Assembly: GCA_946409635.1 (NCBI GenBank)
Contig: CAMJXD010000004.1
Coordinates: 1-64,000, forward strand
Length of the DNA: 64,000 nucleotides
Origin: an uncultured Prevotellaceae bacterium
GTDB taxonomy: Bacteria > Bacteroidota > Bacteroidia > Bacteroidales > Muribaculaceae
Reading direction: 5' to 3'
The notes below the pieces were generated by a model. It was not told the origin of the DNA and did not search any database. It saw nothing but the letters and a program-made list of their open reading frames with translations. This document shows positions 1 through 64,000 of this stretch, piece after piece. The position numbers were made by a program, and so were the translations under genes. Position 1 is the stretch's first letter, and each line of letters begins with the position of its first letter.

Positions 1-285
1 ATGCTCTTTACCCGTCATGGCATCATGAACATGCGCAACAAGAAGTGGGCCGACGATTTCACCCCCTTGCAGGAGGACGGCCCCTCCATCGTTGACCACA
101 TCTACAGCAAGGCCTATGTGCGACACCTGTTCATCGCTCAGGAAATCCTGGCCATGCAGATCGCCAGCATCCACAACCTGGCCTTCTACCTGTGGCTCGT
201 GGGCGAGGCACGCAAGCATATCATCGCCGGCGATTTCCCCACATGGAAGCGCCAGATGCTCCACGACGTGCAACAACGGCTGTAG
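1..285 (+). CDS. tgt: Queuine tRNA-ribosyltransferase, C-terminal part
   Basis: This is the last 94 codons of a gene that begins before the window. The enzyme exchanges guanine-34 for the queuosine precursor in tRNAs for Asp, Asn, His and Tyr. The visible stretch carries the C-terminal signature of bacterial Tgt: an NMRN-K-WADDF block near residue 10, then YSKAYVRHLF and the AMQIASIHNLAFYLWL helix. The reading frame is open to base 1, so the Met at base 1 is probably internal. The stop at 283-285 lies 9 bases before the next start, so the two genes are probably co-transcribed. The assignment rests on family recall, and the conservation is strong. Confidence 0.93.
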   Translation: MLFTRHGIMNMRNKKWADDFTPLQEDGPSIVDHIYSKAYVRHLFIAQEILAMQIASIHNLAFYLWLVGEARKHIIAGDFPTWKRQMLHDVQQRL

Positions 286-294
286 TTGATATAG

Positions 295-1476
295 ATGGAA
301 GTTATGGAAGAGCTGGTCAAGAACACGGAATCGCTGGAACCGAATGCCGAGGGGGCGGAGGTCTTAGAGAACTCGCTGCCCGCCAGGAAGCGTTATCCGT
401 GGTATTATGTGAAGCGCTTTGACCGCTACATCATCAAGCACTTCCTGGGCACTTTCTTTTTTGCGATCTTGCTGCTGTTTGCCATCGTGGTGATGTTTGA
501 CATCAATGAGAAGCTGGATGCCGTGCTCACCGCCCCGTGGAAGGCAACCGTGTTCCAGTACTTCATGAACTTCTTGCCGTTTGTGCTGAGCCAGTTCAGC
601 CCGTTGTTCACCTTTATCGCGGTGATTTTCTTCACTTCGCGTCTTGCCGACCGCAGCGAGATCATTGCCATGCTCTCAAACGGCATCAGCTTCAGGCGGT
701 TGACGGTGCCCTACATGTTCTCGGCCGCGGTCATAGCGCTGGGCAGTTATCTGCTGGCGGCCTACATCATTCCACCAGCCAATATTGAGCGCATCGCCTA
801 CACCAACAAGTGGGTTAAGAACAAGGAAGTCATCTATGGCGACAATATCCAGTTGCAGGTACGCCCTGGCGTGATGGCCTATATGGCACGCTACGACAAC
901 ACGACACGCAGCGGCTTCAGGTTCTCGCTGGATGAGTATGACGGCAACACGCTCAAGTCACGGCTGACTGCCGAGACCATCAAGTATGACTCGGTGGGCT
1001 TGTGGACTGTGCGAACTTACACCATCCGTAATTTCAAGGGCTTGAAGGAAACGATGACCAAGGGCGTGGTGATGGACACGTTGCTCAACATCGACCCGCG
1101 CGATTTCCTCATTTCCAAGAACGACGAGCAGACCATGACGTCGCCCCAGCTCAAGGAGTACATCAATAAGCAGAAAGCCCGAGGCGTGGCCAATATCAAG
1201 AACTTTGAGATCGAGTATGAACGACGCATCGCCACGACGGCTGCCGCCTTTATTCTCACAATCATCGGGCTGTCGCTGTCGTCGCGCAAGGTGCGGGGTG
1301 GCATCGGCCTGAACATCGGCCTGGGCCTGTTGCTCAGTTTCTCGTATATCCTGTTCATGACCGTGACGTCGACGTTTGCCGTGTCGGGCTACACGAGTCC
1401 ACGCGTAGCCATGTGGATTCCCAACTTTGTATATACCATCATTGCCGCCGTGCTGTATTACCGCGCGTCGCGATGA
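295..1476 (+). CDS. LptF/LptG (YjgP/YjgQ) family permease
   Basis: A 393-residue inner-membrane protein of the LptF/LptG family, the permease half of the ABC exporter that extracts lipopolysaccharide from the inner membrane. Three hydrophobic segments lie in the first third (about 43-63, 85-105, 135-157). A large soluble periplasmic region follows, with the beta-jellyroll-like LPS-handling domain expected in the family, and then three C-terminal segments (about 310-390). The basic stretch before the first segment suits a cytoplasmic N-terminus. It follows tgt closely. Which of the two paralogues (LptF or LptG) it is cannot be decided here. Confidence 0.9.
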   Translation: MEVMEELVKNTESLEPNAEGAEVLENSLPARKRYPWYYVKRFDRYIIKHFLGTFFFAILLLFAIVVMFDINEKLDAVLTAPWKATVFQYFMNFLPFVLSQFSPLFTFIAVIFFTSRLADRSEIIAMLSNGISFRRLTVPYMFSAAVIALGSYLLAAYIIPPANIERIAYTNKWVKNKEVIYGDNIQLQVRPGVMAYMARYDNTTRSGFRFSLDEYDGNTLKSRLTAETIKYDSVGLWTVRTYTIRNFKGLKETMTKGVVMDTLLNIDPRDFLISKNDEQTMTSPQLKEYINKQKARGVANIKNFEIEYERRIATTAAAFILTIIGLSLSSRKVRGGIGLNIGLGLLLSFSYILFMTVTSTFAVSGYTSPRVAMWIPNFVYTIIAAVLYYRASR

Positions 1477-1578
1477 TGGAACGGTTTCCTATTGCCGAAA
1501 AAAACGCCTGAAATGCTGAATTTGTTTGTCCGGACTTTATTTTTTCGGGCATTTTTCTCTTTTTTCAAAAGTTTGTTT

Positions 1579-1587
1579 TATCTTTGC
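1579..1587 (+). promoter_or_regulatory. Bacteroidota -7 promoter box for the exported thioredoxin cluster
   Basis: TATCTTTGC matches the phylum's TAnnTTTG(C) -7 element and lies about 32 bases before the ATG at 1619. No good -33 TTTG is seen at the usual distance. It lies inside an upstream extension of the next reading frame, which argues for the ATG at 1619. Confidence 0.65.
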
Positions 1588-1618
1588 GGCATTAATTACT
1601 ATTCCAAATGACAGGTAT

Positions 1619-2110
1619 ATGAAAAAGTTATTTGTAACAATGTTTATCGGCCTGCTGGCAGGCATCGGAGTGGCCCATGCGCAGCTCCCCCAGGTGACAC
1701 TCAAGAGTATTGACGGGTCAACGGTCCAGAGTGAGACACTGAGCAACGACGGAAAGCCGTTTATCATCGATTTCTTTGCCACATGGTGCAAGCCGTGTAA
1801 CCGTGAGTTGTCGGCAATTGCCGAGGTGTATGACGAATGGCAGGAAGAGACCGGCGTAAAGATCTATGCCGTGAGCATCGACCAGGGACAAAATATTAAC
1901 AAGGTGAAACCTCTCGTGGACCAAAACGAGTGGGAATATGAAGTCTTGCTGGATCCCAATAGCGAACTGCTCAAGGCACTGGGCGGTCAGATGATCCCAT
2001 TTGTTGTCGTTGTTGACGGTAACGGTAATATAGTGTCAAAACACAGTGGCTATACCGACGGTGCCGAGGATGAACTAATCAACGAGGTGCGTGCCCTTGT
2101 AGCCAATTAA
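1619..2110 (+). CDS. Exported TlpA-like thioredoxin-fold protein
   Basis: A 163-residue thioredoxin-fold protein with a signal peptide (residues 1 to about 21, ending AHA). The redox site is WCKPC with cysteines 57 and 60, preceded by the strand IIDFFAT. The family cis-Pro region MIPFVVVVDGNG follows later. Proteins of this kind (TlpA/ResA type) act in the periplasm as disulfide reductases. The frame stays open upstream to 1526, but the ATG at 1619 is chosen because it gives a clean signal peptide and lies downstream of the promoter box at 1579. It heads a run of five exported genes with short spacings, two more of which carry CxxC motifs. Confidence 0.88.
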   Translation: MKKLFVTMFIGLLAGIGVAHAQLPQVTLKSIDGSTVQSETLSNDGKPFIIDFFATWCKPCNRELSAIAEVYDEWQEETGVKIYAVSIDQGQNINKVKPLVDQNEWEYEVLLDPNSELLKALGGQMIPFVVVVDGNGNIVSKHSGYTDGAEDELINEVRALVAN

Positions 2111-2124
2111 CTATCTAACATAAA

Positions 2125-3774
2125 ATGAGCCGATTAGCCCAAAGAACTTGTTTGTCATTACTCATGCTTATCACTGCTGGCTTGGCTTGGGGCCAAGTAA
2201 CCCTGAGCGGAAGCATTCAGAGTGATGTGCTTATTCCTCAAGATGATGAGACCATCGGTACCGAACACTATAGCGAGTGGGCGCGTACCAACACCTATGT
2301 CGATCTGAAACTAGGTAGTAAGTATGTCGATGCCGGCGGTCGCTTTGAGTTTCTTAAATATCCGTTACCTGGTTATGAGTCTGACATCGAGGGGTGGGGA
2401 GTGCCCCTTTTCTATGTCAAAGGCCATTACAAAAATGTAGAGCTCACGGTAGGTGATTATTATGAGCAATTTGGCTCAGGGTTTATACTTCGCACCTACG
2501 AAGAAAGGTCGCTGGGCATCGATAACGCCCTGCGTGGTGCCAAACTCCATTACAGGCCCGTTGAAGGCATCAGATTAACGGCATTGACCGGTAAACAACG
2601 TCGCTATTGGCACCACAATAAAGCCCTGGTGAGTGGCGTGGATGTGGAAGTGGGTTTGGATCAGTTTATCAAACCGATGGCAGCTCACGATACTCACCTC
2701 ACATTGGGGGCCTCATGGGTCAATAAGCATGAGGATGCTGATGACGATGCCATCTTTGTTGATGCGATCCACAAGCTCAAGTTGCCTCAATATGTCAATG
2801 CTTGGGATGCCCGCCTGAATTTATCTCACAAGGGCTTTAACCTGCTTGCCGAATATGCCCACAAGTCCCAGGATCCATCATTTGATAACGGTTATCATTA
2901 CGGCGACGGTAATGCCTTGATGCTTAGTGCCTCTTATTCCCAGAAGGGCATGAGTGTGTTGCTGCAGGCCAAGCGCAGCGAGAACATGTCTTTTCGCAGC
3001 CGTCGCAACATGACAGGCACTTCAAGTTTCATTAATCACCTGCCCGCATTTACACATGACCAAACCTATAACCTGCCTGCTCAGTACCCCTATGCAACTC
3101 AGCCTAACGGCGAGTGGGCATTCCAGGCCGAAATGGGCTACACGTTCAAGAAAGGTACGGCCCTGGGCGGCAAATATGGAACCAAGTTCAAATTTAATGT
3201 GTCTCACGTGCGCGGACTTGTCGATGAGGGGGTGAAAAACCCAGTGTCAGGTGACCGTATCATGGGCAGCGATGGGTACAAGAGACCGTTCTTTAAGATG
3301 GGAGAGACCTATTATCAGGATATTGATATCACGATGGATAAGCGTTTCACCCGTGATTTCTCGCTTATCTTGATGTACATGAACCAGCGCTATAATATGA
3401 CGGTGGTTGAGGGCCATGGAGGCATGATTGTCAGCAATATTCTGGTTGCCGACGGAAAATACAAGATTTCACCCAAACTCACGTTAAGGTGCGAGTTGCA
3501 ATATCAATTCTGTGATGGCGATGAAGGAGACTGGGCTTTTGGCTTGGCTGAATTGTCATGGGCTCCCCACTGGATGTTTACCGTGAGTGACGCTTGGAAC
3601 TGTGGCGAGACCAAGCTTCACTATTATCAGGCGCTAGTAACCTATAACCTGAAGGCTCATCGTATCCAAGCAGGATATGGTCGCACGAATCCCGGGTTTA
3701 ATTGTTCGGGCGGTGTGTGCCGATGGGTGCCAGCAACCAAGGGCTTCACTCTATCCTATAACTATACATTTTAG
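2125..3774 (+). CDS. Putative outer-membrane beta-barrel protein, DUF6029-like
   Basis: A 549-residue exported protein with a signal peptide ending near residue 24 (AWGQ). The rest is rich in alternating aromatic and polar strands and ends in TLSYNYTF; a terminal aromatic residue is typical of outer-membrane barrels. The N-terminal pattern (YVDLKLGSKYVDAGGRFEF, then GDYYEQFGSGFILR) resembles the Bacteroidota family I recall as DUF6029, whose function is unknown. It lies 14 bases after the thioredoxin gene and 12 before an Omp28-like lipoprotein gene. An inferred role is an outer-membrane partner of these redox proteins; nothing in the sequence proves it. Confidence 0.72.
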   Translation: MSRLAQRTCLSLLMLITAGLAWGQVTLSGSIQSDVLIPQDDETIGTEHYSEWARTNTYVDLKLGSKYVDAGGRFEFLKYPLPGYESDIEGWGVPLFYVKGHYKNVELTVGDYYEQFGSGFILRTYEERSLGIDNALRGAKLHYRPVEGIRLTALTGKQRRYWHHNKALVSGVDVEVGLDQFIKPMAAHDTHLTLGASWVNKHEDADDDAIFVDAIHKLKLPQYVNAWDARLNLSHKGFNLLAEYAHKSQDPSFDNGYHYGDGNALMLSASYSQKGMSVLLQAKRSENMSFRSRRNMTGTSSFINHLPAFTHDQTYNLPAQYPYATQPNGEWAFQAEMGYTFKKGTALGGKYGTKFKFNVSHVRGLVDEGVKNPVSGDRIMGSDGYKRPFFKMGETYYQDIDITMDKRFTRDFSLILMYMNQRYNMTVVEGHGGMIVSNILVADGKYKISPKLTLRCELQYQFCDGDEGDWAFGLAELSWAPHWMFTVSDAWNCGETKLHYYQALVTYNLKAHRIQAGYGRTNPGFNCSGGVCRWVPATKGFTLSYNYTF

Positions 3775-3786
3775 CTCGAAATCAAG

Positions 3787-4578
3787 ATGAAAATATTCCC
3801 ATATAGCTTAATGATTGCAGTCGTGCTGCTTATGGTCTCGTGTGACAAGGTGTCACTCGACGAGCGCTTGACCTATGTTGAGCCGCCCGAGGTGGGGCGA
3901 GCCGTTCTCATTGAGGACTACACCGGGCAGTACTGTGTGAATTGCCCGCGTGCGACCGAAGAGATAGAGCGCCTGGTCGAGGAGTATGGCGACTCGGTAG
4001 TGATAGCCGTGGCTATCCATTCAGGGCCGTTTTCCAAGCACAAGGATGGAACGCCGACCCCACTTTACACTGCACTGGGAGACGAATATTTCTCTCACTG
4101 GAATCTGTCGTCCCAGCCCATCGGTCTGGTGGACAGGCTGGGAGCGTTTGACTATACTGACTGGGGCGCCGGCGTGAACTACGAGGTCGGTTTCAAGGCA
4201 CCGGTTTCGTTCAGCACCGCAACGAGTTATGACGAAGAGACGCGGCGGGCAACGGTGTCGGTTCAGACCATTGGTCTAGACTCGGCCCTCGTAACCGGCA
4301 AGTTGCAAGTGTGGCTTGTCGAGGACAGCATCGACAGTTTCCAGCACATGCCAGGCGGTACTGTCAATGAGCACTACAACCACATGCACGTGTTCCGTGC
4401 CGCGGTCAATGGGCAGTGGGGTGAAGATGTGAGTGTCAACCACGGCGATGTTGCCATCAAGGATTATGACATCGTGCTTGATGCCGCATGGGTGCCTGAG
4501 CATTGCTCAATTGTGACCTTCCTGTATGATGACAACGGCGTGAAACAAGTAGCCAAGAAAAGATTAATAGCCAACTAA
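3787..4578 (+). CDS. Omp28-like lipoprotein with CxxC motif
   Basis: A 263-residue predicted lipoprotein. The signal peptide ends in the lipobox MVSC, so Cys19 would be lipidated. The mature part starts with a thioredoxin-like segment, VLIEDYTGQYCVNCPRA, with cysteines 50 and 53, then VVIAVAIHSGPF. This arrangement is typical of Omp28-related outer-membrane proteins of Bacteroidota. The C-terminal half is beta-rich. The pair YCVNC sits where the thioredoxin active site is expected, so it is probably redox active or disulfide bonded. It sits in the middle of the exported cluster, 12 bases after the barrel gene and 14 before the next gene. Confidence 0.8.
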   Translation: MKIFPYSLMIAVVLLMVSCDKVSLDERLTYVEPPEVGRAVLIEDYTGQYCVNCPRATEEIERLVEEYGDSVVIAVAIHSGPFSKHKDGTPTPLYTALGDEYFSHWNLSSQPIGLVDRLGAFDYTDWGAGVNYEVGFKAPVSFSTATSYDEETRRATVSVQTIGLDSALVTGKLQVWLVEDSIDSFQHMPGGTVNEHYNHMHVFRAAVNGQWGEDVSVNHGDVAIKDYDIVLDAAWVPEHCSIVTFLYDDNGVKQVAKKRLIAN

Positions 4579-4592
4579 TTACTTATCAAAAG

Positions 4593-5282
4593 ATGAAACG
4601 TTTTTTTAACCTGTGTTTATTGAGTATGGTGCTGGGGCTCACTGCCGCAGCCCAAGACGTGGACATGACCTATGTGTTTGTTGAAGCCGACGGCACTGTG
4701 CTTGACAATGGAGCAACTGTGGTAAGGAACACAGTTGAGGAATATGATGTAGGCACCGATGTCATTTACTCTGACATCTCGGTCAAGAATACCGGTATCG
4801 GCAATGAATGGCTCCGGGTCATTTATCACGTCGAGCGTCTGGATAACGGAGCTTACCAGATTTGCTTCCCCACGAGCTGTAATTCCCAGATTGAGATTGG
4901 TGACTACGTGACACCCGTGGGCCAGCTGATGGGCAATGTTCAGAATATCGAGAGCGAATGGTTTCCCGTTGCCGACGGCACCTGCCAGGTGACGCTCACC
5001 ATTGAGCTGATGTCCAGAATAGGCAGTTTCCCGAACTTTAGCTACGTGCATAAGGCCTATGGCCCGTCGCTGACCATCAAGTTTGTGAAAGGTGAGCTCC
5101 CTCCCGAGCCCAAGGATGGTGACGTTAACGGTGACGGCGAGGTCAACATCGCTGACGTCAATGCCGTTGTCGACATGATACTATCGCAGCAGGGTAGTGC
5201 CAGCGGCGACGTGAACCATGACAGCGAGATCAATATTGCTGATGTCAATGCGCTGATCTCGATGATCCTGGGCAGTAACTGA
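4593..5282 (+). CDS. Secreted protein with C-terminal dockerin-type repeats
   Basis: A 229-residue exported protein with a signal peptide of about 20 residues (ending AAAQ). Residues 22 to about 168 form a domain I do not recognise, with one Cys pair (CFPTSC). The last 55 residues hold two dockerin type I calcium-loop repeats, DVNGDGEVNIADVNAVVDMI and DVNHDSEINIADVNALISMI. Dockerins bind cohesin modules in cellulosomes; in Bacteroidota their partners are mostly unknown, and no cohesin is seen in this window. It is the fourth gene of the exported redox cluster. Confidence 0.78.
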   Translation: MKRFFNLCLLSMVLGLTAAAQDVDMTYVFVEADGTVLDNGATVVRNTVEEYDVGTDVIYSDISVKNTGIGNEWLRVIYHVERLDNGAYQICFPTSCNSQIEIGDYVTPVGQLMGNVQNIESEWFPVADGTCQVTLTIELMSRIGSFPNFSYVHKAYGPSLTIKFVKGELPPEPKDGDVNGDGEVNIADVNAVVDMILSQQGSASGDVNHDSEINIADVNALISMILGSN

Positions 5283-5323
5283 CAGAAGATTCACTTTACT
5301 TGTTTAACTAATACATTAACAAC

Positions 5324-7249
5324 ATGAAGAAATTTTTACTATCTGTACTTGTGATTGCACTCCTGCCGTTGACCATGGGAGCGCAATTGCTGAATGCCGA
5401 AAAGGCAACGGGCGTGCTGCAGCGTTACAGCACACTCAAAGGTGTTGAATCACACATGATGAAAGCTCCGTTAAACATGGAGCTGGAAGCCAACCAGAAG
5501 ATCATGGGCCACTATGACACCGACGAGGTGATGACCGGTGGTTACCTGGGTCTGACAAATTTTCCCGGTGTGATTCCCACTGCCATCGAGATTACTCCCG
5601 ATGAACTGGTGCCGTTCCAGGGCGGAAAGATTGTGGCTTTCCGTGTAGGTCTTGCTCAGTCAACACCGGTGACCCGCGTGTTTGCTGCTCCGTCGACCGA
5701 GCAGGGAATCGGTGAATTTACCGAGTGGACGTGCAACGTGAATGCCGAGGGCTGGAATGTTATTCCGGTGGATCCTCCCTATGAGATTAACCTGGATGAC
5801 AAGACGGGCCTGCTCATCGGTTTTGACTACACTCAGACCAGTAGCAACTACCCCGTTTCGGCCGTAGCAGCCGGAACCATCAGTCCCACTTATATGTATC
5901 TGAACTATAACGGCCAAACGTCATGGTATAACCTGGGTCTGGAGCAATATGGCAACCTGAGCCTGCAGTGTATCGTCGAGAGCGACAACTTCCCGCAGTA
6001 TGTGCTGGTCATGGGTCAGATGCTGGGTAACAAGTACTTCAAGGCCGGTGAAGACCTGCCCGTGAGGTTTACTGTAAAGAACGGCGGTGTCAATACGTTC
6101 AAGGTTGATTCGTTGCAGTTTGATATCCTGATCGACGAAGAGAAGGTGGGTGAGATGACTAACGGCGTTGAGATCGGCACCTCGTTTGTTGAGTTGCAGG
6201 AATCGGTATCGACCGCAGGTCTGGAGTCGGGTGCTCACAAGCTGAGCGTAGTTCCCGTTGCCATGAACGGTGAGGAAATCACCGACGGCAAGGTCCTTGA
6301 GCGCGAGTTTATCATCTATGCCAACAGCTTCCCCCGCCAGAAACACCTGGTAGAGCAGCTCACGTCGACCTATTGCACCTATTGCCCCCTGGGTAACTCG
6401 ATGCTCAGCATCCTGACCCAGCAGCGTAACGATATCATCTGGGTGGGCATCCACGGCGAGCTCAACGGTGGCAAGGATCCTTACATGACCAACCAGGGCG
6501 ACACCATCATGGCCTATCTGACCGGTGGCGAGATCAGCTATCCGTCGGCCGCCTTTGACCGCAGCACCGGTTGGGAAGACGACGTGAACATCGTGAGCAG
6601 CATCGGTTACTACGAGCAGTACCATCAGCAGATCGCCGGTGAGCTGGGCATGTTCTTTGATGACATTGCCGAGACAACTCCGACGTTTGCCACCATTGAG
6701 GGCACTGCCGGTTATCCCGAGCGCTTGACGAGTGACACCGCTGTGGTTGTCATCAAGGGTGAGTTGACCCCCGACTTCAACGTGATGATGGGCGACGATG
6801 CCCGCCTCACCGTTTACATTACCGAGGACAGCCTGGTAGCCCGCCAGCTCAATCAGGGTCGATGGATTGCCGGCTATGTACACAATGGCGTCTTCCGTCA
6901 GGCACTGGGTACGGTGTTCGGTGTGCCCCTGAAAATCACGGGTAACACCTATGAGAACGTATTCAAGTTTGTGGTTGATGATGCATGGAATCCCAATAAG
7001 CTCCATGCTGTAGCCTTCATCGGCCGCCCGCTCTTCAATTCCATGACCGGAGAATTCACCGATATGTATGTCGACAATGCTGAAATCTTTGATTTCCAAA
7101 TTGCCATGGGCATTGAAGAAGTCACTGCCGACGATGCTACCCCCGTTGACTACTACGACATGATGGGTCGTCGTCACGATAGCCTGCAGCCCGGTATCAA
7201 CATCGTGAAGATGAGCGACGGTACCGCCAAGAAGGTACTCATGAAGTGA
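5324..7249 (+). CDS. Omp28-like secreted protein with CxxC motif and sorting-like C-terminus
   Basis: A 641-residue exported protein with a signal peptide of about 20 residues ending MGAQ. Residues 22-330 are beta-rich, Ig/jellyroll-like. A thioredoxin-like segment follows, VEQLTSTYCTYCPLGNSML, with cysteines 351 and 354, then IIWVGIHGELNGG, as in Omp28-related proteins. The last 40 residues (VDYYDMMGRRH ... GINIVKMSDG ... KKVLMK) look like a type A C-terminal sorting tail of the type IX secretion system, or its degenerate relative common in Bacteroidales. It closes the five-gene cluster and shares the CxxC theme with its first and third genes. A strong hairpin lies 40 bases after the stop. 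Confidence 0.82.
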   Translation: MKKFLLSVLVIALLPLTMGAQLLNAEKATGVLQRYSTLKGVESHMMKAPLNMELEANQKIMGHYDTDEVMTGGYLGLTNFPGVIPTAIEITPDELVPFQGGKIVAFRVGLAQSTPVTRVFAAPSTEQGIGEFTEWTCNVNAEGWNVIPVDPPYEINLDDKTGLLIGFDYTQTSSNYPVSAVAAGTISPTYMYLNYNGQTSWYNLGLEQYGNLSLQCIVESDNFPQYVLVMGQMLGNKYFKAGEDLPVRFTVKNGGVNTFKVDSLQFDILIDEEKVGEMTNGVEIGTSFVELQESVSTAGLESGAHKLSVVPVAMNGEEITDGKVLEREFIIYANSFPRQKHLVEQLTSTYCTYCPLGNSMLSILTQQRNDIIWVGIHGELNGGKDPYMTNQGDTIMAYLTGGEISYPSAAFDRSTGWEDDVNIVSSIGYYEQYHQQIAGELGMFFDDIAETTPTFATIEGTAGYPERLTSDTAVVVIKGELTPDFNVMMGDDARLTVYITEDSLVARQLNQGRWIAGYVHNGVFRQALGTVFGVPLKITGNTYENVFKFVVDDAWNPNKLHAVAFIGRPLFNSMTGEFTDMYVDNAEIFDFQIAMGIEEVTADDATPVDYYDMMGRRHDSLQPGINIVKMSDGTAKKVLMK

Positions 7250-7259
7250 GAAAGAGATT

Positions 7260-7808
7260 CTAGAACTGTATAGTTGCAGTCATTCCGTAAGCCCGGTCAC
7301 CGAAGGTGGTCGGGCTTATTGTTACATCGGCGCCCTTGACAAACGGGCGGGTGAAGATGAACGCACTGCCAGCTCCGATGGCAGTGCCGCCCAGCACGTC
7401 CCACCAGTCATGACGATTGGAGTGAACGCGTCCCCAGGCCACAAAACTCGACACGACGTAGGCCGGAACGCCCCACTTCCAGCCGTAACGTTTCATCAGG
7501 AAGGTGGAGCCGTTGAAGGCGACTGCAGTGTGGGTGCTGGGAAAGGCATGGTGTCCCGATCCGTCGGGGCGGTCCTTGCGGATACATAGCTCCAGACCAT
7601 AGTTGACAGCAAGACATGTGGCCGTGCTCAAGCCCAGTTGCTTGAGCCCCTGAGTGTCGTGCTTGGCGATAGCTACACCCAGTGCCGTGGCATCGGGCAA
7701 GAGGCACAAAACGTCGGTCGAGCGGCGCAGGGCATCGTCACCGGCATGGACTGTCAGTCCCATTGTAGCCAACGTGATGGCGAGAAGATACTTGAGAAAT
7801 CGAGTCAT
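7260..7808 (-). CDS. PAP2-family phosphatase, exported
   Basis: A 182-residue protein with an N-terminal signal or anchor segment (1-22). All three PAP2 phosphatase motifs are present: KDRP (78-81), PSTHTA (90-95) and GRVHSNRHDWWD (126-137), where Gly126 replaces the usual Ser and His133 and Asp137 complete the site. The family dephosphorylates lipid phosphates such as undecaprenyl pyrophosphate, phosphatidic acid or lipid A phosphates; which one is not evident here. It is the last gene of the minus-strand uvrB-ygiQ group and converges on the plus-strand cluster with only 10 bases between stops. Its 3' coding end contains a strong hairpin. Confidence 0.9.
   Translation of the reverse strand: MTRFLKYLLAITLATMGLTVHAGDDALRRSTDVLCLLPDATALGVAIAKHDTQGLKQLGLSTATCLAVNYGLELCIRKDRPDGSGHHAFPSTHTAVAFNGSTFLMKRYGWKWGVPAYVVSSFVAWGRVHSNRHDWWDVLGGTAIGAGSAFIFTRPFVKGADVTISPTTFGDRAYGMTATIQF
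7289..7317. terminator. Strong hairpin inside the 3' end of the PAP2 gene
   Basis: Thirteen-base arms (AAGCCCGGTCACC and GGTGGTCGGGCTT, two G-T wobbles) enclose a GAA loop. It lies about 40 bases after the stop of the plus-strand cluster, so it may end that transcript while lying in PAP2 coding sequence. The T-run after it is weak. Confidence 0.6.
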
Positions 7809-7855
7809 TTATCTTTCTTTTTATGGCCTAGATGAACTAGGGGCGCTGGAAAAAT

Positions 7856-9727
7856 CTAGTGGGGATAGAGCTTGCGCAGCAGGTCGCTGCGGTGGATGCG
7901 TTTCAGAGCTGCGGTGATAGCGGCACGGTTCTTGCGGTCGTACCAGAAGAAGAACAGCCTCTGGGCCTGTTTCTCGATCGGGGTCTTGGCGCAATAGACG
8001 GGCTGCAGGGTGTAAGGGTGGAAGCCCGTGTAGTAGGTCTCGGTCGAGATTGTCATGGGGGTGGGAGTGAAGTCCTGCACCTGCTCGAGGCGGAAGTCGA
8101 GCTCCTTGGTGATGGCAGCCAGTTCGGCCATGTCGGCCTCATGGCATCCAGGATGCGACGAGATGAAGTAGGGGATGAGCTGCTGTCGCAGGTTGTACTT
8201 GACGTTCACGCGGTCGAACAGCGCCTTGAATCGCCTGAAAAGCTGGAACGAGGGTTTGCGCATGAGCGACAACACCTCGTCGCTGGTGTGCTCAGGGGCC
8301 ACCTTCAACCTGCCCGAAACATGGAAGCGAATGAGCTCCTCGTTGTACTGGGCATTCACCTTGTCGACACGCGGGTCGCCCGTGCGGTGCATCGACAGGT
8401 CGTAGCGCACGCCGCTGCCGATGAATGACTTCTTGACCTCGGGCATCGCGTCGACGGCATGGTAGATGTCAAGCAGCTGGCTGTGGTCGGTATTGAGGTT
8501 GGCGCATGGCTGCGGATGCAGGCATGAGGGGCGCTTGCACCGCTTGCATCGCTCCAGGTCCTTGCCGTGCATGCCGTACATGTTGGCACTGGGGCCACCC
8601 AGATCGCTGATGTATCCCTTGAAGTCCTGCATCTGCACCACCTGCTTGACCTCGCGCAAGATAGACTCCCTACTGCGCGAAGCGATGAACTTGCCCTGAT
8701 GGGCACTGATGGTGCAGAAGGCACACCCGCCGAAACAGCCACGGTGCATGCACACCGAGTGGCGAATCATCTCATAGGCCGGGATGCGCTTGCCTTGATA
8801 ACGGGGGTGGGGCTGACGGGTATAAGGCAGGTCGAACGAGGCATCAATCTGCTCGGTCGTCATCGGCGGATTGGTGCGGTTGACCTTGACGGCCATGTTG
8901 CCTGTTGCCTGCCACACGTTGTGGCCGTGCCACAGGTTGCTCTCGACCTCGATGGTCTTGAAGTTTCCGGCCTGGGCTTTCTTGGATTGCAGGCATTCCT
9001 CATAGCTGTGAAGGACGACGTCGGTCTCGGTGTCGGCAGGCGGCAGCTCACTCAGGGGGCGTCGCACAACCGTCTGTGGGATGTCGGTCAAGTCCTCGAT
9101 GCGCTTGCCAGCGTCCAGGGCCTGGGCAATGGCGATATTGGGCAGTTCGCCCATGCCATAGATGAGCAGGTCGGCCGGGCAGTCGGCGAGAATCGAGGGA
9201 CGCAGTCGGTCCTGCCAGTAGTCATAGTGGGCCAAACGCCTGAGCGACACCTCGATGCCGCCGGCCACCACGGGCACATCGGGGAACAGACGCTTGAGTA
9301 TTTCGCAATAGACGATGGAGGGGTAGTCGGGGCGGGCACCGGCGCGTCCGTCGGGCGTGTAGGCGTCGTCGCTGCGTTTGCGGCGAGCTGCGGTGTAGTG
9401 GTTCACCATAGAATCCATGGCTCCTGCCGACACGCCAAAGTATAGCCGGGGCTTGCCCAGCTTCTTGAAATCGCGGAGGTCGTCGCGCCAGTTGGGCTGC
9501 GGCACGATGGCGACCTTATAGCCATGGGCTTCAAGCACACGGCCAATGACCGCCGTACCCATCGACGGGTGATCGATATAAGCATCGCCCGAGAACAGAA
9601 TTACGTCGGCTTGTTCCCATCCCAGGTGATCCATCTCCTTCCTGGTCGTGGGCAGCCATTGTCCCTTGATGCGGTGGTCGTCGCCGTGATGGGGCTTGGG
9701 GTTGCTATGTGCTTGATGTTGGCTCAT
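7856..9727 (-). CDS. ygiQ: YgiQ-family radical SAM protein
   Basis: A 623-residue protein of the YgiQ (UPF0313) family. The radical SAM cluster motif CFGGCAFC gives cysteines 331, 335 and 338, preceded by SVCMHRG. The N-terminus (FLPTTRKEM-like start, SGDAYIDHPS, then VSAGAMDSMVNHYT) and VPVVAGGIE fit the family well. It binds a 4Fe-4S cluster and SAM; the substrate is unknown. A later CKRCKRPSCLHPQPC stretch may bind a second metal site, as in family members. The start codon overlaps the end of uvrB by four bases (ATGA type), which implies translational coupling with the DNA repair gene. Confidence 0.92.
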   Translation of the reverse strand: MSQHQAHSNPKPHHGDDHRIKGQWLPTTRKEMDHLGWEQADVILFSGDAYIDHPSMGTAVIGRVLEAHGYKVAIVPQPNWRDDLRDFKKLGKPRLYFGVSAGAMDSMVNHYTAARRKRSDDAYTPDGRAGARPDYPSIVYCEILKRLFPDVPVVAGGIEVSLRRLAHYDYWQDRLRPSILADCPADLLIYGMGELPNIAIAQALDAGKRIEDLTDIPQTVVRRPLSELPPADTETDVVLHSYEECLQSKKAQAGNFKTIEVESNLWHGHNVWQATGNMAVKVNRTNPPMTTEQIDASFDLPYTRQPHPRYQGKRIPAYEMIRHSVCMHRGCFGGCAFCTISAHQGKFIASRSRESILREVKQVVQMQDFKGYISDLGGPSANMYGMHGKDLERCKRCKRPSCLHPQPCANLNTDHSQLLDIYHAVDAMPEVKKSFIGSGVRYDLSMHRTGDPRVDKVNAQYNEELIRFHVSGRLKVAPEHTSDEVLSLMRKPSFQLFRRFKALFDRVNVKYNLRQQLIPYFISSHPGCHEADMAELAAITKELDFRLEQVQDFTPTPMTISTETYYTGFHPYTLQPVYCAKTPIEKQAQRLFFFWYDRKNRAAITAALKRIHRSDLLRKLYPH

Positions 9728-11805
9728 TCTCGGTCCTTGAGCATGTCTTGGAGTTTCAGGATCTCGTCGCGGTACTGAGCCGCCTCGAGGAAGTCCATGC
9801 GCTTGGCCGCTTCGACCATCTGGGTCTTGAGGCGGTCGATGGCTGCCTGCATGTCCTTGCTGCTCATGTAGGCGACAATCGGATCGGCCGCTACACCCGC
9901 ACTGGTGTTAAACTCCTGGGTATAGCGCATGCTGGGTGCCGCCTTGGGCGTAGCACCTGGCGTGGGTGACTGGTTGTGGCGGCTGGTGGCTGCCGGATGG
10001 TGCATGTCGGTGTCCTGGCCGATGATGGCGGTGCGGGCCTTGATGATGGCCGTGGGCGTGATGCCATGTTCCTCGTTGTACTTGAGCTGCAGGGAGCGCC
10101 TGCGCTCGGTCTCGTCGATGGTCTGCCGCATGGAGTCGGTGATGTTGTCGGCATACATGATGACGGTGCCGTTGAGGTTGCGGGCGGCGCGTCCGGCCGT
10201 CTGGGTGAGTGAACGACGGCTGCGCAGGAAACCCTCCTTGTCGGCATCAAGAATCGCCACGAGTGATACCTCGGGCAGGTCAAGACCCTCGCGCAGCAAG
10301 TTCACGCCCACAAGCACGTCGATGGCACCGGCGCGCAGGTTGTCGATGATCTCGATGCGTTCCATCGTCTCCACATCGCTGTGCATATAGGCGGTGCGGA
10401 TGTCCAGTTTCTTGAGGTAGTCGCTCAACTCTTCGGCCATGCGCTTGGTGAGGGTGGTGACCAAGGTGCGCTCGCCGCGCTCGATGCGCAGCTGCACTTC
10501 CTCAACCAGGTCGTCGACCTGGCCTTGTGATGGGCGAACAATGATCTGCGGGTCGAGCAGGCCCGTGGGTCGGATGAGCTGCTCGGTAATGACACCCTCG
10601 CTCATGTTGAGCTCATAGTCGGCAGGTGTCGCACTCACATAGATGGTTTGATGCGTCAGTTGCTCAAATTCCTCGAAGCGTAGCGGACGGTTGTCGAGAG
10701 CAGCCTCAAGACGGAAACCGTAGTGCACCAGATTGGTCTTACGCGACTGGTCGCCGCCATACATGGCGCGTATCTGGGGCACGGTGACGTGGCTCTCGTC
10801 GATGATGGTGAGAAAATCGTCGGGGAAATAGTCCAGCAGGCAGAATGGGCGCATGCCGGGACGGCGGCCATCAAAGTAGCGGCTATAGTTCTCGATGCCA
10901 GAGCAGTAACCGACTTCGCGCATCATCTCCATGTCGTAGGTCACGCGCTCGTTGAGGCGCTTGGCCTCGGCAAAGCGGTTCTCGCGGGCAAAGGCTGCCA
11001 CCTGATTCTCGCGGTCGAGATCAATCTGGCCCATGGCGGCGCGCATGCGTTCCTTGGTGGTGACGAAGATGTTGGCCGGGAAAATCTTGAAGCCCTCGAC
11101 GTCCTGGGTGGGCATCTGAGTGGAGCTGTCGAGAATCTGGATACGCTCAATCTCGTTGCCCCAGAAGATGATGCGCAGCATGATGTCCTCGTCGCTGAGG
11201 AAGACGTCGACCGTGTCGCCCTTGACGCGGAAGGTGCCCATCTGCAACTCGGTGTCGCTGCGCGAGTACAGGGCGTCGACCAAGCGGTGCAACAGCTCGT
11301 CGCGGCCTATCTGGTCGCCCACCCGCAGCTCTATGGCATTGGCGGTGATGTCTTCGGGGTTGCCCATTCCGTAGAGGCACGAGACGCTAGAGACCACCAC
11401 GATATCGCGGCGGCCGCTCAGCAGGGCTGTCACAGTAGACAAGCGCAGGCGCTCAATCTCGTCGTTGATGGCGAGGTCCTTCTCGATGTATTTGTCGGTC
11501 GAGGGAATATAGGCCTCGGGCTGGTAGTAGTCATAGTAGGAGACGAAGTAATGAACCGCATTCTCGGGAAAAAAGCTCTTGAACTCGGCATAGAGCTGTG
11601 CCGCCAGCGTCTTGTTGTGCGACAAGACCAGGGTGGGGCGCCCCGTGCGCGCAATCACATTGGCCATCGTGAAGGTCTTGCCCGAACCTGTCACGCCCAG
11701 CAGTGTCTGGTAGGGAACGCCGTCGTTGACGCCATTTGAGAGTTCGTCGATTGCCTGGGGCTGGTCGCCCGTCGGCTCATATTCACTATGCAGTCTGTAT
11801 TCCAT
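9724..11805 (-). CDS. uvrB: Excinuclease ABC subunit B
   Basis: UvrB, the damage-verifying helicase-like subunit of nucleotide excision repair (693 residues from this start). The Walker A motif GVTGSGKT lies at 38-45. The beta-hairpin region includes SYYDYYQPEAYIPSTDKYIE. The QTAGRAARN helicase motif VI and a C-terminal UVR domain (about 650-690) complete the protein. A TTG start at 11817 would add four residues, but that TTG lies inside the TAACTTTGC promoter box, so ATG at 11805 is preferred. This places the start only about nine bases after the -7 box, implying a very short leader. It heads the uvrB-ygiQ-PAP2 group. Confidence 0.96.
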   Translation of the reverse strand: MEYRLHSEYEPTGDQPQAIDELSNGVNDGVPYQTLLGVTGSGKTFTMANVIARTGRPTLVLSHNKTLAAQLYAEFKSFFPENAVHYFVSYYDYYQPEAYIPSTDKYIEKDLAINDEIERLRLSTVTALLSGRRDIVVVSSVSCLYGMGNPEDITANAIELRVGDQIGRDELLHRLVDALYSRSDTELQMGTFRVKGDTVDVFLSDEDIMLRIIFWGNEIERIQILDSSTQMPTQDVEGFKIFPANIFVTTKERMRAAMGQIDLDRENQVAAFARENRFAEAKRLNERVTYDMEMMREVGYCSGIENYSRYFDGRRPGMRPFCLLDYFPDDFLTIIDESHVTVPQIRAMYGGDQSRKTNLVHYGFRLEAALDNRPLRFEEFEQLTHQTIYVSATPADYELNMSEGVITEQLIRPTGLLDPQIIVRPSQGQVDDLVEEVQLRIERGERTLVTTLTKRMAEELSDYLKKLDIRTAYMHSDVETMERIEIIDNLRAGAIDVLVGVNLLREGLDLPEVSLVAILDADKEGFLRSRRSLTQTAGRAARNLNGTVIMYADNITDSMRQTIDETERRRSLQLKYNEEHGITPTAIIKARTAIIGQDTDMHHPAATSRHNQSPTPGATPKAAPSMRYTQEFNTSAGVAADPIVAYMSSKDMQAAIDRLKTQMVEAAKRMDFLEAAQYRDEILKLQDMLKDRE

Positions 11806-11813
11806 ATCAACCT

Positions 11814-11822
11814 GCAAAGTTA
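11814..11822 (-). promoter_or_regulatory. -7 promoter box of uvrB
   Basis: On the minus strand TAACTTTGC matches TAnnTTTGC. Its last G is about nine bases before the uvrB ATG, so the transcript would have almost no leader. A possible -33 TTG is 24 bases upstream, which is longer than usual. Confidence 0.65.
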
Positions 11823-11901
11823 CGAATTAGTTTTTACTATTGCGAGCAATTAACGGGCTAAATCACCCCCGAGCTGTCCTTTCCTGCCTATTTTTAATGA
11901 G

Positions 11902-11965
11902 AAGACAAGAAAGACAAATGTGATGATTGTAAAAAGATTTGTCTTTCTTGTCCTTCTTGTCTTTT
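11902..11965. repeat. Inverted element built of 9-base repeats after lpdA
   Basis: The right arm is three consecutive 9-mers, TTGTCTTTC, TTGTCCTTC and TTGTCTTTT (11939-11965). The left arm (11904-11919) is an exact 16-base reverse complement of 11937-11952. The loop is 17 bases. It lies 13 bases after the lpdA stop on the minus strand, so it may end the glycine-cleavage transcript. Confidence 0.75.
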
Positions 11966-11978
11966 GACCGAGTTGTCG

Positions 11979-13316
11979 TCAGAACTGGCGGGCTGCAGCC
12001 AGTGTCACCTCGCTCAGGGTGGGGTGGCCGTGGATGCTGCGGGCCAGCAGGTCGACGGTAGCTCCGGCATTCATGGCGGTGACCACTTCCTGGATGAGGT
12101 CGGCAGCATGGGCGCCGCAGATGTGGCAACCCACAATCTGGCGCGTGGTGTTGTCGACAATCATCTTGAGCAGGCCGTCGGTCTCGTTCATGGCAACGGC
12201 CTTGCCGTTGCTGCGGAAGAAGGCCTTCTTCACGGTCACGTCAAGACCCTTCTCGGCGCACTGCTCTTCGGTCAAGCCAACCATGGCCAGCTCGGGCACG
12301 GTGAACACGGCGCTGGGCACGATGTCGAGTTTGATATCGTCGGCCTTGCCCATGATGGCGTGCAGTGCGCGCTGTCCCTGTGCGCTGGCGGCGTGGGCCA
12401 GCATCATGCGACCGTTGACGTCGCCGATGGCATAGATGCCGGGCACGTTGGTCATCATGTTGTCGTCCACCTCGATACCGCGGCGGCCAACGGTAACGCC
12501 CACCGCGTCAAGACCCTGGGGCAGAACGGGCTGGCGACCGACTGACATGAGCACCTTCTGGGCCGTGGCGCTCTGGGGCTTACCCTTGAGCTCATAGGAG
12601 ACGGTGTAGCCGTCCTCGCCCTGGGTGATGCCATTGACGGCAGCACTGGTGATGATCTTGATGCCGCGCTTGCTCAGGACGGTCTTCAGGCGCTTAGCCA
12701 CGTCCTTGTCAAATGGCGGCAGGATTTCCTTGCAATACTCGATGACGGTAACCTCGACACCAAACGTGCTGAACACAGCGGCAAACTCCATGCCAATGAC
12801 ACCACCGCCCACGATGCACAGGCTCTTGGGCAGCGATTCCATGGCCAGGATATCGTCGCTGGTCATGGCCAGGTCGGCGCCCTCGATGGGCAGGCCACGC
12901 GGTGCTGAACCGGTAGCGATGATGATGTTCTTGGCGCTGTATTCCTCACCGTTAACGACGACGGTGTTGGCGTCCTTGAGGACGGCCTCGCCCTTGATGG
13001 CGGTGATGCCAGGAGCACCCATGAGCATCTCAACGCCCTCGCGCAACTGCTTGACAACAGCTTCCTTGCGCTCAAAAACGGGCGCGTAGTCAAATGCCAT
13101 TTCTCCGGTCTTCACGCCCCAGACTTCGCTCTCTCGCATGAGGTTGATGACCTCGGCATTGCGGCACAGGGCCTTGGTGGGGATGCAGCCGCGGTTCAGG
13201 CAAGTGCCACCCATGAGGTCACGCTCAACGATAGCGACCGTGAGTCCGTGAGCAGCGGCGTCGGCAGCGGTCTCGTATCCACCGGGACCTGCACCTATAA
13301 TAATAATGTCAAACAT
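11979..13316 (-). CDS. lpdA: Dihydrolipoyl dehydrogenase
   Basis: The L-protein of the glycine cleavage system (also E3 of 2-oxoacid dehydrogenases), 445 residues. It reoxidises dihydrolipoamide with NAD+. The FAD site GAGPGG is at 8-13. The redox disulfide GGTCLNRGC gives cysteines 39 and 44. The NAD-binding IVGGGVIGMEFA is mid-protein, and the catalytic pair is His431-Glu436 (HPTLSE). Length is normal. It is the last gene of the minus-strand gcv group, separated from gcvPB by a repeat element of about 70 bases. Confidence 0.96.
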   Translation of the reverse strand: MFDIIIIGAGPGGYETAADAAAHGLTVAIVERDLMGGTCLNRGCIPTKALCRNAEVINLMRESEVWGVKTGEMAFDYAPVFERKEAVVKQLREGVEMLMGAPGITAIKGEAVLKDANTVVVNGEEYSAKNIIIATGSAPRGLPIEGADLAMTSDDILAMESLPKSLCIVGGGVIGMEFAAVFSTFGVEVTVIEYCKEILPPFDKDVAKRLKTVLSKRGIKIITSAAVNGITQGEDGYTVSYELKGKPQSATAQKVLMSVGRQPVLPQGLDAVGVTVGRRGIEVDDNMMTNVPGIYAIGDVNGRMMLAHAASAQGQRALHAIMGKADDIKLDIVPSAVFTVPELAMVGLTEEQCAEKGLDVTVKKAFFRSNGKAVAMNETDGLLKMIVDNTTRQIVGCHICGAHAADLIQEVVTAMNAGATVDLLARSIHGHPTLSEVTLAAARQF

Positions 13317-13348
13317 AGTTCAAATCAGATTAAATGTTTTAACGAAAC

Positions 13349-13418
13349 CTCACGCTAAGCCGCAAAGTCGCTAAGGAATGATAACTTAAAACTTAGCGTC
13401 TTAGCGACTTAGCGTGAG
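13349..13418. repeat. Inverted element built of 8-base repeats between gcvPB and lpdA
   Basis: The left arm contains ACGCTAAG, CCGCAAAG and TCGCTAAG in succession. The right arm contains CTTAGCGT, CTTAGCGA and CTTAGCGT (13392-13415), followed by GAG that extends the pairing. The arms are reverse complements with one repeat unit offset or mutated. It lies just after the gcvPB stop at 13436. Confidence 0.75.
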
Positions 13419-13435
13419 TGAACGGTAGTCAGTGT

Positions 13436-14920
13436 TTACTGGTTGTCGGCCACAAGCTCGCGCCAGGTCACGATGGGATGCAGGGCGGCCTGGGTGTCGT
13501 CGAGTCGGCGCACGGGCGTGTTGTGGGGAGCCGTCTTCACCATCTCGGGATCATCCTTGGCCTCCTGAGCGATGACGCGCATGATGCGGATGAACTCGTC
13601 GAGGGTCTGCTTGCTCTCGTTCTCGGTGGGCTCAACCATGAGCGCCTCGTGGAACAGCAAGGGGAAGTAGATGGTGGGGGCATGGAAGCCATAGTCGAGT
13701 AGGCGCTTGGCCACGTCGAGCGTGGTCACGCCAGTGGATTTGTCCTTCAAGCCGTCGTAGACAAACTCGTGCTTGCACACGCCGCCGATGGGCAGTTCAT
13801 AGACGTCTTTCAGCGACTCCTTGATGTAGTTGGCGTTGAGGGTTGCCAGCGGGCCGACCCACTTGAGCTGGTCGCGGCCCAGGGTCAGGATATAGGCCAG
13901 GGCGCGCATCATCACGCCGAAGTTGCCCAGGTGACCGCTGATGCTGCCGATGGACTTGTCGCTGCACTCGAGCTTGAAGTAGTCGTAATCCTCTTCCTCG
14001 ACCTTGACGACACGGGGATTGGGGAGCAGGTGCTCCAGACCCTCGCGCACGCCTACGGGACCACTGCCAGGACCGCCGCCACCGTGAGGCGTCGAGAAGG
14101 TCTTGTGCAGGTTGATGTGCATGATGTCAAAGCCGATGTCTCCGGGACGCACCTTGCCCAGCATGGGGTTGAGGTTAGCGCCGTCGTAGTACATGAGACC
14201 GCCGCAATCGTGGACAGCCTTGGCAATCTCGGCAATGTTGTGCTCAAAGATACCCAGCGTGTTGGGGTTGGTCATCATCATGCCAGCAATGGTGTCGTCG
14301 AGCAGGGGACGCAGGTCGTCAACATCGACGGTGCCGTCGGGACGGCTTTTCACGACCACCACCTCCATGCCGCAAACGGCCGAGCTGGCGGGGTTGGTGC
14401 CATGGGCACTGTCGGGGATGATGACCTTGGTGCGCTTCATGTCGCCGCGCTCCATGTGGTAGCCACGCATAATCATCAGGCCGGTCAATTCACCGTGAGC
14501 ACCGGCAAAGGGGTTCAGAGTGAATTCCTTGAGGCCCGAAATCTCGGCCAGACTGGTCTGCAGGAAGTAGTAAACGGCGAGGGCACCCTGCGTGGTCTCG
14601 GGATTCTGCAGCGGGTGCAGGCCCGTGAACTCGCGGTGGGCGGCGATTTCCTCGTTGATCTTGGGATTGTACTTCATGGTGCAGGAGCCCAGGGGATAGA
14701 AGCCCGTGTCCACACCGAAGTTGTTGTTACTCATGTTGGTATAGTGGCGCACGACGCTGAGCTCATCGACCTCGGGCAGCAGGGGCGCGTTTTCGCGCAT
14801 CAGCTCCTTGGGCAGGTCGCTCATCTTGTACTCGTCACACCTGTTCTCGGGCAGGGAATAACCCTGACGGCCACTTTGAGACAACTCAAATATGAGTTTA
14901 CCGTAAAATGTGTTATTCAT
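13436..14920 (-). CDS. gcvPB: Glycine dehydrogenase (decarboxylating) subunit 2
   Basis: The PLP-carrying half of a split P-protein (494 residues). The PLP lysine is Lys273 in HINLHKTFSTPHGGGGPG; SAHGTNPASS and YDGANLN are the other cofactor-site blocks. P-protein decarboxylates glycine and passes the aminomethyl group to lipoylated GcvH. It lies four bases downstream of gcvPA and is likely translationally coupled to it; two-subunit P-proteins work as a heterotetramer. Length and motifs are normal. Confidence 0.95.
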   Translation of the reverse strand: MNNTFYGKLIFELSQSGRQGYSLPENRCDEYKMSDLPKELMRENAPLLPEVDELSVVRHYTNMSNNNFGVDTGFYPLGSCTMKYNPKINEEIAAHREFTGLHPLQNPETTQGALAVYYFLQTSLAEISGLKEFTLNPFAGAHGELTGLMIMRGYHMERGDMKRTKVIIPDSAHGTNPASSAVCGMEVVVVKSRPDGTVDVDDLRPLLDDTIAGMMMTNPNTLGIFEHNIAEIAKAVHDCGGLMYYDGANLNPMLGKVRPGDIGFDIMHINLHKTFSTPHGGGGPGSGPVGVREGLEHLLPNPRVVKVEEEDYDYFKLECSDKSIGSISGHLGNFGVMMRALAYILTLGRDQLKWVGPLATLNANYIKESLKDVYELPIGGVCKHEFVYDGLKDKSTGVTTLDVAKRLLDYGFHAPTIYFPLLFHEALMVEPTENESKQTLDEFIRIMRVIAQEAKDDPEMVKTAPHNTPVRRLDDTQAALHPIVTWRELVADNQ

Positions 14921-14924
14921 AACT

Positions 14925-16271
<1,347 letters not shown>

Positions 16272-16298
16272 TGTAATTCAGTTCTCTGGTTTTAAATA

Positions 16299-16344
16299 CT
16301 TTGTTCTAGACAATCTAGCTGTTTCCAGATAATCTAGAACAAAG
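16299..16344. repeat. Inverted repeat between gcvH and gcvPA
   Basis: Perfect 12-base outer arms (CTTTGTTCTAGA and TCTAGAACAAAG) flank a centre with two further TCTAG-related copies. It follows the gcvH stop by 22 bases on the minus strand and may attenuate the operon or act as an RNA-stability hairpin. Confidence 0.7.
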
Positions 16345-16366
16345 GATAAGATTTGTTTGTTGACAA

Positions 16367-16747
16367 TTACTCGCCGATCATGGCCTTGTAGGCAGCTGCA
16401 TCCATCAGGTTGTCGAGCTCGCTCTTATCGCTGAGCTGTACCTTGATGATCCAGTTCTCGAAGGCGTCCTTGTTGATCAGACCGGGCTCGTCCTCGAGGG
16501 CCTCGTTGACCTCGACAACGGTGCCGCTCACGGGCGACATCAGGTCGCTGGCAGCCTTGACGCTCTCAACGGCGCCGAAGTCCTCGCCTGCGGTAACCTC
16601 GTCGTCAACCTCGGGCATGTCAACGTAGACCACGTTGCCCAGCTCGTGCTGTGCATAGTCGGTGATGCCGATGAAACCGAAGTCGCCTTCAACCTTTACA
16701 TACTCATGTGACTCGCTGTAGTAGAGTCCGTCGATAATCTTACTCAT
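16367..16747 (-). CDS. gcvH: Glycine cleavage system H protein
   Basis: The lipoyl carrier of the glycine cleavage system (126 residues). The lipoylation site is Lys64 in GAVESVKAASDLMSP, and the preceding GNVVYVDMPEVDDEV block is typical. It shuttles the aminomethyl group from P-protein to T-protein and the reduced lipoate to LpdA. It lies between gcvT and gcvPA. The lipoate ligase gene two genes upstream (lplA) would supply its cofactor. Confidence 0.97.
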   Translation of the reverse strand: MSKIIDGLYYSESHEYVKVEGDFGFIGITDYAQHELGNVVYVDMPEVDDEVTAGEDFGAVESVKAASDLMSPVSGTVVEVNEALEDEPGLINKDAFENWIIKVQLSDKSELDNLMDAAAYKAMIGE

Positions 16748-16795
16748 TGTGTTATAAGGATTTAATTGATTAATATGATGTTTCTTGAAATGAAA

Positions 16796-17893
16796 TTACT
16801 TCTTGTAGTTGGGGGTGTAGAAGCGCTTCTTGACCACGGTTGCGGGGAAGACTTTCTTGCGGATGCGCACGCTCAGGGTGTTGCCCAGGGCGCCAACGGC
16901 GCGGTCAACCAGCGCAAATGCAACGCTCTTGTCGAGCGAGATGCTGTGATAACCCGTGGTGATGTAGCCCACAACGTTCTCGCCGTCGAGTACCTCATAG
17001 CCGTGGCGAGGAATGGCCTTGCCCTCGAGCTCGAGGCCGACCAGCTTCTTGGGGGTGCCTTCGGCCTTCTGCTGGGCGCAGGCATCGCGACCGATGAATC
17101 CACCTTCCTTGTCGAGCTTCACAAACATGCCGAAGGTGGCAGCGATGGGCGAGATCTCGGGGGTGAGCTCATCGCCGTAAAGGGGCAGACCAGCCTCAAA
17201 GCGCAGGGTGTCGCGGCAACCCAGACCGCAGGCCTGAACGCCGGCTTCCATGAGCATGTCCCACATCTTGCAGATGATGGCGGGATCGGCATACACCTCA
17301 AAACCATCCTCGCCGGTGTAACCGGTGCGGCTCACGATGATGGTCTTGCCGTCGTACTCAAGTTTCTTGAACGTGTAGAACGTGAGGTCGGTGGTGTCGA
17401 TGCCCAGCACGGCGCCCATGGTCTTCTCGGCCTCGGGGCCCTGGACAGCAATCTGGCCGTAGAGCTCACTCTGGTGGTCAACCTTGACGTCGAAGTTCTT
17501 GGCCTGCTCCATGATCCAAGCCACATCCTTGTCGATGTTGGCAGCGTTGATCACGAGGAAGTAGTCGTTGTCGTCGACGCGGTAAACCAGCAGGTCGTCA
17601 ACGGTGCCGCCGTCAGGGTAAAGCATCATGCCGTACAGGATTTGGCCGGCTTTGATGGCGTTGATGTCGTTGGTGAAGATGTAGTTGGTGAACTTGGCAG
17701 CGTCGGGGCCGGTGATTTCCACCTCACCCATGTGGGACACGTCAAACACACCCACCTTGTGGCGCACTGCATTGTGCTCGGTGGTGATATCTACATACTG
17801 GATGGGCATGTCGTAACCAGCGAATGGGGACATGAGAGCGCCTTGCGCTACGTGCCTGTCGTGCAGACAGGTAACTTTGATTTCTTCAGTCAC
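16796..17893 (-). CDS. gcvT: Aminomethyltransferase (glycine cleavage T protein)
   Basis: T-protein (365 residues), which transfers the methylene group from GcvH-bound aminomethyl-lipoate to tetrahydrofolate and releases ammonia. The N-terminal folate-binding region has MPIQYVDITTEHNAVRHKVGVFDVSHMGEV, and VSRTGYTGEDGFEVY and FEAGLPLYG follow later, all family hallmarks. The C-terminus IRKKVFPATVVKKRFY fits. It is 15 bases downstream of lplA and 48 upstream of gcvH, so the six genes are probably one unit. Confidence 0.96.
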   Translation of the reverse strand: MTEEIKVTCLHDRHVAQGALMSPFAGYDMPIQYVDITTEHNAVRHKVGVFDVSHMGEVEITGPDAAKFTNYIFTNDINAIKAGQILYGMMLYPDGGTVDDLLVYRVDDNDYFLVINAANIDKDVAWIMEQAKNFDVKVDHQSELYGQIAVQGPEAEKTMGAVLGIDTTDLTFYTFKKLEYDGKTIIVSRTGYTGEDGFEVYADPAIICKMWDMLMEAGVQACGLGCRDTLRFEAGLPLYGDELTPEISPIAATFGMFVKLDKEGGFIGRDACAQQKAEGTPKKLVGLELEGKAIPRHGYEVLDGENVVGYITTGYHSISLDKSVAFALVDRAVGALGNTLSVRIRKKVFPATVVKKRFYTPNYKK

Positions 17894-17908
17894 GGTTTAA
17901 AATGGTTT

Positions 17909-18895
17909 TTAATGAGTGGTTAATAGTAGTGTTATTAATTGTTCGTTTGTTAGGTTCAATATCCACTGGCCTGCATCGCAGCCGTCGAGGGCGGTGTGCA
18001 GGTCGGCGGCGGTGAGCCTGGCTCCGCGCAGCTTATTGAGCAGCACCTCGCGCGCATCGTTGCACAGGGGCAGGAAGTCGCCCGTGAGATACAGGTCGCG
18101 AATCTTGCCATGGTGCAGCTCGATGGCGGCATGGATGCTGCCCACGCCCTCGATGCGTCCGCCGCATGTGACCTCGCAACGCGGGTCGTTGCCCCACAGA
18201 AACGGCGGCTCCAGGTAGGGCAGAGTGAGACGCTCGATCTCGGCCATGTCATCGGCAGTTAGCTTGATTTCGCCGTCGCACAGGGTCTCGCGCACGTGCT
18301 TCTTGAAGGCCTCGATGTCCATCGCCAGGTGTTCGCTGAGCGTGGTGATGTGGCTCCTGACCGACTGCACGCCCTTGCTGGTCAACTTCTCTCGCGACGG
18401 CGTGATGGCGTTGAGCATATGCTCCATGTTGGTGTCAAACAACATCGTGCCGTGAACGATGCTGCGGCCAGGGATGTGATAGAACGCGTTGCCGCTCACC
18501 TTGCGCCCGTCGATGAGCACATCGTTGCGGTCGCTGGCTGTGGCATTCAGTCCCAGTCTACACAACATGCTTGCCACGGCTCCGGTATAGCGCGAGAATG
18601 TGGTCTGTACCTCGTCGCTGCGCGTGATGTAACTGAACATGATGTTGTCCTGGTCGGCATACACACATCCGCCGCCGCTGCGCCGACGATAGAAGGCAAT
18701 GCCGTGCTCGCGGCAATAATCCACGTTGACCTCGCTGTCAATCAACTGGTTGCGGCCGAAGATGACGGTGGGCTCCACCTGCCACATGAAGAAGATATCA
18801 TCCTCTCCAATGATGCGTGCAGCATACTCTTCCATTGCCAGATAGAATGGAAGAATACGTGTCGCGTTGTCGGGCAGACTCAGGTATTTCATCAT
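17909..18895 (-). CDS. lplA: Lipoate-protein ligase
   Basis: A 328-residue lipoate-protein ligase. It activates lipoate with ATP and attaches it to the lysine of lipoyl domains, here most likely GcvH. The lipoate/AMP-binding motif RRRSGGG lies at 70-76 and the catalytic lysine is Lys132 in GRKVSGNA. A C-terminal accessory domain with the GRIEGVGSI block is present. Two adjacent Met codons open the frame and either may be used. It is the first gene of the gcv group, with a promoter box about 18 bases upstream, so ligase and substrate are co-expressed. Confidence 0.93.
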   Translation of the reverse strand: MMKYLSLPDNATRILPFYLAMEEYAARIIGEDDIFFMWQVEPTVIFGRNQLIDSEVNVDYCREHGIAFYRRRSGGGCVYADQDNIMFSYITRSDEVQTTFSRYTGAVASMLCRLGLNATASDRNDVLIDGRKVSGNAFYHIPGRSIVHGTMLFDTNMEHMLNAITPSREKLTSKGVQSVRSHITTLSEHLAMDIEAFKKHVRETLCDGEIKLTADDMAEIERLTLPYLEPPFLWGNDPRCEVTCGGRIEGVGSIHAAIELHHGKIRDLYLTGDFLPLCNDAREVLLNKLRGARLTAADLHTALDGCDAGQWILNLTNEQLITLLLTTH

Positions 18896-18913
18896 GTCTC
18901 GTTAAACTATCGG

Positions 18914-18921
18914 CAAAAGTA
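18914..18921 (-). promoter_or_regulatory. -7 promoter box of the lplA-gcv operon
   Basis: On the minus strand TACTTTTG(C) matches TAnnTTTG and ends 18 bases before the lplA start. No clear -33 element was seen, and no glycine riboswitch was recognised in the short leader. Confidence 0.6.
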
Positions 18922-18981
18922 AGCCAAATTCCTCACATTATAAAATAATAATTCAAATTTTTTTGAGTTTTCTGTCGATGT

Positions 18982-19038
18982 CAGTTTTCAGTTTTCAGCG
19001 GCAAGCTATTTCTGAAGACTGACAACTGATAACTGAAT
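18982..19038. repeat. Inverted element built of 7-base repeats after the porin gene
   Basis: The left arm is CAGTTTT, CAGTTTT, CAG (18982-18998). The right arm is CTGAAGA, CTGACAA, CTGATAA, CTGAAT (19012-19038). The arms are imperfect reverse complements. It begins three bases after the stop of the minus-strand porin gene. Confidence 0.75.
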
Positions 19039-19041
19039 TAC

Positions 19042-20253
19042 TTAATAGCACTTGATGCGGTACATGAAGCCAAGCTCCACACGATTGGTATTGTAGTCCT
19101 GCAGGCCGCAGGCCTTGTTGAAGTCATACTTGTGGCCCAGGTAGGCGAGGAAGACGCGGAAGTCCAGTTTCTTGGGCATGGGCCAGTACTCGATGCTGCC
19201 CAGGTAGCCGATCGACTTGCGATAGTTGTGCAGGTCGTCAATCTTGGCGATGCTGGTGGTCTCGTAGGTGCCCTTGAGCATCAGGTTCCACTTGGGCGCG
19301 AATTGCCAGTTCATCTTGGCGATGAACGTGTGGCTGTGCACCTTGCCCAGATGGGTCGAACCCGGGGCAATCAGGTCCTGCAGGTCGGTGGTGGCGTAGT
19401 GCAGACGGTCCACGTCGTCCCACTCGCCGAAGTAGTCAAAATACAGCTGATAATTCGGCAGGTTCAACCTCTGACCCAGGGTAATCATGCGCGAGTACTT
19501 GTGCTTGGCCTGGGTCTGGATACCCCAAGCCCAGCGCGTTTGCAACTGGTCGTGGAAGAAGTTGCCGTTCCAGTTCAGGATGTAGGTGAAAGGTGCGCGG
19601 CTGCGTGCGAGACGCTCGGGCTTGTGCAGGTCGCTGGTAACAATCTGCGGGTCTTCGCCCAGGTCCTCGGTAAAGGAACCGTTGTAGCTGTTGGTGATCT
19701 GTGCAGCAATTTCCTGTGTGGGGATGGGTCGGTAGCTCACCATCGCACCGGCCATGAAGATGTCCATCATGTCGATCAGATCGCTATAGCGGTAGATTTC
19801 CATGGGGTTCTGGTCGTACTCAAAACCGCCCCATATCTGGCACAGCTTGCCGGCGGCAATATCCACCTTGCTGCTGGGCCGGTAGCCCACCATCATGATG
19901 TCGGTAGCCTTGGCAAAACGGTCCAGGCCTTTGGCGGTCTGGTTGCTGTTGAAGCGGTGACGGATGCGGTAGAACACCTTGGGGGTGATATCGCCCTTGA
20001 TGTCCAGGCGCAGGTCGCGGCACACAAACTTAGTGTCCCACTCGCCGTGGTTGGCGTCCTCGGCCACAAGGCTCGATGCGAAATTGATGTGGAAGTTAAA
20101 GGCGTCGGTCTTCTTCTCCAGATTGAAGACGCGCTGGGCAAGCGACTCGGTCTCATCATTGTCGTCGCCACCCATGCGGGTGTTGTTGCCCTGTGCCATA
20201 GCATTGATTCCCAGAAGAGTAGCACACAGGGTAAACAGGAATGTTTTTCTCAT
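19042..20253 (-). CDS. Putative outer-membrane porin
   Basis: A 403-residue exported protein. The signal peptide ends near residue 20 (INAMAQ). A short heptad-like helix follows (SLAQRVFNLEKKTD), as at the N-terminus of many phosphate-selective-porin (OprO/OprP-like) proteins, and then a beta-barrel-like region of alternating strands ends in MYRIKCY. Blocks such as LRLDIKGDITPKVFYRIRHR and GKLCQIWGGFEYDQNPMEIY resemble Bacteroidota porins of that group. The substrate is unknown. It has its own promoter box about 40 bases upstream and is divergent from the lipoprotein gene at 20356. Confidence 0.72.
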   Translation of the reverse strand: MRKTFLFTLCATLLGINAMAQGNNTRMGGDDNDETESLAQRVFNLEKKTDAFNFHINFASSLVAEDANHGEWDTKFVCRDLRLDIKGDITPKVFYRIRHRFNSNQTAKGLDRFAKATDIMMVGYRPSSKVDIAAGKLCQIWGGFEYDQNPMEIYRYSDLIDMMDIFMAGAMVSYRPIPTQEIAAQITNSYNGSFTEDLGEDPQIVTSDLHKPERLARSRAPFTYILNWNGNFFHDQLQTRWAWGIQTQAKHKYSRMITLGQRLNLPNYQLYFDYFGEWDDVDRLHYATTDLQDLIAPGSTHLGKVHSHTFIAKMNWQFAPKWNLMLKGTYETTSIAKIDDLHNYRKSIGYLGSIEYWPMPKKLDFRVFLAYLGHKYDFNKACGLQDYNTNRVELGFMYRIKCY

Positions 20254-20293
20254 TGTTACAGTTTTCAGTGATACAAGTTTCTAAAATTGACCG

Positions 20294-20301
20294 CAAAATT
20301 A
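20294..20301 (-). promoter_or_regulatory. -7 promoter box of the porin gene
   Basis: On the minus strand TAATTTTG(C) matches the consensus and lies about 40 bases before the porin ATG. It is part of a divergent promoter region of about 100 bases. Confidence 0.6.
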
Positions 20302-20335
20302 CACATAAAAAATGTCATTTAAACCAAAAACGGGC

Positions 20336-20343
20336 TAAATTTG
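20336..20343 (+). promoter_or_regulatory. -7 promoter box of the 20356 lipoprotein gene
   Basis: TAAATTTG(C) ends 12 bases before the first ATG (20356), giving a very short leader. A TTG inside the box would extend the frame by five codons but is unlikely as a start. Confidence 0.62.
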
Positions 20344-20355
20344 CACATCGTTTCA

Positions 20356-20922
20356 ATGATGACCGAAATGAAGTCCTTAATACCCATATTGTTGCTGGCG
20401 TTATCGCTATCGCTACAGGGCTGTGGCGGCAAGGGCTATGTGTTGACGGGTGGCGATGATGTATTGGCGCCCGGCTACGAGACCGGCATGGGGATGCGGG
20501 TATCACGAGAGACGGCTGATTGGCGTAAGTATCGTCTCGACACTGTTGATGGCGATAGGGTTATCACGTTATACGACAATGCCCTTGGTGAAGAGGAGTT
20601 GATGCGATTTTCCATCATCTCGGTGGCGAAGAAGCTGAGCACGGTTCGCTGTAAGGCTCTGCTCGGTGCCGACACCGTTGTGCTGCTGGACTTGAATCCT
20701 GAACTCAATCGTCCTTATCACACGGGAGAAACCTATCCGTTGAAGGTTCGCAGGATTACCCGCTTCAGGGTGCCTTATCATTCGTTGCCGCTCATGGCGT
20801 TTGTGTTCGAGAACGATACCATCTGGCAGCACTTTGATCATAGCAAGCCCATGTATCTGCGCATGGACGGCAACATGCGCCTGGAGCATCAGGATATCAT
20901 TGAAACCACTTTAAATCGCTGA
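20356..20922 (+). CDS. Small lipoprotein of unknown function
   Basis: A protein of 188 residues (or 184 from the later Met at 20368) with a lipoprotein signal: MKSLIPILLLALSLSLQGC, lipobox LQGC. The mature part has no domain I recognise. It contains a stretch giving MRFSIISVAKKLSTVRCKA and a beta-rich C-terminus with FRVPYHSLPLMAFVFEND. It is followed nine bases later by the two-repeat protein and then by a membrane protein, and the three may be one transcript. The promoter box upstream excludes a start at 20341. It is probably anchored in the outer membrane or faces the periplasm. Confidence 0.7.
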   Translation: MMTEMKSLIPILLLALSLSLQGCGGKGYVLTGGDDVLAPGYETGMGMRVSRETADWRKYRLDTVDGDRVITLYDNALGEEELMRFSIISVAKKLSTVRCKALLGADTVVLLDLNPELNRPYHTGETYPLKVRRITRFRVPYHSLPLMAFVFENDTIWQHFDHSKPMYLRMDGNMRLEHQDIIETTLNR

Positions 20923-20931
20923 AGTATCGTT

Positions 20932-21552
20932 ATGGAAGTTTATTGGGTCGAAGTTGAGTATGTTTCTCGCTCAGGGAATACTAAACCAGGAGTGGTCTAT
21001 GCTTTTGTCAAGTCAACTGATGCCATCGAAGCCCATCAAGCCGTCAATAAGGCCTTGAATCAACGTGATTTGCTGTCCACCAACTGGCTGTTGATTGAGC
21101 CCTATCAGGATAAGTTGTTCTGTTGGGACGATGACGAGCAAGACGCTCATTATGAGCATCTGTGTGAAATGGCGATGGCCACCGGTGAGTGCGTTTTTGA
21201 TGATTTCTATAATCAAGATGAATTTGACCGGCCTGAGGATGAGGAAATCTATTGGGCATTTGTGGAATTCCGATTCCTCTATGAGGTTGACCCTCCGGCA
21301 CAAGGTGGCTTTGTCAACATTCTCGTGAAGGCTTGGGACGCGCTTGAAGCCTATCGCAAGGTGCAGAAGGCCGTGCTTGTCGAGGATCTCGAGCCCTTTA
21401 ATTGGCTGCGCCTCACTCCCGTGTCTCGAGATCAGGACTGGGAAGACGAGGAGGTGGCAGCGCGTTTTCAACGCCTCTGGGATTGTGCCGAAGGCGGCAG
21501 TGAATGCCAGTGGGGCGAGATAACTGCTTATGAAAGATATGAGGACGAATGA
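20932..21552 (+). CDS. Unknown acidic protein made of two tandem repeats
   Basis: A 206-residue protein with no signal peptide. It consists of two diverged copies of one domain of about 95 residues. Copy 1 (about 4-98) starts YWVEVEYVSR, has FVKSTDAIEAHQAVNKAL and NWLLIEPYQD and ends near MAMATGECVFDD. Copy 2 (about 107-204) has YWAFVEFRF, LVKAWDALEAYRKVQKAV and NWLRLTPVSRD and ends near CAEGGSECQWGE. The order of aromatic strand, Lys-x-(x)-Asp-Ala helix, NWL strand and acidic helix is the same in both. I do not recognise the family. It is strongly acidic and probably cytoplasmic, and lies nine bases after a lipoprotein gene. Confidence 0.68.
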   Translation: MEVYWVEVEYVSRSGNTKPGVVYAFVKSTDAIEAHQAVNKALNQRDLLSTNWLLIEPYQDKLFCWDDDEQDAHYEHLCEMAMATGECVFDDFYNQDEFDRPEDEEIYWAFVEFRFLYEVDPPAQGGFVNILVKAWDALEAYRKVQKAVLVEDLEPFNWLRLTPVSRDQDWEDEEVAARFQRLWDCAEGGSECQWGEITAYERYEDE

Positions 21553-21593
21553 AGTGTCTCGTGACTATGTCGTTTGAGTAAATACCGAAGTTG

Positions 21594-22070
21594 ATGACTG
21601 ATATCCTGACGATTATACATCCTATAGACAAGGAGATGCTGCTGGCGGCAAAATGGATGGGCTTTGCCATCGTTGGTGTCGTGTTGGCTGTAATATGGGA
21701 CTCTTTGAAGACTCTTGCGGGCGCGACAATCCGTTTCCTGGTTTTGCGTTTTGCCAAAAAAGTGAATCTCACGTTCCACGAAATCCTGTGTGGGAAAACC
21801 GATCCTGAGATTCCCGAGGATCCCGAGAATTACCGTGAGGATATCAAGCGATGGAATGAGGATAACGACAAGCAGAACGAGAAATATGGCCGGCGATTTT
21901 TCTATGTGTTGATTGCTGCTTTGCTTATGGCCTTTCTGGTCATGCAATTGGTTGAGGGACAACGGCAACGGGCTTATTTCGAGATGAGAGAGCATCCGCA
22001 TGCGACCAATCCCGACATTCAGGAGGTTGTAGTCGCAACGCCTCTTGAAACACCCGATTCCATCCGATAA
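21594..22070 (+). CDS. Predicted small membrane protein, unknown
   Basis: A 158-residue protein with two hydrophobic segments, about 20-42 (WMGFAIVGVVLAVIW) and about 105-123 (FFYVLIAALLMAFLVM). A charged region between them contains a Pro/Glu-rich stretch (DPEIPEDPENYREDIKRW) and probably forms a cytoplasmic loop. The ATG at 21594 is preferred to a TTG just before it. No family was recognised. It lies 41 bases after the two-repeat protein and may share its transcript. A small hairpin follows the stop. Confidence 0.6.
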   Translation: MTDILTIIHPIDKEMLLAAKWMGFAIVGVVLAVIWDSLKTLAGATIRFLVLRFAKKVNLTFHEILCGKTDPEIPEDPENYREDIKRWNEDNDKQNEKYGRRFFYVLIAALLMAFLVMQLVEGQRQRAYFEMREHPHATNPDIQEVVVATPLETPDSIR

Positions 22071-22072
22071 AT

Positions 22073-22087
22073 CAGATGGGGCATCTG
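22073..22087 (+). terminator. Short hairpin after the 21594 gene
   Basis: CAGATG and CATCTG arms with a GGG loop lie two bases after the stop. There is no real T-run, so terminator activity is doubtful. Confidence 0.3.
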
Positions 22088-22128
22088 GTTGTTAAGCGGG
22101 TTCATGGAGTTGTTTGAAAACTTTTTGT

Positions 22129-22136
22129 TAACTTTG
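22129..22136 (+). promoter_or_regulatory. -7 promoter box of mazG
   Basis: TAACTTTG(C) matches the consensus and lies 35 bases before the mazG ATG. A TTG occurs 16 bases upstream, slightly closer than the usual 19-21. Confidence 0.6.
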
Positions 22137-22171
22137 CACCTTGAATATCATTAAATCATCAATAGATCATC

Positions 22172-22969
22172 ATGCCTAATAACAGCAGAGAAAAGAAATT
22201 GGAGGCCTTCGGCAGGCTGCTTGACATCTTGGACGAGCTGCGCGTGAAGTGCCCGTGGGACCGCAAACAGACCAACGAAAGCCTGCGGCCCAACACCATC
22301 GAGGAAACCATGGAACTTGCCGATGCCATCATGGGTGAGGACGACGATAAAATCCGCAAGGAGCTGGGCGACGTGCTGCTGCACATCGTCTTTTATGCCA
22401 AGATCGGTGACGAGAAGGGCAAGTTTGACATCGCCGACGTGTGCGACGCCCTGTGCGAGAAACTTGTGTTCCGCCATCCGCACGTCTTTGGCGAGGAGAA
22501 GGCCGACACGGCTGCCCAGGTGCTCCAGAATTGGGAACTGCTCAAGATGAAGGAGAAAGACGGCAATAAGATGGTGCTTAGCGGAGTGCCGCGCAGCCTG
22601 CCATCACTCATCAAGGCCGAGCGCGTCCAGGAGAAGGCCGCCAACGTGGGCTTTGACTGGCAGCACAAGGAGGACGTCTGGGACAAGGTGCATGAGGAAT
22701 TCAGGGAGGTCGAGGCCGAGTTAAAGGGTAACGACCCGGTGGACCGCGAAAAAGAGTTCGGCGATCTGTTCTTCTCGCTGGTGAATGCCGCACGCCTGTA
22801 TGGTGTGCGACCCGATAATGCCTTGGAGCGTACCAATCGCAAATTCATCGCCCGCTTTAACTATATTGAGCAGAAAGCCAATGAACAAGGCCGTCACGTC
22901 AACGAGTTGACTCTCGCCGAGATGGACGAACTCTGGAATGAAGCCAAATTGAAGCAACTTGGCGAGTAA
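22172..22969 (+). CDS. mazG: Nucleoside triphosphate pyrophosphohydrolase MazG
   Basis: A 265-residue MazG, close to the usual length of the two-domain form. It hydrolyses non-canonical or surplus NTPs to NMP and pyrophosphate. The first MazG domain has the signature CPWDRKQTNESLRP, then EETMELADAI and ELGDVLLHIVFYAKIG. The second has EEFREVEAEL and DREKEFGDLFFSLVNAAR. Both sets of metal-binding Glu/Asp residues are present. It has its own promoter box and is followed 39 bases later by topB. Confidence 0.94.
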   Translation: MPNNSREKKLEAFGRLLDILDELRVKCPWDRKQTNESLRPNTIEETMELADAIMGEDDDKIRKELGDVLLHIVFYAKIGDEKGKFDIADVCDALCEKLVFRHPHVFGEEKADTAAQVLQNWELLKMKEKDGNKMVLSGVPRSLPSLIKAERVQEKAANVGFDWQHKEDVWDKVHEEFREVEAELKGNDPVDREKEFGDLFFSLVNAARLYGVRPDNALERTNRKFIARFNYIEQKANEQGRHVNELTLAEMDELWNEAKLKQLGE

Positions 22970-23008
22970 CAGCATAAGAGTTAAAGTATTTCTTTAATTT
23001 TTTATTCA

Positions 23009-25087
23009 ATGAAAGTCTGCGTAACCGAGAAACCCAGTGTGGCGCGTGACATTGCCCGATTGCTTGGTGCCAACGACCGGCACGACGGCTACTTTGAGGG
23101 CAATGGATACCAGGTGACGTGGACTTATGGCCACCTGTGTGAGCTCAAGGCACCCAATGACTATACCGACCAGTGGAAACGGTGGACACTTGGACAGCTG
23201 CCGATGATTCCACAACGCTTTGGTATCAAGCTAAAAGATGATGAAGGTATCAAGCGGCAGTTTAATGTTATCAAGAACTTGATTGCCGGAGCCGAAGAGG
23301 TCATCAACTGCGGTGATGCCGGCCAGGAAGGAGAACTCATTCAGCGCTGGGTTTATCAAAAGGCTGAGTGCCGCAAGCCAGTCAAGCGCCTGTGGATTTC
23401 ATCGTTGACCGACGAGAGTATACGTAAAGGATTCCTAGAACTTAAGGACTCTAAGTCGTTTGATAACCTGTACTTTGCGGGTTTGTCACGAGCGATAGGG
23501 GACTGGATTCTGGGGATGAATGCCACTCGCTTGTACACCTTGAAATACTCGCAGTCACGTGATGTGCTGTCGGTGGGCCGGGTGCAGACCCCTACGCTGG
23601 CCATGATTGTTGCCCGCCAGCGTGAAATCGACAATTTCGTTCCTGAGAACTACTGGGAACTCAAGACCAAATACCGTGGTGTGACCTTCAACAGCACGCG
23701 CGGCCGTTTTAAGACTGAGGGCGAAGCCATCGATATTGTCGGTCAGATCAAGCAGTTGCCGCTCGTCGTGACCTCGGTCGAGACCAAAAAAGGGCGTGAG
23801 GCCCCGCCCCGCCTGTTCGACTTGACCAGCCTGCAGGTGGAGTGCAACAAGAAGTTCGGCATGTCGGCCGACGATGCATTGAAGACTATCCAGTCGCTAT
23901 ATGAAAAAAAGGCAACGACCTATCCGCGAGTGGATACCACCTACCTGAGCGACGATATCTATCCCCAGGTGCCAGGCATCATGCAGGCTATGGTGCCCTA
24001 TGCTAACCTGACGGCTCCGGTGCTGGCTCTCAACAAGTTGCCCAAGTCCAAGAAGGTGTTCGACAACAGCAAGGTGACTGACCACCATGCCATCATTCCC
24101 ACCAATGTCAATCCGGCGACTGTGGCCATGACGCCCGACGAGAAACGCGTGTATCACTTGATAGCCGTCCGTTTTATCGCCGCATTTTATCCTGACTGTG
24201 AGTTTAACACGACAACCGTGATGGCCCAGGTGGGCCAGTATGGCTTCAAGGCAACCGGCAAGGATATTCTCAAGCCAGGCTGGCGTGACCTATATAATAA
24301 ACCAGGCGACAAGAACGGCGATGATGATTCCAAGGAGAAATCAGATGATGACAACGGCGTGATGCCGCACTTTGAGCAAGGAGAGAGCGGTCCTCACGAG
24401 CCGTCGGTGCTCAAGCGCACGACGCAGCCTCCCAAGCCCTATACCGAGGGCACGTTGCTGCGCGCCATGGAAACCGCAGGCAAGACCGTTGATGACGAGG
24501 AGTTGCGTGACGCCATGAAGGAGAACGGCATCGGTCGCCCGTCGACCCGTGCGGCCATCATCGAGACGCTGTTCAAGCGGCGCTACATACGCAAGGAGCG
24601 CAAGAGCATCGCCCCCACCATGGCGGGAATCCAGCTCATCGATACAATCAATGAACCATTGCTTAAAAGTGCATCGCTCACGGGCTTGTGGGAGAAGAAG
24701 TTGCGTGAGATTGAACGGGGCGAATACAGCGCTGCCCGTTTCATCGATGAACTCAAGGCGATGATCAGCGAGATCGTGCTTAACGTCCTGCGTGACAACA
24801 CCAGCGGCAGCATTGCCGTCGAGCAGGCAAAACCAGTCAAGCCCAAGGCTCCGACTGCTGGTGGCGAGGTCAAGCCCAAAAAACCGCGTGCCCCCCGGAT
24901 CAAGAGCATTGAGGAGATTCCGTGCCCGGTGTGCGGCAAGGGGCATCTGATGAAGGGCAAGACGGGGTACGGCTGCAGCGAGTACAAGAACGGATGTCAT
25001 ACCGTGCTGCCCTTTACCGAGTACCCGGCCGACCTGACTCCGGCGCGACTGGCCACCAAGGTGAAAAAGAACTTCAAGGGAGCTTGA
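23009..25087 (+). CDS. topB: DNA topoisomerase III
   Basis: A type IA topoisomerase of 692 residues, which relaxes and decatenates DNA and often works with RecQ, encoded about 2.8 kb downstream. The Toprim domain opens with MKVCVTEKPSVARDIA and has CGDAGQEGEL at 101-110. The catalytic tyrosine is Tyr305 in TTYPRVDTTYLSDD. The block SVGRVQTPTLAMIV is at 188-200. The C-terminus holds a zinc-finger-like CPVCGKG...YGCSEYKNGC. A Lys/Pro-rich linker precedes that finger. Confidence 0.94.
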   Translation: MKVCVTEKPSVARDIARLLGANDRHDGYFEGNGYQVTWTYGHLCELKAPNDYTDQWKRWTLGQLPMIPQRFGIKLKDDEGIKRQFNVIKNLIAGAEEVINCGDAGQEGELIQRWVYQKAECRKPVKRLWISSLTDESIRKGFLELKDSKSFDNLYFAGLSRAIGDWILGMNATRLYTLKYSQSRDVLSVGRVQTPTLAMIVARQREIDNFVPENYWELKTKYRGVTFNSTRGRFKTEGEAIDIVGQIKQLPLVVTSVETKKGREAPPRLFDLTSLQVECNKKFGMSADDALKTIQSLYEKKATTYPRVDTTYLSDDIYPQVPGIMQAMVPYANLTAPVLALNKLPKSKKVFDNSKVTDHHAIIPTNVNPATVAMTPDEKRVYHLIAVRFIAAFYPDCEFNTTTVMAQVGQYGFKATGKDILKPGWRDLYNKPGDKNGDDDSKEKSDDDNGVMPHFEQGESGPHEPSVLKRTTQPPKPYTEGTLLRAMETAGKTVDDEELRDAMKENGIGRPSTRAAIIETLFKRRYIRKERKSIAPTMAGIQLIDTINEPLLKSASLTGLWEKKLREIERGEYSAARFIDELKAMISEIVLNVLRDNTSGSIAVEQAKPVKPKAPTAGGEVKPKKPRAPRIKSIEEIPCPVCGKGHLMKGKTGYGCSEYKNGCHTVLPFTEYPADLTPARLATKVKKNFKGA

Positions 25088-25100
25088 AGAAACCGCTTAG

Positions 25101-25316
25101 ATGATGGGTGATACATTACAAAATATCATTGTGGGCCTTATCGTGGCAGCAGCCGTGCTGGCTTCGGCAAGGGCGGTTGTCAGGGCCGTCCGCAACAAGA
25201 AATCGGCCCTAACTGCCTGTGCCTCTTGCAAATTGAAGGATGTGTGCAATAATCCGGAAAAATTTTCTGCAAAAAAATGTTCCGATAAAGTTGCACAGGT
25301 CAAAAAACAGCAGTAA
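25101..25316 (+). CDS. Small Cys-containing membrane protein
   Basis: A 71-residue protein (or 70 from the second Met at 25104) with one hydrophobic segment, about 8-25 (IIVGLIVAAAVLASA). A basic stretch (RAVRNKK) and a soluble tail with four cysteines (CASCKLKDVC ... KKC) follow. The layout resembles small FeoB-associated Cys-rich membrane proteins, but no feo gene is near and the match is only by pattern. It begins 14 bases after topB and probably rides on its transcript. Its TAA stop lies inside the promoter of the downstream tRNA gene. Confidence 0.6.
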   Translation: MMGDTLQNIIVGLIVAAAVLASARAVVRAVRNKKSALTACASCKLKDVCNNPEKFSAKKCSDKVAQVKKQQ

Positions 25317-25322
25317 ATTTGC
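25291..25322 (+). promoter_or_regulatory. Promoter of the tRNA-Cys gene
   Basis: TTG at 25291, a 20-base spacer and TAAATTTGC at 25314 form a very good Bacteroidota promoter. The stop codon of the small membrane protein gene is part of the -7 box. Confidence 0.78.
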
Positions 25323-25340
25323 ACCGCAAAAATCACGAAG

Positions 25341-25412
25341 GGTCGCTTGGATGAGTGGTTTAGTCACCGGTCTGCAAAACCGGGTACAGCGGTTCGAATC
25401 CGCTAGTGACCT
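25341..25412 (+). tRNA. tRNA-Cys (anticodon GCA)
   Basis: A 72-base cloverleaf. The acceptor arms GGTCGCT and AGTGACC pair over seven positions with one wobble. The anticodon stem CCGGT/ACCGG encloses loop CTGCAAA (anticodon GCA). The T arm is AGCGG-TTCGAAT-CCGCT. The discriminator base after the acceptor stem is U, as expected for tRNA-Cys. CCA is not encoded. The D stem is short (three pairs). Confidence 0.93.
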
Positions 25413-25425
25413 CAGATAATTTGGA

Positions 25426-25462
25426 TTGCCAACTGGTCGATGACCGGCTGGCAATTTTTTTT
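25426..25462 (+). terminator. Rho-independent terminator after tRNA-Cys
   Basis: Thirteen-base arms (TTGCCAACTGGTC and GACCGGCTGGCAA, nearly fully paired) with a GAT loop are followed by eight T residues. It lies 13 bases after the tRNA. Confidence 0.9.
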
Positions 25463-25932
25463 GATTGCAGGTGTTGCTGCCGAAGGGCGTGTAGATTGAC
25501 GAGGGCTCACCCGATAAAAGGTGGGGGATAAGCGTGTTCGAAGGCCACTACAAGGCCGCTGGCCTTGTCGAGGCCTTTCGACCTCACGACACGACACAAT
25601 TTTTCCGCTGTCCCTTGATGAATGATTAGGTGATGGGGTGACTCTTCGGCGAATCGGCATGGCGCAAAAGCTCACACAAAGCCGCCAAGTTTTTAATTAT
25701 CAATATCATAAGGAGCCAATGCCTATTGTGTTGAGGCCGCAATCTGTTCATGATTGTTTAAGTTTATCATCAAAGCAAAATATGAATGAGTCTTAAGATC
25801 AGTATGTTAGCGGCCTGGCGGCATGGCGTGAAATTTACCGAGGTCTTTCGCTGAATAGATTACTAATGGGGGTGATGGTTGTTAAATTTCTATAAAAATC
25901 GGGTACGGCCGATTGTTTTGGGTGATTAAGGC
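25463..25932. other. Gene-poor stretch between tRNA-Cys and the recJ promoter
   Basis: No convincing coding frame is seen. It contains a strong nested hairpin at 25539-25580: outer arms CGAAGGCC/GGCCTTTCG and inner arms CAAGGCC-GCT-GGCCTTG. Further on, a stretch near 25650-25690 (GGCGCAAAAGCTCACACAAAGCCGCCAAG) resembles the 8-base repeat element at 13349. It could be decayed sequence or hold an unrecognised RNA. Confidence 0.5.
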
Positions 25933-25963
25933 TTTGAAAAGTGTTGCTTTTTCAGTAATTTTG
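25933..25963 (+). promoter_or_regulatory. Promoter of recJ-recQ
   Basis: TTTG at 25933, a 19-base spacer and TAATTTTG at 25956 match the Bacteroidota consensus well. The predicted leader before recJ is about 165 bases, one of the longest in the window. Confidence 0.75.
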
Positions 25964-26077
25964 TGGGCACAAATTGGGTATCTGCTATTATCGGTGGCAT
26001 CCTATTGACGGGGCTTTTTGAAAACTGGTGATACAACTCTTTGATTCCCAATTGACTAAATAATATATCTCCACTAG

Positions 26078-26102
26078 CTCATTGCTTCGGTTGCGGTGAG
26101 CC
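26078..26102 (+). promoter_or_regulatory. Hairpin in the recJ leader
   Basis: Arms GCTCATTGC and GCGGTGAGC pair over nine positions (two G-U) around a seven-base loop, 31 bases before the recJ ATG. It may affect translation or attenuation; no known riboswitch was recognised. Confidence 0.4.
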
Positions 26103-26133
26103 CCTGTTATTGCATATTAAAAAACTAACATAA

Positions 26134-27891
26134 ATGATAAGTAAATGGAATTACTTACCTCTAACATCCGACGAACGCATTGCCCAGGAGCAGCTGGCGG
26201 CCCAGTTCCCCAACTGCCCCGCTATCGCTCGGTTGTTGGTGCTCAGGGGCTTGAAGACCGCGGACGAAGTCCACGACTTCCTGTACCCCTCGCTCCAGCA
26301 GCTGCACGATCCGTTCTTGATGAAGAACATGGACAAGGCTGTGGCAAGGCTGAATCAGGCGTTAGGGGCGAAAGAGAAGATCATGGTGTACGGAGACTAC
26401 GACGTGGACGGAACCACTGCCGTAGCGCTTGTGTATAAGTATCTTCAAAACATTTATTCTGATCTGGTGTACTATATCCCGACACGTGACGACGACGGGT
26501 ATGGTATATCTCTGCAGAGCATCGACTATGCAGAATCGATCGGAGTGAGTCTGATTATTGTGCTCGACTGCGGAATCAAGGCAGTTGACGAAATCGCCTA
26601 TGCCAAGGAGAAAGGCATAGACTTCATTGTGTGTGACCACCATGTCCCAGATGACGTCTTGCCTGATGCTGCGGCTATCCTTAATCCCAAGCTCGTTGAC
26701 GACACTTATCCCTACAAGGGCTTGTCGGGTTGTGGTGTGGGCTTCAAGTTCATGCAGGCGTTCTCAAAGAGCAACGGCCTGGGCGAGATGTACAATCTCG
26801 AGGCCATGCTAGACCTGGTGGCCGTGAGCATTGCAGCCGATATCGTGCCGTTGACTGGCGAGAACCGGGTGATGATGTTCTACGGCCTGCGCCGGTTGAA
26901 CAACAATCCCAACGTGGGCTTGCGTAGCATTATACGCACCTGTGGACTGAACCGTCATGAGCTGACAATCAACGACATCATCTTCAAGATAGGTCCTCGC
27001 ATCAATGCATCGGGCCGCATGGAGTCGGGTCAAGAGTCGGTAGCCCTGCTGGTGTCGCGCAACATGCAGAGCGCGATGGAGATTTCCAAGCGCATTGACC
27101 AGTATAACAGCAACCGTAAGGAACTTGACAGCCAGGTAACCGTCGAGGCCAACGAGATCATAGACCGTCATGCCCAGGTGCTTGACGGCAAGAAGCCGAT
27201 TGTGATCTATGACCGCAACTGGCACAAGGGCGTGATAGGCATCGTGGCTGCCCGCCTGGCCGAGCTGTACTTCCGCCCGTCGGTCGTGCTGACCTATTAT
27301 GCCGACGGCATTGCTACGGGCTCGTCACGGTCGGTGCGCGGTTTTGATGTCTACACGGCCATCAAGTCGTGCCGCGACCTGCTGGAGACCTTCGGCGGTC
27401 ACACCAATGCGGTGGGCTTGTCGATCAGGGAGGAAAACATCCCCGAGTTCCGCAGGCGCCTCACCGAGTATGTCGAGGAGCACATCGAAGACTCACAGGT
27501 GACCCCCGCCATGGATATTGACTGCGAGATCAAGTTCAGCGAGATCAACGGCTCACTGTTGCGTTACCTGCGCATGCTCAATCCTTATGGCCCGGGCAAC
27601 AGCAAGCCGATGTTTGTGACGCGCAAGGTGTATGACGCCGGCACGAGCAAGGTTGTGGGCAAGAAGATGGAGCACATCAAGCTGGATCTGGTGGATGAGG
27701 ACGGCAACAAGGTGACCAATGCCATCGCCTTTGGCTTGGCAAGCTATCACGATGCGCTGAAGGCCGGCAAGGCCATCGACATCTGCTACACGATCGAGGA
27801 GACCCGTCATCGCATGAGCACTACGGTTCAACTCATGGTGAAGGCCATAAAACTGCATGACGATGCCGAGCCAACCCAAGCCGATTCTTGA
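26134..27891 (+). CDS. recJ: Single-stranded-DNA-specific exonuclease RecJ
   Basis: A 5'-3' single-strand DNA exonuclease of 585 residues, in the DHH phosphoesterase superfamily, used in recombination and repair. Motif DYDVDGT is at 88-94 and the DHH motif (CDHH) at 167-170. ILNPK and the later GCGVGFK, GPRINASGRM and GGHTNAVGL (DHHA1) blocks fit RecJ. A C-terminal OB-like region is present. The 3' end overlaps recQ by 35 bases in another frame, so the two repair genes are translationally linked. Confidence 0.95.
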   Translation: MISKWNYLPLTSDERIAQEQLAAQFPNCPAIARLLVLRGLKTADEVHDFLYPSLQQLHDPFLMKNMDKAVARLNQALGAKEKIMVYGDYDVDGTTAVALVYKYLQNIYSDLVYYIPTRDDDGYGISLQSIDYAESIGVSLIIVLDCGIKAVDEIAYAKEKGIDFIVCDHHVPDDVLPDAAAILNPKLVDDTYPYKGLSGCGVGFKFMQAFSKSNGLGEMYNLEAMLDLVAVSIAADIVPLTGENRVMMFYGLRRLNNNPNVGLRSIIRTCGLNRHELTINDIIFKIGPRINASGRMESGQESVALLVSRNMQSAMEISKRIDQYNSNRKELDSQVTVEANEIIDRHAQVLDGKKPIVIYDRNWHKGVIGIVAARLAELYFRPSVVLTYYADGIATGSSRSVRGFDVYTAIKSCRDLLETFGGHTNAVGLSIREENIPEFRRRLTEYVEEHIEDSQVTPAMDIDCEIKFSEINGSLLRYLRMLNPYGPGNSKPMFVTRKVYDAGTSKVVGKKMEHIKLDLVDEDGNKVTNAIAFGLASYHDALKAGKAIDICYTIEETRHRMSTTVQLMVKAIKLHDDAEPTQADS

Positions 27892-29776
27892 TATCCTCAA
27901 GAGGTATTGGGGTTATGACGCGTTCAGGCCGTTGCAGCAAGACATCATCGAGTCGGTGCTCGATGGCCGTGACACGCTGGGCCTGATGCCCACCGGCGGC
28001 GGCAAATCCATTACATTTCAGGTTCCGACAATGGCTATGGAAGGCATGGCCCTTGTCGTCACGCCCATCATCTCGCTGATGAAGGACCAGGTGGACCGCC
28101 TGCGATCGTTGAATATCAAGGCCACCTACCTGTATGCCGGCTTGACGCGAGCCGAGGTGAACCGCACTTACGAGAAGTGCTTGTACGGCAACTGCAAGTT
28201 TCTGTATGTGTCTCCCGAGCGGCTGCAGTCGCAATCGTTCCTGGAACGGTTGCGGCAGATGCCTGTTAAGCTGATCGTTGTGGATGAGGCTCACTGCATC
28301 TCGCAGTGGGGATATGACTTCAGACCGTCGTTTCTGCGCATCGCCGAGGTGCGCAAGTTCTTCCCTGCGGTTCCTGTATTGGCACTCACGGCAACAGCGA
28401 CGCCCGTTGTTGTCGAGGACATACAGCGGCGGTTGGATTTCAAGCAGCCTAACGTGTTCTCAATGAGCTTTGCCCGCGATAACCTGTCGTATGTGGTGCG
28501 TGCTACTGAAGAAAAGACGGCCGAACTGATCCATATCCTGCGCTCGGTCCCCGGAACGGCTATCGTGTATGTGCGCTCACGCAAGCGCACCAAGCAGATC
28601 AGCGATGAGCTCAACCATGCCGGCATCCATGCCGACTTCTATCATGCCGGGCTCTATGTCGAGGACAAGGAGGACAAGCAGATGAAGTGGACTAGCGACG
28701 AGTGCCGCGTGATGGTGGCGACAAACGCCTTCGGTATGGGCATCGACAAGCCCGACGTGCGTCTTGTGGTCCATGTCGATATTCCCAATTCCCTAGAGGA
28801 GTATTACCAGGAGGCGGGAAGGGCCGGCCGCGACGGCAAGCGGGCCTATGCCGTGCTGCTGGTCAAGCACACCGACCAGCGCACGCTGCGCCGACATGTC
28901 ACCGAGGCTTTTCCAGACAAGGACTACATACGGCGGGTGTATGAGCTGGTGGGCAACTTCCTGGGTGTGAGCCTGGGCGAGGGGTATCAACAGATGCTGG
29001 ATTTCAACTTTACGCTTTTCTGTCGCACCTTTGACTTGCCTGTGCTGGCCACCCACAACGCCCTGAAGATTCTCACCCAAGCCGGCTACATCGAGTTTGT
29101 TGAGGAGATAGAGACGCAGTCGCGCGTGATGATCCTGGCCCGAAAGGAGGAACTCTATGATCTGGACACCCGCACACCAGGAGCCGACCAGGTGCTGCAG
29201 GCTATCCTCAGACTATACACGGGCCTGTTTGCCGACTATGTGTTCATTAATGAGGATGTCATTTCCTTCCGCACCGGCCTTGACCAGGAGACCATCTACA
29301 AGTCGTTGCTCGAGCTCACGCGCATGCACATCCTGCACTACGTGCCGCGCAAGCGTACACCTTATATCATATACACCACCTCGCGAGAGGAACCGCGCTA
29401 CGTGCTCCTGCCGCGAGAGGTATATGAGGAGCTGCGGCAGCGCATGACCGACCGCATTGAGGCAACGATTAACTATGCCTATGCCGACACAGGCTGTCGC
29501 GAGCGCATGTTGCTGGGATACTTCGGCGAACGCCGTGACGACGAGTGTGGACACTGCGACCTGTGCATCGACCGCCGCAAGCGTGGTGACCACAGTGCCG
29601 ATGACGTGCAGCAGGGCATCCTCTACATGGCCGGGCAGCGCCCGCGCCGTCTTGAGGAATTTCTCAGCACCTTGTCATTCCCTCGTGACGAAGTGGTGTC
29701 GATGTTGTCGTTTCTGGTCGACGAGGGTTTTGTCGAGCACCTGGACGACGACACCTATCGGACTGTCAAGGGCTGA
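27857..29776 (+). CDS. recQ: ATP-dependent DNA helicase RecQ
   Basis: A RecQ-family 3'-5' helicase of 639 residues. Walker A (MPTGGGKS) is at 44-51 and the DEAH box at 142-145 within DEAHCISQWGYDFRPSF. Motif VI is GRAGRDGK. The RQC zinc site includes CRERMLLGYFGE and CGHCDLC. The C-terminal region after the zinc site is shorter than a full HRDC domain, but a winged-helix-like part is visible. Either of two close Met codons (27857 or 27863) may be the start, both inside recJ. RecQ and RecJ act together in resecting ends and processing stalled forks. Confidence 0.95.
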   Translation: MTMPSQPKPILDILKRYWGYDAFRPLQQDIIESVLDGRDTLGLMPTGGGKSITFQVPTMAMEGMALVVTPIISLMKDQVDRLRSLNIKATYLYAGLTRAEVNRTYEKCLYGNCKFLYVSPERLQSQSFLERLRQMPVKLIVVDEAHCISQWGYDFRPSFLRIAEVRKFFPAVPVLALTATATPVVVEDIQRRLDFKQPNVFSMSFARDNLSYVVRATEEKTAELIHILRSVPGTAIVYVRSRKRTKQISDELNHAGIHADFYHAGLYVEDKEDKQMKWTSDECRVMVATNAFGMGIDKPDVRLVVHVDIPNSLEEYYQEAGRAGRDGKRAYAVLLVKHTDQRTLRRHVTEAFPDKDYIRRVYELVGNFLGVSLGEGYQQMLDFNFTLFCRTFDLPVLATHNALKILTQAGYIEFVEEIETQSRVMILARKEELYDLDTRTPGADQVLQAILRLYTGLFADYVFINEDVISFRTGLDQETIYKSLLELTRMHILHYVPRKRTPYIIYTTSREEPRYVLLPREVYEELRQRMTDRIEATINYAYADTGCRERMLLGYFGERRDDECGHCDLCIDRRKRGDHSADDVQQGILYMAGQRPRRLEEFLSTLSFPRDEVVSMLSFLVDEGFVEHLDDDTYRTVKG

Positions 29777-29800
29777 CACAGGTTGCCACATGTAAAACAA

Positions 29801-29832
29801 AAGGCGATGTCCACCGCGGTGGGCATCGCCTT
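29801..29832. terminator. Bidirectional terminator between recQ and the 29856 gene
   Basis: Fifteen-base arms (AAGGCGATGTCCACC and GGTGGGCATCGCCTT, one wobble) enclose a two-base loop between convergent genes. An A-rich stretch upstream supplies the U-run for the minus strand. Confidence 0.82.
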
Positions 29833-29855
29833 GATGTTAAAGATCGGTCAATCGA

Positions 29856-32312
29856 TTACTTGATCACCTTGACAGCGCTGTGAGTGCCGTCGGTATAGGT
29901 GGTCACGACGATGGTCAGGCCGTCGGCCTGCTGCATCTCCTGACCCATGACGTTGTAGTAGCGAACACCGGCAACGACCTTGTTGGTGTCGTTGGTGAGT
30001 TCGTTGATACCATGGCCGTCACCCTTAGACAGACGGTAAACGGCAATCATGCCAACGGGGTAGTACTGATAGATGATCACGTCATCGCTGCCTACCTCGG
30101 CATTCAGCCAGTTGGCCTGGTAGCTGTTGGCGTTACCGGTAACGGTCGTAGCAACTTCCACGATGGGAGCCTCGGCACCGGCCTCGGCTACAGCAAAACC
30201 GTTCTGGTAGTTGGGCAGGGTGGGATATACAAAGAACTCTTTCTCGTCCCAGATGAACGGGAAGGTGCCGTTGCAAGCACCCTTGTTGGGCAGGGTGAAT
30301 GCCTGAGCGGTGAAGTTGTCGCCGTCGGCGGTGAGCTTCTGCATGGCAGCGTTGCGGGTGACGTAGAGCAGAGCGTCCTCACCGGCAAGGTCCTTGTAGT
30401 AGTTGATTACGGTCGAAGTGGTAGACGACAGGCCGTCGCAGGTGGCCTCGTAGCACTCATCGACGTTCACCTCACCACCACTGATGGTCATGATAACCAC
30501 GCCGGTGTTGAAGGGATTGGTCTCGGGCGTATCATTCTTGGTGCCGCCAGTGAGGTAGATGACACCATCCTCCATGAGGTTGCCCTTGGCAAAGCCGATG
30601 AAGTCGCAGCGGCCGAGCAGACCACATTCCTCAGGAACAGTGTATTCCTTTGTCTCACCAGTCTCGGGATTGATGACCTTGATGGTTGCCTCAACCCAAG
30701 CACCGGGGAATGCAGCATTGCTGACGATGATGTTGCCAGCCTCGTCGCGGGTGATACCGCAGTTGGCACCACCGGGATACTCGGTATTGGTCAGGCCGTT
30801 CTCGCCGATGACGATCACCTTCTGGTTGGCCTTGTCGTTGATATAGAACTTGCCGTTCATACCGAAGCCCTGACGAACGTCGGCAACGGTGAGGTAAGAC
30901 AGGTCGGTGATCTCCCAGAGTTTCTCAATCTTGTAACCATCCTCGGGCACGGTAACCTTGGCGGGTACGGTAACCTCGAGCGTGGAGGTCTCGCTGATTT
31001 CCTTGCCCTCGCCCTGAGCGGTAGCGGTAACCACAACGGTTACGTCCGCGTCGCCACGGGGAATGACATAGGGATTCTCGACCTCAACACCGTCGACATA
31101 GACGTGAACCTCGCCCTCGCCGGTAACGGTGATGATGACGTTGTCGTCAGTCACCTCGTAGGAGATCACGGGAGGATCGGTGGGCTCGGGTGCAGCAACC
31201 TTGGTGATAACCACGGTCATAGCATCCAGATTGACAGTGGCTTCATACATGCCGGCAGGGAGCTTGAAGCTGCCCGTCTGGCCGAAGCCGGCCAGAGGAA
31301 TCTCAACGCCGAACAGGTCCTCGCTCACGAGATAACCGTCGGCGGTGGCGCCAAGGCGATAGGCCGTGATGCTGCTCCAATCCTCAGACTCGGCAAGCAT
31401 TGAGGTGAACGAGAAGAAGCTGTAGCCGATGCCGTCAACTTCGTCAGGATTCTCACCATTGGTGAAGAAGGAAGCCTTGTAGATGTTCTGGTCCTCGGTG
31501 GTCATCTGCAGGCCTACTGAGGGATTCCATTTGTTGCCGTTGACCTCACCCAGGATGAAGAGGTTACCGGTGCGGGGGTTGAACTCGCCAACCAACGAAG
31601 CCTGAACGCCGATGAACTTGGTGTTGGGGTCGAAGGTGAAGCGCAGGTTGTAGATACCTGACTGGTCAACCTTGTAGGAGAAGTTCTGCTCGGGCCAGCA
31701 GATGCCCCAGTCGCGGTTACCGACCACCTTGAAGAGGATCTCGCCTTCGGCACTGAGCTCGCAGTTATACTTGTCGAGCTCATAGAGACCGTTGTCGAGC
31801 TTGGTCATGTCGTTGTCGGTGTTGTTGGGGTCCCATGACGTTCCGAAGATCGAGACGGGCTCACCTGCCACGGTGTAGGTGACGATAGGCATTTCCTGTA
31901 CATCACCCTCGATGATGAACTTGGAGATAGCGGGATTGTAGGTGATGGTGTACTCACTGCCACTACCCGTGAACTTGTAGGCGCCATTGTCGCCACCCGA
32001 CTTCTGGGTGTTTGTCCAGGTGCCGGTAGTGATGGTCTCATCACCACCGGTGGGGCCGATGCGCATGGTGCTGTTGAACGTAGACCAGTCGCCGGCTGCG
32101 GCAAGGTCGTCGGCAAGGACAAACCAAATCGAGCCGTTGATGGTGGCCTTGTAGCTGTAGGTTCCGTTGCCGTTGTCGCTCAGGGCGACGCCGTTTGCCG
32201 GATCCCAGCCAACTCCGAAGGGCTCATTGCCCACCAGATAGTAAGTTGCCTGAGACGAGAAGGCAACCATTACCATCGTTGCTAGTAAAGTAAAGATTTT
32301 TTTCATAGACAT
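29856..32312 (-). CDS. Large secreted mosaic protein with sorting-like C-terminus
   Basis: An 818-residue exported protein (MKKIFTLLATMVMVAFSSQA signal; the third-codon Met at 32306 is an alternative start). Three repeats of a beta domain occupy about 23-375, each with a pattern like YLVGNEPFGVGWDP, IFGTSWDPNN or ILGEVNGNKWNP; this recalls the SusE/SusF outer-membrane starch-binding modules. An Ig/FN3-like domain (about 385-455) and a propeller-like region (about 460-770) follow. The end, VRYYNVMGQEMQQADG ... KVIK, is a sorting-like tail shared with the two paralogues at 35625 and 37017. The ligand is unknown. Confidence 0.72.
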   Translation of the reverse strand: MSMKKIFTLLATMVMVAFSSQATYYLVGNEPFGVGWDPANGVALSDNGNGTYSYKATINGSIWFVLADDLAAAGDWSTFNSTMRIGPTGGDETITTGTWTNTQKSGGDNGAYKFTGSGSEYTITYNPAISKFIIEGDVQEMPIVTYTVAGEPVSIFGTSWDPNNTDNDMTKLDNGLYELDKYNCELSAEGEILFKVVGNRDWGICWPEQNFSYKVDQSGIYNLRFTFDPNTKFIGVQASLVGEFNPRTGNLFILGEVNGNKWNPSVGLQMTTEDQNIYKASFFTNGENPDEVDGIGYSFFSFTSMLAESEDWSSITAYRLGATADGYLVSEDLFGVEIPLAGFGQTGSFKLPAGMYEATVNLDAMTVVITKVAAPEPTDPPVISYEVTDDNVIITVTGEGEVHVYVDGVEVENPYVIPRGDADVTVVVTATAQGEGKEISETSTLEVTVPAKVTVPEDGYKIEKLWEITDLSYLTVADVRQGFGMNGKFYINDKANQKVIVIGENGLTNTEYPGGANCGITRDEAGNIIVSNAAFPGAWVEATIKVINPETGETKEYTVPEECGLLGRCDFIGFAKGNLMEDGVIYLTGGTKNDTPETNPFNTGVVIMTISGGEVNVDECYEATCDGLSSTTSTVINYYKDLAGEDALLYVTRNAAMQKLTADGDNFTAQAFTLPNKGACNGTFPFIWDEKEFFVYPTLPNYQNGFAVAEAGAEAPIVEVATTVTGNANSYQANWLNAEVGSDDVIIYQYYPVGMIAVYRLSKGDGHGINELTNDTNKVVAGVRYYNVMGQEMQQADGLTIVVTTYTDGTHSAVKVIK

Positions 32313-32416
32313 TCAATTGATTAATTGTTAATGAAAAATACTAATTGTGGTTATATAAAACTTATTGATTCTAAACTCTTGTCGCATTGTGGGTGAGGGT
32401 ATACCACACCACGTTG

Positions 32417-32448
32417 CAAAGATAGTTATGATATTTTTACTTTACAAA
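32417..32448 (-). promoter_or_regulatory. Promoter of the 29856 surface-protein gene
   Basis: On the minus strand, TTTG, a 20-base spacer and TATCTTTG(C) match the consensus very well. The predicted leader is about 100 bases. Confidence 0.78.
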
Positions 32449-32593
32449 TGTTATGGGCTAATTTTTTTGAAAATATTATTCAAACGAGGTGTGGAAGAGT
32501 TTAAAAGCAATCGTTGGAGAGTCAGCTGTGGAAAAAAAAGCCAAGGCGGTGCAAAAATATTTACGAAAAAGATTTGCTTAGGGAAATAAGTTG

Positions 32594-32601
32594 TAATTTT
32601 G
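32594..32601 (+). promoter_or_regulatory. -7 promoter box of korAB
   Basis: TAATTTTG(C) matches the consensus; a TTTG lies 17 bases upstream, slightly close. It is 56 bases before the korA ATG. Confidence 0.62.
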
Positions 32602-32657
32602 CAGCGTTTTTAGAAGACTTAATAGAACAACTGTTTCATTATTATTTTAGGTAAAAA

Positions 32658-34508
32658 ATGGCAGAAAAAGCTAAAGTCCAGTTCCGTCAGAGCATCGTTG
32701 TTCGCTTCTCGGGCGACAGTGGCGATGGTATGCAGTTGGCTGGCAACATTTTCTCTAATGTGAGTGCGGGCTTAGGAGACCGCATCTCAACTTTTCCTGA
32801 TTATCCCGCCGAGGTGCGCGCCCCGCAAGGTTCGCTGGGTGGAGTTTCGGGTTTTCAGGTACACATCGGTCATGGAGTGCACACCCCCGGCGATGAATGT
32901 GACGTGCTGGTTGCAATGAACCCCGCGGCGCTGAAGCAGAATGCACAGTTCCTGCGCAAGGGCGGCGCCGCCATTGTCGACATCGACACGTTTACTCAAG
33001 CCGGTCTTGACAAGGCACTGTATACAACCGACAACCCCTACGAGGAACTCAACCTCAAGGCTCAAGTCATTGAGGCGCCCATCACCACGATGGTCAAGGA
33101 GGCACTGAAGGACACAGGCATGGACCTGAAGTCGCAGCTCAAGTGCCGCAACATGTTCGCCCTGGGTCTCGTGTGCTGGCTCTTCAACCGTCCGATGGAA
33201 GCGCCGCTGAAGTTCCTCAAGGCCAAATTTGCTGAAAAACCAGACGTATATGCCGCCAACGAACTTGTCATCAAGGGCGGTTACAACTATGGTCACAATA
33301 TTCACGCCACGGTGTCGACCTATCGTATCCAGAGCGACGATGTGCGCCCGGGTACCTATACCGACGTCAGTGGCAACAAGGCTACCGCTTGGGGCTTGAT
33401 CAAGGCCTCGGAGATGAGCGGCCGACCCTTGTTCCTGGGTTCTTATCCCATCACTCCGGCAACCGACATCCTGCATGAACTGGCCAAGCGCCGCGACTTG
33501 GGCGTTAAGGCTATCCAGATGGAGGACGAGATCGGTGGCATCTGCTCGGCTATCGGTGCTGCCTATGCTGGCCATCTGGCCGTGACAAGCACATCAGGCC
33601 CCGGTCTGGCCCTGAAGAGCGAGGCTCTGGGACTTGCCGTGATGGCCGAGTTGCCTCTCGTGGTTATCGACGTTCAGCGTGGAGGCCCCTCGACAGGCCT
33701 TCCCACCAAGACCGAGCAGACCGACCTGTTGCAGGCCCTGTATGGCCGCAGCGGTGAGAGTCCGCTGGTCGTGCTGGCTGCAGCGTCGCCCACCGATTGC
33801 TTCAAGATGGCTTTCCAGGCTGCCCGCATCGCCATTGAGCACATGACCCCCGTCATCCTGTTGACCGATGCCTTTATCGCCAACGGCTCGTCGGCATGGC
33901 GTATCCCCGAAGAGGGTGAGTATCCCGTCATCAAACCCAACTATGTGCCTGAGGCCTTGAAGCCCACCTGGACCCCGTTCATGCGCAATGCACTGGGCAT
34001 CCGCTACTGGGCCATTCCTGGTACCAAGGGACTGGAGCACGTGGTGGGTGGTCTGGAGAAGGACTACAACCTGGGCGTGCTGAGCAACGATCCTATCAAC
34101 CATGCCCACATGGTCGAGACGCGCCGCATGAAGATTGCCAACGTGGCTAACGATATTCCCGAGCTCAAGCTCAAGGGAGACACCGGAGCCGACACCATTA
34201 TCTTGGGATGGGGTAGCACCTATGGCCACATTCTGGATGCCGTCAACCGCTTGAACAACGAGGGCATCAGGATTGCTATGACCCACATGCGCTACATCAA
34301 CCCGCTGCCCAAGAACACAGCCGAGCTGCTGAGCAGATTCAAGACTGTGATCGTGGCTGAGTTGAATACCGGTCAACTTGCAAGCTACCTGCAGAGCAAG
34401 ATTCCCAACCTGAACATCTGCCATATTAATAAGGTACAGGGACAGCCGTTCCTGGTTCAGGAGATTGTCGACGGAGTTAAAAATATCATGATGGAGGAGG
34501 AAATCTAA
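32658..34508 (+). CDS. korA: 2-oxoacid:ferredoxin oxidoreductase, fused gamma-alpha subunit
   Basis: A 616-residue subunit of a 2-oxoacid:acceptor oxidoreductase, probably acting on 2-oxoglutarate. The N-terminal part (about 1-190) is the gamma domain with the RFSGDSGDGMQLAGNIF and FPDYPAEVRAPQG blocks. The alpha (TPP-pyrimidine) domain follows with GSYPITPATDILHELAK, TSTSGPGLALKSEALGLAVM and DVQRGGPSTGLPTKTEQTDL. The enzyme makes acyl-CoA with reduced ferredoxin, or runs in reverse for CO2 fixation. The stop overlaps the korB ATG by one base, showing tight coupling. Substrate specificity cannot be read directly. Confidence 0.93.
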   Translation: MAEKAKVQFRQSIVVRFSGDSGDGMQLAGNIFSNVSAGLGDRISTFPDYPAEVRAPQGSLGGVSGFQVHIGHGVHTPGDECDVLVAMNPAALKQNAQFLRKGGAAIVDIDTFTQAGLDKALYTTDNPYEELNLKAQVIEAPITTMVKEALKDTGMDLKSQLKCRNMFALGLVCWLFNRPMEAPLKFLKAKFAEKPDVYAANELVIKGGYNYGHNIHATVSTYRIQSDDVRPGTYTDVSGNKATAWGLIKASEMSGRPLFLGSYPITPATDILHELAKRRDLGVKAIQMEDEIGGICSAIGAAYAGHLAVTSTSGPGLALKSEALGLAVMAELPLVVIDVQRGGPSTGLPTKTEQTDLLQALYGRSGESPLVVLAAASPTDCFKMAFQAARIAIEHMTPVILLTDAFIANGSSAWRIPEEGEYPVIKPNYVPEALKPTWTPFMRNALGIRYWAIPGTKGLEHVVGGLEKDYNLGVLSNDPINHAHMVETRRMKIANVANDIPELKLKGDTGADTIILGWGSTYGHILDAVNRLNNEGIRIAMTHMRYINPLPKNTAELLSRFKTVIVAELNTGQLASYLQSKIPNLNICHINKVQGQPFLVQEIVDGVKNIMMEEEI

Positions 34509-35539
34509 TGGAACAGAACAATCAAAATCAAGATATGGCTTACAAGCCCCTGGATTACAAGAACAATCAGCCCGTGCGCTGGTGTCCCGGTTGTGGTGAC
34601 CACGCTGTGCTCAACGTGTTGCTCAAGGCAATGTCACACCTGGGCATTCCGCCCGAGAAGACTTGTGTGATTTCGGGTATCGGTTGCAGCTCGCGACTGC
34701 CTTACTATACTAACACCTATGCCTTCCACACCATTCATGGCCGTGGCGGTGCAGTGGCAACCGGTTTCAAGACCGCCAATCCCGACATGACCGTCTGGCA
34801 GATTTCGGGTGACGGAGACTGTCTGGCCATCGGTGGCAACCACTTTATTCATGAAGTGCGCCGCAACGTGGACCTGAACCTGTTGCTGCTGAACAACCGT
34901 ATCTACGGCCTGACTAAGGGCCAGTTCTCACCGACCAGTGCCCGTGGTTTCAAGTCGAAGTCGTCGCCCTATGGCACGACCGAGGATCCGTTTGTGCCGG
35001 CTGAACTGGCCTTCGGAGCCCGCGGCACCTTCTTTGCCCGCAGCCTTGACGTGGCTCTGGACATCAGCCAGGAGGTGATGATGGAGGCTGCACGTCACAA
35101 GGGTTGCTCGGTTGTCGAGATTCTGCAGAACTGCATGATCTTCAACAACGGCATCCACAACTACATCACCGACCGTGAGCACCGCGCCGACCGCACCATC
35201 CACCTCAAGCATGGCGAGAAGATGATCTTCGGCAAGGATATGAACCGCGGACTCGTTCAGGACGGTTTCGGCTTGAAGGCCGTGACCATCGGTGAGGACG
35301 GTTACACCATCGACGACGTGCTCGTTCACGATGCCCATTGCGAGAGCTCCTTCCTGCACCAGATGCTGGCGATGATGGATGGTACCGACCTGCCCGTAGC
35401 TCTGGGCGTTATCCGTGCCGTGGAGGCTCCCACCTATGAGACAGCTGTTGCCGAGCAGGTCGAGGAAGCCAAGGTCAAGCATGGCTTCACCTGTCTGGAG
35501 GACGTCATCATGGCTGGTGACACCTGGCAAGTTGAGTAA
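34508..35539 (+). CDS. korB: 2-oxoacid:ferredoxin oxidoreductase, beta subunit
   Basis: A 343-residue TPP-binding beta subunit. CPGCGDH (26-32) supplies Cys ligands for the iron-sulfur cluster, together with GIGCSSRLPYY. The thiamine-diphosphate motif is GDGDCLAIGGNHFIH, followed by NNRIYGLTKGQFSPTS, all typical of KorB. It partners with KorA, which is translationally coupled upstream. No separate ferredoxin-like delta subunit is encoded nearby, as expected for the two-subunit form. A clear hairpin ends the transcript. Confidence 0.93.
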   Translation: MEQNNQNQDMAYKPLDYKNNQPVRWCPGCGDHAVLNVLLKAMSHLGIPPEKTCVISGIGCSSRLPYYTNTYAFHTIHGRGGAVATGFKTANPDMTVWQISGDGDCLAIGGNHFIHEVRRNVDLNLLLLNNRIYGLTKGQFSPTSARGFKSKSSPYGTTEDPFVPAELAFGARGTFFARSLDVALDISQEVMMEAARHKGCSVVEILQNCMIFNNGIHNYITDREHRADRTIHLKHGEKMIFGKDMNRGLVQDGFGLKAVTIGEDGYTIDDVLVHDAHCESSFLHQMLAMMDGTDLPVALGVIRAVEAPTYETAVAEQVEEAKVKHGFTCLEDVIMAGDTWQVE

Positions 35540-35570
35540 ACTGCTATTTCTAATAGTATTATACAATAAT

Positions 35571-35596
35571 CAGGCGACCTCACAAGAGGCCGCCTG
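35571..35596. terminator. Terminator between korB and the 35625 gene
   Basis: Eleven-base arms (CAGGCGACCTC and GAGGCCGCCTG) with an ACAA loop lie between convergent genes, followed by ATTATTT on the plus side. Confidence 0.8.
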
Positions 35597-35624
35597 ATTA
35601 TTTAAGGATTTAGCTAACTGGCTA

Positions 35625-36055
35625 TTACTTCACAACCTTGACAGCGCTGGTGGTGCCGTCGGTGTAGGTGGTGAGGACGATGGTCAGGCCATCGGCCTGC
35701 TTCATCTCCTGGCCAGCCATGTTGAAGTAGCGTACGCTGGCAACGGCCTTGTCGGCATTCATCTCACTCAGGCCAGTGGTCGGGTCGATGGTGAAGATGA
35801 GTCCACCGTGGGTGCTGTCGAGCTTGCCGGGAGCAGTAGCCCAGAAGTCGATGTAGTAGTCACCGTCGACGGTGAGAGCGAAAGCGTCGTCATAGATGGC
35901 GTCCTCGACGATGAGCTCATCATTGAGGGTGATGTTGTAGTGGATCTCGGTGCCCTCGGCAGTCTCGTTGTTGATCAGGGTAACGAGCACGCCGTGGAAG
36001 TCGGTGCCGTTCACATAGCCGCCCTCGGGCTTGGCGCAAGCCTCGGTGGGATCGA
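35625..36055. repeat. Direct repeat, copy 1 (3' part of the 35625 gene)
   Basis: About 430 bases encoding the last ~140 codons are nearly identical to 37017-37442 in the next gene, with only scattered differences by eye. The 5' halves of the two genes do not match at DNA level. Confidence 0.8.
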
Positions 36056-36779
36056 CGGGAGTAGTGCCCTCCTCATAGGTGTAGCAAATCTGGGTAACGG
36101 GCAGCTCGACGTTGGTGCCGCAGCCCAGCATGGCAGTTGCATCGGGGAAGTCATTGCCCTGAGCAAAGTCAATAAAGCTGTTCCAGTTGTCGGTGTAGGT
36201 CATAGCCTTGCCCCTGATGCCAGAGGTGTAGAAGGGAGCATAGTCGCTGCCCGTGGTGCAGTTGTCATCGTCCTGTGCATCAAAGACGATGGTTACCAGC
36301 ATGCTCTTGCCGGGGGTGTAAGCTACGGGAGCCTCAAAGGGGATGCTCAGCACGCAATCATCACCAAAGTAGTCAAGCATACTGATGGTACATTCGCCCT
36401 CATAGACGGGTGTGGTGAGGAAGGTGAAGAACTGCTTAACGCCTTCAACTACAGCAAACTCAGTGGCGTCGATCTCCTCGATGTAAACCTTGACGTCGCG
36501 GGTGATGTCTTCAAACGTCTCACTGTAGAACTTGAAATTCAGCTGATTGATCTTCACATTCTGCTTGCCATCCATGTCGGCCAGCAGGTCGGGGGTGAAA
36601 ATCATCTGTGCACCGGTGTGAGCCAGATAGAAGTTGGTCGGAGCCATGTCAAAGAAGGAACCGTTGTAGATAGTGGATGCGTTGTCAAAGTCACCCACAT
36701 TGATGGTGCCGGCGGTCTGGGCCTGAACCGTCATCGTCATAGCAGCGAGAGCTGCAAGAATCATGTAAAATTTTTTCAT
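35625..36779 (-). CDS. Secreted protein with sorting-like C-terminus (paralogue A)
   Basis: A 384-residue exported protein (signal about 1-20, ending VQA). The N-terminal part (about 22-240) is beta-rich and not recognised; it has several Cys residues (DDDNCTTG, MLGCGTN). From about residue 245 it has ACAKPEGGYVNG, then an Ig/FN3-like domain (FHGVLVTLINNETAEGTE ... YYIDFWATAPGKLDSTHGG) and the sorting-like tail VRYFNMAGQEMKQADGLTIV ... KVVK. The second half is almost identical to the gene at 37017. It is probably a surface or secreted protein; the function is unknown. Confidence 0.7.
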   Translation of the reverse strand: MKKFYMILAALAAMTMTVQAQTAGTINVGDFDNASTIYNGSFFDMAPTNFYLAHTGAQMIFTPDLLADMDGKQNVKINQLNFKFYSETFEDITRDVKVYIEEIDATEFAVVEGVKQFFTFLTTPVYEGECTISMLDYFGDDCVLSIPFEAPVAYTPGKSMLVTIVFDAQDDDNCTTGSDYAPFYTSGIRGKAMTYTDNWNSFIDFAQGNDFPDATAMLGCGTNVELPVTQICYTYEEGTTPVDPTEACAKPEGGYVNGTDFHGVLVTLINNETAEGTEIHYNITLNDELIVEDAIYDDAFALTVDGDYYIDFWATAPGKLDSTHGGLIFTIDPTTGLSEMNADKAVASVRYFNMAGQEMKQADGLTIVLTTYTDGTTSAVKVVK

Positions 36780-36880
36780 TGTTAATTAAATAATTAAATA
36801 GTTTATAAAACAAGGAATAAATACCTGTGTTCATCACTAGAGTTTGGGCAATCGATGTATATCAATCGGTTATGATGCCG

Positions 36881-36911
36881 CAAAATTACAAATAAAAATC
36901 AACAATGCAAA
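36881..36911 (-). promoter_or_regulatory. Promoter of the 35625 gene
   Basis: On the minus strand, TTTG, a 19-base spacer and TAATTTTG(C) match the consensus well. The leader is about 95 bases. Confidence 0.75.
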
Positions 36912-36957
36912 AAAAACTTATAAAATCACTGGTACCCATGGCGTTATAATGAAAAAG

Positions 36958-36982
36958 GGAGACGCAAGAATGTTGCGTCTCC
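36958..36982 (-). terminator. Terminator after the 37017 gene
   Basis: Perfect ten-base arms GGAGACGCAA and TTGCGTCTCC with a five-base loop are followed on the minus strand by CCTTTTTC. It separates the two paralogues' transcripts. Confidence 0.82.
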
Positions 36983-37016
36983 ACTATTATCTAGTCAATC
37001 GCGTTCTGGGAAAGAC

Positions 37017-37442
37017 TTACTTGATGACCTTGACAGCGCTGGTGGTGCCGTCGGTGTAGGTGGTGAGGACGATGGTCAGACCCTGGGCCTGCTGCATCTC
37101 CTGGCCAGCCATGTTGAAGTAGCGTACGCTGGCAACGGCCTTGTCGGCATTCATCTCGCTCAGGCCGGTGAAGGCGTCGATAGTGAAGATGAGGCCACCA
37201 TGGGTGCTGTCGAGCTTACCGGGAGCGGTAGCCCAGAAGTCGATTACGTAGTCGCCGTCCTGGGTCAGAGCAAATGCGTCGTCATAGATGGCATCCTCGA
37301 TGATTACCTCACCGTTGAGGGTAACGGTGTAGTGGAGCTCGGTGCCCTCGGCGGTCTCGTTGTTGATAAGGGTTACGAGCACACCGTGGAAGTCGATGCC
37401 ATTCACATAACCGCCCTCGGGCTTGGCGCAAGCCTCGGTGGG
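37017..37442. repeat. Direct repeat, copy 2 (3' part of the 37017 gene)
   Basis: This is the partner of the repeat at 35625-36055. The identity starts around the ACAKPEGGYVNG codons and runs to the stop, including the sorting-like tail. Confidence 0.8.
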
Positions 37443-38030
37443 AACAACGGGGTCGTCGGGCGTAACGCTACCGGCCTCATAGGTGAAGGTGGTCATGGGC
37501 AAGAAACGACGTGCGTTGACGCTGCCATAGGAGTAGGTCAAGGCGTTGTCATAGTCGGGCTTTACACCCATGAAGTAGGTCATGCCATAGTCACCGGGCT
37601 GGGCGATGACGTTGTCAAACACGAGGTTGCCACCCTGGTACTCATAGGGGGTAGTGAAGTTGATGGTGATTTCAACGGCCTCGCCGGTGTGACGGGTCAT
37701 TGTGGCGGTGCCCACCTGAGTGAGGCCTTCAATATAATCGGTCAGTACGTTGACGTCGGTCTCTCCCATGGAAATGTTCAACAGACCGCCGTTCATGTAG
37801 CAACCATAGTTGTCGGTGTAGAAAGTCATGGCAGTGATCTTCTTGCCCACGAGCTCTGTGAGGTCGGCAGCGGGGTAGAGGACCTGGGTGCGTACATCAC
37901 CCTCGTCAAACCACAGACTGTTGATGGGTACATAGTAGTCATAGCCGTTTCCATCATAGACGGTCAGTGCTTCGGCACTGGCAGCGAGCATCATCGTCGC
38001 TGCGGCGAAAAGCGTAAAGAACTTTTTCAT
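37017..38030 (-). CDS. Secreted protein with sorting-like C-terminus (paralogue B)
   Basis: A 337-residue exported protein (signal about 1-21). Its N-terminal domain (about 22-190) differs in sequence from paralogue A but has a similar plan: LTELVGKKITAMTFYTDNYG here against MDGKQNVKINQLNFKFYSE there, and later a GDYGMTYFMG block. From ACAKPEGGYVNGIDFHGVLV onward it is nearly identical to paralogue A, ending VRYFNMAGQEMQQAQG ... KVIK. The pattern fits duplication followed by divergence of the front half, or gene conversion of the back half. It has its own promoter box and terminator. Confidence 0.7.
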   Translation of the reverse strand: MKKFFTLFAAATMMLAASAEALTVYDGNGYDYYVPINSLWFDEGDVRTQVLYPAADLTELVGKKITAMTFYTDNYGCYMNGGLLNISMGETDVNVLTDYIEGLTQVGTATMTRHTGEAVEITINFTTPYEYQGGNLVFDNVIAQPGDYGMTYFMGVKPDYDNALTYSYGSVNARRFLPMTTFTYEAGSVTPDDPVVPTEACAKPEGGYVNGIDFHGVLVTLINNETAEGTELHYTVTLNGEVIIEDAIYDDAFALTQDGDYVIDFWATAPGKLDSTHGGLIFTIDAFTGLSEMNADKAVASVRYFNMAGQEMQQAQGLTIVLTTYTDGTTSAVKVIK

Positions 38031-38107
38031 AAATGATTAATAATGAAGTTTAAGATAAATAAAAATGTAAATAAAATGTAATAAATGGTATCTTAATAAT
38101 TATGTAA

Positions 38108-38115
38108 CAAAAATA
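38108..38115 (-). promoter_or_regulatory. Possible -7 promoter box of the 37017 gene
   Basis: On the minus strand TATTTTTG fits TAnnTTTG, about 78 bases before the ATG. No -33 element is clear, and the region is AT-rich, so a chance match is possible. Confidence 0.4.
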
Positions 38116-38206
38116 CAAAATAAAAGTTTGTCATGGTGTGCTTTTTACCTTATTTAACAAACAAGGCGTGTTGTTGCCATGGCATGGTGCTTGGCCAATG
38201 AAGTCG

Positions 38207-39112
38207 TCAGAATATCGAGGTGATGGTACCCATAATGCATCCCAGCAGGGCTCCCAACCACACAATGGCCCGTAGCTCCTTTTTCATCACGTCGAGGATA
38301 ATGCCCTCGGCCTCGGTCATGTCCATGTCGTTGATGCGTTGATCGATGATGGAGCTGATGTCGATGTCAGCGAGAATGCGTGGCAGGTGCTCGGTGATGA
38401 CAACCCGGTAGGCACTGAGGATGCCGCCCTTGATCTGCTGCAGTTGTTGTTCGTGACCTGACATGATGGTGCTCATGGGAGTGTGCATGAGCGTGGCCGT
38501 CTCGTCGTTGACGATGCCCATAATCATGGGCCGCGAGTTGTCATGCAAGATCTCATTGATGTGCTTGGCCAGCACGCGCTCAACTAGCTGGGCCACAGGC
38601 TGTAATATCATGTCGGCCCCTAGGCGTCCGGCCAGGCTGTTGCGGGTCTTTTCCATGACGTGCCTGGTTGCGAGCTGGGCGATGCTTTCTCCTAACCGGC
38701 TGTCCTGAAGCTTGGACGTGAGCACCTTGACAATGCCCTCGGCAGCGTTTTCCTTCATCGATGCGATGTTGTCCTGAGGCAGGTAATGAGCGGCAAACTG
38801 CTCGATGGTTTCTTGGTTGTGGCTCTGGGTGGAGACGAACTCATCGATGGCCGATCCAACCTTGTCGATCATCTCGTCGCTGAGCAGGCTCTTTTCCAGC
38901 ACCTCTCGGTTCATGAGGTTGTCGCTCACCGCCTTGCCGATGGCACCGGCGATGCGGGGTTTCTCCTTGGGGATGATGCCGGGAGTGAACGGCACCTTGA
39001 TGCCCAAAACGTATTTGGCGCGATGTGGCCTGAAGAGCATGCGTATGGCGATGTCATTAGTGATATAGCCAATGACGGCGCCGACAGCCGGACCGATAAA
39101 AAAGTGGTACAT
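38207..39112 (-). CDS. DUF445-family membrane protein
   Basis: A 301-residue protein of the DUF445 (YheB/SpoIIIAE-neighbour type) family. The N-terminal hairpin MYHFFIGPAVGAVIGYITND, then MLFRPHRAKYVLGIKVPFTPGIIPKEK, is the family signature. A long helical middle follows, and a C-terminal hydrophobic segment (IVWLGALLGCIMGTITSIF) anchors it again. Function is unknown; members are inner-membrane proteins with a large helical soluble part. It lies 38 bases downstream of the LolA-like gene and is probably co-transcribed. Confidence 0.85.
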   Translation of the reverse strand: MYHFFIGPAVGAVIGYITNDIAIRMLFRPHRAKYVLGIKVPFTPGIIPKEKPRIAGAIGKAVSDNLMNREVLEKSLLSDEMIDKVGSAIDEFVSTQSHNQETIEQFAAHYLPQDNIASMKENAAEGIVKVLTSKLQDSRLGESIAQLATRHVMEKTRNSLAGRLGADMILQPVAQLVERVLAKHINEILHDNSRPMIMGIVNDETATLMHTPMSTIMSGHEQQLQQIKGGILSAYRVVITEHLPRILADIDISSIIDQRINDMDMTEAEGIILDVMKKELRAIVWLGALLGCIMGTITSIF

Positions 39113-39150
39113 ACCGTTAGGTGAAGAAGTGATAGAATGGATGCCGATGA

Positions 39151-39765
39151 TTATCTCAAGTCGACAACAGGCGTGCCGGAGGGCACCTGAGACTTGTTGA
39201 ACGTGAATGTAGAAGCCGGCAGCGACTTGTGCTTGTAGCCAGAAATCTTGACGGTATAGACCGACTTGTCACTCATGTCAAAGCGAGCGGTGCGCAGCAG
39301 TGACGTCTTCTCGTCGAAGTAGAGCCACAAGGTCTTGATATTGTTGCTGCTCTTCTTCTTGGGCGTGAGACGAATGACATAGGTGTTGGGCGTCTGGGCT
39401 TTGGCTCGCTTCATGTTGAAGTCTGTCTTGAAGTGCTGCACAGCGGCTAGGGGGTTGGTCATCTGCAGGTCTTCGGCAGTGGGTGTGGTGATGTTTACCT
39501 CGCCGGTGACCGGAGACCACGACCACTGCGTCTTGCCGTCATACCAGCACTTGGCCTCGCTCGAGATGACCCGGAACTTGTTGCCCTGCATGGCGATGGT
39601 GCCGCTGCTGTTGCCCTGGGCCGTTGCGATGGTGTAACTGGCTGTGACTCCGCCGCCGGCGTTGATGGCGGCCACACACTTGTCGAGCATGGCGCTAGGA
39701 GTCTGGGCCATGGCCAGCAATGAGGAGATGGTAGAGATAAGGATTGTTATGAATAATCGGTTCAT
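39151..39765 (-). CDS. LolA-like outer-membrane lipoprotein carrier protein
   Basis: A 204-residue periplasmic protein with a signal peptide (MNRLFITILISTISSLLAMA). The mature domain has the LolA-like half-barrel order: GGGVTASYTIATAQGNSSGT, GNKFRVISSEAKCWYDGKTQW, then DEKTSLLRTARF. LolA carries lipoproteins to the outer membrane; Bacteroidota have several LolA-like proteins and the substrate of this one is not certain. The frame continues 12 codons upstream, but the Met at 39765 gives the clean signal peptide. It follows ftsK after a terminator. Confidence 0.82.
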   Translation of the reverse strand: MNRLFITILISTISSLLAMAQTPSAMLDKCVAAINAGGGVTASYTIATAQGNSSGTIAMQGNKFRVISSEAKCWYDGKTQWSWSPVTGEVNITTPTAEDLQMTNPLAAVQHFKTDFNMKRAKAQTPNTYVIRLTPKKKSSNNIKTLWLYFDEKTSLLRTARFDMSDKSVYTVKISGYKHKSLPASTFTFNKSQVPSGTPVVDLR

Positions 39766-39834
39766 TGTCATTGTTCTTGATATAAATAATGTTTTGGTCA
39801 CTCACGTTGATGTATTCCTGTTGTAGCAAAAATA

Positions 39835-39858
39835 GTGCCAACCCCGTGAGGCTGGCAC
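39835..39858 (-). terminator. Terminator after ftsK
   Basis: Nine-base arms (GTGCCAACC and GGCTGGCAC, one wobble) with a six-base loop are followed on the minus strand by TATTTTTG. It lies 16 bases after the ftsK stop. Confidence 0.78.
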
Positions 39859-39874
39859 ACTCTAGATGTCTTGC

Positions 39875-42388
39875 TTAGTCGTTGAACAGCTGGTCGATGT
39901 CCATGGGGCTGACGAGCACCTGGCGAGGCTTGCTGCCCTGTGCCGGACCCACGATGCCAGCATGCTCCATCTGGTCCATGAGGCGGCCGGCACGGTTGTA
40001 ACCGATCTCGTAGCGGCGTTGCAGTGACGATGTGCTGGCTGTGTTGCTCGTGACGATGAATCGTACGGCCTCCTCAAACAGCGGGTCACGGTCCTTGACG
40101 TTGCCCATGTTGGCATCGCTGCCGCCGCTCTCGTCCTTGCCGACGTACTCGGGCAGGATGTAGGGCTCCTCGTGGTTGATGTCACGGTCGTTGTCTTCCT
40201 GCTCCTTGATGAAGTCGCAGATGCGCACAATGTCGGGCGTGTCGACAAACGGGCACTGCAATCGGGTGAGTTCGCCGTCAATCGAGAACAGCATGTCGCC
40301 CCGGCCGATGAGTTGCTGGGCTCCAGGACGGTCGATAATGATCTGGCTGTCGACGCGCTGTGCTACTGCAAAAGCCACGCGGCCAGGGAAGTTACCCTTG
40401 ATCAAGCCGGTGATCACCTTGGACGACGGGCGCTGGGTGGCGATAATCATGTGGATGCCGACGGCGCGGGCCTTCTGGGCGATGCGCACCAGGGGTGCCT
40501 CGACCTCCTTGCCGGCGGTCATAATCATGTCGCTGAACTCGTCGATGACGCCCACGATGTAGGGCATGTAAGGATATTTCTTGTTGCCGTGCTCGTCACG
40601 CTCCTCACGCAATTCACGGCGCCACTTGTCGTTGTAGTCGGTCACGGTGCGCACTTTCACTTCCTCGAGCAGGCGATAGCGGTCTTCCATCTCTTGAACC
40701 AGGCAGTTGAGTGTCTTGATGACGCGGTCGGTGTCGGTGATGATGGCTTTTTCCTCACCGGGAGCCTTGGCAAAGAAGTATTTCTCCAGGTCGGCATACA
40801 CGCTGAACTCCACGCGCTTGGGGTCCACAAGGACAAACTTGAGTTCCGACGGCCCCTTCTTATAGAGCAATGACGTGATGATGGCGTTCAGGCCCACCGA
40901 TTTACCCTTACCGGTAGCACCTGCTACCAAGAGGTGGGGCATCTTGGTGAGGTCGGCGATGAATACCTCGTTGCTCACCGTGCATCCCAGGCACATGGGC
41001 AACTTGGCACGGCTCTCCTGGAAGGCCTTTGACCCCAAGACCTCGCGCATGGGAACCACCTGTGGGTCGCGGTTGGGCACCTCGATGCCGATGGTGCCTC
41101 GTCCTGGCATGGGAGCGATGATGCGTATGCCCAGCGCGGCAAGGCTCAGTGCGATGTCGTCTTCCAGATTGCGGATCTTGTTGACGCGCACGCCGTCCTC
41201 GGGCACGATTTCAAACAGGGTGACCGTGGGGCCCACGTGGACCATGATTTCCTTGATTTCGATGCCGTATTTGCCCAGGGTCTCGCGGATGCGCTCCTTG
41301 TTCTCGTCCTGCTCCTGCTTGTCGACGCTGTTGGGGTTCATGCGGATGTCCTGCAGGAGGTTCAGGGTGGGGAAGCGGTAATGGCGGTATTCGCCGGTGG
41401 GGTCGTGGGGATTGGTCACGTCGGTGCTGGCGGTGATGGGCTTGAGCCGGGCAGTGCTGTCGTCGGCTGTTGATGCATTGTCAGGTGCCTTGGCGTTGTT
41501 GCCCGAGGGCATGCGGCGTGCACGGGCTGAGGCAGCAGGGGTTGCTGACTCAAGGTCTTGCTGCGGCTCATTGCTCACTCGCTGCTCGCTGCCCAGGAAG
41601 GCTGACTCGCCCTGCTGGTTGACGACCTTCTCGGCTTCCTCCTTGCTGTGGCTGCGCTGCTTCTCAAGTCCGCTCTTGATTTGATGGTACAGAGCGCTGA
41701 AGGTCTGATAGGTCAGGAAAACCCATAGCAGGAAGATGACCAGGTTGACGGCCACCATGCCATAGATACCCAGCAAGCCAACAAGCCACTTGTTGGCATA
41801 GTAGCCGAAGTAGCCACCCAGCGGGAAGAAGGTGACGGGCTTCATGTAGTAGGTTGCTGCCCCGACCACCATCGAGAACGTGAGAATGCTGAACAGGCAC
41901 ACAAACGTGTAGGAGAAGAAATGGAGCTTCTGCTTGCGCAGTAGCCTGAGTCCAAGCGTCAGGAACCAGATGACGATGACAAATGCAGCCACGCCCACAC
42001 CGTCTGAGATGAGGAAATCACTCAGCGAGGCTCCTACGGCGGCACCGGCATTGCGGATCTGGTCGGGCACCTGTGCGTTCTCGATTGTTGAGAAGTTGGT
42101 GACACGGTCCTGGTCGCTGATTCCTGCAGCAAAGAAGAACGACAAGAACGAGATGAGCAGATAAATGCCTGTGAGCATCAGGATGATACCCGAAGCCAAC
42201 TTGAAGTTACCGTTCTCAAAGAACGCCTTGAGGCGTTTCCACTTGGTCACGTTTTCGTTCTCGAGGGCTTGCTCGGCTTCCTGTTTTCTCAGGTATTCGT
42301 CAGACTTCTTAACTCCCGATATATCAGGGTTATAGAACTCGTTGTTGTCACTCTTTTTCTTATTGTTGTGTTTTTTACTATTGCTCAT
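39875..42388 (-). CDS. ftsK: DNA translocase FtsK
   Basis: An 837-residue FtsK/SpoIIIE translocase that pumps chromosome ends apart at the septum and activates XerCD at dif. Four N-terminal membrane segments lie between about 55 and 230. A linker of low complexity follows (about 240-330; rich in Ser, Ala and Gln). The motor domain has Walker A GATGKGKS and IDEFSDMIM as Walker B. The C-terminal gamma domain (LFEEAVRFIV ... SSLQRRYEIGYNRAGRLMDQ) would read KOPS-like sites. Length is normal. The next gene upstream is on another transcript. Confidence 0.95.
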   Translation of the reverse strand: MSNSKKHNNKKKSDNNEFYNPDISGVKKSDEYLRKQEAEQALENENVTKWKRLKAFFENGNFKLASGIILMLTGIYLLISFLSFFFAAGISDQDRVTNFSTIENAQVPDQIRNAGAAVGASLSDFLISDGVGVAAFVIVIWFLTLGLRLLRKQKLHFFSYTFVCLFSILTFSMVVGAATYYMKPVTFFPLGGYFGYYANKWLVGLLGIYGMVAVNLVIFLLWVFLTYQTFSALYHQIKSGLEKQRSHSKEEAEKVVNQQGESAFLGSEQRVSNEPQQDLESATPAASARARRMPSGNNAKAPDNASTADDSTARLKPITASTDVTNPHDPTGEYRHYRFPTLNLLQDIRMNPNSVDKQEQDENKERIRETLGKYGIEIKEIMVHVGPTVTLFEIVPEDGVRVNKIRNLEDDIALSLAALGIRIIAPMPGRGTIGIEVPNRDPQVVPMREVLGSKAFQESRAKLPMCLGCTVSNEVFIADLTKMPHLLVAGATGKGKSVGLNAIITSLLYKKGPSELKFVLVDPKRVEFSVYADLEKYFFAKAPGEEKAIITDTDRVIKTLNCLVQEMEDRYRLLEEVKVRTVTDYNDKWRRELREERDEHGNKKYPYMPYIVGVIDEFSDMIMTAGKEVEAPLVRIAQKARAVGIHMIIATQRPSSKVITGLIKGNFPGRVAFAVAQRVDSQIIIDRPGAQQLIGRGDMLFSIDGELTRLQCPFVDTPDIVRICDFIKEQEDNDRDINHEEPYILPEYVGKDESGGSDANMGNVKDRDPLFEEAVRFIVTSNTASTSSLQRRYEIGYNRAGRLMDQMEHAGIVGPAQGSKPRQVLVSPMDIDQLFND

Positions 42389-42594
42389 TTTGCTATCGAA
42401 TAATTTGGGGGTGTAAAATTACAAAATAAAATCGGTTTACAAACGCAAATCCAGACATTTTTTTTGAAAAAAATATTTTCCCCCTGTCGGCGCTTGGACT
42501 CATGCGCCGTAATGTGATGATTAACAAGGTGCTGAACTTGATTACATGACGGGCTTAAACAGGTCCATCGAGATCCGGTGGCAACCAGCACGGG
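42389..42594. other. Intergenic region between trkH and ftsK
   Basis: No coding frame is believable here. A hairpin GGCGC...GCGCC lies near 42488-42507. A promoter box for ftsK was sought but only weak matches (TTTTATTTTG) were found. Confidence 0.4.
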
Positions 42595-44076
42595 CTAATC
42601 CTTCTTCCAGAAGGAGCGCGTGAAGATGACCAGTACCGTGAAAAGCTCGAGACGTCCCACCATCATCTCTAGTGCCAGAACCCACTTGGCGCCGGGGTGC
42701 AGTGCTACCCATGAGCCGTTGGCTCCGGTGACGCCGTGTCCGATGCCTACGTTGCTGATGGCCGACATCGAAGTGTACATCGCGTCAAAGACCGGTATGC
42801 CGTAGAAGGTGAGGTAGAGCGCCACGACCATTATGATAATAATATAGACGGTGAAAAAGGTGTAAACCTTGTTCACAATGTGGTTGGGGATGGGTTTGCC
42901 GTCGATGTGGACTGCGCGAACCGAGTTGGAGTGCAGCACGCGATAGAATTCGTTGGCCGTGTGCTTCAACAGCACGATGAGACGGTCCAGCTTGGCACCG
43001 CCCGACGTCGATCCCGCCATGCCGCCAAAGAACATGATGACCATCAGGATGACGGTGACAAACTCGCCGCTGTTCTCGTAGTCAAATGTCGAGAATCCGG
43101 TCGACGTGATGGCCGACAACGTGTCGAACGCGCCATAGATAAAGCGGTCGCCATGCGTGTCGAGGAAGCCCTTATAGGTCATGTAGGCCACGATGGCCAG
43201 CGTGATGATGAGCGATGTCATGCAGTACCACCTGAGGGTGTTGTTGTGCTTGATGCGCTTGAAATTGCCGCGCATGGTGGCTGCTATGATCGAGAAGCTG
43301 ATGCCGCCGATGAACATGAAGATGATGACAACGATGAACACATAGGGCGACTGCCAGTAGTCCAGGCCGATGTTTTTGGTCGAGTAACCGCCGGTTGAAG
43401 TCGTGGTCATCGCATGGCAGATGGCGTCAAACCAGTCCATCGGTCCCATATAGAGCAGCACGGTGAGCAGTCCCGTCAGACCGATGTAGATGAGCCACAG
43501 GTCTTTAGCCGTCTGGCTCACGCGTGGGCGCAGTCGCTCATGGGTGATGCCGGTCACCTCGGCATTGAACAGCGCGATGCCGCCTTTCTGGTTCAGCATG
43601 GGGATGACAGCGAGGGTAAACAGGATGATTCCCATGCCGCCAATCCACTGGGTCATCGACCGCCAGAAGAGCACGCCGTGAGGTATCTCTTCGACATAGC
43701 GGATGACGCTTGAGCCCGTTGTGGTGAAACCAGCCATGGTTTCAAAGAAGGCATCGGTCACATTGTTGAACGTGTCGGAGAACAGGTAGGGCAGCATGCC
43801 AAACAACGAGAAGAATACCCAGATGATCGCCGTGAGCATGAGCCCCTCGCGCTTGTGCATCGACTTGCTGCGAGGTTTGATGCCAAAAGCCATCAGGGAG
43901 CCACATCCGGCCGTTATCAATGTGCTGTAGATGAATGCCCATAATGCAGTGTGCTCATCAAACCACCATGCCACAGCCAGGGGCAGCAACATAAAAGCGG
44001 CCTCGATGAGCAGCAGGAAGCCCTGCATTCTCATCACGATGGCGAAGTTGATATTCTGATTGGTGCGCTTGCGCAT
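42595..44076 (-). CDS. trkH: Potassium uptake protein TrkH
   Basis: The channel subunit of the Trk potassium system (493 residues). It has the four-fold pore-helix plan, including METMAGFTTTGSSVI, AMTTTSTGGYSTKNIGLDYW, DTLSAITSTGFSTFDYE and SAISNVGIGHGVTG selectivity-filter-like segments, with about ten membrane spans. The ATG overlaps the trkA stop by one base, so channel and regulator are made together. The C-terminus ends in FTRSFWKKD. Confidence 0.94.
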   Translation of the reverse strand: MRKRTNQNINFAIVMRMQGFLLLIEAAFMLLPLAVAWWFDEHTALWAFIYSTLITAGCGSLMAFGIKPRSKSMHKREGLMLTAIIWVFFSLFGMLPYLFSDTFNNVTDAFFETMAGFTTTGSSVIRYVEEIPHGVLFWRSMTQWIGGMGIILFTLAVIPMLNQKGGIALFNAEVTGITHERLRPRVSQTAKDLWLIYIGLTGLLTVLLYMGPMDWFDAICHAMTTTSTGGYSTKNIGLDYWQSPYVFIVVIIFMFIGGISFSIIAATMRGNFKRIKHNNTLRWYCMTSLIITLAIVAYMTYKGFLDTHGDRFIYGAFDTLSAITSTGFSTFDYENSGEFVTVILMVIMFFGGMAGSTSGGAKLDRLIVLLKHTANEFYRVLHSNSVRAVHIDGKPIPNHIVNKVYTFFTVYIIIIMVVALYLTFYGIPVFDAMYTSMSAISNVGIGHGVTGANGSWVALHPGAKWVLALEMMVGRLELFTVLVIFTRSFWKKD

Positions 44077-45407
44077 TACGAGAAGTATTTGTCAAGTTTA
44101 TGGATGGCGCCTTGCAGGCAGAATACCACCACGTGGTCGCCTGCCACAATCTGCGTGTTACCGTTGACGAGTTGTCCCTTGCCGTCCCGCACGAGTCCTG
44201 CGATGGTGAAATCACGACTGAGCTTCAGGTCCTTGACTGGAGCACGGGTAACGCGGTCGCCCTCCTGGACGATGACCTCGGCCACCTCGGCGTCGGCAAG
44301 AGCCAGGCATCGAGCGTTGTCCTCGTCGGCATCGATGAGGATTTGATAGATGCGGCTTGAGGCGAGCAGCTTCTTGTTGACGATGGTGCCGATGTTGAGC
44401 GCCTCGGCCTCGTTGATGAACTGGATGTCTTCGACCTGAGCGATGGTCTTGGGTACATAATTGGTCTTGGCCATCATGCAGGCCATCATGTTGACAGCGC
44501 TGTTCTCACCCAGTGCGATAAAAGCGTCGTAATTGCTCACGCTCTCTTCCTCGCTGAGTTCCGAATCACGAAAGTCGCCCTGTACCAGCCTGCAGTTGGG
44601 GTAGCGCTGTGAGAGTTCGTCACAGCGGTTCAGATCCTCCTCGATGATCTTGATGTCGACACTCTTGCCCAGTTTCTTGATGAGCTGCTCGGCAATGTCG
44701 TTGCCGCCCACGATGAGCACATTGTCGACAGGCGACTGGGTCTTGCCGCAGGCCTCGCGCACCTCGTCGATGTGGTCGCGGGTGGTGGCAATATAGACGA
44801 TGTCGTTTTCCTCCACACGGTCATCGCCACGCGGAATGATGATCTCGCGGTTGCGCTTGATGGCCGACACGTGCAGGTAGTGGCTGATGTTGGACACGTC
44901 CTTGAGCATCTGGTTGCAGATGACGGCGTTAGAGCGGATCTTCACGCCCACGACGATGAGCTCGCCGTCGAACAGTTCAAACCAGTTTCTGGCCCAGGTG
45001 CGCTTCAGAGCGCTTGAAATCTCCTTGGCCGCGAGCATCTCGGGGTAGATGAGGTGGTCGATGCCCAGTTGATTGATGTGCTCGCGCCACTTGGCATTGA
45101 AAAACTCGTCGTTGTCGACACGGGCCACCGTCTTCTTGGCGCCCAGTCGCTTAGCCATCGAGCATGCCAGGATGTTGCGCGCCTCGCTCTTGGTCACAGC
45201 GATGAAAAGGTCGCAATAGCCCGTCTTGATGGCATTGAGGTCGTTGAACGAGATGGCACTGCCCTGATAGGTGAGCAAGTTGTAGTTCTCGAGTGGCTCG
45301 AGCTTCTTGTACTCAACATCGATGACGATGATGTCCTGCTCCTCGTTACTGAGCATCTTGGCCAGATGGGTTCCGACTTCACCGGCGCCTGCAATTACAA
45401 TTCTCAT
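44076..45407 (-). CDS. trkA: Trk system potassium uptake regulator TrkA
   Basis: The cytoplasmic NAD(H)-binding regulator of TrkH (443 residues). Two RCK/TrkA-N units are present: GAGEVGTHLAK at 7-17 opens the first and VLIVGGNDIAEQLIKKLG (about 225-245) the second, each followed by a TrkA-C domain. The tandem arrangement is the normal bacterial form. It lies 50 bases after dxs in the same direction and overlaps trkH by one base. Confidence 0.94.
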   Translation of the reverse strand: MRIVIAGAGEVGTHLAKMLSNEEQDIIVIDVEYKKLEPLENYNLLTYQGSAISFNDLNAIKTGYCDLFIAVTKSEARNILACSMAKRLGAKKTVARVDNDEFFNAKWREHINQLGIDHLIYPEMLAAKEISSALKRTWARNWFELFDGELIVVGVKIRSNAVICNQMLKDVSNISHYLHVSAIKRNREIIIPRGDDRVEENDIVYIATTRDHIDEVREACGKTQSPVDNVLIVGGNDIAEQLIKKLGKSVDIKIIEEDLNRCDELSQRYPNCRLVQGDFRDSELSEEESVSNYDAFIALGENSAVNMMACMMAKTNYVPKTIAQVEDIQFINEAEALNIGTIVNKKLLASSRIYQILIDADEDNARCLALADAEVAEVIVQEGDRVTRAPVKDLKLSRDFTIAGLVRDGKGQLVNGNTQIVAGDHVVVFCLQGAIHKLDKYFS

Positions 45408-45457
45408 CGCTTCTTTATCTTAGGGGACTAACTCGGTTAATATCAGTATTGTGAAAA

Positions 45458-47377
45458 TTATTTTCCCTTCTCCAGCTCCTCGAGGATGGCATTTTCCAGT
45501 GACTTGTCGTCCATGCCGCAGCGTTGGTAGAGCTGTGCCACTGTCCCTTGGTGCACAAACTCGTCCTGCACGCCCAGCATCCTGAGGTGGTTGGTCTTGT
45601 CGTGACGTGTCATCCACTCGGCGACCGCCGACCCTAGACCGCCCACCACTGTACCGTCCTCGATGGTGATCAGGCTCTTGTGGCGGCTAGTGGCTTCCTC
45701 AAGGATGTCCTCGTCGATGGGCTTGAGGAAGATCATGTCGTAGTGGCTCACCTTAATGCCGCGCTCGGCCAGGCGATTGACCACCTCGATGACTTCGTTG
45801 CCGATGTGCCCGATGCTCAGTACCGCCACGCCCTCGCCCTGGCTCATGCGGCGCCCGTGGCCGATGGGCAGTGGCTGCATCTCGTTGTGCCAGTCGGTGA
45901 TGACACCCTTGCCGCGCGGATAACGTATGGCAAACGGTCCTACGCCGTCGAGCTGGGCCGTGTACATGAGGTTGCGCAGGTCATGCTCGTTGATGGGCGA
46001 TGCCACAGTCATTCCAGGAATGCACCGCAGGTAGGCCAGGTCAAACAGGCCGTGGTGGGTCACACCATCCTCGCCGACGATGCCTCCGCGGTCGATACAG
46101 AAGGTCACCGGCAGGCCCTGAATGGCCACGTCATGGATGATGGAGTCGTAGCCGCGTTGCAGGAATGTGCTATAGATGGCACAGTAGGGATGCATGCCGT
46201 CCTTGGCCAGACCGCCGGCAAAGGTCACTGCGTGCCCCTCGCTGATGCCCACGTCAAATGCCCGCCGTGGCATAGCCTCGAGCAACATCGACATCGACGT
46301 GCCGCTGGGCATGGCAGCGGTGATGCCCACGATCTTATCATTCTTTTCGGCCAGTTCCACGAGGGTCTTGCCGAAGACATCCTGATACTTGATGGGACCG
46401 CCCTTGCCGCCCTTGGCGCGCTCGCCGGTCTCCTCGTCAAACTTGCCAGGAGCATGCCATGTGGCCGGGTCGGCCTCGGCCGCGGCAAAGCCCTTGCCCT
46501 TGACCGTGCGCACGTGCACGAGCTTGGGCCCGGTCATGTCTTTGATCTCCCTGAATACCTTGACCAAGCGCTTCACGTCGTGGCCGTCGTAGAGTCCGAA
46601 GTAGCGTATGTTCAAGCCCTCGAAGATGTTCTGCTGTCCTGAGAAGAGCGACTTCAACGCATTGCTGAAACGCATGATCAATCCCTTGCGGTTGTCGTTG
46701 ATGACATTGTGTCGACGCAGGAATTGGTACATCTTGTAGCGTAGCTTGTTGTAGCGGTGTGACGTGTGCAGGTCGCTCATGTAGGAACTCAGGGCGCCCA
46801 CATTGGCGTCGATAGCCATGTCGTTGTCGTTCAAGACGATAATCAGGTTGTTGGGGTTGGTTGTGGCATTGTTGATGCCCTCAAATGCCAACCCGCCGCT
46901 GATGCTTGCATCGCCGATGACAGCGACCACCTTGCGGTCCTGGTTGTCCTGCAGCTCGGCGGCGATGGCCATGCCCAGTGCGGCCGATATCGAGTTGGAG
47001 GCATGCCCAGCCGTGAAGGTGTCATATTCGCTCTCGGCCGGGTTGGGGAAACCGCTCAGGCCGTCCAGCTTGCGGTTATCGTCAAACTGGTCGCGGCGGC
47101 CTGTCAATATCTTGTGTGCGTAGGCCTGATGTCCCACGTCCCACACCAGGCGGTCGTCGGGCGTGTTGAAGACGTAGTGCAGTGCCACGACAATCTCGAC
47201 GGCACCCATGCTCGAGGCAAAGTGGCCGGGATTGCTCGATAGCTCATGAATCATGTATTGCCGGAGCTCATGGCACACCTGCGGCAACTCGTCGATGGAG
47301 AGTTTCCTGAGGTCGTCGGGCGTGTCGATGCGCGCCAGCATCGGGCAGTGTTCTCTGATATAGGGTTTAGTAGTCAT
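45458..47377 (-). CDS. dxs: 1-deoxy-D-xylulose-5-phosphate synthase
   Basis: The first enzyme of the MEP isoprenoid pathway (639 residues), joining pyruvate and glyceraldehyde 3-phosphate with TPP. The TPP motif GDASISGG is at 155-162. The N-terminal LVWDVGHQAYAHKILTGR is at 77-94. Also seen are DVGISEGHAVTFAGGLA and HHGLFDLAYLRCIPG in the central domain, and a transketolase C-domain with VLSIGHIG. Length and motifs are normal. It lies four bases after a small membrane protein gene. Confidence 0.96.
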   Translation of the reverse strand: MTTKPYIREHCPMLARIDTPDDLRKLSIDELPQVCHELRQYMIHELSSNPGHFASSMGAVEIVVALHYVFNTPDDRLVWDVGHQAYAHKILTGRRDQFDDNRKLDGLSGFPNPAESEYDTFTAGHASNSISAALGMAIAAELQDNQDRKVVAVIGDASISGGLAFEGINNATTNPNNLIIVLNDNDMAIDANVGALSSYMSDLHTSHRYNKLRYKMYQFLRRHNVINDNRKGLIMRFSNALKSLFSGQQNIFEGLNIRYFGLYDGHDVKRLVKVFREIKDMTGPKLVHVRTVKGKGFAAAEADPATWHAPGKFDEETGERAKGGKGGPIKYQDVFGKTLVELAEKNDKIVGITAAMPSGTSMSMLLEAMPRRAFDVGISEGHAVTFAGGLAKDGMHPYCAIYSTFLQRGYDSIIHDVAIQGLPVTFCIDRGGIVGEDGVTHHGLFDLAYLRCIPGMTVASPINEHDLRNLMYTAQLDGVGPFAIRYPRGKGVITDWHNEMQPLPIGHGRRMSQGEGVAVLSIGHIGNEVIEVVNRLAERGIKVSHYDMIFLKPIDEDILEEATSRHKSLITIEDGTVVGGLGSAVAEWMTRHDKTNHLRMLGVQDEFVHQGTVAQLYQRCGMDDKSLENAILEELEKGK

Positions 47378-47380
47378 TGG

Positions 47381-47566
47381 TCAGTCCTTTTTTCTCACAT
47401 ATTTCTTGTAGAGAGGGACAAAAACGATGATTCCTGATGCGACAATGGTGAAAATCACCATGAAGTCAATCCTTGCTGCCCGTGTGAGCAACAGCCAGCA
47501 CAGCCCAAGCCACAGGAGCAGTATACACACAAATCGTATGAGATTACCTGTTGTCATCGTTGTCAT
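47381..47566 (-). CDS. Small two-segment membrane protein upstream of dxs
   Basis: A predicted 61-residue protein with two hydrophobic stretches (about 9-28, LIRFVCILLLWLGLCWLLLT, and about 34-50, FMVIFTIVASGIIVFV) and a basic C-terminus (YKKYVRKKD). The frame extends upstream to 47605, but that part crosses a -7 promoter box, so the Met at 47566 (or 47557) is preferred. It ends four bases before dxs and heads the dxs-trkA-trkH group. Function is unknown; small leader proteins of this kind may be membrane accessory subunits. Confidence 0.62.
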   Translation of the reverse strand: MTTMTTGNLIRFVCILLLWLGLCWLLLTRAARIDFMVIFTIVASGIIVFVPLYKKYVRKKD

Positions 47567-47581
47567 TTTTTTGTCTAAAAG

Positions 47582-47590
47582 GCAAAGGTA
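47582..47590 (-). promoter_or_regulatory. -7 promoter box of the dxs-trk operon
   Basis: On the minus strand TACCTTTGC matches TAnnTTTGC and lies 15-17 bases before the chosen ATG at 47566. Confidence 0.65.
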
Positions 47591-47702
47591 GACATATTTT
47601 GTCAATTAGCGGCCATGATTGCTATTTTTAACGTCAATCTTTTTTGGCGATTTGCCTTGGCACGGGTTGTAATATAATGATTTATATTGTGTTATAAAAA
47701 CC

Positions 47703-47732
47703 AAGGAGAACATGCTGTTGCATGTCCTCCTT
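47703..47732 (-). terminator. Terminator after the first C10 peptidase gene
   Basis: Thirteen-base arms (AAGGAGAACATGC and GCATGTCCTCCTT, one mismatch or wobble) with a TGTT loop are followed on the minus strand by GGTTTTTATA. Confidence 0.8.
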
Positions 47733-47775
47733 AGAGATGTGTCACGGTCGGCGGTGGCCGGTTCGTGAGCGCTTG

Positions 47776-49185
47776 TTACTCGGCGCTGGTCAGGATATGG
47801 TTAACCATGTCGATTGCGTCACTGATGGTGATGCCACCCTCGCCGTTATAGTCGGCTGCATCCAGATTGATATCAGCGCTTGAACCATTGGACAGGTAGT
47901 TGATGAGCAGCATCACGTCGCTGATGTTAACCTTGTTGTCGCCGTTGATGTCACCAGGAATCGTCTCGTCGCCACTGCCAGGAATCACGTAGCCCTCGTA
48001 GGGGAAACAATTGATAATCATCTCATTACCACTGTTGCTGCTCTGGCTGAAATCCCACACCTCATCGTCGTCATAAGGATTGAAGACAAGAGCGTTGATT
48101 TCAAACCAGCCGTCGAACTTGCCATTGAAACCCCAGTTCATGTGGAACTTACCATCGACATCAACACCATCAACTACCCAAGCATGGCCTTCCCACATGT
48201 CATGGTAGGGGATGGGACGACCGGCTTCAAGCTCGGTGCGCATCAGTGCAGTCCATTCCTCAATGGTATATTTGTTAGAATTATCGTTGTAGTATGAGGG
48301 ATCCTTACCAATCAGCTGCAAGTTCTCATTGTAACCAAAGGTTTTAAAAGCAGTTCGCTGGTCGTAAGAATAACTGCCGGTACTTGTGCCGCTGTTTCCA
48401 TAGCGAGACTTGCAGGCTTGTCCGCAGTAGCGGCTCAACTTGGCAACTTCATTGGCCTGCTCATCGGTATAGTCAGCAATAATAGGGTTACCAGTCTCGG
48501 GATCGTAGTAGCGGTATGCGTCAACAATCAGGTCATAGTCAAATGTGGTGGCGGGCAGACTGGAGTACCACTGGTAGCCAGTTCCCTGATAGCCGGAGAG
48601 TTCAGGTACTTCGTTCGGGTATTTCCAGTAGTTCACGATTTGTGCCATAGCAAGAGGGGCACAACCCACCGAAGTGCGTTGTCCAGAGGCATTCGTCGGA
48701 CACTGGCGATTCCAGGGCTCACCTTGTCCCCATCTTGTCTTCAGCAACGGACCGACAGCGGCTGAGAGCTTGATAGCCTTCACTGGAACGGTTTTACCCT
48801 TGTAGGCCTGTGCAGTCTCGATCTGGCCCTTGAGCATGTTCAGGAAGCCCTTCATGTTCTCGGGCATGGCGTTCATGTCAAGGCTGCCTTCGGTGCCGTA
48901 GGCCAGCACTTCCTTGGCTATGTCGTCACCAGCGACGATGACCCAGCCGCCACCCTGGATGTTGAACACGTAGTAGGCGTTGCCCTCAACGTTGGAAGCC
49001 TCGGTGTGGGTGAGCTGGATAGCGCTAGCGGTAGGGGCCATGAACTTGCCGGCCCTGTTCTGCTGGACAAACTTGCCTGCGATGTCGCGAGCCTGGTTCA
49101 CATCGATGTTGTCGGCGTTGACATTGACTGCGGCTAGAGCAAGGGCAGCCATTAAACCGGTTTTCAGGATAGATGAGATGTTCAT
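47776..49185 (-). CDS. Secreted C10-family cysteine peptidase with dockerin (A)
   Basis: A 469-residue secreted peptidase of the streptopain (C10) family. The signal peptide covers about 1-24. The propeptide contains YYVFNIQGGGWVIVAGDD. The catalytic Cys is Cys175 (SVGCAPLAMAQIVNYW) and the catalytic His is His334 (WEGHAWVVDG), with the family's FHMNWGFNGKFDGWF after it. Residues 411-467 form a dockerin: GDINGDNKVNISDVMLLINY, then a degenerate second loop DYNGEGGITISDAIDM. It shares architecture with the gene at 49430, the tandem neighbour. It probably degrades host or dietary protein outside the cell. Confidence 0.87.
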   Translation of the reverse strand: MNISSILKTGLMAALALAAVNVNADNIDVNQARDIAGKFVQQNRAGKFMAPTASAIQLTHTEASNVEGNAYYVFNIQGGGWVIVAGDDIAKEVLAYGTEGSLDMNAMPENMKGFLNMLKGQIETAQAYKGKTVPVKAIKLSAAVGPLLKTRWGQGEPWNRQCPTNASGQRTSVGCAPLAMAQIVNYWKYPNEVPELSGYQGTGYQWYSSLPATTFDYDLIVDAYRYYDPETGNPIIADYTDEQANEVAKLSRYCGQACKSRYGNSGTSTGSYSYDQRTAFKTFGYNENLQLIGKDPSYYNDNSNKYTIEEWTALMRTELEAGRPIPYHDMWEGHAWVVDGVDVDGKFHMNWGFNGKFDGWFEINALVFNPYDDDEVWDFSQSSNSGNEMIINCFPYEGYVIPGSGDETIPGDINGDNKVNISDVMLLINYLSNGSSADINLDAADYNGEGGITISDAIDMVNHILTSAE

Positions 49186-49245
49186 TGTAAAAGTAATAAA
49201 ATGGTTAATAAGTTAGATGTTGATTATCATATTATTTCTGGTCAC

Positions 49246-49253
49246 AAAATTAG
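49246..49253 (-). promoter_or_regulatory. -7 promoter box of C10 peptidase A
   Basis: On the minus strand TAATTTTG matches the consensus, about 60 bases before the ATG. The same ACTAATTTTG stretch occurs before peptidase B. Confidence 0.58.
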
Positions 49254-49354
49254 TCATATTTTTTAGAAATAATGTTTTTTATACATTTTTTTTGGCGTTT
49301 TTTAGTGCTTTTTGGTGAAGGGGGGCTGTGTCAAGGGTATCGTTCTGAAAATGA

Positions 49355-49388
49355 ACGAGGACAAGGCACCAGAGCGCCTCGTCCTCGT
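49355..49388 (-). terminator. Terminator after the second C10 peptidase gene
   Basis: Arms ACGAGGACAAGGC and GCCTCGTCCTCGT (one wobble) enclose an eight-base loop, 41 bases after the stop on the minus strand. The T-rich tail is modest. Confidence 0.68.
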
Positions 49389-49429
49389 CAATGAGTTAAT
49401 GGGCCGGCTTTGCCAGGCCGCATGAGTTA

Positions 49430-50824
49430 TCAACTGTTGGCGGTAATCTGATTGATGAGCATGATGATGTCCGACACGTTGATGTTGCCGTCACCATTCA
49501 TGTCGGCAGCTTCAAGGTCGATACTGGTTGCGCCATTGTTGATGACATAATTGGTCAAGTCGATGACGTCGGTGATATTGACCTCACCGTCCATGTTGAC
49601 GTCACCAGGGATAAGAGTCGTCGGGGGTTCCCATCCCTCGGGAGGAGTCAGACCGATGATGATTTCATGGCCAGAACTGAAGTTGAGCTGGTCACCGTCG
49701 CGGTGAACCATTCTCAATGCTGTTGAAGCATACCATCCGTCGCACGTGCCATACCAGCCCAGGTTGAAGTGGAACTTGCCCTCGCTGTTGTAGCCGTCAC
49801 AGATAAAGGCATGTCCGCCGGCGCTGGGGTCGTTGGCCGAGTAGAGAATGGGACGACCGGCATCGAGCTCGGTCTTTAACTTCTGTTCCCACTCGGCGGT
49901 AGTGTAGTTGCTGCTGCCCCAGCCGCCCCAGCCAGAGTTCTTCTGTAAAAGTTGGGCACTGGTGTAGCCGAAACTCTTCATGGCGTCGAGCTGGTCATAG
50001 GTGTAGGCTCCGCTGCCCTCAGGGCTGTATCCCATTTCCACGGCTTGGCCGCAATAGCGTCCCAGCTTGGCGACTTCCTGAGCCTGGGCGTCGGTATAAG
50101 TGTCCTGGATGAGCTCACTGTTGTCCCAATCCCAATGGCAGTAGGAATTGAGCATGAGCCTGTAGTCGACGGTTGTGGCTTGCAGTGCAGGCACATAGGC
50201 ATTAATGTCATAGCAATAGTAGCGCTTGACGGCAGGCAGGTCGGTGGGGTACTGCCAGTATTTCATGACCTGGGCCATCGCAGTGGCCACACAGCCCACG
50301 ACGCAGTACTCGCCCTGGTAGAGTGGGCATTGCAGGTAATAGGGCATCTCTTGGCCCCATGTGGTCTTGATGAGCGGACCCACGGTGCCGTCAGCTTTGA
50401 ACGAGACGGGGGCGGGTACAAGGTCGTCGGACTTGTAGGTCTGCAGGAACTCGATCTCCTTCTTGTAACCGTCCAGCAGGTCCTGCAACGGAGCCGGCAG
50501 GTTGTTGAAGTCGATGGCGCTCTTGTCGCTGTAACCCAGCACCTGGGTTGCACGGTCCTCGCCGGCCACGATGACCCATCCGCCGCCGGTGATGTTGAAT
50601 GCATAGAAGTCGACGGCCCCGTTCACCTGGCTTGAGGGCTCGGCATGGGCCAGCCTGATGTTGCTTGCCGTGGGCGACTTGATCATCGTCGGGGCGTGTT
50701 GCTTGACGTGATTGATAGCGACAGCCTGAGCTGTCGTGATGTCAATGTTTGCGGCGCTGGCTTGGAACGATAGCATCGTGAGCGCGGCCAGCATGCATGA
50801 ACTCATAGATCTTTTGATGTTCAT
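49430..50824 (-). CDS. Secreted C10-family cysteine peptidase with dockerin (B)
   Basis: A 464-residue paralogue of the peptidase at 47776. The signal peptide covers about 1-24 (ending ASAA). The propeptide keeps DFYAFNITGGGWVIVAGED. The catalytic Cys is Cys178 in VVGCVATAMAQVMKYW and the catalytic His is His338 in GGHAFICDGY, followed by FHFNLGWYGTCDGWY. The C-terminal dockerin (407-462) has two intact calcium loops, DVNMDGEVNITDVIDL and DMNGDGNINVSDIIML. The two genes lie in tandem, each with its own promoter box and hairpin. Secretion by a general route and surface retention through the dockerin are inferred. Confidence 0.88.
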   Translation of the reverse strand: MNIKRSMSSCMLAALTMLSFQASAANIDITTAQAVAINHVKQHAPTMIKSPTASNIRLAHAEPSSQVNGAVDFYAFNITGGGWVIVAGEDRATQVLGYSDKSAIDFNNLPAPLQDLLDGYKKEIEFLQTYKSDDLVPAPVSFKADGTVGPLIKTTWGQEMPYYLQCPLYQGEYCVVGCVATAMAQVMKYWQYPTDLPAVKRYYCYDINAYVPALQATTVDYRLMLNSYCHWDWDNSELIQDTYTDAQAQEVAKLGRYCGQAVEMGYSPEGSGAYTYDQLDAMKSFGYTSAQLLQKNSGWGGWGSSNYTTAEWEQKLKTELDAGRPILYSANDPSAGGHAFICDGYNSEGKFHFNLGWYGTCDGWYASTALRMVHRDGDQLNFSSGHEIIIGLTPPEGWEPPTTLIPGDVNMDGEVNITDVIDLTNYVINNGATSIDLEAADMNGDGNINVSDIIMLINQITANS

Positions 50825-50909
50825 AATGAAATGGTTTAAGTGATGTTAGGTAATAATATGTTATGATAAGTATAGTATGGGTTTCGAATAGGAACTTCTT
50901 ATGACTCGC

Positions 50910-50917
50910 CAAAATTA
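50910..50917 (-). promoter_or_regulatory. -7 promoter box of C10 peptidase B
   Basis: On the minus strand TAATTTTG in the context ACTAATTTTGG, about 86 bases before the ATG, is similar to the box of peptidase A. Confidence 0.55.
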
Positions 50918-51130
50918 GTAAGGATTTTTGATAAATTGATAATTTCTGGCGCGAAAATCTAAAAAATAGTAGCCTTTTTGTCTGCTTTCGACGTGTGATG
51001 AGCGTTTTTGGGGGCTGCTGGGTTGATTTCTGTTCATTGCATCGGCCAATGTGTGCTTTAAAGGCCGGGTTACGGCAAATTTGGTAAATTATTCGGTAAA
51101 ATAGGTATCGAGATATCTATATATTGATTA

Positions 51131-51139
51131 TAATTTTGC
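51131..51139 (+). promoter_or_regulatory. -7 promoter box of the exported redox operon
   Basis: TAATTTTGC matches the consensus and lies 31 bases before the ATG at 51170. No canonical -33 TTTG is seen, which may mean it needs an activator. Confidence 0.6.
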
Positions 51140-51169
51140 ATCGTGAAATTTTAGATATTAGCTCCCATT

Positions 51170-52282
51170 ATGAAAAGATTAAACCTGATTTTGTTATTCG
51201 TGTTTATCTTGCAAGGCATGATGCATGCCGTCCCTGCCAGCGATGCTCGCCTGCTGGTATTGTATTATACTTATAGTGGCGTGACCGAGACGCTTGCCCA
51301 GGCCATTGCCGACAACTGTGGCGGCACCCTGCTCGAGGTGGTGGACCATGGCAATTACCCGCGTCCCGAGAGCAGCACGACCTATAACTATGCCAACAAC
51401 GAGCGTAGCCAGATTGATGCCGGCGTGTGGCCCGAGATCAAGACCAAAGTCGACAGTTTTGACCAGTGGGATGCCGTGATCATCTGCACCCCCTTGTGGA
51501 ACGGCAAGATGGCCAACCCGATGCTCACCTTCCTGCACAATCATGCATCTAAGCTTGCAGGCAAGCAAGTGGCGCTTGCCGTCACCAGCTGGAGCAGCGG
51601 CATTGCCAATGTGGTGAATGACGCTCACAATCAGCTGCCCGGTAGCACCTTTGTAGGAGATGCGCTGCACATCAGTTATAATGACCGGTTAAAAATCCCG
51701 ACGATGTCCAGCCAGTGGGTTGGCACGCTGGACTTTGAGGTCGAGGCCGTCGATCGTCCCATGATGCTTGTCGTGGAGAACAATAAGACCTTTACAGCCA
51801 CGCTAGCCGACAACGCCACAGCCGAGGCGTTCAAGGCCTTGCTGCCGTTGACGCTTGACATGACCGAACTCAATGGCAACGAGAAGTACAACTACCTGAG
51901 TACGTCCCTGCCTAAGAATGCCGTCAATCCCGGTACTATCCATGCCGGCGACATCATGCTGTATGGCTCGTCGTGTGTGGTGCTGTTCTATGAAACATTT
52001 GCCACAAGCTATACCTATACCCGCATCGGGGCGGTCGACGACCCCACGGAGCTTGCCCAGGCACTGGGTAGCGGTAATGTCACTGTGCGCTTCATGATTG
52101 AAGGCAAGCCTGGTGACATCAATGGCGATAACGAGGTGAACGTCAGCGATGTCAACCTGCTCATCAATTATATCCTGCTAGATACAGGGGGCTCGCCTGC
52201 TCCCGGCTATGCCGATTTCAATCAGGACGGCGAGGTCAATATTGCCGACGTCAATGCTCTCATTAATTATATTTTAAATTAA
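51170..52282 (+). CDS. Exported flavodoxin / cyclophilin-like / dockerin fusion
   Basis: A 370-residue protein with a signal peptide (about 1-20). Residues 28-190 are a flavodoxin domain: the FMN phosphate loop is YYTYSGVTETLAQAIAD (32-48), and CTPLWNGKMANPMLTFL and VTSWSSG line the cofactor site. Residues about 198-310 form a cyclophilin-like domain (FTATLADNATAEAFKALLPL, HAGDIMLYGSSCVVLFYETF, YTRIG) of the type found in small secreted or flavodoxin-linked proteins. Residues 314-368 are a dockerin with two loops (DINGDNEVNVSDVNLLINYI and DFNQDGEVNIADVNALINYI). An exported flavodoxin with a dockerin is unusual. It opens a five-gene redox operon. Confidence 0.82.
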   Translation: MKRLNLILLFVFILQGMMHAVPASDARLLVLYYTYSGVTETLAQAIADNCGGTLLEVVDHGNYPRPESSTTYNYANNERSQIDAGVWPEIKTKVDSFDQWDAVIICTPLWNGKMANPMLTFLHNHASKLAGKQVALAVTSWSSGIANVVNDAHNQLPGSTFVGDALHISYNDRLKIPTMSSQWVGTLDFEVEAVDRPMMLVVENNKTFTATLADNATAEAFKALLPLTLDMTELNGNEKYNYLSTSLPKNAVNPGTIHAGDIMLYGSSCVVLFYETFATSYTYTRIGAVDDPTELAQALGSGNVTVRFMIEGKPGDINGDNEVNVSDVNLLINYILLDTGGSPAPGYADFNQDGEVNIADVNALINYILN

Positions 52283-52286
52283 GACA

Positions 52287-52868
52287 ATGATCATGAAAAA
52301 GTTTAAACATTATATATCAATCCTCTTGACTGTGGTAGCAGGCTTTAGCGCTTGGGCCACTGGTCAAGCCCAAAACAGTAATCAAGCAATGAACAACAAT
52401 TCCAAGAAACTGGTCGCCTACTTCAGCGCGACCGGCACAACGATGGAGGCGGCGATACGCCTGGCTCAGGCTTCGGGTGCCGTGCTGCATGAGATCAAGC
52501 CTGCAACCCCTTACACCAGTGCTGACCTGAACTGGACCGACAAGTCGAGCCGCAGCAGCGTTGAGATGGCTGACAAGAGCAGTCGTCCCGCCATTGATGG
52601 CAAGGTGGAGAACATGGCACAGTATGACGTGGTGTTTGTCGGTTTTCCCATCTGGTGGTACATCGCCCCGACGATTATCAACACTTTTCTGGAGCAGTAC
52701 GACTTTACGGGAAAAACCATCGTCCCGTTCTTCACATCGGGCGGCAGTGGCGCAGGCGAGACCTTGAAGTATCTCAAGCCCTCGGCTCCTGGTGCCAACT
52801 GGGTGTCACCCAAGAATTTCAATTACATGAGCCTGGACGACATCAAGCAATGGCTTGAGTCGCTCTAA
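52287..52868 (+). CDS. Exported flavodoxin
   Basis: A 193-residue exported flavodoxin (signal about 1-28; start at 52287 or the Met at 52293). The FMN phosphate loop is YFSATGTTMEAA (45-56), and GFPIWWYIAPTIINTFLEQY (119-138) and FFTSGGSGAGETL (148-160) form the flavin-binding loops. The overall pattern fits the flavodoxin_4 group of Bacteroidota and Firmicutes. It begins four bases after the dockerin fusion gene, so both are co-translated. Being exported, it cannot be reduced by the usual cytoplasmic reductases; its electron donor is not evident. Confidence 0.84.
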   Translation: MIMKKFKHYISILLTVVAGFSAWATGQAQNSNQAMNNNSKKLVAYFSATGTTMEAAIRLAQASGAVLHEIKPATPYTSADLNWTDKSSRSSVEMADKSSRPAIDGKVENMAQYDVVFVGFPIWWYIAPTIINTFLEQYDFTGKTIVPFFTSGGSGAGETLKYLKPSAPGANWVSPKNFNYMSLDDIKQWLESL

Positions 52869-52901
52869 TGCTCGTGACCGGTTGTTGTAATGTGGCGGTA
52901 A

Positions 52902-52934
52902 TTTGCTGATGTCGGCATTTTGTCGTAAATTTGC
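52902..52934 (+). promoter_or_regulatory. Promoter of the DUF362 gene
   Basis: TTTG at 52902, a 20-base spacer and TAAATTTGC at 52926 are a near-perfect match. It gives the second half of the redox cluster (52958-56248) its own start besides read-through. Confidence 0.78.
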
Positions 52935-52957
52935 ACGGGAAATTAATTAACTTAACA

Positions 52958-53911
52958 ATGACAACAATGAGAACAAGAAAGATTTTGATGGTTGTGGCCC
53001 TTGCCATGATGGCTCTCACGACCAGTGCCCAGAGTAAGGTGTATTATACTCGAGAAATCACTCCCGAGTCGCTTGTGAAGATTTATAAGGCCCTGGGCGT
53101 GGAGGCTACAGGTCGAGTGGCCGTTAAGATCAGTACAGGTGAAGCCGGAAACAATCACTACCTCAAGCCCACGCTTATCCGCAATCTGGTCGAAGAGGTG
53201 AACGGTACGATTGTCGAGTGTTGCACGGCCTATGGCGGCTCCCGTCAAGAAGTGTCCAAGCACTGGCAGACCATACACGAGCATGGCTTTGACTCTATCT
53301 TTGCTGTCGACATCATGGACGAGTTCGGTCAGATGCGTATTCCCGTCAAGGATCGCAGCCACATCAAGTATGACATCGTGGGCGACCACCTTGCTGCCTA
53401 TGACTGGATGATTAACCTGGCTCACTTCAAGGGGCACGCCATGGGTGGTTACGGTGGCGTGTTGAAGAATGCGTCGATAGGCGTGGCCAGCACGGCAGGC
53501 AAAGCCTATATCCACTCGGCCGGCTACACTGATGATGCCAGCGACGCGTGGAATCATATCGAGGATCAGGACGGATTCCTGGAGTCGATGGCAGCTGCAG
53601 CCCAGGCTGTCCACAACTACATGGGCGGACGCGTCATCTATATCAACGTGATGAATAACATGTCGGTCGATTGTGACTGCGACGGTACGCCCGACGAGCC
53701 CAAACTCAAGGACATGGGCATCATGGCAAGCCTTGATCCCGTGGCTCTGGACTGGGCCTGCGTGCAGATGGTGATGAACCACAAGGCCAAGGCCGGTGAC
53801 GATAACGCACCGCTGATTGAACGCATCAATAGCCGCCACGGCACCCACACCATCGACTGGGCAGAGCACATCGGCCTGGGCAGCAAGAACTACGTCATCG
53901 TCAACTTGTAG
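52958..53911 (+). CDS. Exported DUF362-family protein
   Basis: A 317-residue protein of the DUF362 family with a signal peptide (about 1-24, ending TSAQ). Family blocks are present: VAVKISTGEAGNNHYLKP, LVEEVNGTIVECCTAYGG, the DYPVVINLAHFK-like WMINLAHFKGHAMGGYGGVLKN, and MGIMASLDPVALDWACVQM. DUF362 proteins are often linked to 4Fe-4S ferredoxin domains; here no CxxCxxC cluster motif is seen, only CC, a CDCDG element and scattered Cys. The reading frame could start at 52931, but that lies in the promoter. Role in the redox operon is inferred only. Confidence 0.78.
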   Translation: MTTMRTRKILMVVALAMMALTTSAQSKVYYTREITPESLVKIYKALGVEATGRVAVKISTGEAGNNHYLKPTLIRNLVEEVNGTIVECCTAYGGSRQEVSKHWQTIHEHGFDSIFAVDIMDEFGQMRIPVKDRSHIKYDIVGDHLAAYDWMINLAHFKGHAMGGYGGVLKNASIGVASTAGKAYIHSAGYTDDASDAWNHIEDQDGFLESMAAAAQAVHNYMGGRVIYINVMNNMSVDCDCDGTPDEPKLKDMGIMASLDPVALDWACVQMVMNHKAKAGDDNAPLIERINSRHGTHTIDWAEHIGLGSKNYVIVNL

Positions 53912-53964
53912 TGATGGATGGCCATCTACTTTGTCACATCAATTTAACCCCTAAAATAATTACA

Positions 53965-55137
53965 ATGAACAATTTTGTCTATAACATCCCTGTAAAGGTT
54001 TATTTCGGTGAAAATCAGTTGCAGCACCTCGGCGAGGAGCTGGCAAAATATGGTAAGCGCGTGCTGTTGACCTATGGCGGCGGTTCCATCAAGCGCACGG
54101 GCCTGTATGACGCTGTGGTCGAGGAAATCAAGAAGGCCGGCATGGAGCTTTTTGAACTCTCAGGCATTGAGCCCAATCCCCGCATCGACAGCGTTCGCCG
54201 CGGAGCACAGATGTGCAAGGACCACAATATCGACGTGCTGCTGGCCGTTGGCGGCGGCTCCACCATCGATGCCACCAAGTTTATGGCTGCAGGAGCCAAG
54301 GTTGACCATGACCCGTGGGACTTCTTCAATGAGAAGTGGGCTCCCATCAAGGAAGCACTCCCCATCGTCAGCGTGCTCACCCTGTCGGCTACCGGTAGCG
54401 AGATGGATGCCGGCGGAGTGATCAGCAATCCCGAGACCCATGACAAGATAGGTCGTGTGGAGTCACCCACCTTGTTGCCCAAGGTTTCCTTCTTGGATCC
54501 CACGGTGACCTATACTGTGAGCCCATATCAGACGGCCTGCGGTGCAGCCGACATGCTGTCCCACATTTTTGAGGTCTACTTCAACATGAATCAGGACCTG
54601 TATATGCTCGACTGCTTCATGGAGGGCATGATGAAGACCATCATCAAGTATGCGCCCATCGCCATGAAGGAGCCCGATAACTATGAGGCACGTGCCAACC
54701 TGATGTGGACTTCGTCGTGGGCCATCAACGGCTTTGTTGACGGTGGCAAGCGTCAGGCGTGGAGCTGTCATCCCATGGAGCATGAGGTTTCGGCCTACTA
54801 CGATATCACTCATGGTCTGGGACTGGCTATCATCACTCCGCGCTGGATGGAGTATTGCCTGAGCGAGAATACCGTGAGCAAGTATGTGCAGTATGGTGTA
54901 AACGTGTTTGGCATCAATCCCGACCAGCCTGCAATGGATATCGCCCGTCAGGCCATCGAGAAGACCAAGGAATTCCTGTTCGGTACCCTGGGCTTGACCA
55001 GTACATTCACTGCCCTGGGCATCAATGACGAGCACATTCCCGTCATGGCCCGTAAATCCTGTGCTGGCGGTGTGCTGCCCGGTTTCGTGCCCCTGAACCA
55101 GCAGGATATTGAGACTATCTTCCGCAATTGCTTGTAA
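53965..55137 (+). CDS. YqhD/BDH-type iron-containing alcohol dehydrogenase
   Basis: A 390-residue NAD(P)H-dependent alcohol dehydrogenase of the YqhD/butanol dehydrogenase group. It reduces aldehydes to alcohols in the cytoplasm. GGGSIKRTG (38-46) and AVGGGSTIDATKF (95-107) bind the nucleotide. The metal ligands Asp196, His200, His269 and His283 sit two positions after those of E. coli YqhD as I recall them. Start at 53965 is chosen because it gives the family N-terminus MNNFVYNIPVKVYFG; an upstream frame extension of 18 codons has no family character. It has no signal peptide, unlike its four neighbours in the operon. Confidence 0.92.
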   Translation: MNNFVYNIPVKVYFGENQLQHLGEELAKYGKRVLLTYGGGSIKRTGLYDAVVEEIKKAGMELFELSGIEPNPRIDSVRRGAQMCKDHNIDVLLAVGGGSTIDATKFMAAGAKVDHDPWDFFNEKWAPIKEALPIVSVLTLSATGSEMDAGGVISNPETHDKIGRVESPTLLPKVSFLDPTVTYTVSPYQTACGAADMLSHIFEVYFNMNQDLYMLDCFMEGMMKTIIKYAPIAMKEPDNYEARANLMWTSSWAINGFVDGGKRQAWSCHPMEHEVSAYYDITHGLGLAIITPRWMEYCLSENTVSKYVQYGVNVFGINPDQPAMDIARQAIEKTKEFLFGTLGLTSTFTALGINDEHIPVMARKSCAGGVLPGFVPLNQQDIETIFRNCL

Positions 55138-55147
55138 CATAAGTATT

Positions 55148-56248
55148 ATGGAACGATTCAAGAAACTATCGCTTATTGTATTGGCAATCGTGATGTCTAT
55201 GACCTATATCAACGCACAGTCTCAAATGAATATCAAGAAACAACACTTGGCTACCATCGCCGCCCTAGAGGCTAAGGGTGACGTGAAGAATCTGCTACCC
55301 GCCATCAATGCAGGACTAGACGACGGCCTCACCGTCAATCAGATTAAGGAAGCCCTCTCGCAACTGTATGCCTATACCGGTTTCCCCAGGTCGCTCAACG
55401 CACTGGGCGTGCTCCAGCAGGTGGTTGCCGACAGGGAAAAGCTGGGGCGGACCACCGAGGTGGGTCCCGACGCGGCCCCGCTGCCTGATGACTATGACGC
55501 CCTGAAACAGGGTACCGAAGTGCAGACCCGTCTCACGGGTCAGCCCTTTGATTACCAGTTTGCGCCGCAGACCGACTATTACCTCAAGGCTCATCTGTTT
55601 GGCGACATTTTTGCACGCACCACGCTCACTGAGCCCGAGCGCGAGATTGTCACCGTGAGTGCCATCTCGGCGCTGGAAGGATGTGAACCTCAACTCATCG
55701 CCCACGTGCGCGGAGCACGCAACATGGGCGTTACCGACGACGAGATACACTTCATCCCCCAGGTGCTGGAAAAGACCGTCGGCGCGCTTGAGGCTTGGCG
55801 CGCCCGCAAGGCGATTGCTACCGTGTATGGCGAGCCGATGAACGAGGGCCGCCCCACCGACGGGACGTGGCCTCGTGGCGACTTCAACAGCGACTATGCC
55901 GAGTACTTCATCGGCAACAGTTACCTGGCACCCATGGATGCCGAAAACGGCGGCCCGGTGAACGTCACCTTTGAGCCCGGTTGCCGCAACAACTGGCACA
56001 TCCACCACAAGGCCGTGCAGGTCCTGATCTGTGTCGAGGGGCGTGGCTGGTATCAAGAGTGGGGCAAGTCGCCCGTTGAGCTCAAGCCCGGCGTTGTCAT
56101 TCCCATCCCTGAGGGTGTGAAGCACTGGCACGGGGCCGCTCGCGACAGCTGGTTCCAGCATGTCACTTACATGACTCGTGTCGAATCTGGCTCGACAACC
56201 GACTGGCTAGAGCCGGTGAATGACGAGATTTATGATAAATTACCTTAA
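55148..56248 (+). CDS. Exported carboxymuconolactone-decarboxylase / cupin fusion
   Basis: A 366-residue fusion with a signal peptide (about 1-24). Two carboxymuconolactone decarboxylase-like units lie at about 36-95 and 140-225; the second has the AhpD/CMD helix EGCEPQLIAHVRGARNMGVTDDEI, with only one Cys. A cupin follows (about 265-345): HIHH at 284-287, then the second motif PEGVKHWHG at 322-330. The cupin probably binds a metal. Start at 55148 gives the signal peptide. Such fusions are known in Bacteroidota and Proteobacteria, often near flavodoxins and dehydrogenases, but the substrate is unknown. It closes the redox operon. Confidence 0.86.
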   Translation: MERFKKLSLIVLAIVMSMTYINAQSQMNIKKQHLATIAALEAKGDVKNLLPAINAGLDDGLTVNQIKEALSQLYAYTGFPRSLNALGVLQQVVADREKLGRTTEVGPDAAPLPDDYDALKQGTEVQTRLTGQPFDYQFAPQTDYYLKAHLFGDIFARTTLTEPEREIVTVSAISALEGCEPQLIAHVRGARNMGVTDDEIHFIPQVLEKTVGALEAWRARKAIATVYGEPMNEGRPTDGTWPRGDFNSDYAEYFIGNSYLAPMDAENGGPVNVTFEPGCRNNWHIHHKAVQVLICVEGRGWYQEWGKSPVELKPGVVIPIPEGVKHWHGAARDSWFQHVTYMTRVESGSTTDWLEPVNDEIYDKLP

Positions 56249-56296
56249 ATTCGCATTTTTTTTGTGGATTTTAGTATTGCGTATCGAAATTTTTTG

Positions 56297-56304
56297 TACA
56301 TTTG
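56297..56304 (+). promoter_or_regulatory. Possible promoter before a tiny reading frame
   Basis: TACATTTG(C) matches the -7 consensus, with a TTG 17 bases upstream. It faces a tiny frame at 56348 and is separate from the serine hydrolase promoter at 56532. Confidence 0.5.
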
Positions 56305-56347
56305 CAGTGTCTTTTCAAAACTAAGTGTCATAAAGGGGTAACCGTTT

Positions 56348-56425
56348 ATGGTTTTAGTAATGTCAAGACATCATAAAGTAGAGCTTTTGTATTTCCGACT
56401 TACATATCGATTCTATTCAAGTTAA
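56348..56425 (+). CDS. Candidate 25-residue peptide
   Basis: A very small frame, MVLVMSRHHKVELLYFRLTY followed by five further residues ending in SS. It is rich in aromatic and basic residues and lies 44 bases after a promoter-like box in an otherwise gene-free gap. No ribosome-binding site is needed in this phylum, so none can confirm it. It might equally be a small non-coding RNA or nothing. Confidence 0.3.
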   Translation: MVLVMSRHHKVELLYFRLTYRFYSS

Positions 56426-56531
56426 AAGTTAATAAATTTGGAGAAATGTTATTTGCGAGGGATTTGTGACGCGTGAGCGCCGCAAATCTTTTTTTGTGCT
56501 CCTTCAATACGGGCATGTAAGGAAAAATCGT

Positions 56532-56540
56532 TAATTTTGC
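56532..56540 (+). promoter_or_regulatory. -7 promoter box touching the serine hydrolase start
   Basis: TAATTTTGC ends only four bases before the ATG at 56545. If the start of transcription is at the usual distance, the mRNA begins at or next to the ATG. Confidence 0.65.
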
Positions 56541-56544
56541 CGCC

Positions 56545-57666
56545 ATGATGAAAAAGATGATTTTTTTACTGGCAGCGTTGACGACCATGTACGCTGCTGC
56601 TCAACATTCTAATATGTATAACGAGAACATGGCACGCGCTATCGACCGGGTGTTCAGCGCCGTGTATAACAATGCCGACGAGCCGGGTGCTGCCGTGCTT
56701 ATTATGCAGGGCAGCGACACAATCTACAGCCGCTGTTTCGGCCTGGCCGACATGGAAACCAGGCAGCCCGTAACCCTTGCCACCAACTTCTGCATAGCCT
56801 CGGTGTCCAAGCAGTTTTCGGCCGTGGCACTGATGCAGCTGGCCGAGCAGGGACTCTTGTCGCTCGACGACCCGCTGTCGAAGTTTTTCCCTGAGTTCCA
56901 GGCGCCGTTCTTCAAGGAGATCACCCTGCATCACATCCTGAGCCACACGTCGGGCATCCCCGATGTGCGTCCGCGCGACAATCGTGACTTTGTGCTCTAC
57001 AGCAACGATGTGACCTCGGTGGGGTATATGCGCACCCTCGACCATCTGAATTTCCAGCCAGGCTCACAATATGAGTACATCAACCCTACGTTCCAGCTCA
57101 TTTATCAGATTGTAGAGCGGGTGTCAGGCATGCCGTTTGAAGCCTATATGCAAACCCATATCTTTGGCCGGATTGGTATGCAGTCATGCTGCTACTTTGA
57201 GCCCGAACGCAGGATTTCCCACATGGCCCACGGCTATGTGCGCGACGATAAGGGTGCTGGGTGGCAGGAGTATGACTATGGTGAGGAGAGTTTCTTCGGC
57301 ACCAAGGCCGACGGTGCCCTCTATTGCTCCATCAACGACTTTGTGACCTGGGAGCGTGCCCTGCGCGACAACCGCGTGTGGACGGCAGCCAGCAAGCGTT
57401 TGGCCTATCAGCCGTGGATCAGTATCCCTAAAGATGCCGAGTACGGCTATCAGCCCTATACGGGTTACGGCTACGGCTTCTTTGTCCAGGACTATCCCGG
57501 ACAGCCCACCCACGTCTATCACCTGGGCGACAACGGCGGTTTTACCATCTATGCCGGCAAGATTCCCGAGCGCGACCTGATCTTCCTCTTCTTCTCGACT
57601 CGGCCCGACATCGACCGCCTGCGCATGGTAAACGATGTCTACCACATCCTGGGCTTCAACTTCTAG
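56545..57666 (+). CDS. Secreted serine hydrolase, class C beta-lactamase fold
   Basis: A 373-residue exported protein (signal about 1-20). It belongs to the class C beta-lactamase/penicillin-binding-protein-like family (DD-peptidase or esterase). The SxxK motif is Ser86-Val-Ser-Lys89 (IASVSKQFSA). The second motif YxN is Tyr178-Ile-Asn180. The C-terminal motif is probably HLGDNGGF. The typical LSHTSGIPD lies at 132-140. Substrate is unknown; most such secreted proteins are not true beta-lactamases. It converges on the LTA-synthase-like gene with 27 bases between stops. Confidence 0.88.
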   Translation: MMKKMIFLLAALTTMYAAAQHSNMYNENMARAIDRVFSAVYNNADEPGAAVLIMQGSDTIYSRCFGLADMETRQPVTLATNFCIASVSKQFSAVALMQLAEQGLLSLDDPLSKFFPEFQAPFFKEITLHHILSHTSGIPDVRPRDNRDFVLYSNDVTSVGYMRTLDHLNFQPGSQYEYINPTFQLIYQIVERVSGMPFEAYMQTHIFGRIGMQSCCYFEPERRISHMAHGYVRDDKGAGWQEYDYGEESFFGTKADGALYCSINDFVTWERALRDNRVWTAASKRLAYQPWISIPKDAEYGYQPYTGYGYGFFVQDYPGQPTHVYHLGDNGGFTIYAGKIPERDLIFLFFSTRPDIDRLRMVNDVYHILGFNF

Positions 57667-57693
57667 AGCGAGAAAATCACGCCTTAATCAGGA

Positions 57694-59682
57694 TTAGTCG
57701 TGGCTCTTGACCGTAAGTCGGTCATCGGTCATGCGTTGCATGTATTGCTGGATAATGGCCTTCATGTGTCGTTCCATGCGGGCACGCGTGGCCGGAGGCA
57801 TCGCGCTCAGAACGTTATGGGTAAGGGTCGAGTCGGTGCGGAACTGGTAGGCCGCTGTAACCTGCTTGCCGTCAAACTCCATGACGTAATCTCCCCAGAC
57901 GTACTCATAACTGCTGCTCTCGGGCAGCCAGTGCAGGGCAAAGCCGTCGTCCTGTCCCATGATGTTGCGTCCAAAGGCGATATACGGCTTGTCGTAGTGC
58001 AGATAACTCAGCACGGTGGGCATGATATCTATCTGTTCCACAATGTGCTCCTCGTCATAGCCGTGCAGCGACGGGTCACCAGGGGCATATAGGATGATGG
58101 GTACGCAATAGTTGCCCAGCGAGGTGCAGTAGAACGGGTCAATCTGCTGGCTCACATGGTCGGCCGTGATGACAAACAACGTGTTATTGAACCACGGCTG
58201 GCGGCTAGCCGTCTCAAAGAAGCGTTTCAAGGCATAGTCGGTATAGGCCACGCACTCTTGCAAGGGGCGTTCTCCCTTGGGAAAGCGGCCCTGGTACCGC
58301 TCGGGCACGACAAACGGGTCGTGGCTTGATGCGCTGAACAGAGCCGTCATGAACGGCTGCTGCATCTTGCTCATCTGCTGGGCATAGAACTGGAAAAACT
58401 CCTCGTCCCAGATGGCCCATGTGCCATCGAAGTCCTTGTCGCCGTTGAAGTTTGGGTCGGCATTATATTCGGTGCGTCCATAGTATCGCTGAAAGCCCGT
58501 GGCGCGTGCAAAGGCTTGGAACCCCATCGAGCCGTTCTGCGCACCATGGAAAAATGCGGTGGTGTAGCCCTTGTTCTCACCTAATTCCCGTGCCAGGCCC
58601 GACATGGCGTTCAGCGAGGCAGGCGTGAGGAACAGCGGCTCCACGTAGTTGGGCAACGACGACAGCACCGACGGCATCCCCTCGATGCTCTTGCGCCCGT
58701 TGGCATAGGAATACTTGTAGGTCATCGCGCTCGTGGTGATGAGCGAGTCCAGGAAGGGCGTGAAACCCTTGTAGGCGCCACCACGCAGCGTCTTGTTATA
58801 GAAGCCGAAGTGCTGCTTGCTATAGCTTTCCAGGATGAGTACCACCACGTTACGAGGTGTGAAGGCCACGCTGTCGCTGGGCTGGTGGAGTGGGGTATAG
58901 AGGGCGGCTGCCTCGGTGTCGCTCATGTAATTGGGGACGACAAAGGGCGTCTTCTTCAATGTGCGGAAGATCGAAAACGGCGTGTTGAGCACGATTCCTG
59001 TCTCGGCCGGCCGGTTGACATACTGGTTGGCGTTGCTGATGGTGATGGGGCGGGTGGCCTTGGTGAAGCCGCCGCGAATGGCGCCGATGCACAGCGGCAC
59101 AGCCACCACGAGAGCAAATGCGCGCGAGAGGTAGTACCGCGATAGGGAAGCGGGCCTCTTAACTCTTGACGGAATGGGGCGGAACAGTTTCCAGAATCCC
59201 CAGGTCACCAGCGCAGCCAGCAGTACCAGATACCAGTGACTCAAGAACTGACCGCCAAAAATCTTGAACATCTCGCCCGTGCTCTCGTTGCTGAATTCGG
59301 CAAAAATCGAAGCTGTGGTGCGCTTGCCCGTGAACGGGAAGTACACGCTGTCCATCAGATTCATGTATACGGCGATACTGTTAACGATAACGTAGATCCA
59401 CCGCGCCACCTGATAGACGACGGGGCGCTCCTTGAAGTGCAAGGGGAGCAGGAAGATGAGCAGAATGACGGCGTTGGTATACAGGATGGCTGGCGTGTCA
59501 AACAGCAATCCAGCCCCGAACAGCTCCACACCGTGACTCATCGTCAATGTGCCGGCATACAACGACCAGTTCATGGCCACGAAGATGGCGCGGCACAGCG
59601 TGTAAGCGCAGTAGACCACCAGCAAGTTCCACAGCAGGGCTACCACGGGAGTATGTAGTAATAAAGAGGCGAGTCGTTTCAT
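57694..59682 (-). CDS. LTA synthase-like sulfatase-family membrane protein
   Basis: A 662-residue protein. Five membrane segments lie in the first 205 residues, then a periplasmic alkaline phosphatase/sulfatase-type domain. Metal and nucleophile positions resemble LtaS: Glu285 in VVVLILESYSKQHFG, and a Ser332 in GRKSIEGMPSV where LtaS has Thr. ITADHVSQ and HDPFVVP supply further ligands. In Gram-negative Bacteroidota such enzymes add phosphoglycerol or phosphoethanolamine groups to envelope glycans or lipids. An upstream extension to 59784 crosses the promoter box, so the Met at 59682 is used. Confidence 0.85.
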   Translation of the reverse strand: MKRLASLLLHTPVVALLWNLLVVYCAYTLCRAIFVAMNWSLYAGTLTMSHGVELFGAGLLFDTPAILYTNAVILLIFLLPLHFKERPVVYQVARWIYVIVNSIAVYMNLMDSVYFPFTGKRTTASIFAEFSNESTGEMFKIFGGQFLSHWYLVLLAALVTWGFWKLFRPIPSRVKRPASLSRYYLSRAFALVVAVPLCIGAIRGGFTKATRPITISNANQYVNRPAETGIVLNTPFSIFRTLKKTPFVVPNYMSDTEAAALYTPLHQPSDSVAFTPRNVVVLILESYSKQHFGFYNKTLRGGAYKGFTPFLDSLITTSAMTYKYSYANGRKSIEGMPSVLSSLPNYVEPLFLTPASLNAMSGLARELGENKGYTTAFFHGAQNGSMGFQAFARATGFQRYYGRTEYNADPNFNGDKDFDGTWAIWDEEFFQFYAQQMSKMQQPFMTALFSASSHDPFVVPERYQGRFPKGERPLQECVAYTDYALKRFFETASRQPWFNNTLFVITADHVSQQIDPFYCTSLGNYCVPIILYAPGDPSLHGYDEEHIVEQIDIMPTVLSYLHYDKPYIAFGRNIMGQDDGFALHWLPESSSYEYVWGDYVMEFDGKQVTAAYQFRTDSTLTHNVLSAMPPATRARMERHMKAIIQQYMQRMTDDRLTVKSHD

Positions 59683-59686
59683 GCGA

Positions 59687-59694
59687 CAAAGGTA
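59687..59694 (-). promoter_or_regulatory. -7 promoter box touching the LTA-synthase-like start
   Basis: On the minus strand TACCTTTG ends four bases before the ATG at 59682, implying a leaderless mRNA. It is divergent from the prfA promoter. Confidence 0.62.
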
Positions 59695-59800
59695 CAAAAT
59701 AGTTTTCAGTCGGCTGTTTTCATTAGGTGGTTTTCGCATGGCGCGGGTGCCGTGGAGCAAGTATTGGCATTTAGGTTCTAGCAATTAGCTAAAAAAGTCG

Positions 59801-59809
59801 TACCTTTGC
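59801..59809 (+). promoter_or_regulatory. -7 promoter box of prfA
   Basis: TACCTTTGC matches the consensus and lies 26 bases before the prfA ATG at 59836; no clear -33 element. Confidence 0.65.
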
Positions 59810-59835
59810 ACCCAAAAATTAAAAAATGCACAATT

Positions 59836-60945
59836 ATGGCACAATCACCCTTACTGCAACGACTGGACGGACTGGATGCCCGCTTTGAGGAAATAGGCAC
59901 CCTGATTACCGACCCTGCCGTCATCGCCGACCAGAAGCGTTACGTCAAGCTCACCAAGGAGTACAAGAGCCTGGAGACGTTGCTCAATGCGACCCATCGC
60001 TACCGTAAACTGCTCGAGGACATCGAGCAGGCCAAGGCCGTGCTCGACACCGAGACCGACGAGGACCTCAGAGCCATGGCCCGCGAGGAAATTGACGAGA
60101 ATCAGGCCGCATTGCCCAAACTCGAGGAAGAAATCAAGCTCCTGCTCATCCCCGAGGATCCCGAGGACAGCAAGAATGTGGTGCTCGAGATACGTGGCGG
60201 AACTGGAGGCGACGAGGCTGCCCTGTTTGCAGGCGACCTGGCTCGCATGTACACCCGCTACTGCGAGAGCAAGGGGTGGAACGTGCAGTTGTCGAGTTGC
60301 AGCGAGGGTGCTGTGGGGGGCTTCAAGGAGGTCGTCTTCAGTATCACGGGCGATAACGTGTACGGCACATTGAAGTATGAGTCGGGCGTGCACCGTGTGC
60401 AACGTGTGCCTGTTACCGAAACCCAGGGGCGCGTGCACACCAGTGCTGCCAGCGTGGCTGTGCTGCCCGAGGCCGAGCCCTTTGACGTTCACATCAACGA
60501 GGGCGAGATCAAGTGGGACACCTTTCGCAGCGGCGGTGCCGGTGGCCAGAACGTGAACAAGGTGAACAGCGGTGTGCGCCTGCGTTACATGTGGACCAAC
60601 CCTAACACGGGTGAGCAGCAGGAAATCCTCATCGAGTGTACCGAGACCCGCGACCAGCCCAAGAACAAGGAACGTGCCCTGGCTCGACTGCGCACATTTA
60701 TCTATGACCACGAGCACCAGAAGTATGTCGACGATATCGCTTCGCGTCGCAAGACTCTCGTGTCGACTGGTGACCGCTCGGCCAAAATCCGCACTTACAA
60801 CTACCCTCAGGGGCGCATTACCGATCACCGCATTGGCTACACGATCTACAATCTGCCCGCCTTTATGGACGGAGACATCCAGGACTGCATCGACCACCTC
60901 ATCGTTGCCGAGAACGCCGAGAAACTCAAGGAAGCGGAACTGTGA
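59836..60945 (+). CDS. prfA: Peptide chain release factor 1
   Basis: RF1 (369 residues), which reads UAA and UAG and triggers peptide release. The GGQ motif is at 236-238 (RSGGAGGQNVNKVNSGVRL), methylated by PrmC in known bacteria. The codon-recognition PxT tripeptide is PVT at 192-194 in HRVQRVPVTETQGRVHTS; this distinguishes it from RF2 (SPF). Start at 59836 gives MAQSPLLQRLDGL; an upstream frame extension crosses the promoter. A block of three 7-base repeats begins 11 bases after the stop. Confidence 0.96.
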   Translation: MAQSPLLQRLDGLDARFEEIGTLITDPAVIADQKRYVKLTKEYKSLETLLNATHRYRKLLEDIEQAKAVLDTETDEDLRAMAREEIDENQAALPKLEEEIKLLLIPEDPEDSKNVVLEIRGGTGGDEAALFAGDLARMYTRYCESKGWNVQLSSCSEGAVGGFKEVVFSITGDNVYGTLKYESGVHRVQRVPVTETQGRVHTSAASVAVLPEAEPFDVHINEGEIKWDTFRSGGAGGQNVNKVNSGVRLRYMWTNPNTGEQQEILIECTETRDQPKNKERALARLRTFIYDHEHQKYVDDIASRRKTLVSTGDRSAKIRTYNYPQGRITDHRIGYTIYNLPAFMDGDIQDCIDHLIVAENAEKLKEAEL

Positions 60946-60956
60946 TGCTCGCTATG

Positions 60957-60977
60957 TTTTTAGTTTAGAGTTTAGAG
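60957..60977. repeat. 7-base tandem repeats after prfA
   Basis: TTTTTAG, TTTAGAG, TTTAGAG lie in a row 11 bases after the prfA stop. A palindrome GCGAACCGTTCGC follows at about 60982. A full inverted partner arm was not found, unlike the other elements. Confidence 0.6.
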
Positions 60978-61058
60978 TATAGCGAACCGTTCGCGTTCCC
61001 TTTAGACTGGAATGCGGATGTCCCATGAACCAACGTAATTGTTAAAGCTATGTTAAAA

Positions 61059-61084
61059 CGCCGTTTTGTTGTAACAAAGCGGCG
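61059..61084. terminator. Terminator between prfA and the DUF1893 gene
   Basis: Arms CGCCGTTTTGTT and AACAAAGCGGCG (one wobble) with a GT loop are followed by CTTTCG. Confidence 0.7.
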
Positions 61085-61173
61085 CTTTCGTGTGTCTATA
61101 TAACAAACGAGAACCGATTTCTGAAGCCTGAAGACACAGCTATAGTAACAATTAGTGATGTTTTAATGAAGGG

Positions 61174-61199
61174 ACACCGGAGTTTCACTGCTCTGGTGT
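61174..61199 (-). terminator. Hairpin spanning the DUF1893 stop codon
   Basis: Arms ACACCGGAG and CTCTGGTGT enclose the stop at 61185. It may limit read-through; its minus-strand tail is not a clear T-run. Confidence 0.45.
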
Positions 61200-61616
61200 T
61201 TTTCTTTGTGCGGCAAAAAAATCTTGTATTTTCTGGATGATGGAGGCCGGATCGTCGATGTCGCGGCTAAGGCGTTCCATCGGGCACCAATCTGTGCCGG
61301 CGCGGTTAATGATATGGTCCACCAGCTGCCCATATTGAGCCTCGACACGATGGCTCTTCAGCAACTCAAGGGCGGGCTCGCTCATGACGTCGGCATGGAC
61401 CTGTTTGGCTTCTCCGATCACCATGCAGGCTGCAGCCGCCTTGCCCACGGCTTTGTCGGCAATGAGAGCGCCATGCAGGCACTCGGGTCGCTCTGTTACC
61501 AATGCCAGCAAGTCTTTCACTCCACGCTGGGTGAAGCGGTGAATTGTGCCGTTATCGCTCTTGACGACAAGGGTCAGCTTCTCGTTGTGTAAAATGTTAA
61601 TTAAGTCTTTCATCAT
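61185..61616 (-). CDS. DUF1893-domain protein
   Basis: A 143-residue cytoplasmic protein of the DUF1893 family. Family blocks are HNEKLTLVVKSDNGTIH, GALIADKAVGKAAAACMVIG, SEPALELLKSH and ADWCPME-like GTDWCPMERL. The fold is thought to be deaminase-like, but no function is established. The start at 61616 (or the next Met at 61613) is chosen because the -7 box at 61620 excludes the upstream extension. It is divergent from mtnN. Confidence 0.84.
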   Translation of the reverse strand: MMKDLINILHNEKLTLVVKSDNGTIHRFTQRGVKDLLALVTERPECLHGALIADKAVGKAAAACMVIGEAKQVHADVMSEPALELLKSHRVEAQYGQLVDHIINRAGTDWCPMERLSRDIDDPASIIQKIQDFFAAQRKTPEQ

Positions 61617-61619
61617 GCC

Positions 61620-61628
61620 GCAAAGATA
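61620..61628 (-). promoter_or_regulatory. -7 promoter box touching the DUF1893 start
   Basis: On the minus strand TATCTTTGC ends three to four bases before the ATG at 61616, again implying a leaderless mRNA. Confidence 0.65.
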
Positions 61629-61633
61629 CAAAA

Positions 61634-61668
61634 ACTAGTGACTAAGGACTAAAAACTAGAAACTTTTG
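61634..61668. repeat. Five tandem 7-base repeats between divergent promoters
   Basis: ACTAGTG, ACTAAGG, ACTAAAA, ACTAGAA, ACTTTTG are in strict seven-base register between the DUF1893 and mtnN promoters. The repeated core is ACTA. Confidence 0.72.
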
Positions 61669-61671
61669 TTG

Positions 61672-61679
61672 TAATTTTG
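61672..61679 (+). promoter_or_regulatory. -7 promoter box of mtnN-luxS
   Basis: TAATTTTG lies 28 bases before the mtnN ATG, directly after the 7-base repeats, which occupy the -33 position. Confidence 0.58.
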
Positions 61680-61707
61680 TAGCACTAATTCTAATTCAAC
61701 ACTAGCA

Positions 61708-62385
61708 ATGAAGATAGGTATCATCGTGGCAATGCACAAGGAGCTGGAATTGCTGCTGCCATTGCTGCAGGAAAGCGAAAAAAGCCGCATGGGCGGTTTT
61801 GTGTTTTATCGTGGAAGGGTTGGACGTCACGACGTGATAGCCATGCAATGTGGCATCGGCAAGGTCAATGCTGCCATGGGTACATTGACGCTCGTGAATG
61901 CGTTCTTGCCCGATTTTGTCATTAACAGTGGTGTCGCTGGCGGAGCCGACTTGGCCGTGAGTGTGATGGATGTGGTGGCAGGAGATCGTGTCGCTTATCA
62001 TGACGTGTGGTGCGGTCCCGAGAGCTTAGTGGGGCAGGTTCAAGGCTTGCCGCTCTACTTCGAGGGTGCCAGCAGGCTGCTGGAACTGTTGCCGGAGCGT
62101 GATGACATCCACAAGGGCCTGATTTGCTCTGGCGACCAGTTTATCGATAAGAAGGAAGACGTGGAGCGCATCAAGGGTAATTTTCCCGATGCGTTGGCTG
62201 TGGATATGGAATCCGGCGCTATTGCCCAGGTGTGCTGTTTGTGCAACGTGCCGTTCCTGGCGCTGCGTGTCATCAGTGACTCGCCGGGTGCCAGCCACGA
62301 CAACACCAAGCAGTATCTTGACTTCTGGAACGACGCGCCCCAGGAAACCTTCATGCTGCTAAAAGACATCATTAAGGGGCTTTAG
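61708..62385 (+). CDS. mtnN: MTA/SAH nucleosidase
   Basis: 5'-methylthioadenosine/S-adenosylhomocysteine nucleosidase (225 residues), which releases adenine from SAH and MTA; from SAH it makes S-ribosylhomocysteine for LuxS. The catalytic Glu12 (AMHKELELL), the SGVAGG motif (74-79), the substrate-site MESGA (167-171, Glu168) and catalytic Asp191 (RVISDSPG) are all present. Length is normal. luxS follows 56 bases later, so the two activated-methyl-cycle enzymes are probably co-transcribed. Confidence 0.95.
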   Translation: MKIGIIVAMHKELELLLPLLQESEKSRMGGFVFYRGRVGRHDVIAMQCGIGKVNAAMGTLTLVNAFLPDFVINSGVAGGADLAVSVMDVVAGDRVAYHDVWCGPESLVGQVQGLPLYFEGASRLLELLPERDDIHKGLICSGDQFIDKKEDVERIKGNFPDALAVDMESGAIAQVCCLCNVPFLALRVISDSPGASHDNTKQYLDFWNDAPQETFMLLKDIIKGL

Positions 62386-62441
62386 TCATCAGCTATGAGC
62401 GATGGCACATCCCGTAAAGTTAAATCCGTAGAACACAAGTT

Positions 62442-62921
62442 ATGGAAAAGATTGCAAGTTTCAAGATTGACCACACGCGTCTGCTGCGCGGCATCTATGT
62501 TTCCCGTAAGGACTACCTTGCCGGTGGTGACGTGGTGACAACATTCGACATCCGCATGAAGCTGCCCAACCGAGAGCCGGCAGTGAGCCAGAGTGCACTG
62601 CACACCATTGAGCACCTGGCCGCGACCTACCTGCGCAACCACAAGGAGTGGGGCGACAAGGTGGTCTATTGGGGACCGATGGGTTGCTGCACAGGCAATT
62701 ACCTGTTGCTCAAGGGTGACCTGGATAGCCGGGACATTGTTCCCTTGATGCAGGAACTCTTCCATTGGATTTCGGAGTTTGATGGCGACATTCCCGGAGC
62801 CAACGCCCACGATTGCGGCAACTATTTGCTCAACAACCTGCCCATGGCCAAGTGGGAAGCCCGTAAATTCTACATCGAAGTCCTCAAGGACATCCAACCC
62901 GAAAATCTCCTCTATCCATAA
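62442..62921 (+). CDS. luxS: S-ribosylhomocysteine lyase LuxS
   Basis: LuxS (159 residues) splits S-ribosylhomocysteine into homocysteine and the AI-2 precursor DPD. The metal ligands His54 and His58 (ALHTIEHLAA) and Cys125 (AHDCGNY) are present; Cys83 region (MGCCTGNYL) supplies the catalytic cysteine. It is second in the mtnN-luxS pair and is followed by a strong terminator. Whether the cell uses AI-2 as a signal cannot be seen here. Confidence 0.96.
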   Translation: MEKIASFKIDHTRLLRGIYVSRKDYLAGGDVVTTFDIRMKLPNREPAVSQSALHTIEHLAATYLRNHKEWGDKVVYWGPMGCCTGNYLLLKGDLDSRDIVPLMQELFHWISEFDGDIPGANAHDCGNYLLNNLPMAKWEARKFYIEVLKDIQPENLLYP

Positions 62922-62961
62922 TCGAGAGTTAACAGTGATCTCAAGAGACAGTTGATTAAAA

Positions 62962-62998
62962 GTGGGGGCAATGTGGCGGAAATCCACAATGCCCCCAC
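62962..62998. terminator. Bidirectional terminator between luxS and lon
   Basis: Fifteen-base arms (GTGGGGGCAATGTGG and CCACAATGCCCCCAC, one mismatch) with a seven-base loop lie between convergent genes. Confidence 0.82.
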
Positions 62999-63025
62999 CT
63001 CTTATCAGGTGAGCCTATCTCTTTT

Positions 63026-63040
63026 ACCTCTTACCTCTTC
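63026..63040. repeat. 7-base repeats directly after lon
   Basis: ACCTCTT, ACCTCTT, C (on the minus strand AGAGGTAAGAGGT) abut the lon stop. A third related copy (ACCTCTTATCAGG) lies at about 62997, next to the terminator. Confidence 0.5.
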
Positions 63041-64000
63041 TCACAGCTCAAGTGCATCCTTGACTTTCTCGGGCAGCAGGGCCAGGTCGAGGACGTCCTT
63101 GATGGTGTTGACGTAGTGGAACGTGAGCCCCTTGACGTATAGCTCGTTGATTTCCTCGATGTCCTTGCGGTTGTCCTTGCACAGGATGATGTCACGGATG
63201 CCGGCTCGCTTGGCGGCGAGGATTTTCTCCTTGATGCCGCCCACGGGCAAGACCTTGCCGCGCAAGGTGATTTCGCCTGTCATGGCCAGGTGGTCCTTGA
63301 CCTTGCGCTGGGTGAACGACGAGGCGAGCGAGGTCACCATCGTTACTCCGGCCGACGGTCCGTCCTTGGGAATGGCGCCCTCGGGCACATGGATGTGGAC
63401 GTTGTACTTGTCGAACAGGTCGGGGTCGATGTTGAGCAGCGAGCAGTGGGAGCGCAGGTATTGCATGGCGATGACTGCCGACTCCTTCATCACGTCGCCC
63501 AGGTTGCCCGTGAGGGTGAGTTTCTCGCCCTTGCCATGGGTCAGTGACGACTCCACAAACAGGATTTCGCCACCCACGGCAGTCCATGCCAGGCCAGTCA
63601 CCACACCGGCAAACTCGTTGCCCTCATACTTGTCGCGGCTATAGTCGGGCGAACCGAGGTACTCCTTCAGGTCGGCAGGCTTGATGCTGGTGGGATAATC
63701 GTCGCCGGTGGCCTTGTGTCGTGCCACGCGGCGCAACACGGTAGCGATTTTCTTCTCGAGCTGGCGCACGCCCGACTCGCGGGTGTAGTCCTCGATGATC
63801 TTGAGTATCGTGGGCTTGCCAAACTTGATCTCATTCTTCTTGAAGCCGTTCTCGTTCAGTTCTTTAGGAATCAGGTGGCGCTTGGCAATCTCGAGCTTCT
63901 CCTCGGGGACGTAGCCGGTAATCTCGATGACTTCCATGCGGTCGAGCAGCGGCCTGCTGACGGTGGCCAGGCTGTTGGCCGTGGCAATGAACAGGATCTT
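63041..64000 (-). CDS. lon: Lon ATP-dependent protease, C-terminal part
   Basis: The last 319 codons of Lon; the gene continues beyond the right edge. The visible part opens within the AAA+ module ([20 protein letters not shown], then [14 protein letters not shown]), passes the helical sensor-2 domain ([19 protein letters not shown]) and ends with the S16 protease domain. The catalytic Ser is in DGPSAGVTM and the catalytic Lys in [14 protein letters not shown]. Lon degrades damaged and regulatory proteins in the cytoplasm. The first Met at 63937 is internal, because the frame is open and conserved to the edge. Confidence 0.95.

Follow-up and report, generated by a model that had tools for sequence, protein, structure and literature searches.

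A variable Bacteroidales gene cluster that joins putatively exported flavodoxins and a CMD-cupin fusion with a DUF362 protein of LarA-like predicted fold

Gene content of the cluster

The window, i.e. the whole stretch of 64,000 nucleotides analysed here, belongs to an assembly of 2.57 Mb (134 contigs, 84% complete), and its nearest named contigs come from uncultured Muribaculaceae, Prevotellaceae and Bacteroidales, several of them with a ruminant source. The five co-directional genes described earlier at 51170..56248 were confirmed as ORFs, all on the plus strand, with intergenic gaps of 4, 89, 53 and 10 bp, and they may be transcribed as an operon. No further match to a flavodoxin, DUF362, iron-type alcohol dehydrogenase (FeADH), CMD-cupin, aldo-keto reductase (AKR) or hydrolase was found in the rest of the window at E<=1e-6. 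On the 5' side, two C10 peptidases carrying dockerins lie on the opposite strand, and on the 3' side the gene at 56545-57666 codes for a protein of beta-lactamase fold whose N-terminus is signal-like.

The first gene (51170..52282, plus strand) encodes a signal-like N-terminus, a flavodoxin domain (Flavodoxin_4, E 2.6e-11, also matched by FMN_red), a cyclophilin-like domain (Cyclophil_like2, E 6.4e-33) and a C-terminal type I dockerin (Dockerin_1, E 2e-14, 54 bits). Because Pfam gives all three domains, we regard it as a three-domain fusion and call it FCD. The second gene, FLD (52287..52868, plus strand), has a signal-like N-terminus and a Flavodoxin_4 domain, and belongs to the PRK07116 subfamily with 228.6 bits against the NCBIfam NF005501 cut-off of 198. 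Thus the description of “two flavodoxins” in the sequence-only reading is right for the second gene, while for the first it overlooked the additional domains. The close homologs of FLD in PDB are 3klb, 4ici and 4j8p (E 1.7e-52 to 4.4e-51), which carry the label putative flavoprotein or flavodoxin and have no functional assignment. The motif YFSATGTT or YFSASGVT is present in all 21 distinct fld4-type homologs. For FCD, the dockerin and the YSGVT/YSGIT loop are kept in 12 of 12 rows of an alignment of the window protein with 11 orthologs. The loop pattern misses 4 of 16 FCD matches, including L043, whose ORF start is not flavodoxin-like; the loops of L176, L183 and L184 read FTG or YTG. The iron-regulated FldA of Bacteroidetes shares the flavodoxin name with FLD, but it was rejected as a counterpart, being an iron-stress flavodoxin of another locus, whose partner in the available part of the source is DUF2023 and not these genes (PMC10434189).

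The third gene (52958..53911, plus strand) encodes a DUF362 protein (PF04015, 151.2 bits against a gathering cut-off of 24) with a signal-like N-terminus and, in its structure model, the fold of LarA (lactate racemase). The fourth (53965..55137, plus strand) is an FeADH of the YqhD/butanol-dehydrogenase-like type without signal (Pfam Fe-ADH, E 2e-47), the closest solved chains of which are 7w9x, 1vlj and 1oj7 (YqhD).

The fifth gene (55148..56248, plus strand) encodes a fusion of two CMD stretches with a cupin (CMD E 3.3e-21, Cupin_2 E 6e-8), again with a signal-like N-terminus. Its cupin half aligns to 2f4p and 4bif with a one-residue gap and keeps their His and Gln positions. The closest known cupins are TM1010 (2f4p), 4bif/4uxa and the NCBIfam (R)-mandelonitrile lyase. 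Unlike those cupins, it is fused to CMD, has a signal-like N-terminus and scores 103.0 bits against the NCBIfam cut-off of 140. At the place of CxxC, the motif of AhpD-type peroxidases, the CMD domain has CxxQ (GCEPQ), and an AhpD peroxidase is ruled out for a CMD domain without CxxC.

Signal-like N-termini and the internal promoter

The signal-like N-termini were called by a crude hydrophobicity-and-charge rule, and repeat loci of the same genome are included in the counts. They were called in every one of 23 fld4-type flavodoxins, 15 flavodoxins of the second type and 26 CMD-cupin proteins, and in nearly all cases for FCD (15 of 16), DUF362 (114 of 117) and the alpha/beta hydrolase (10 of 11), but in none of 30 FeADH homologs and none of 15 DkgA-like AKRs. 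The rule over-calls, since 4 of 5 SDR and 1 of 6 AKR40 N-termini were called too. Read with this over-calling rule, the N-termini agree with the earlier claim that four of the five products have signal peptides and that the alcohol dehydrogenase stays inside. They suggest, but do not prove, that four products are exported from the cytoplasm as periplasmic, lipoprotein or dockerin-tagged proteins. Some flavodoxins and hydrolases of relatives look like lipoproteins by their N-terminus.

An exact match to TTTG-N20-TAAATTTG, the Bacteroides-type promoter pattern, lies at 52902..52933 on the plus strand, and the window contains 5 such sites against 0.34 expected. The internal promoter noted earlier is therefore present as a pattern match, but the separate regulation proposed with it for the three distal genes is not a general feature. 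Only 8 of the 23 rows of close relatives, two of which repeat a genome, show an exact match less than 250 bp upstream of DUF362, which rules out a conserved internal promoter, and in L041, L047, L048 and L049 the flavodoxin-DUF362 gap is 8-16 bp and has no match.

Conservation of the neighbourhood

Of the 101 genus genomes, 81 have a DUF362 match; some of these matches are fragments or belong to a second lineage. For the neighbourhood analysis we used the best 80 of 408 contig matches (L031-L110) and 36 stretches of genus genomes, 104 loci in total after removal of repeats, and counted as partners the genes that share the strand of DUF362 and lie no more than 8 kb from it. Close relatives were defined as the 21 loci, repeats removed, with a DUF362 identity of at least 84%. 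FeADH accompanies DUF362 in all of them and a flavodoxin in 19, followed by FCD (12, or 11 without L043), the beta-lactamase-fold gene (12) and CMD-cupin (7). In these close relatives the core is kept, while gene order and edge genes vary; for instance, L033, L036, L042 and L044 have the order DUF362-FCD-FLD-FeADH. All five genes stand together in only 3 of the 21 loci (L031, L038 and L047), which rules out the exact five-gene operon as a conserved unit. As for the co-occurrence on which the earlier grouping was to be judged, the families do recur together and the precise operon does not.

At 68-83% identity, none of the six partner families counted is present in 56 of 70 loci, so DUF362 must also function in their absence. 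CMD-cupin (10), AKR (9), flavodoxin (7) and FeADH (4) are found in the minority. More frequent than these is a TonB receptor of about 620 aa (25 of 70), often directly after DUF362; L092, from the cultured Xylanibacter brevis ATCC 19188, also combines DUF362 with this receptor. In L175, a genus genome in a single contig, the order is flavin-reductase-like ORF (recognised by eye), flavodoxin, DUF362 and TonB receptor. It is mainly because of these more distant loci that we keep an uptake-linked role among the explanations, in which DUF362 and the flavodoxin would modify a TonB-imported compound (metal chelate, heme, corrinoid or plant metabolite) as an accessory of nutrient uptake and not of detoxification. 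However, the receptor stands near DUF362 in none of the 21 close-relative loci and in only 1 of 10 at 55-67% identity, and its generic matches (siderophore, B12, heme) do not point to any one substrate; on balance we hold this role to be somewhat unlikely.

The 10 loci at 55-67% identity contain flavodoxin (6), AKR (5), CMD-cupin (4) and FCD (2), and 4 have none of the six families. More distant DUF362 loci have redox neighbours in other orders. Within the group at 68-83% identity, L063 and L089 carry a full cluster of a divergent AraC, flavodoxin, FeADH, DkgA-like AKR, DUF362 and CMD-cupin, to which L063 adds an SDR and L089 an alpha/beta hydrolase; their FeADH is 48% identical to that of the window. 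The combination of divergent AraC and DkgA-like AKR was seen in L063, L089, L153, L216 and L217. The relatives' AKR scores 221.7 bits against the DkgA equivalog cut-off of 425. The Pfam scan found neither an AraC nor an AKR gene in the window cluster, and neither the relatives' AraC nor their AKR has a match anywhere in the window. In the own genome, which is 84% complete, the DkgA-like AKR of a relative has no good match (best 37% over 87 residues).

The second DUF362 lineage (about 37% identity) was examined in 16 genus genomes. L184 contains a dockerin-flavodoxin-cyclophilin gene, whose dockerin is N-terminal, separated by 3 bases from DUF362, and DUF362 and CMD-cupin share 4 bases; L190 has these three genes as well. 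In L183 the contig stops shortly behind the dockerin-flavodoxin-cyclophilin gene and DUF362. A divergent flavodoxin-cyclophilin gene is present in L189 and L197, and an AraC-SDR-flavodoxin-AKR set lies nearby in L196. The other 10 of the 16 loci have no such partner nearby, counting L201, where a piece of AKR lies nearly 7 kb off, and L195, which has a dockerin-only match. The same partners beside a distant DUF362 paralog are the best evidence for a functional grouping.

At E<=1e-20, the flavodoxin-cyclophilin part of FCD has matches in 12 of 198 genomes from the order, one of them the own genome. Among 11 loci of other families, 8, from 7 Bacteroidales families, have a flavodoxin-cyclophilin or lone cyclophilin-like gene beside an alpha/beta hydrolase, CMD-cupin, AKR or flavodoxin, and L221, L222 and L224 have none of these partners. 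In L214 the neighbours of FCD are an FMN reductase and an alpha/beta hydrolase, and in L215 and L218 the hydrolase accompanies a lone cyclophilin-like gene. L219 has FCD with a flavin reductase-ABM fusion and CMD-cupin; L220, FCD with CMD-cupin; and L223, a hydrolase, an AraC-like gene, FCD, ABM and CMD-cupin. L216 and L217 have a divergent AraC, flavodoxin, AKR, CMD-cupin, second AKR, cyclophilin-like gene, second flavodoxin and hydrolase, and the second AKR of L217 carries Fer4 domains. As a rough background, the alpha/beta hydrolase occurs in 0 of 16 second-lineage loci and in 3 of 70 loci at 68-83% identity.

Taken by itself, the strong variation in order and membership, with the full set in 3 of 21 close-relative loci, would fit a loose island of stress-related redox genes that share no pathway and stay close to one another through common regulation or recombination. 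We regard this as unlikely, because the grouping recurs with both DUF362 lineages and in 7 further families, and because signal-like forms of families that are normally internal appear repeatedly.

The DUF362 protein and lactate racemase

The LarA fold seen in the model of the DUF362 protein had escaped the sequence-only reading. H160, K170 and H186 are invariant in 38 DUF362 rows, and K170 and H186 are 16 residues apart, as are K184 and H200 in LarA, so the correspondence with NPN binding is one of sequence spacing only. The same Lys-His spacing is given for LarA, Mar2 and GntE2 in the available part of PMC7583248. The pattern Hx9Kx15H, matching H174-K184-H200 of LarA, is present in all 38 DUF362 rows and all 3 Lar_N proteins, compared with 8 of 709 other ORFs. 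In the DUF362 protein of L184, from the second lineage, K and H are one residue further apart. The place of LarA H108 appears to be taken by S/T95, as judged by eye. An hhalign comparison of shallow DUF362 and Lar_N profiles picked the same region with a probability of 0.3%, which is not significant, and the DUF362 sequence search of PDB gave four chance-level rows only.

Going by the model, the DUF362 protein looks like an exported cousin of the nickel enzyme lactate racemase, with which it would share the fold and the His-Lys-His spacing. It differs from LarA in its signal-like N-terminus and its length of 317 aa, and in belonging to a genus without LarC or LarE above cut-off. No LarC match above the cut-off was obtained in the 101 genus genomes, where a single weak one lies below it, or in 16 other DUF362 genomes. 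For LarE, 90 of the 101 genomes gave weak matches and none a match above the cut-off. An NPN enzyme with a home-made cofactor was rejected on these grounds. A scheme in which the exported DUF362 protein uses a scavenged pincer-like or other Lys-tethered organometallic cofactor in the envelope, the TonB receptor of distant relatives being the importer and the exported flavodoxins keeping cofactor or substrate reduced, is in our judgement very improbable; if true, it would add to the lactate racemase superfamily a branch that works outside the cytoplasm with a scavenged cofactor. Open-licence papers naming DUF362 yielded no function for it in the text available (subscription journals were not covered).

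Possible function

Our preferred reading, to which we give a probability of about 0.4, is that the five genes are the local version of a modular Bacteroidales cluster, whose mostly extracytoplasmic products would act on reactive carbonyl- or quinone-type compounds through reductive and hydride chemistry. In this reading, FLD and FCD, with FMN, would supply an envelope compound with electrons or hydride, a hydroxy- or oxo-acid-like compound would be the target of the exported LarA-fold DUF362 protein, and CMD-cupin would perform a further step. Any carbonyl that reaches the cytoplasm would be reduced by the YqhD-like dehydrogenase. According to the available text of PMC11770544, LarA chemistry itself runs via transient oxidation of the 2-hydroxy acid.

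Outside the cytoplasm there is no NAD(P)H to draw on, and FMN would need to be provided there. No periplasmic electron donor was identified for the cluster, so the envelope electron pathway postulated earlier is unproven.

The nearest analogue is carbonyl defence of the yqhC-yqhDE type in E. coli (AraC regulator YqhC, aldehyde reductase YqhD and AKR YqhE/DkgA). In the available part of PMC5297802, YqhC activates yqhD with glyoxal and furfural, and furfural upregulates yqhE through YqhC. The window shares the YqhD-like dehydrogenase, and some relatives also share the divergent AraC and DkgA-like AKR. However, the window cluster is not a member, as it has no divergent AraC beside FeADH and DkgA-type AKR, its FeADH reaches 296.9 bits against the PRK15138 cut-off of 645, and it adds flavodoxins, DUF362 and CMD-cupin, with four signal-like products. 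The form with AraC, FeADH and DkgA-like AKR in relatives fits the reduction of reactive carbonyl- or quinone-type compounds, as do the partner genes for flavodoxin, flavin reductase and ABM, the last of which is seen in L219 and L223. The aldehyde or quinone role suggested earlier is supported by this analogy only, and the window has neither AraC nor AKR. An ABM gene also sits in the glyoxal-induced arqI-gloA2 operon, but its product ArqI has no appreciable role in glyoxal resistance in the available text (PMC12274486), which counts against the carbonyl analogy.

The hydrolase-like partners could also point to an exported pathway by which fibre-degrading rumen bacteria break down or detoxify plant aromatics, with steps by CMD-cupin, dienelactone-hydrolase-like and amidohydrolase proteins. 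Such genes are indeed present in related clusters (DLH-like alpha/beta hydrolase in L065, Amidohydro_2 protein in L053, CMD-cupin in L063), and the ruminant sources of several nearest contigs fit. Against it, the window genes scanned include no ring-cleavage or aromatic-activation gene, and the scores to the models of PcaC (62.8 vs 155.7 bits) and PcaDC (60.3 vs 390 bits) stay far below the cut-offs, which makes this route quite unlikely.

A recurrent cluster of gut and rumen Bacteroidales seems to put flavodoxins, a LarA-fold protein and CMD-cupin outside the cytoplasm. If confirmed, this would mean an as yet unassigned envelope redox activity in common gut bacteria and a testable role for DUF362, and one would have to ask how a LarA-type site can function where the NPN pathway is missing. 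The open-licence literature contained no description of the cluster (subscription journals were not covered).

The dockerin of FCD

Dockerin-like tails are also found at 5106-5270, 47791-47967 and 49445-49609 of the window, and because of these three sites the FCD dockerin is likely a general tag. Cohesin is above cut-off in 37 of 101 genus genomes and in none of the contigs of the own genome (84% complete), where FCD as a part of a cellulosome is thus unsupported. DUF362 joined to CBM9 and dockerin was noted in moose and beaver gut enrichments, in the available part of PMC5742341. Those proteins likewise bring DUF362 and dockerin together in gut bacteria, with the dockerin on DUF362 itself, whereas in the window it is carried by the flavodoxin fusion.

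Genomic context of the cluster

The 47776-50824 stretch of the window encodes two C10 peptidases that resemble streptopain and contain Spi inhibitor and dockerin domains. They are divergent from the five-gene redox cluster, and several relatives also have C10 genes adjoining the cluster. Across the 64-kb window there are four dockerin tails (5106-5270, 47791-47967, 49445-49609 and 52100-52279), two of which are carried by the C10 peptidases. No cohesin was found in the genome's own assembly (84% complete), while 37 of 101 genus genomes have a cohesin above the cut-off.

Downstream of the cluster lies a release factor 1 gene (59806-60945). In L215, a locus from another family, a gene resembling release factor 1 by eye (13494-14606) is found near the pair of a lone cyclophilin-like gene and an alpha/beta hydrolase. 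The presence of a release factor 1-type gene near both hints at an old location in common for the cluster and this pair.

Related loci

In the related cluster of L217, from another Bacteroidales family, an aldo/keto reductase with 4Fe-4S domains (2898-4139) has a lipoprotein-like N-terminus. The N-terminus of the window DUF362 protein is Sec-like, whereas distant Bacteroidota DUF362 proteins (L112, L114 and L117) have N-termini of the MDRRKF/MKRREF type, which look like Tat signals when judged by eye. Besides, in 25 of the 70 more distant loci (68-83% DUF362 identity) a TonB-dependent receptor about 620 aa long is encoded near DUF362 (same strand, within 8 kb), mostly directly after it; in L092 of Xylanibacter brevis ATCC 19188, one of the 25, the receptor gene lies at 10975-12837.
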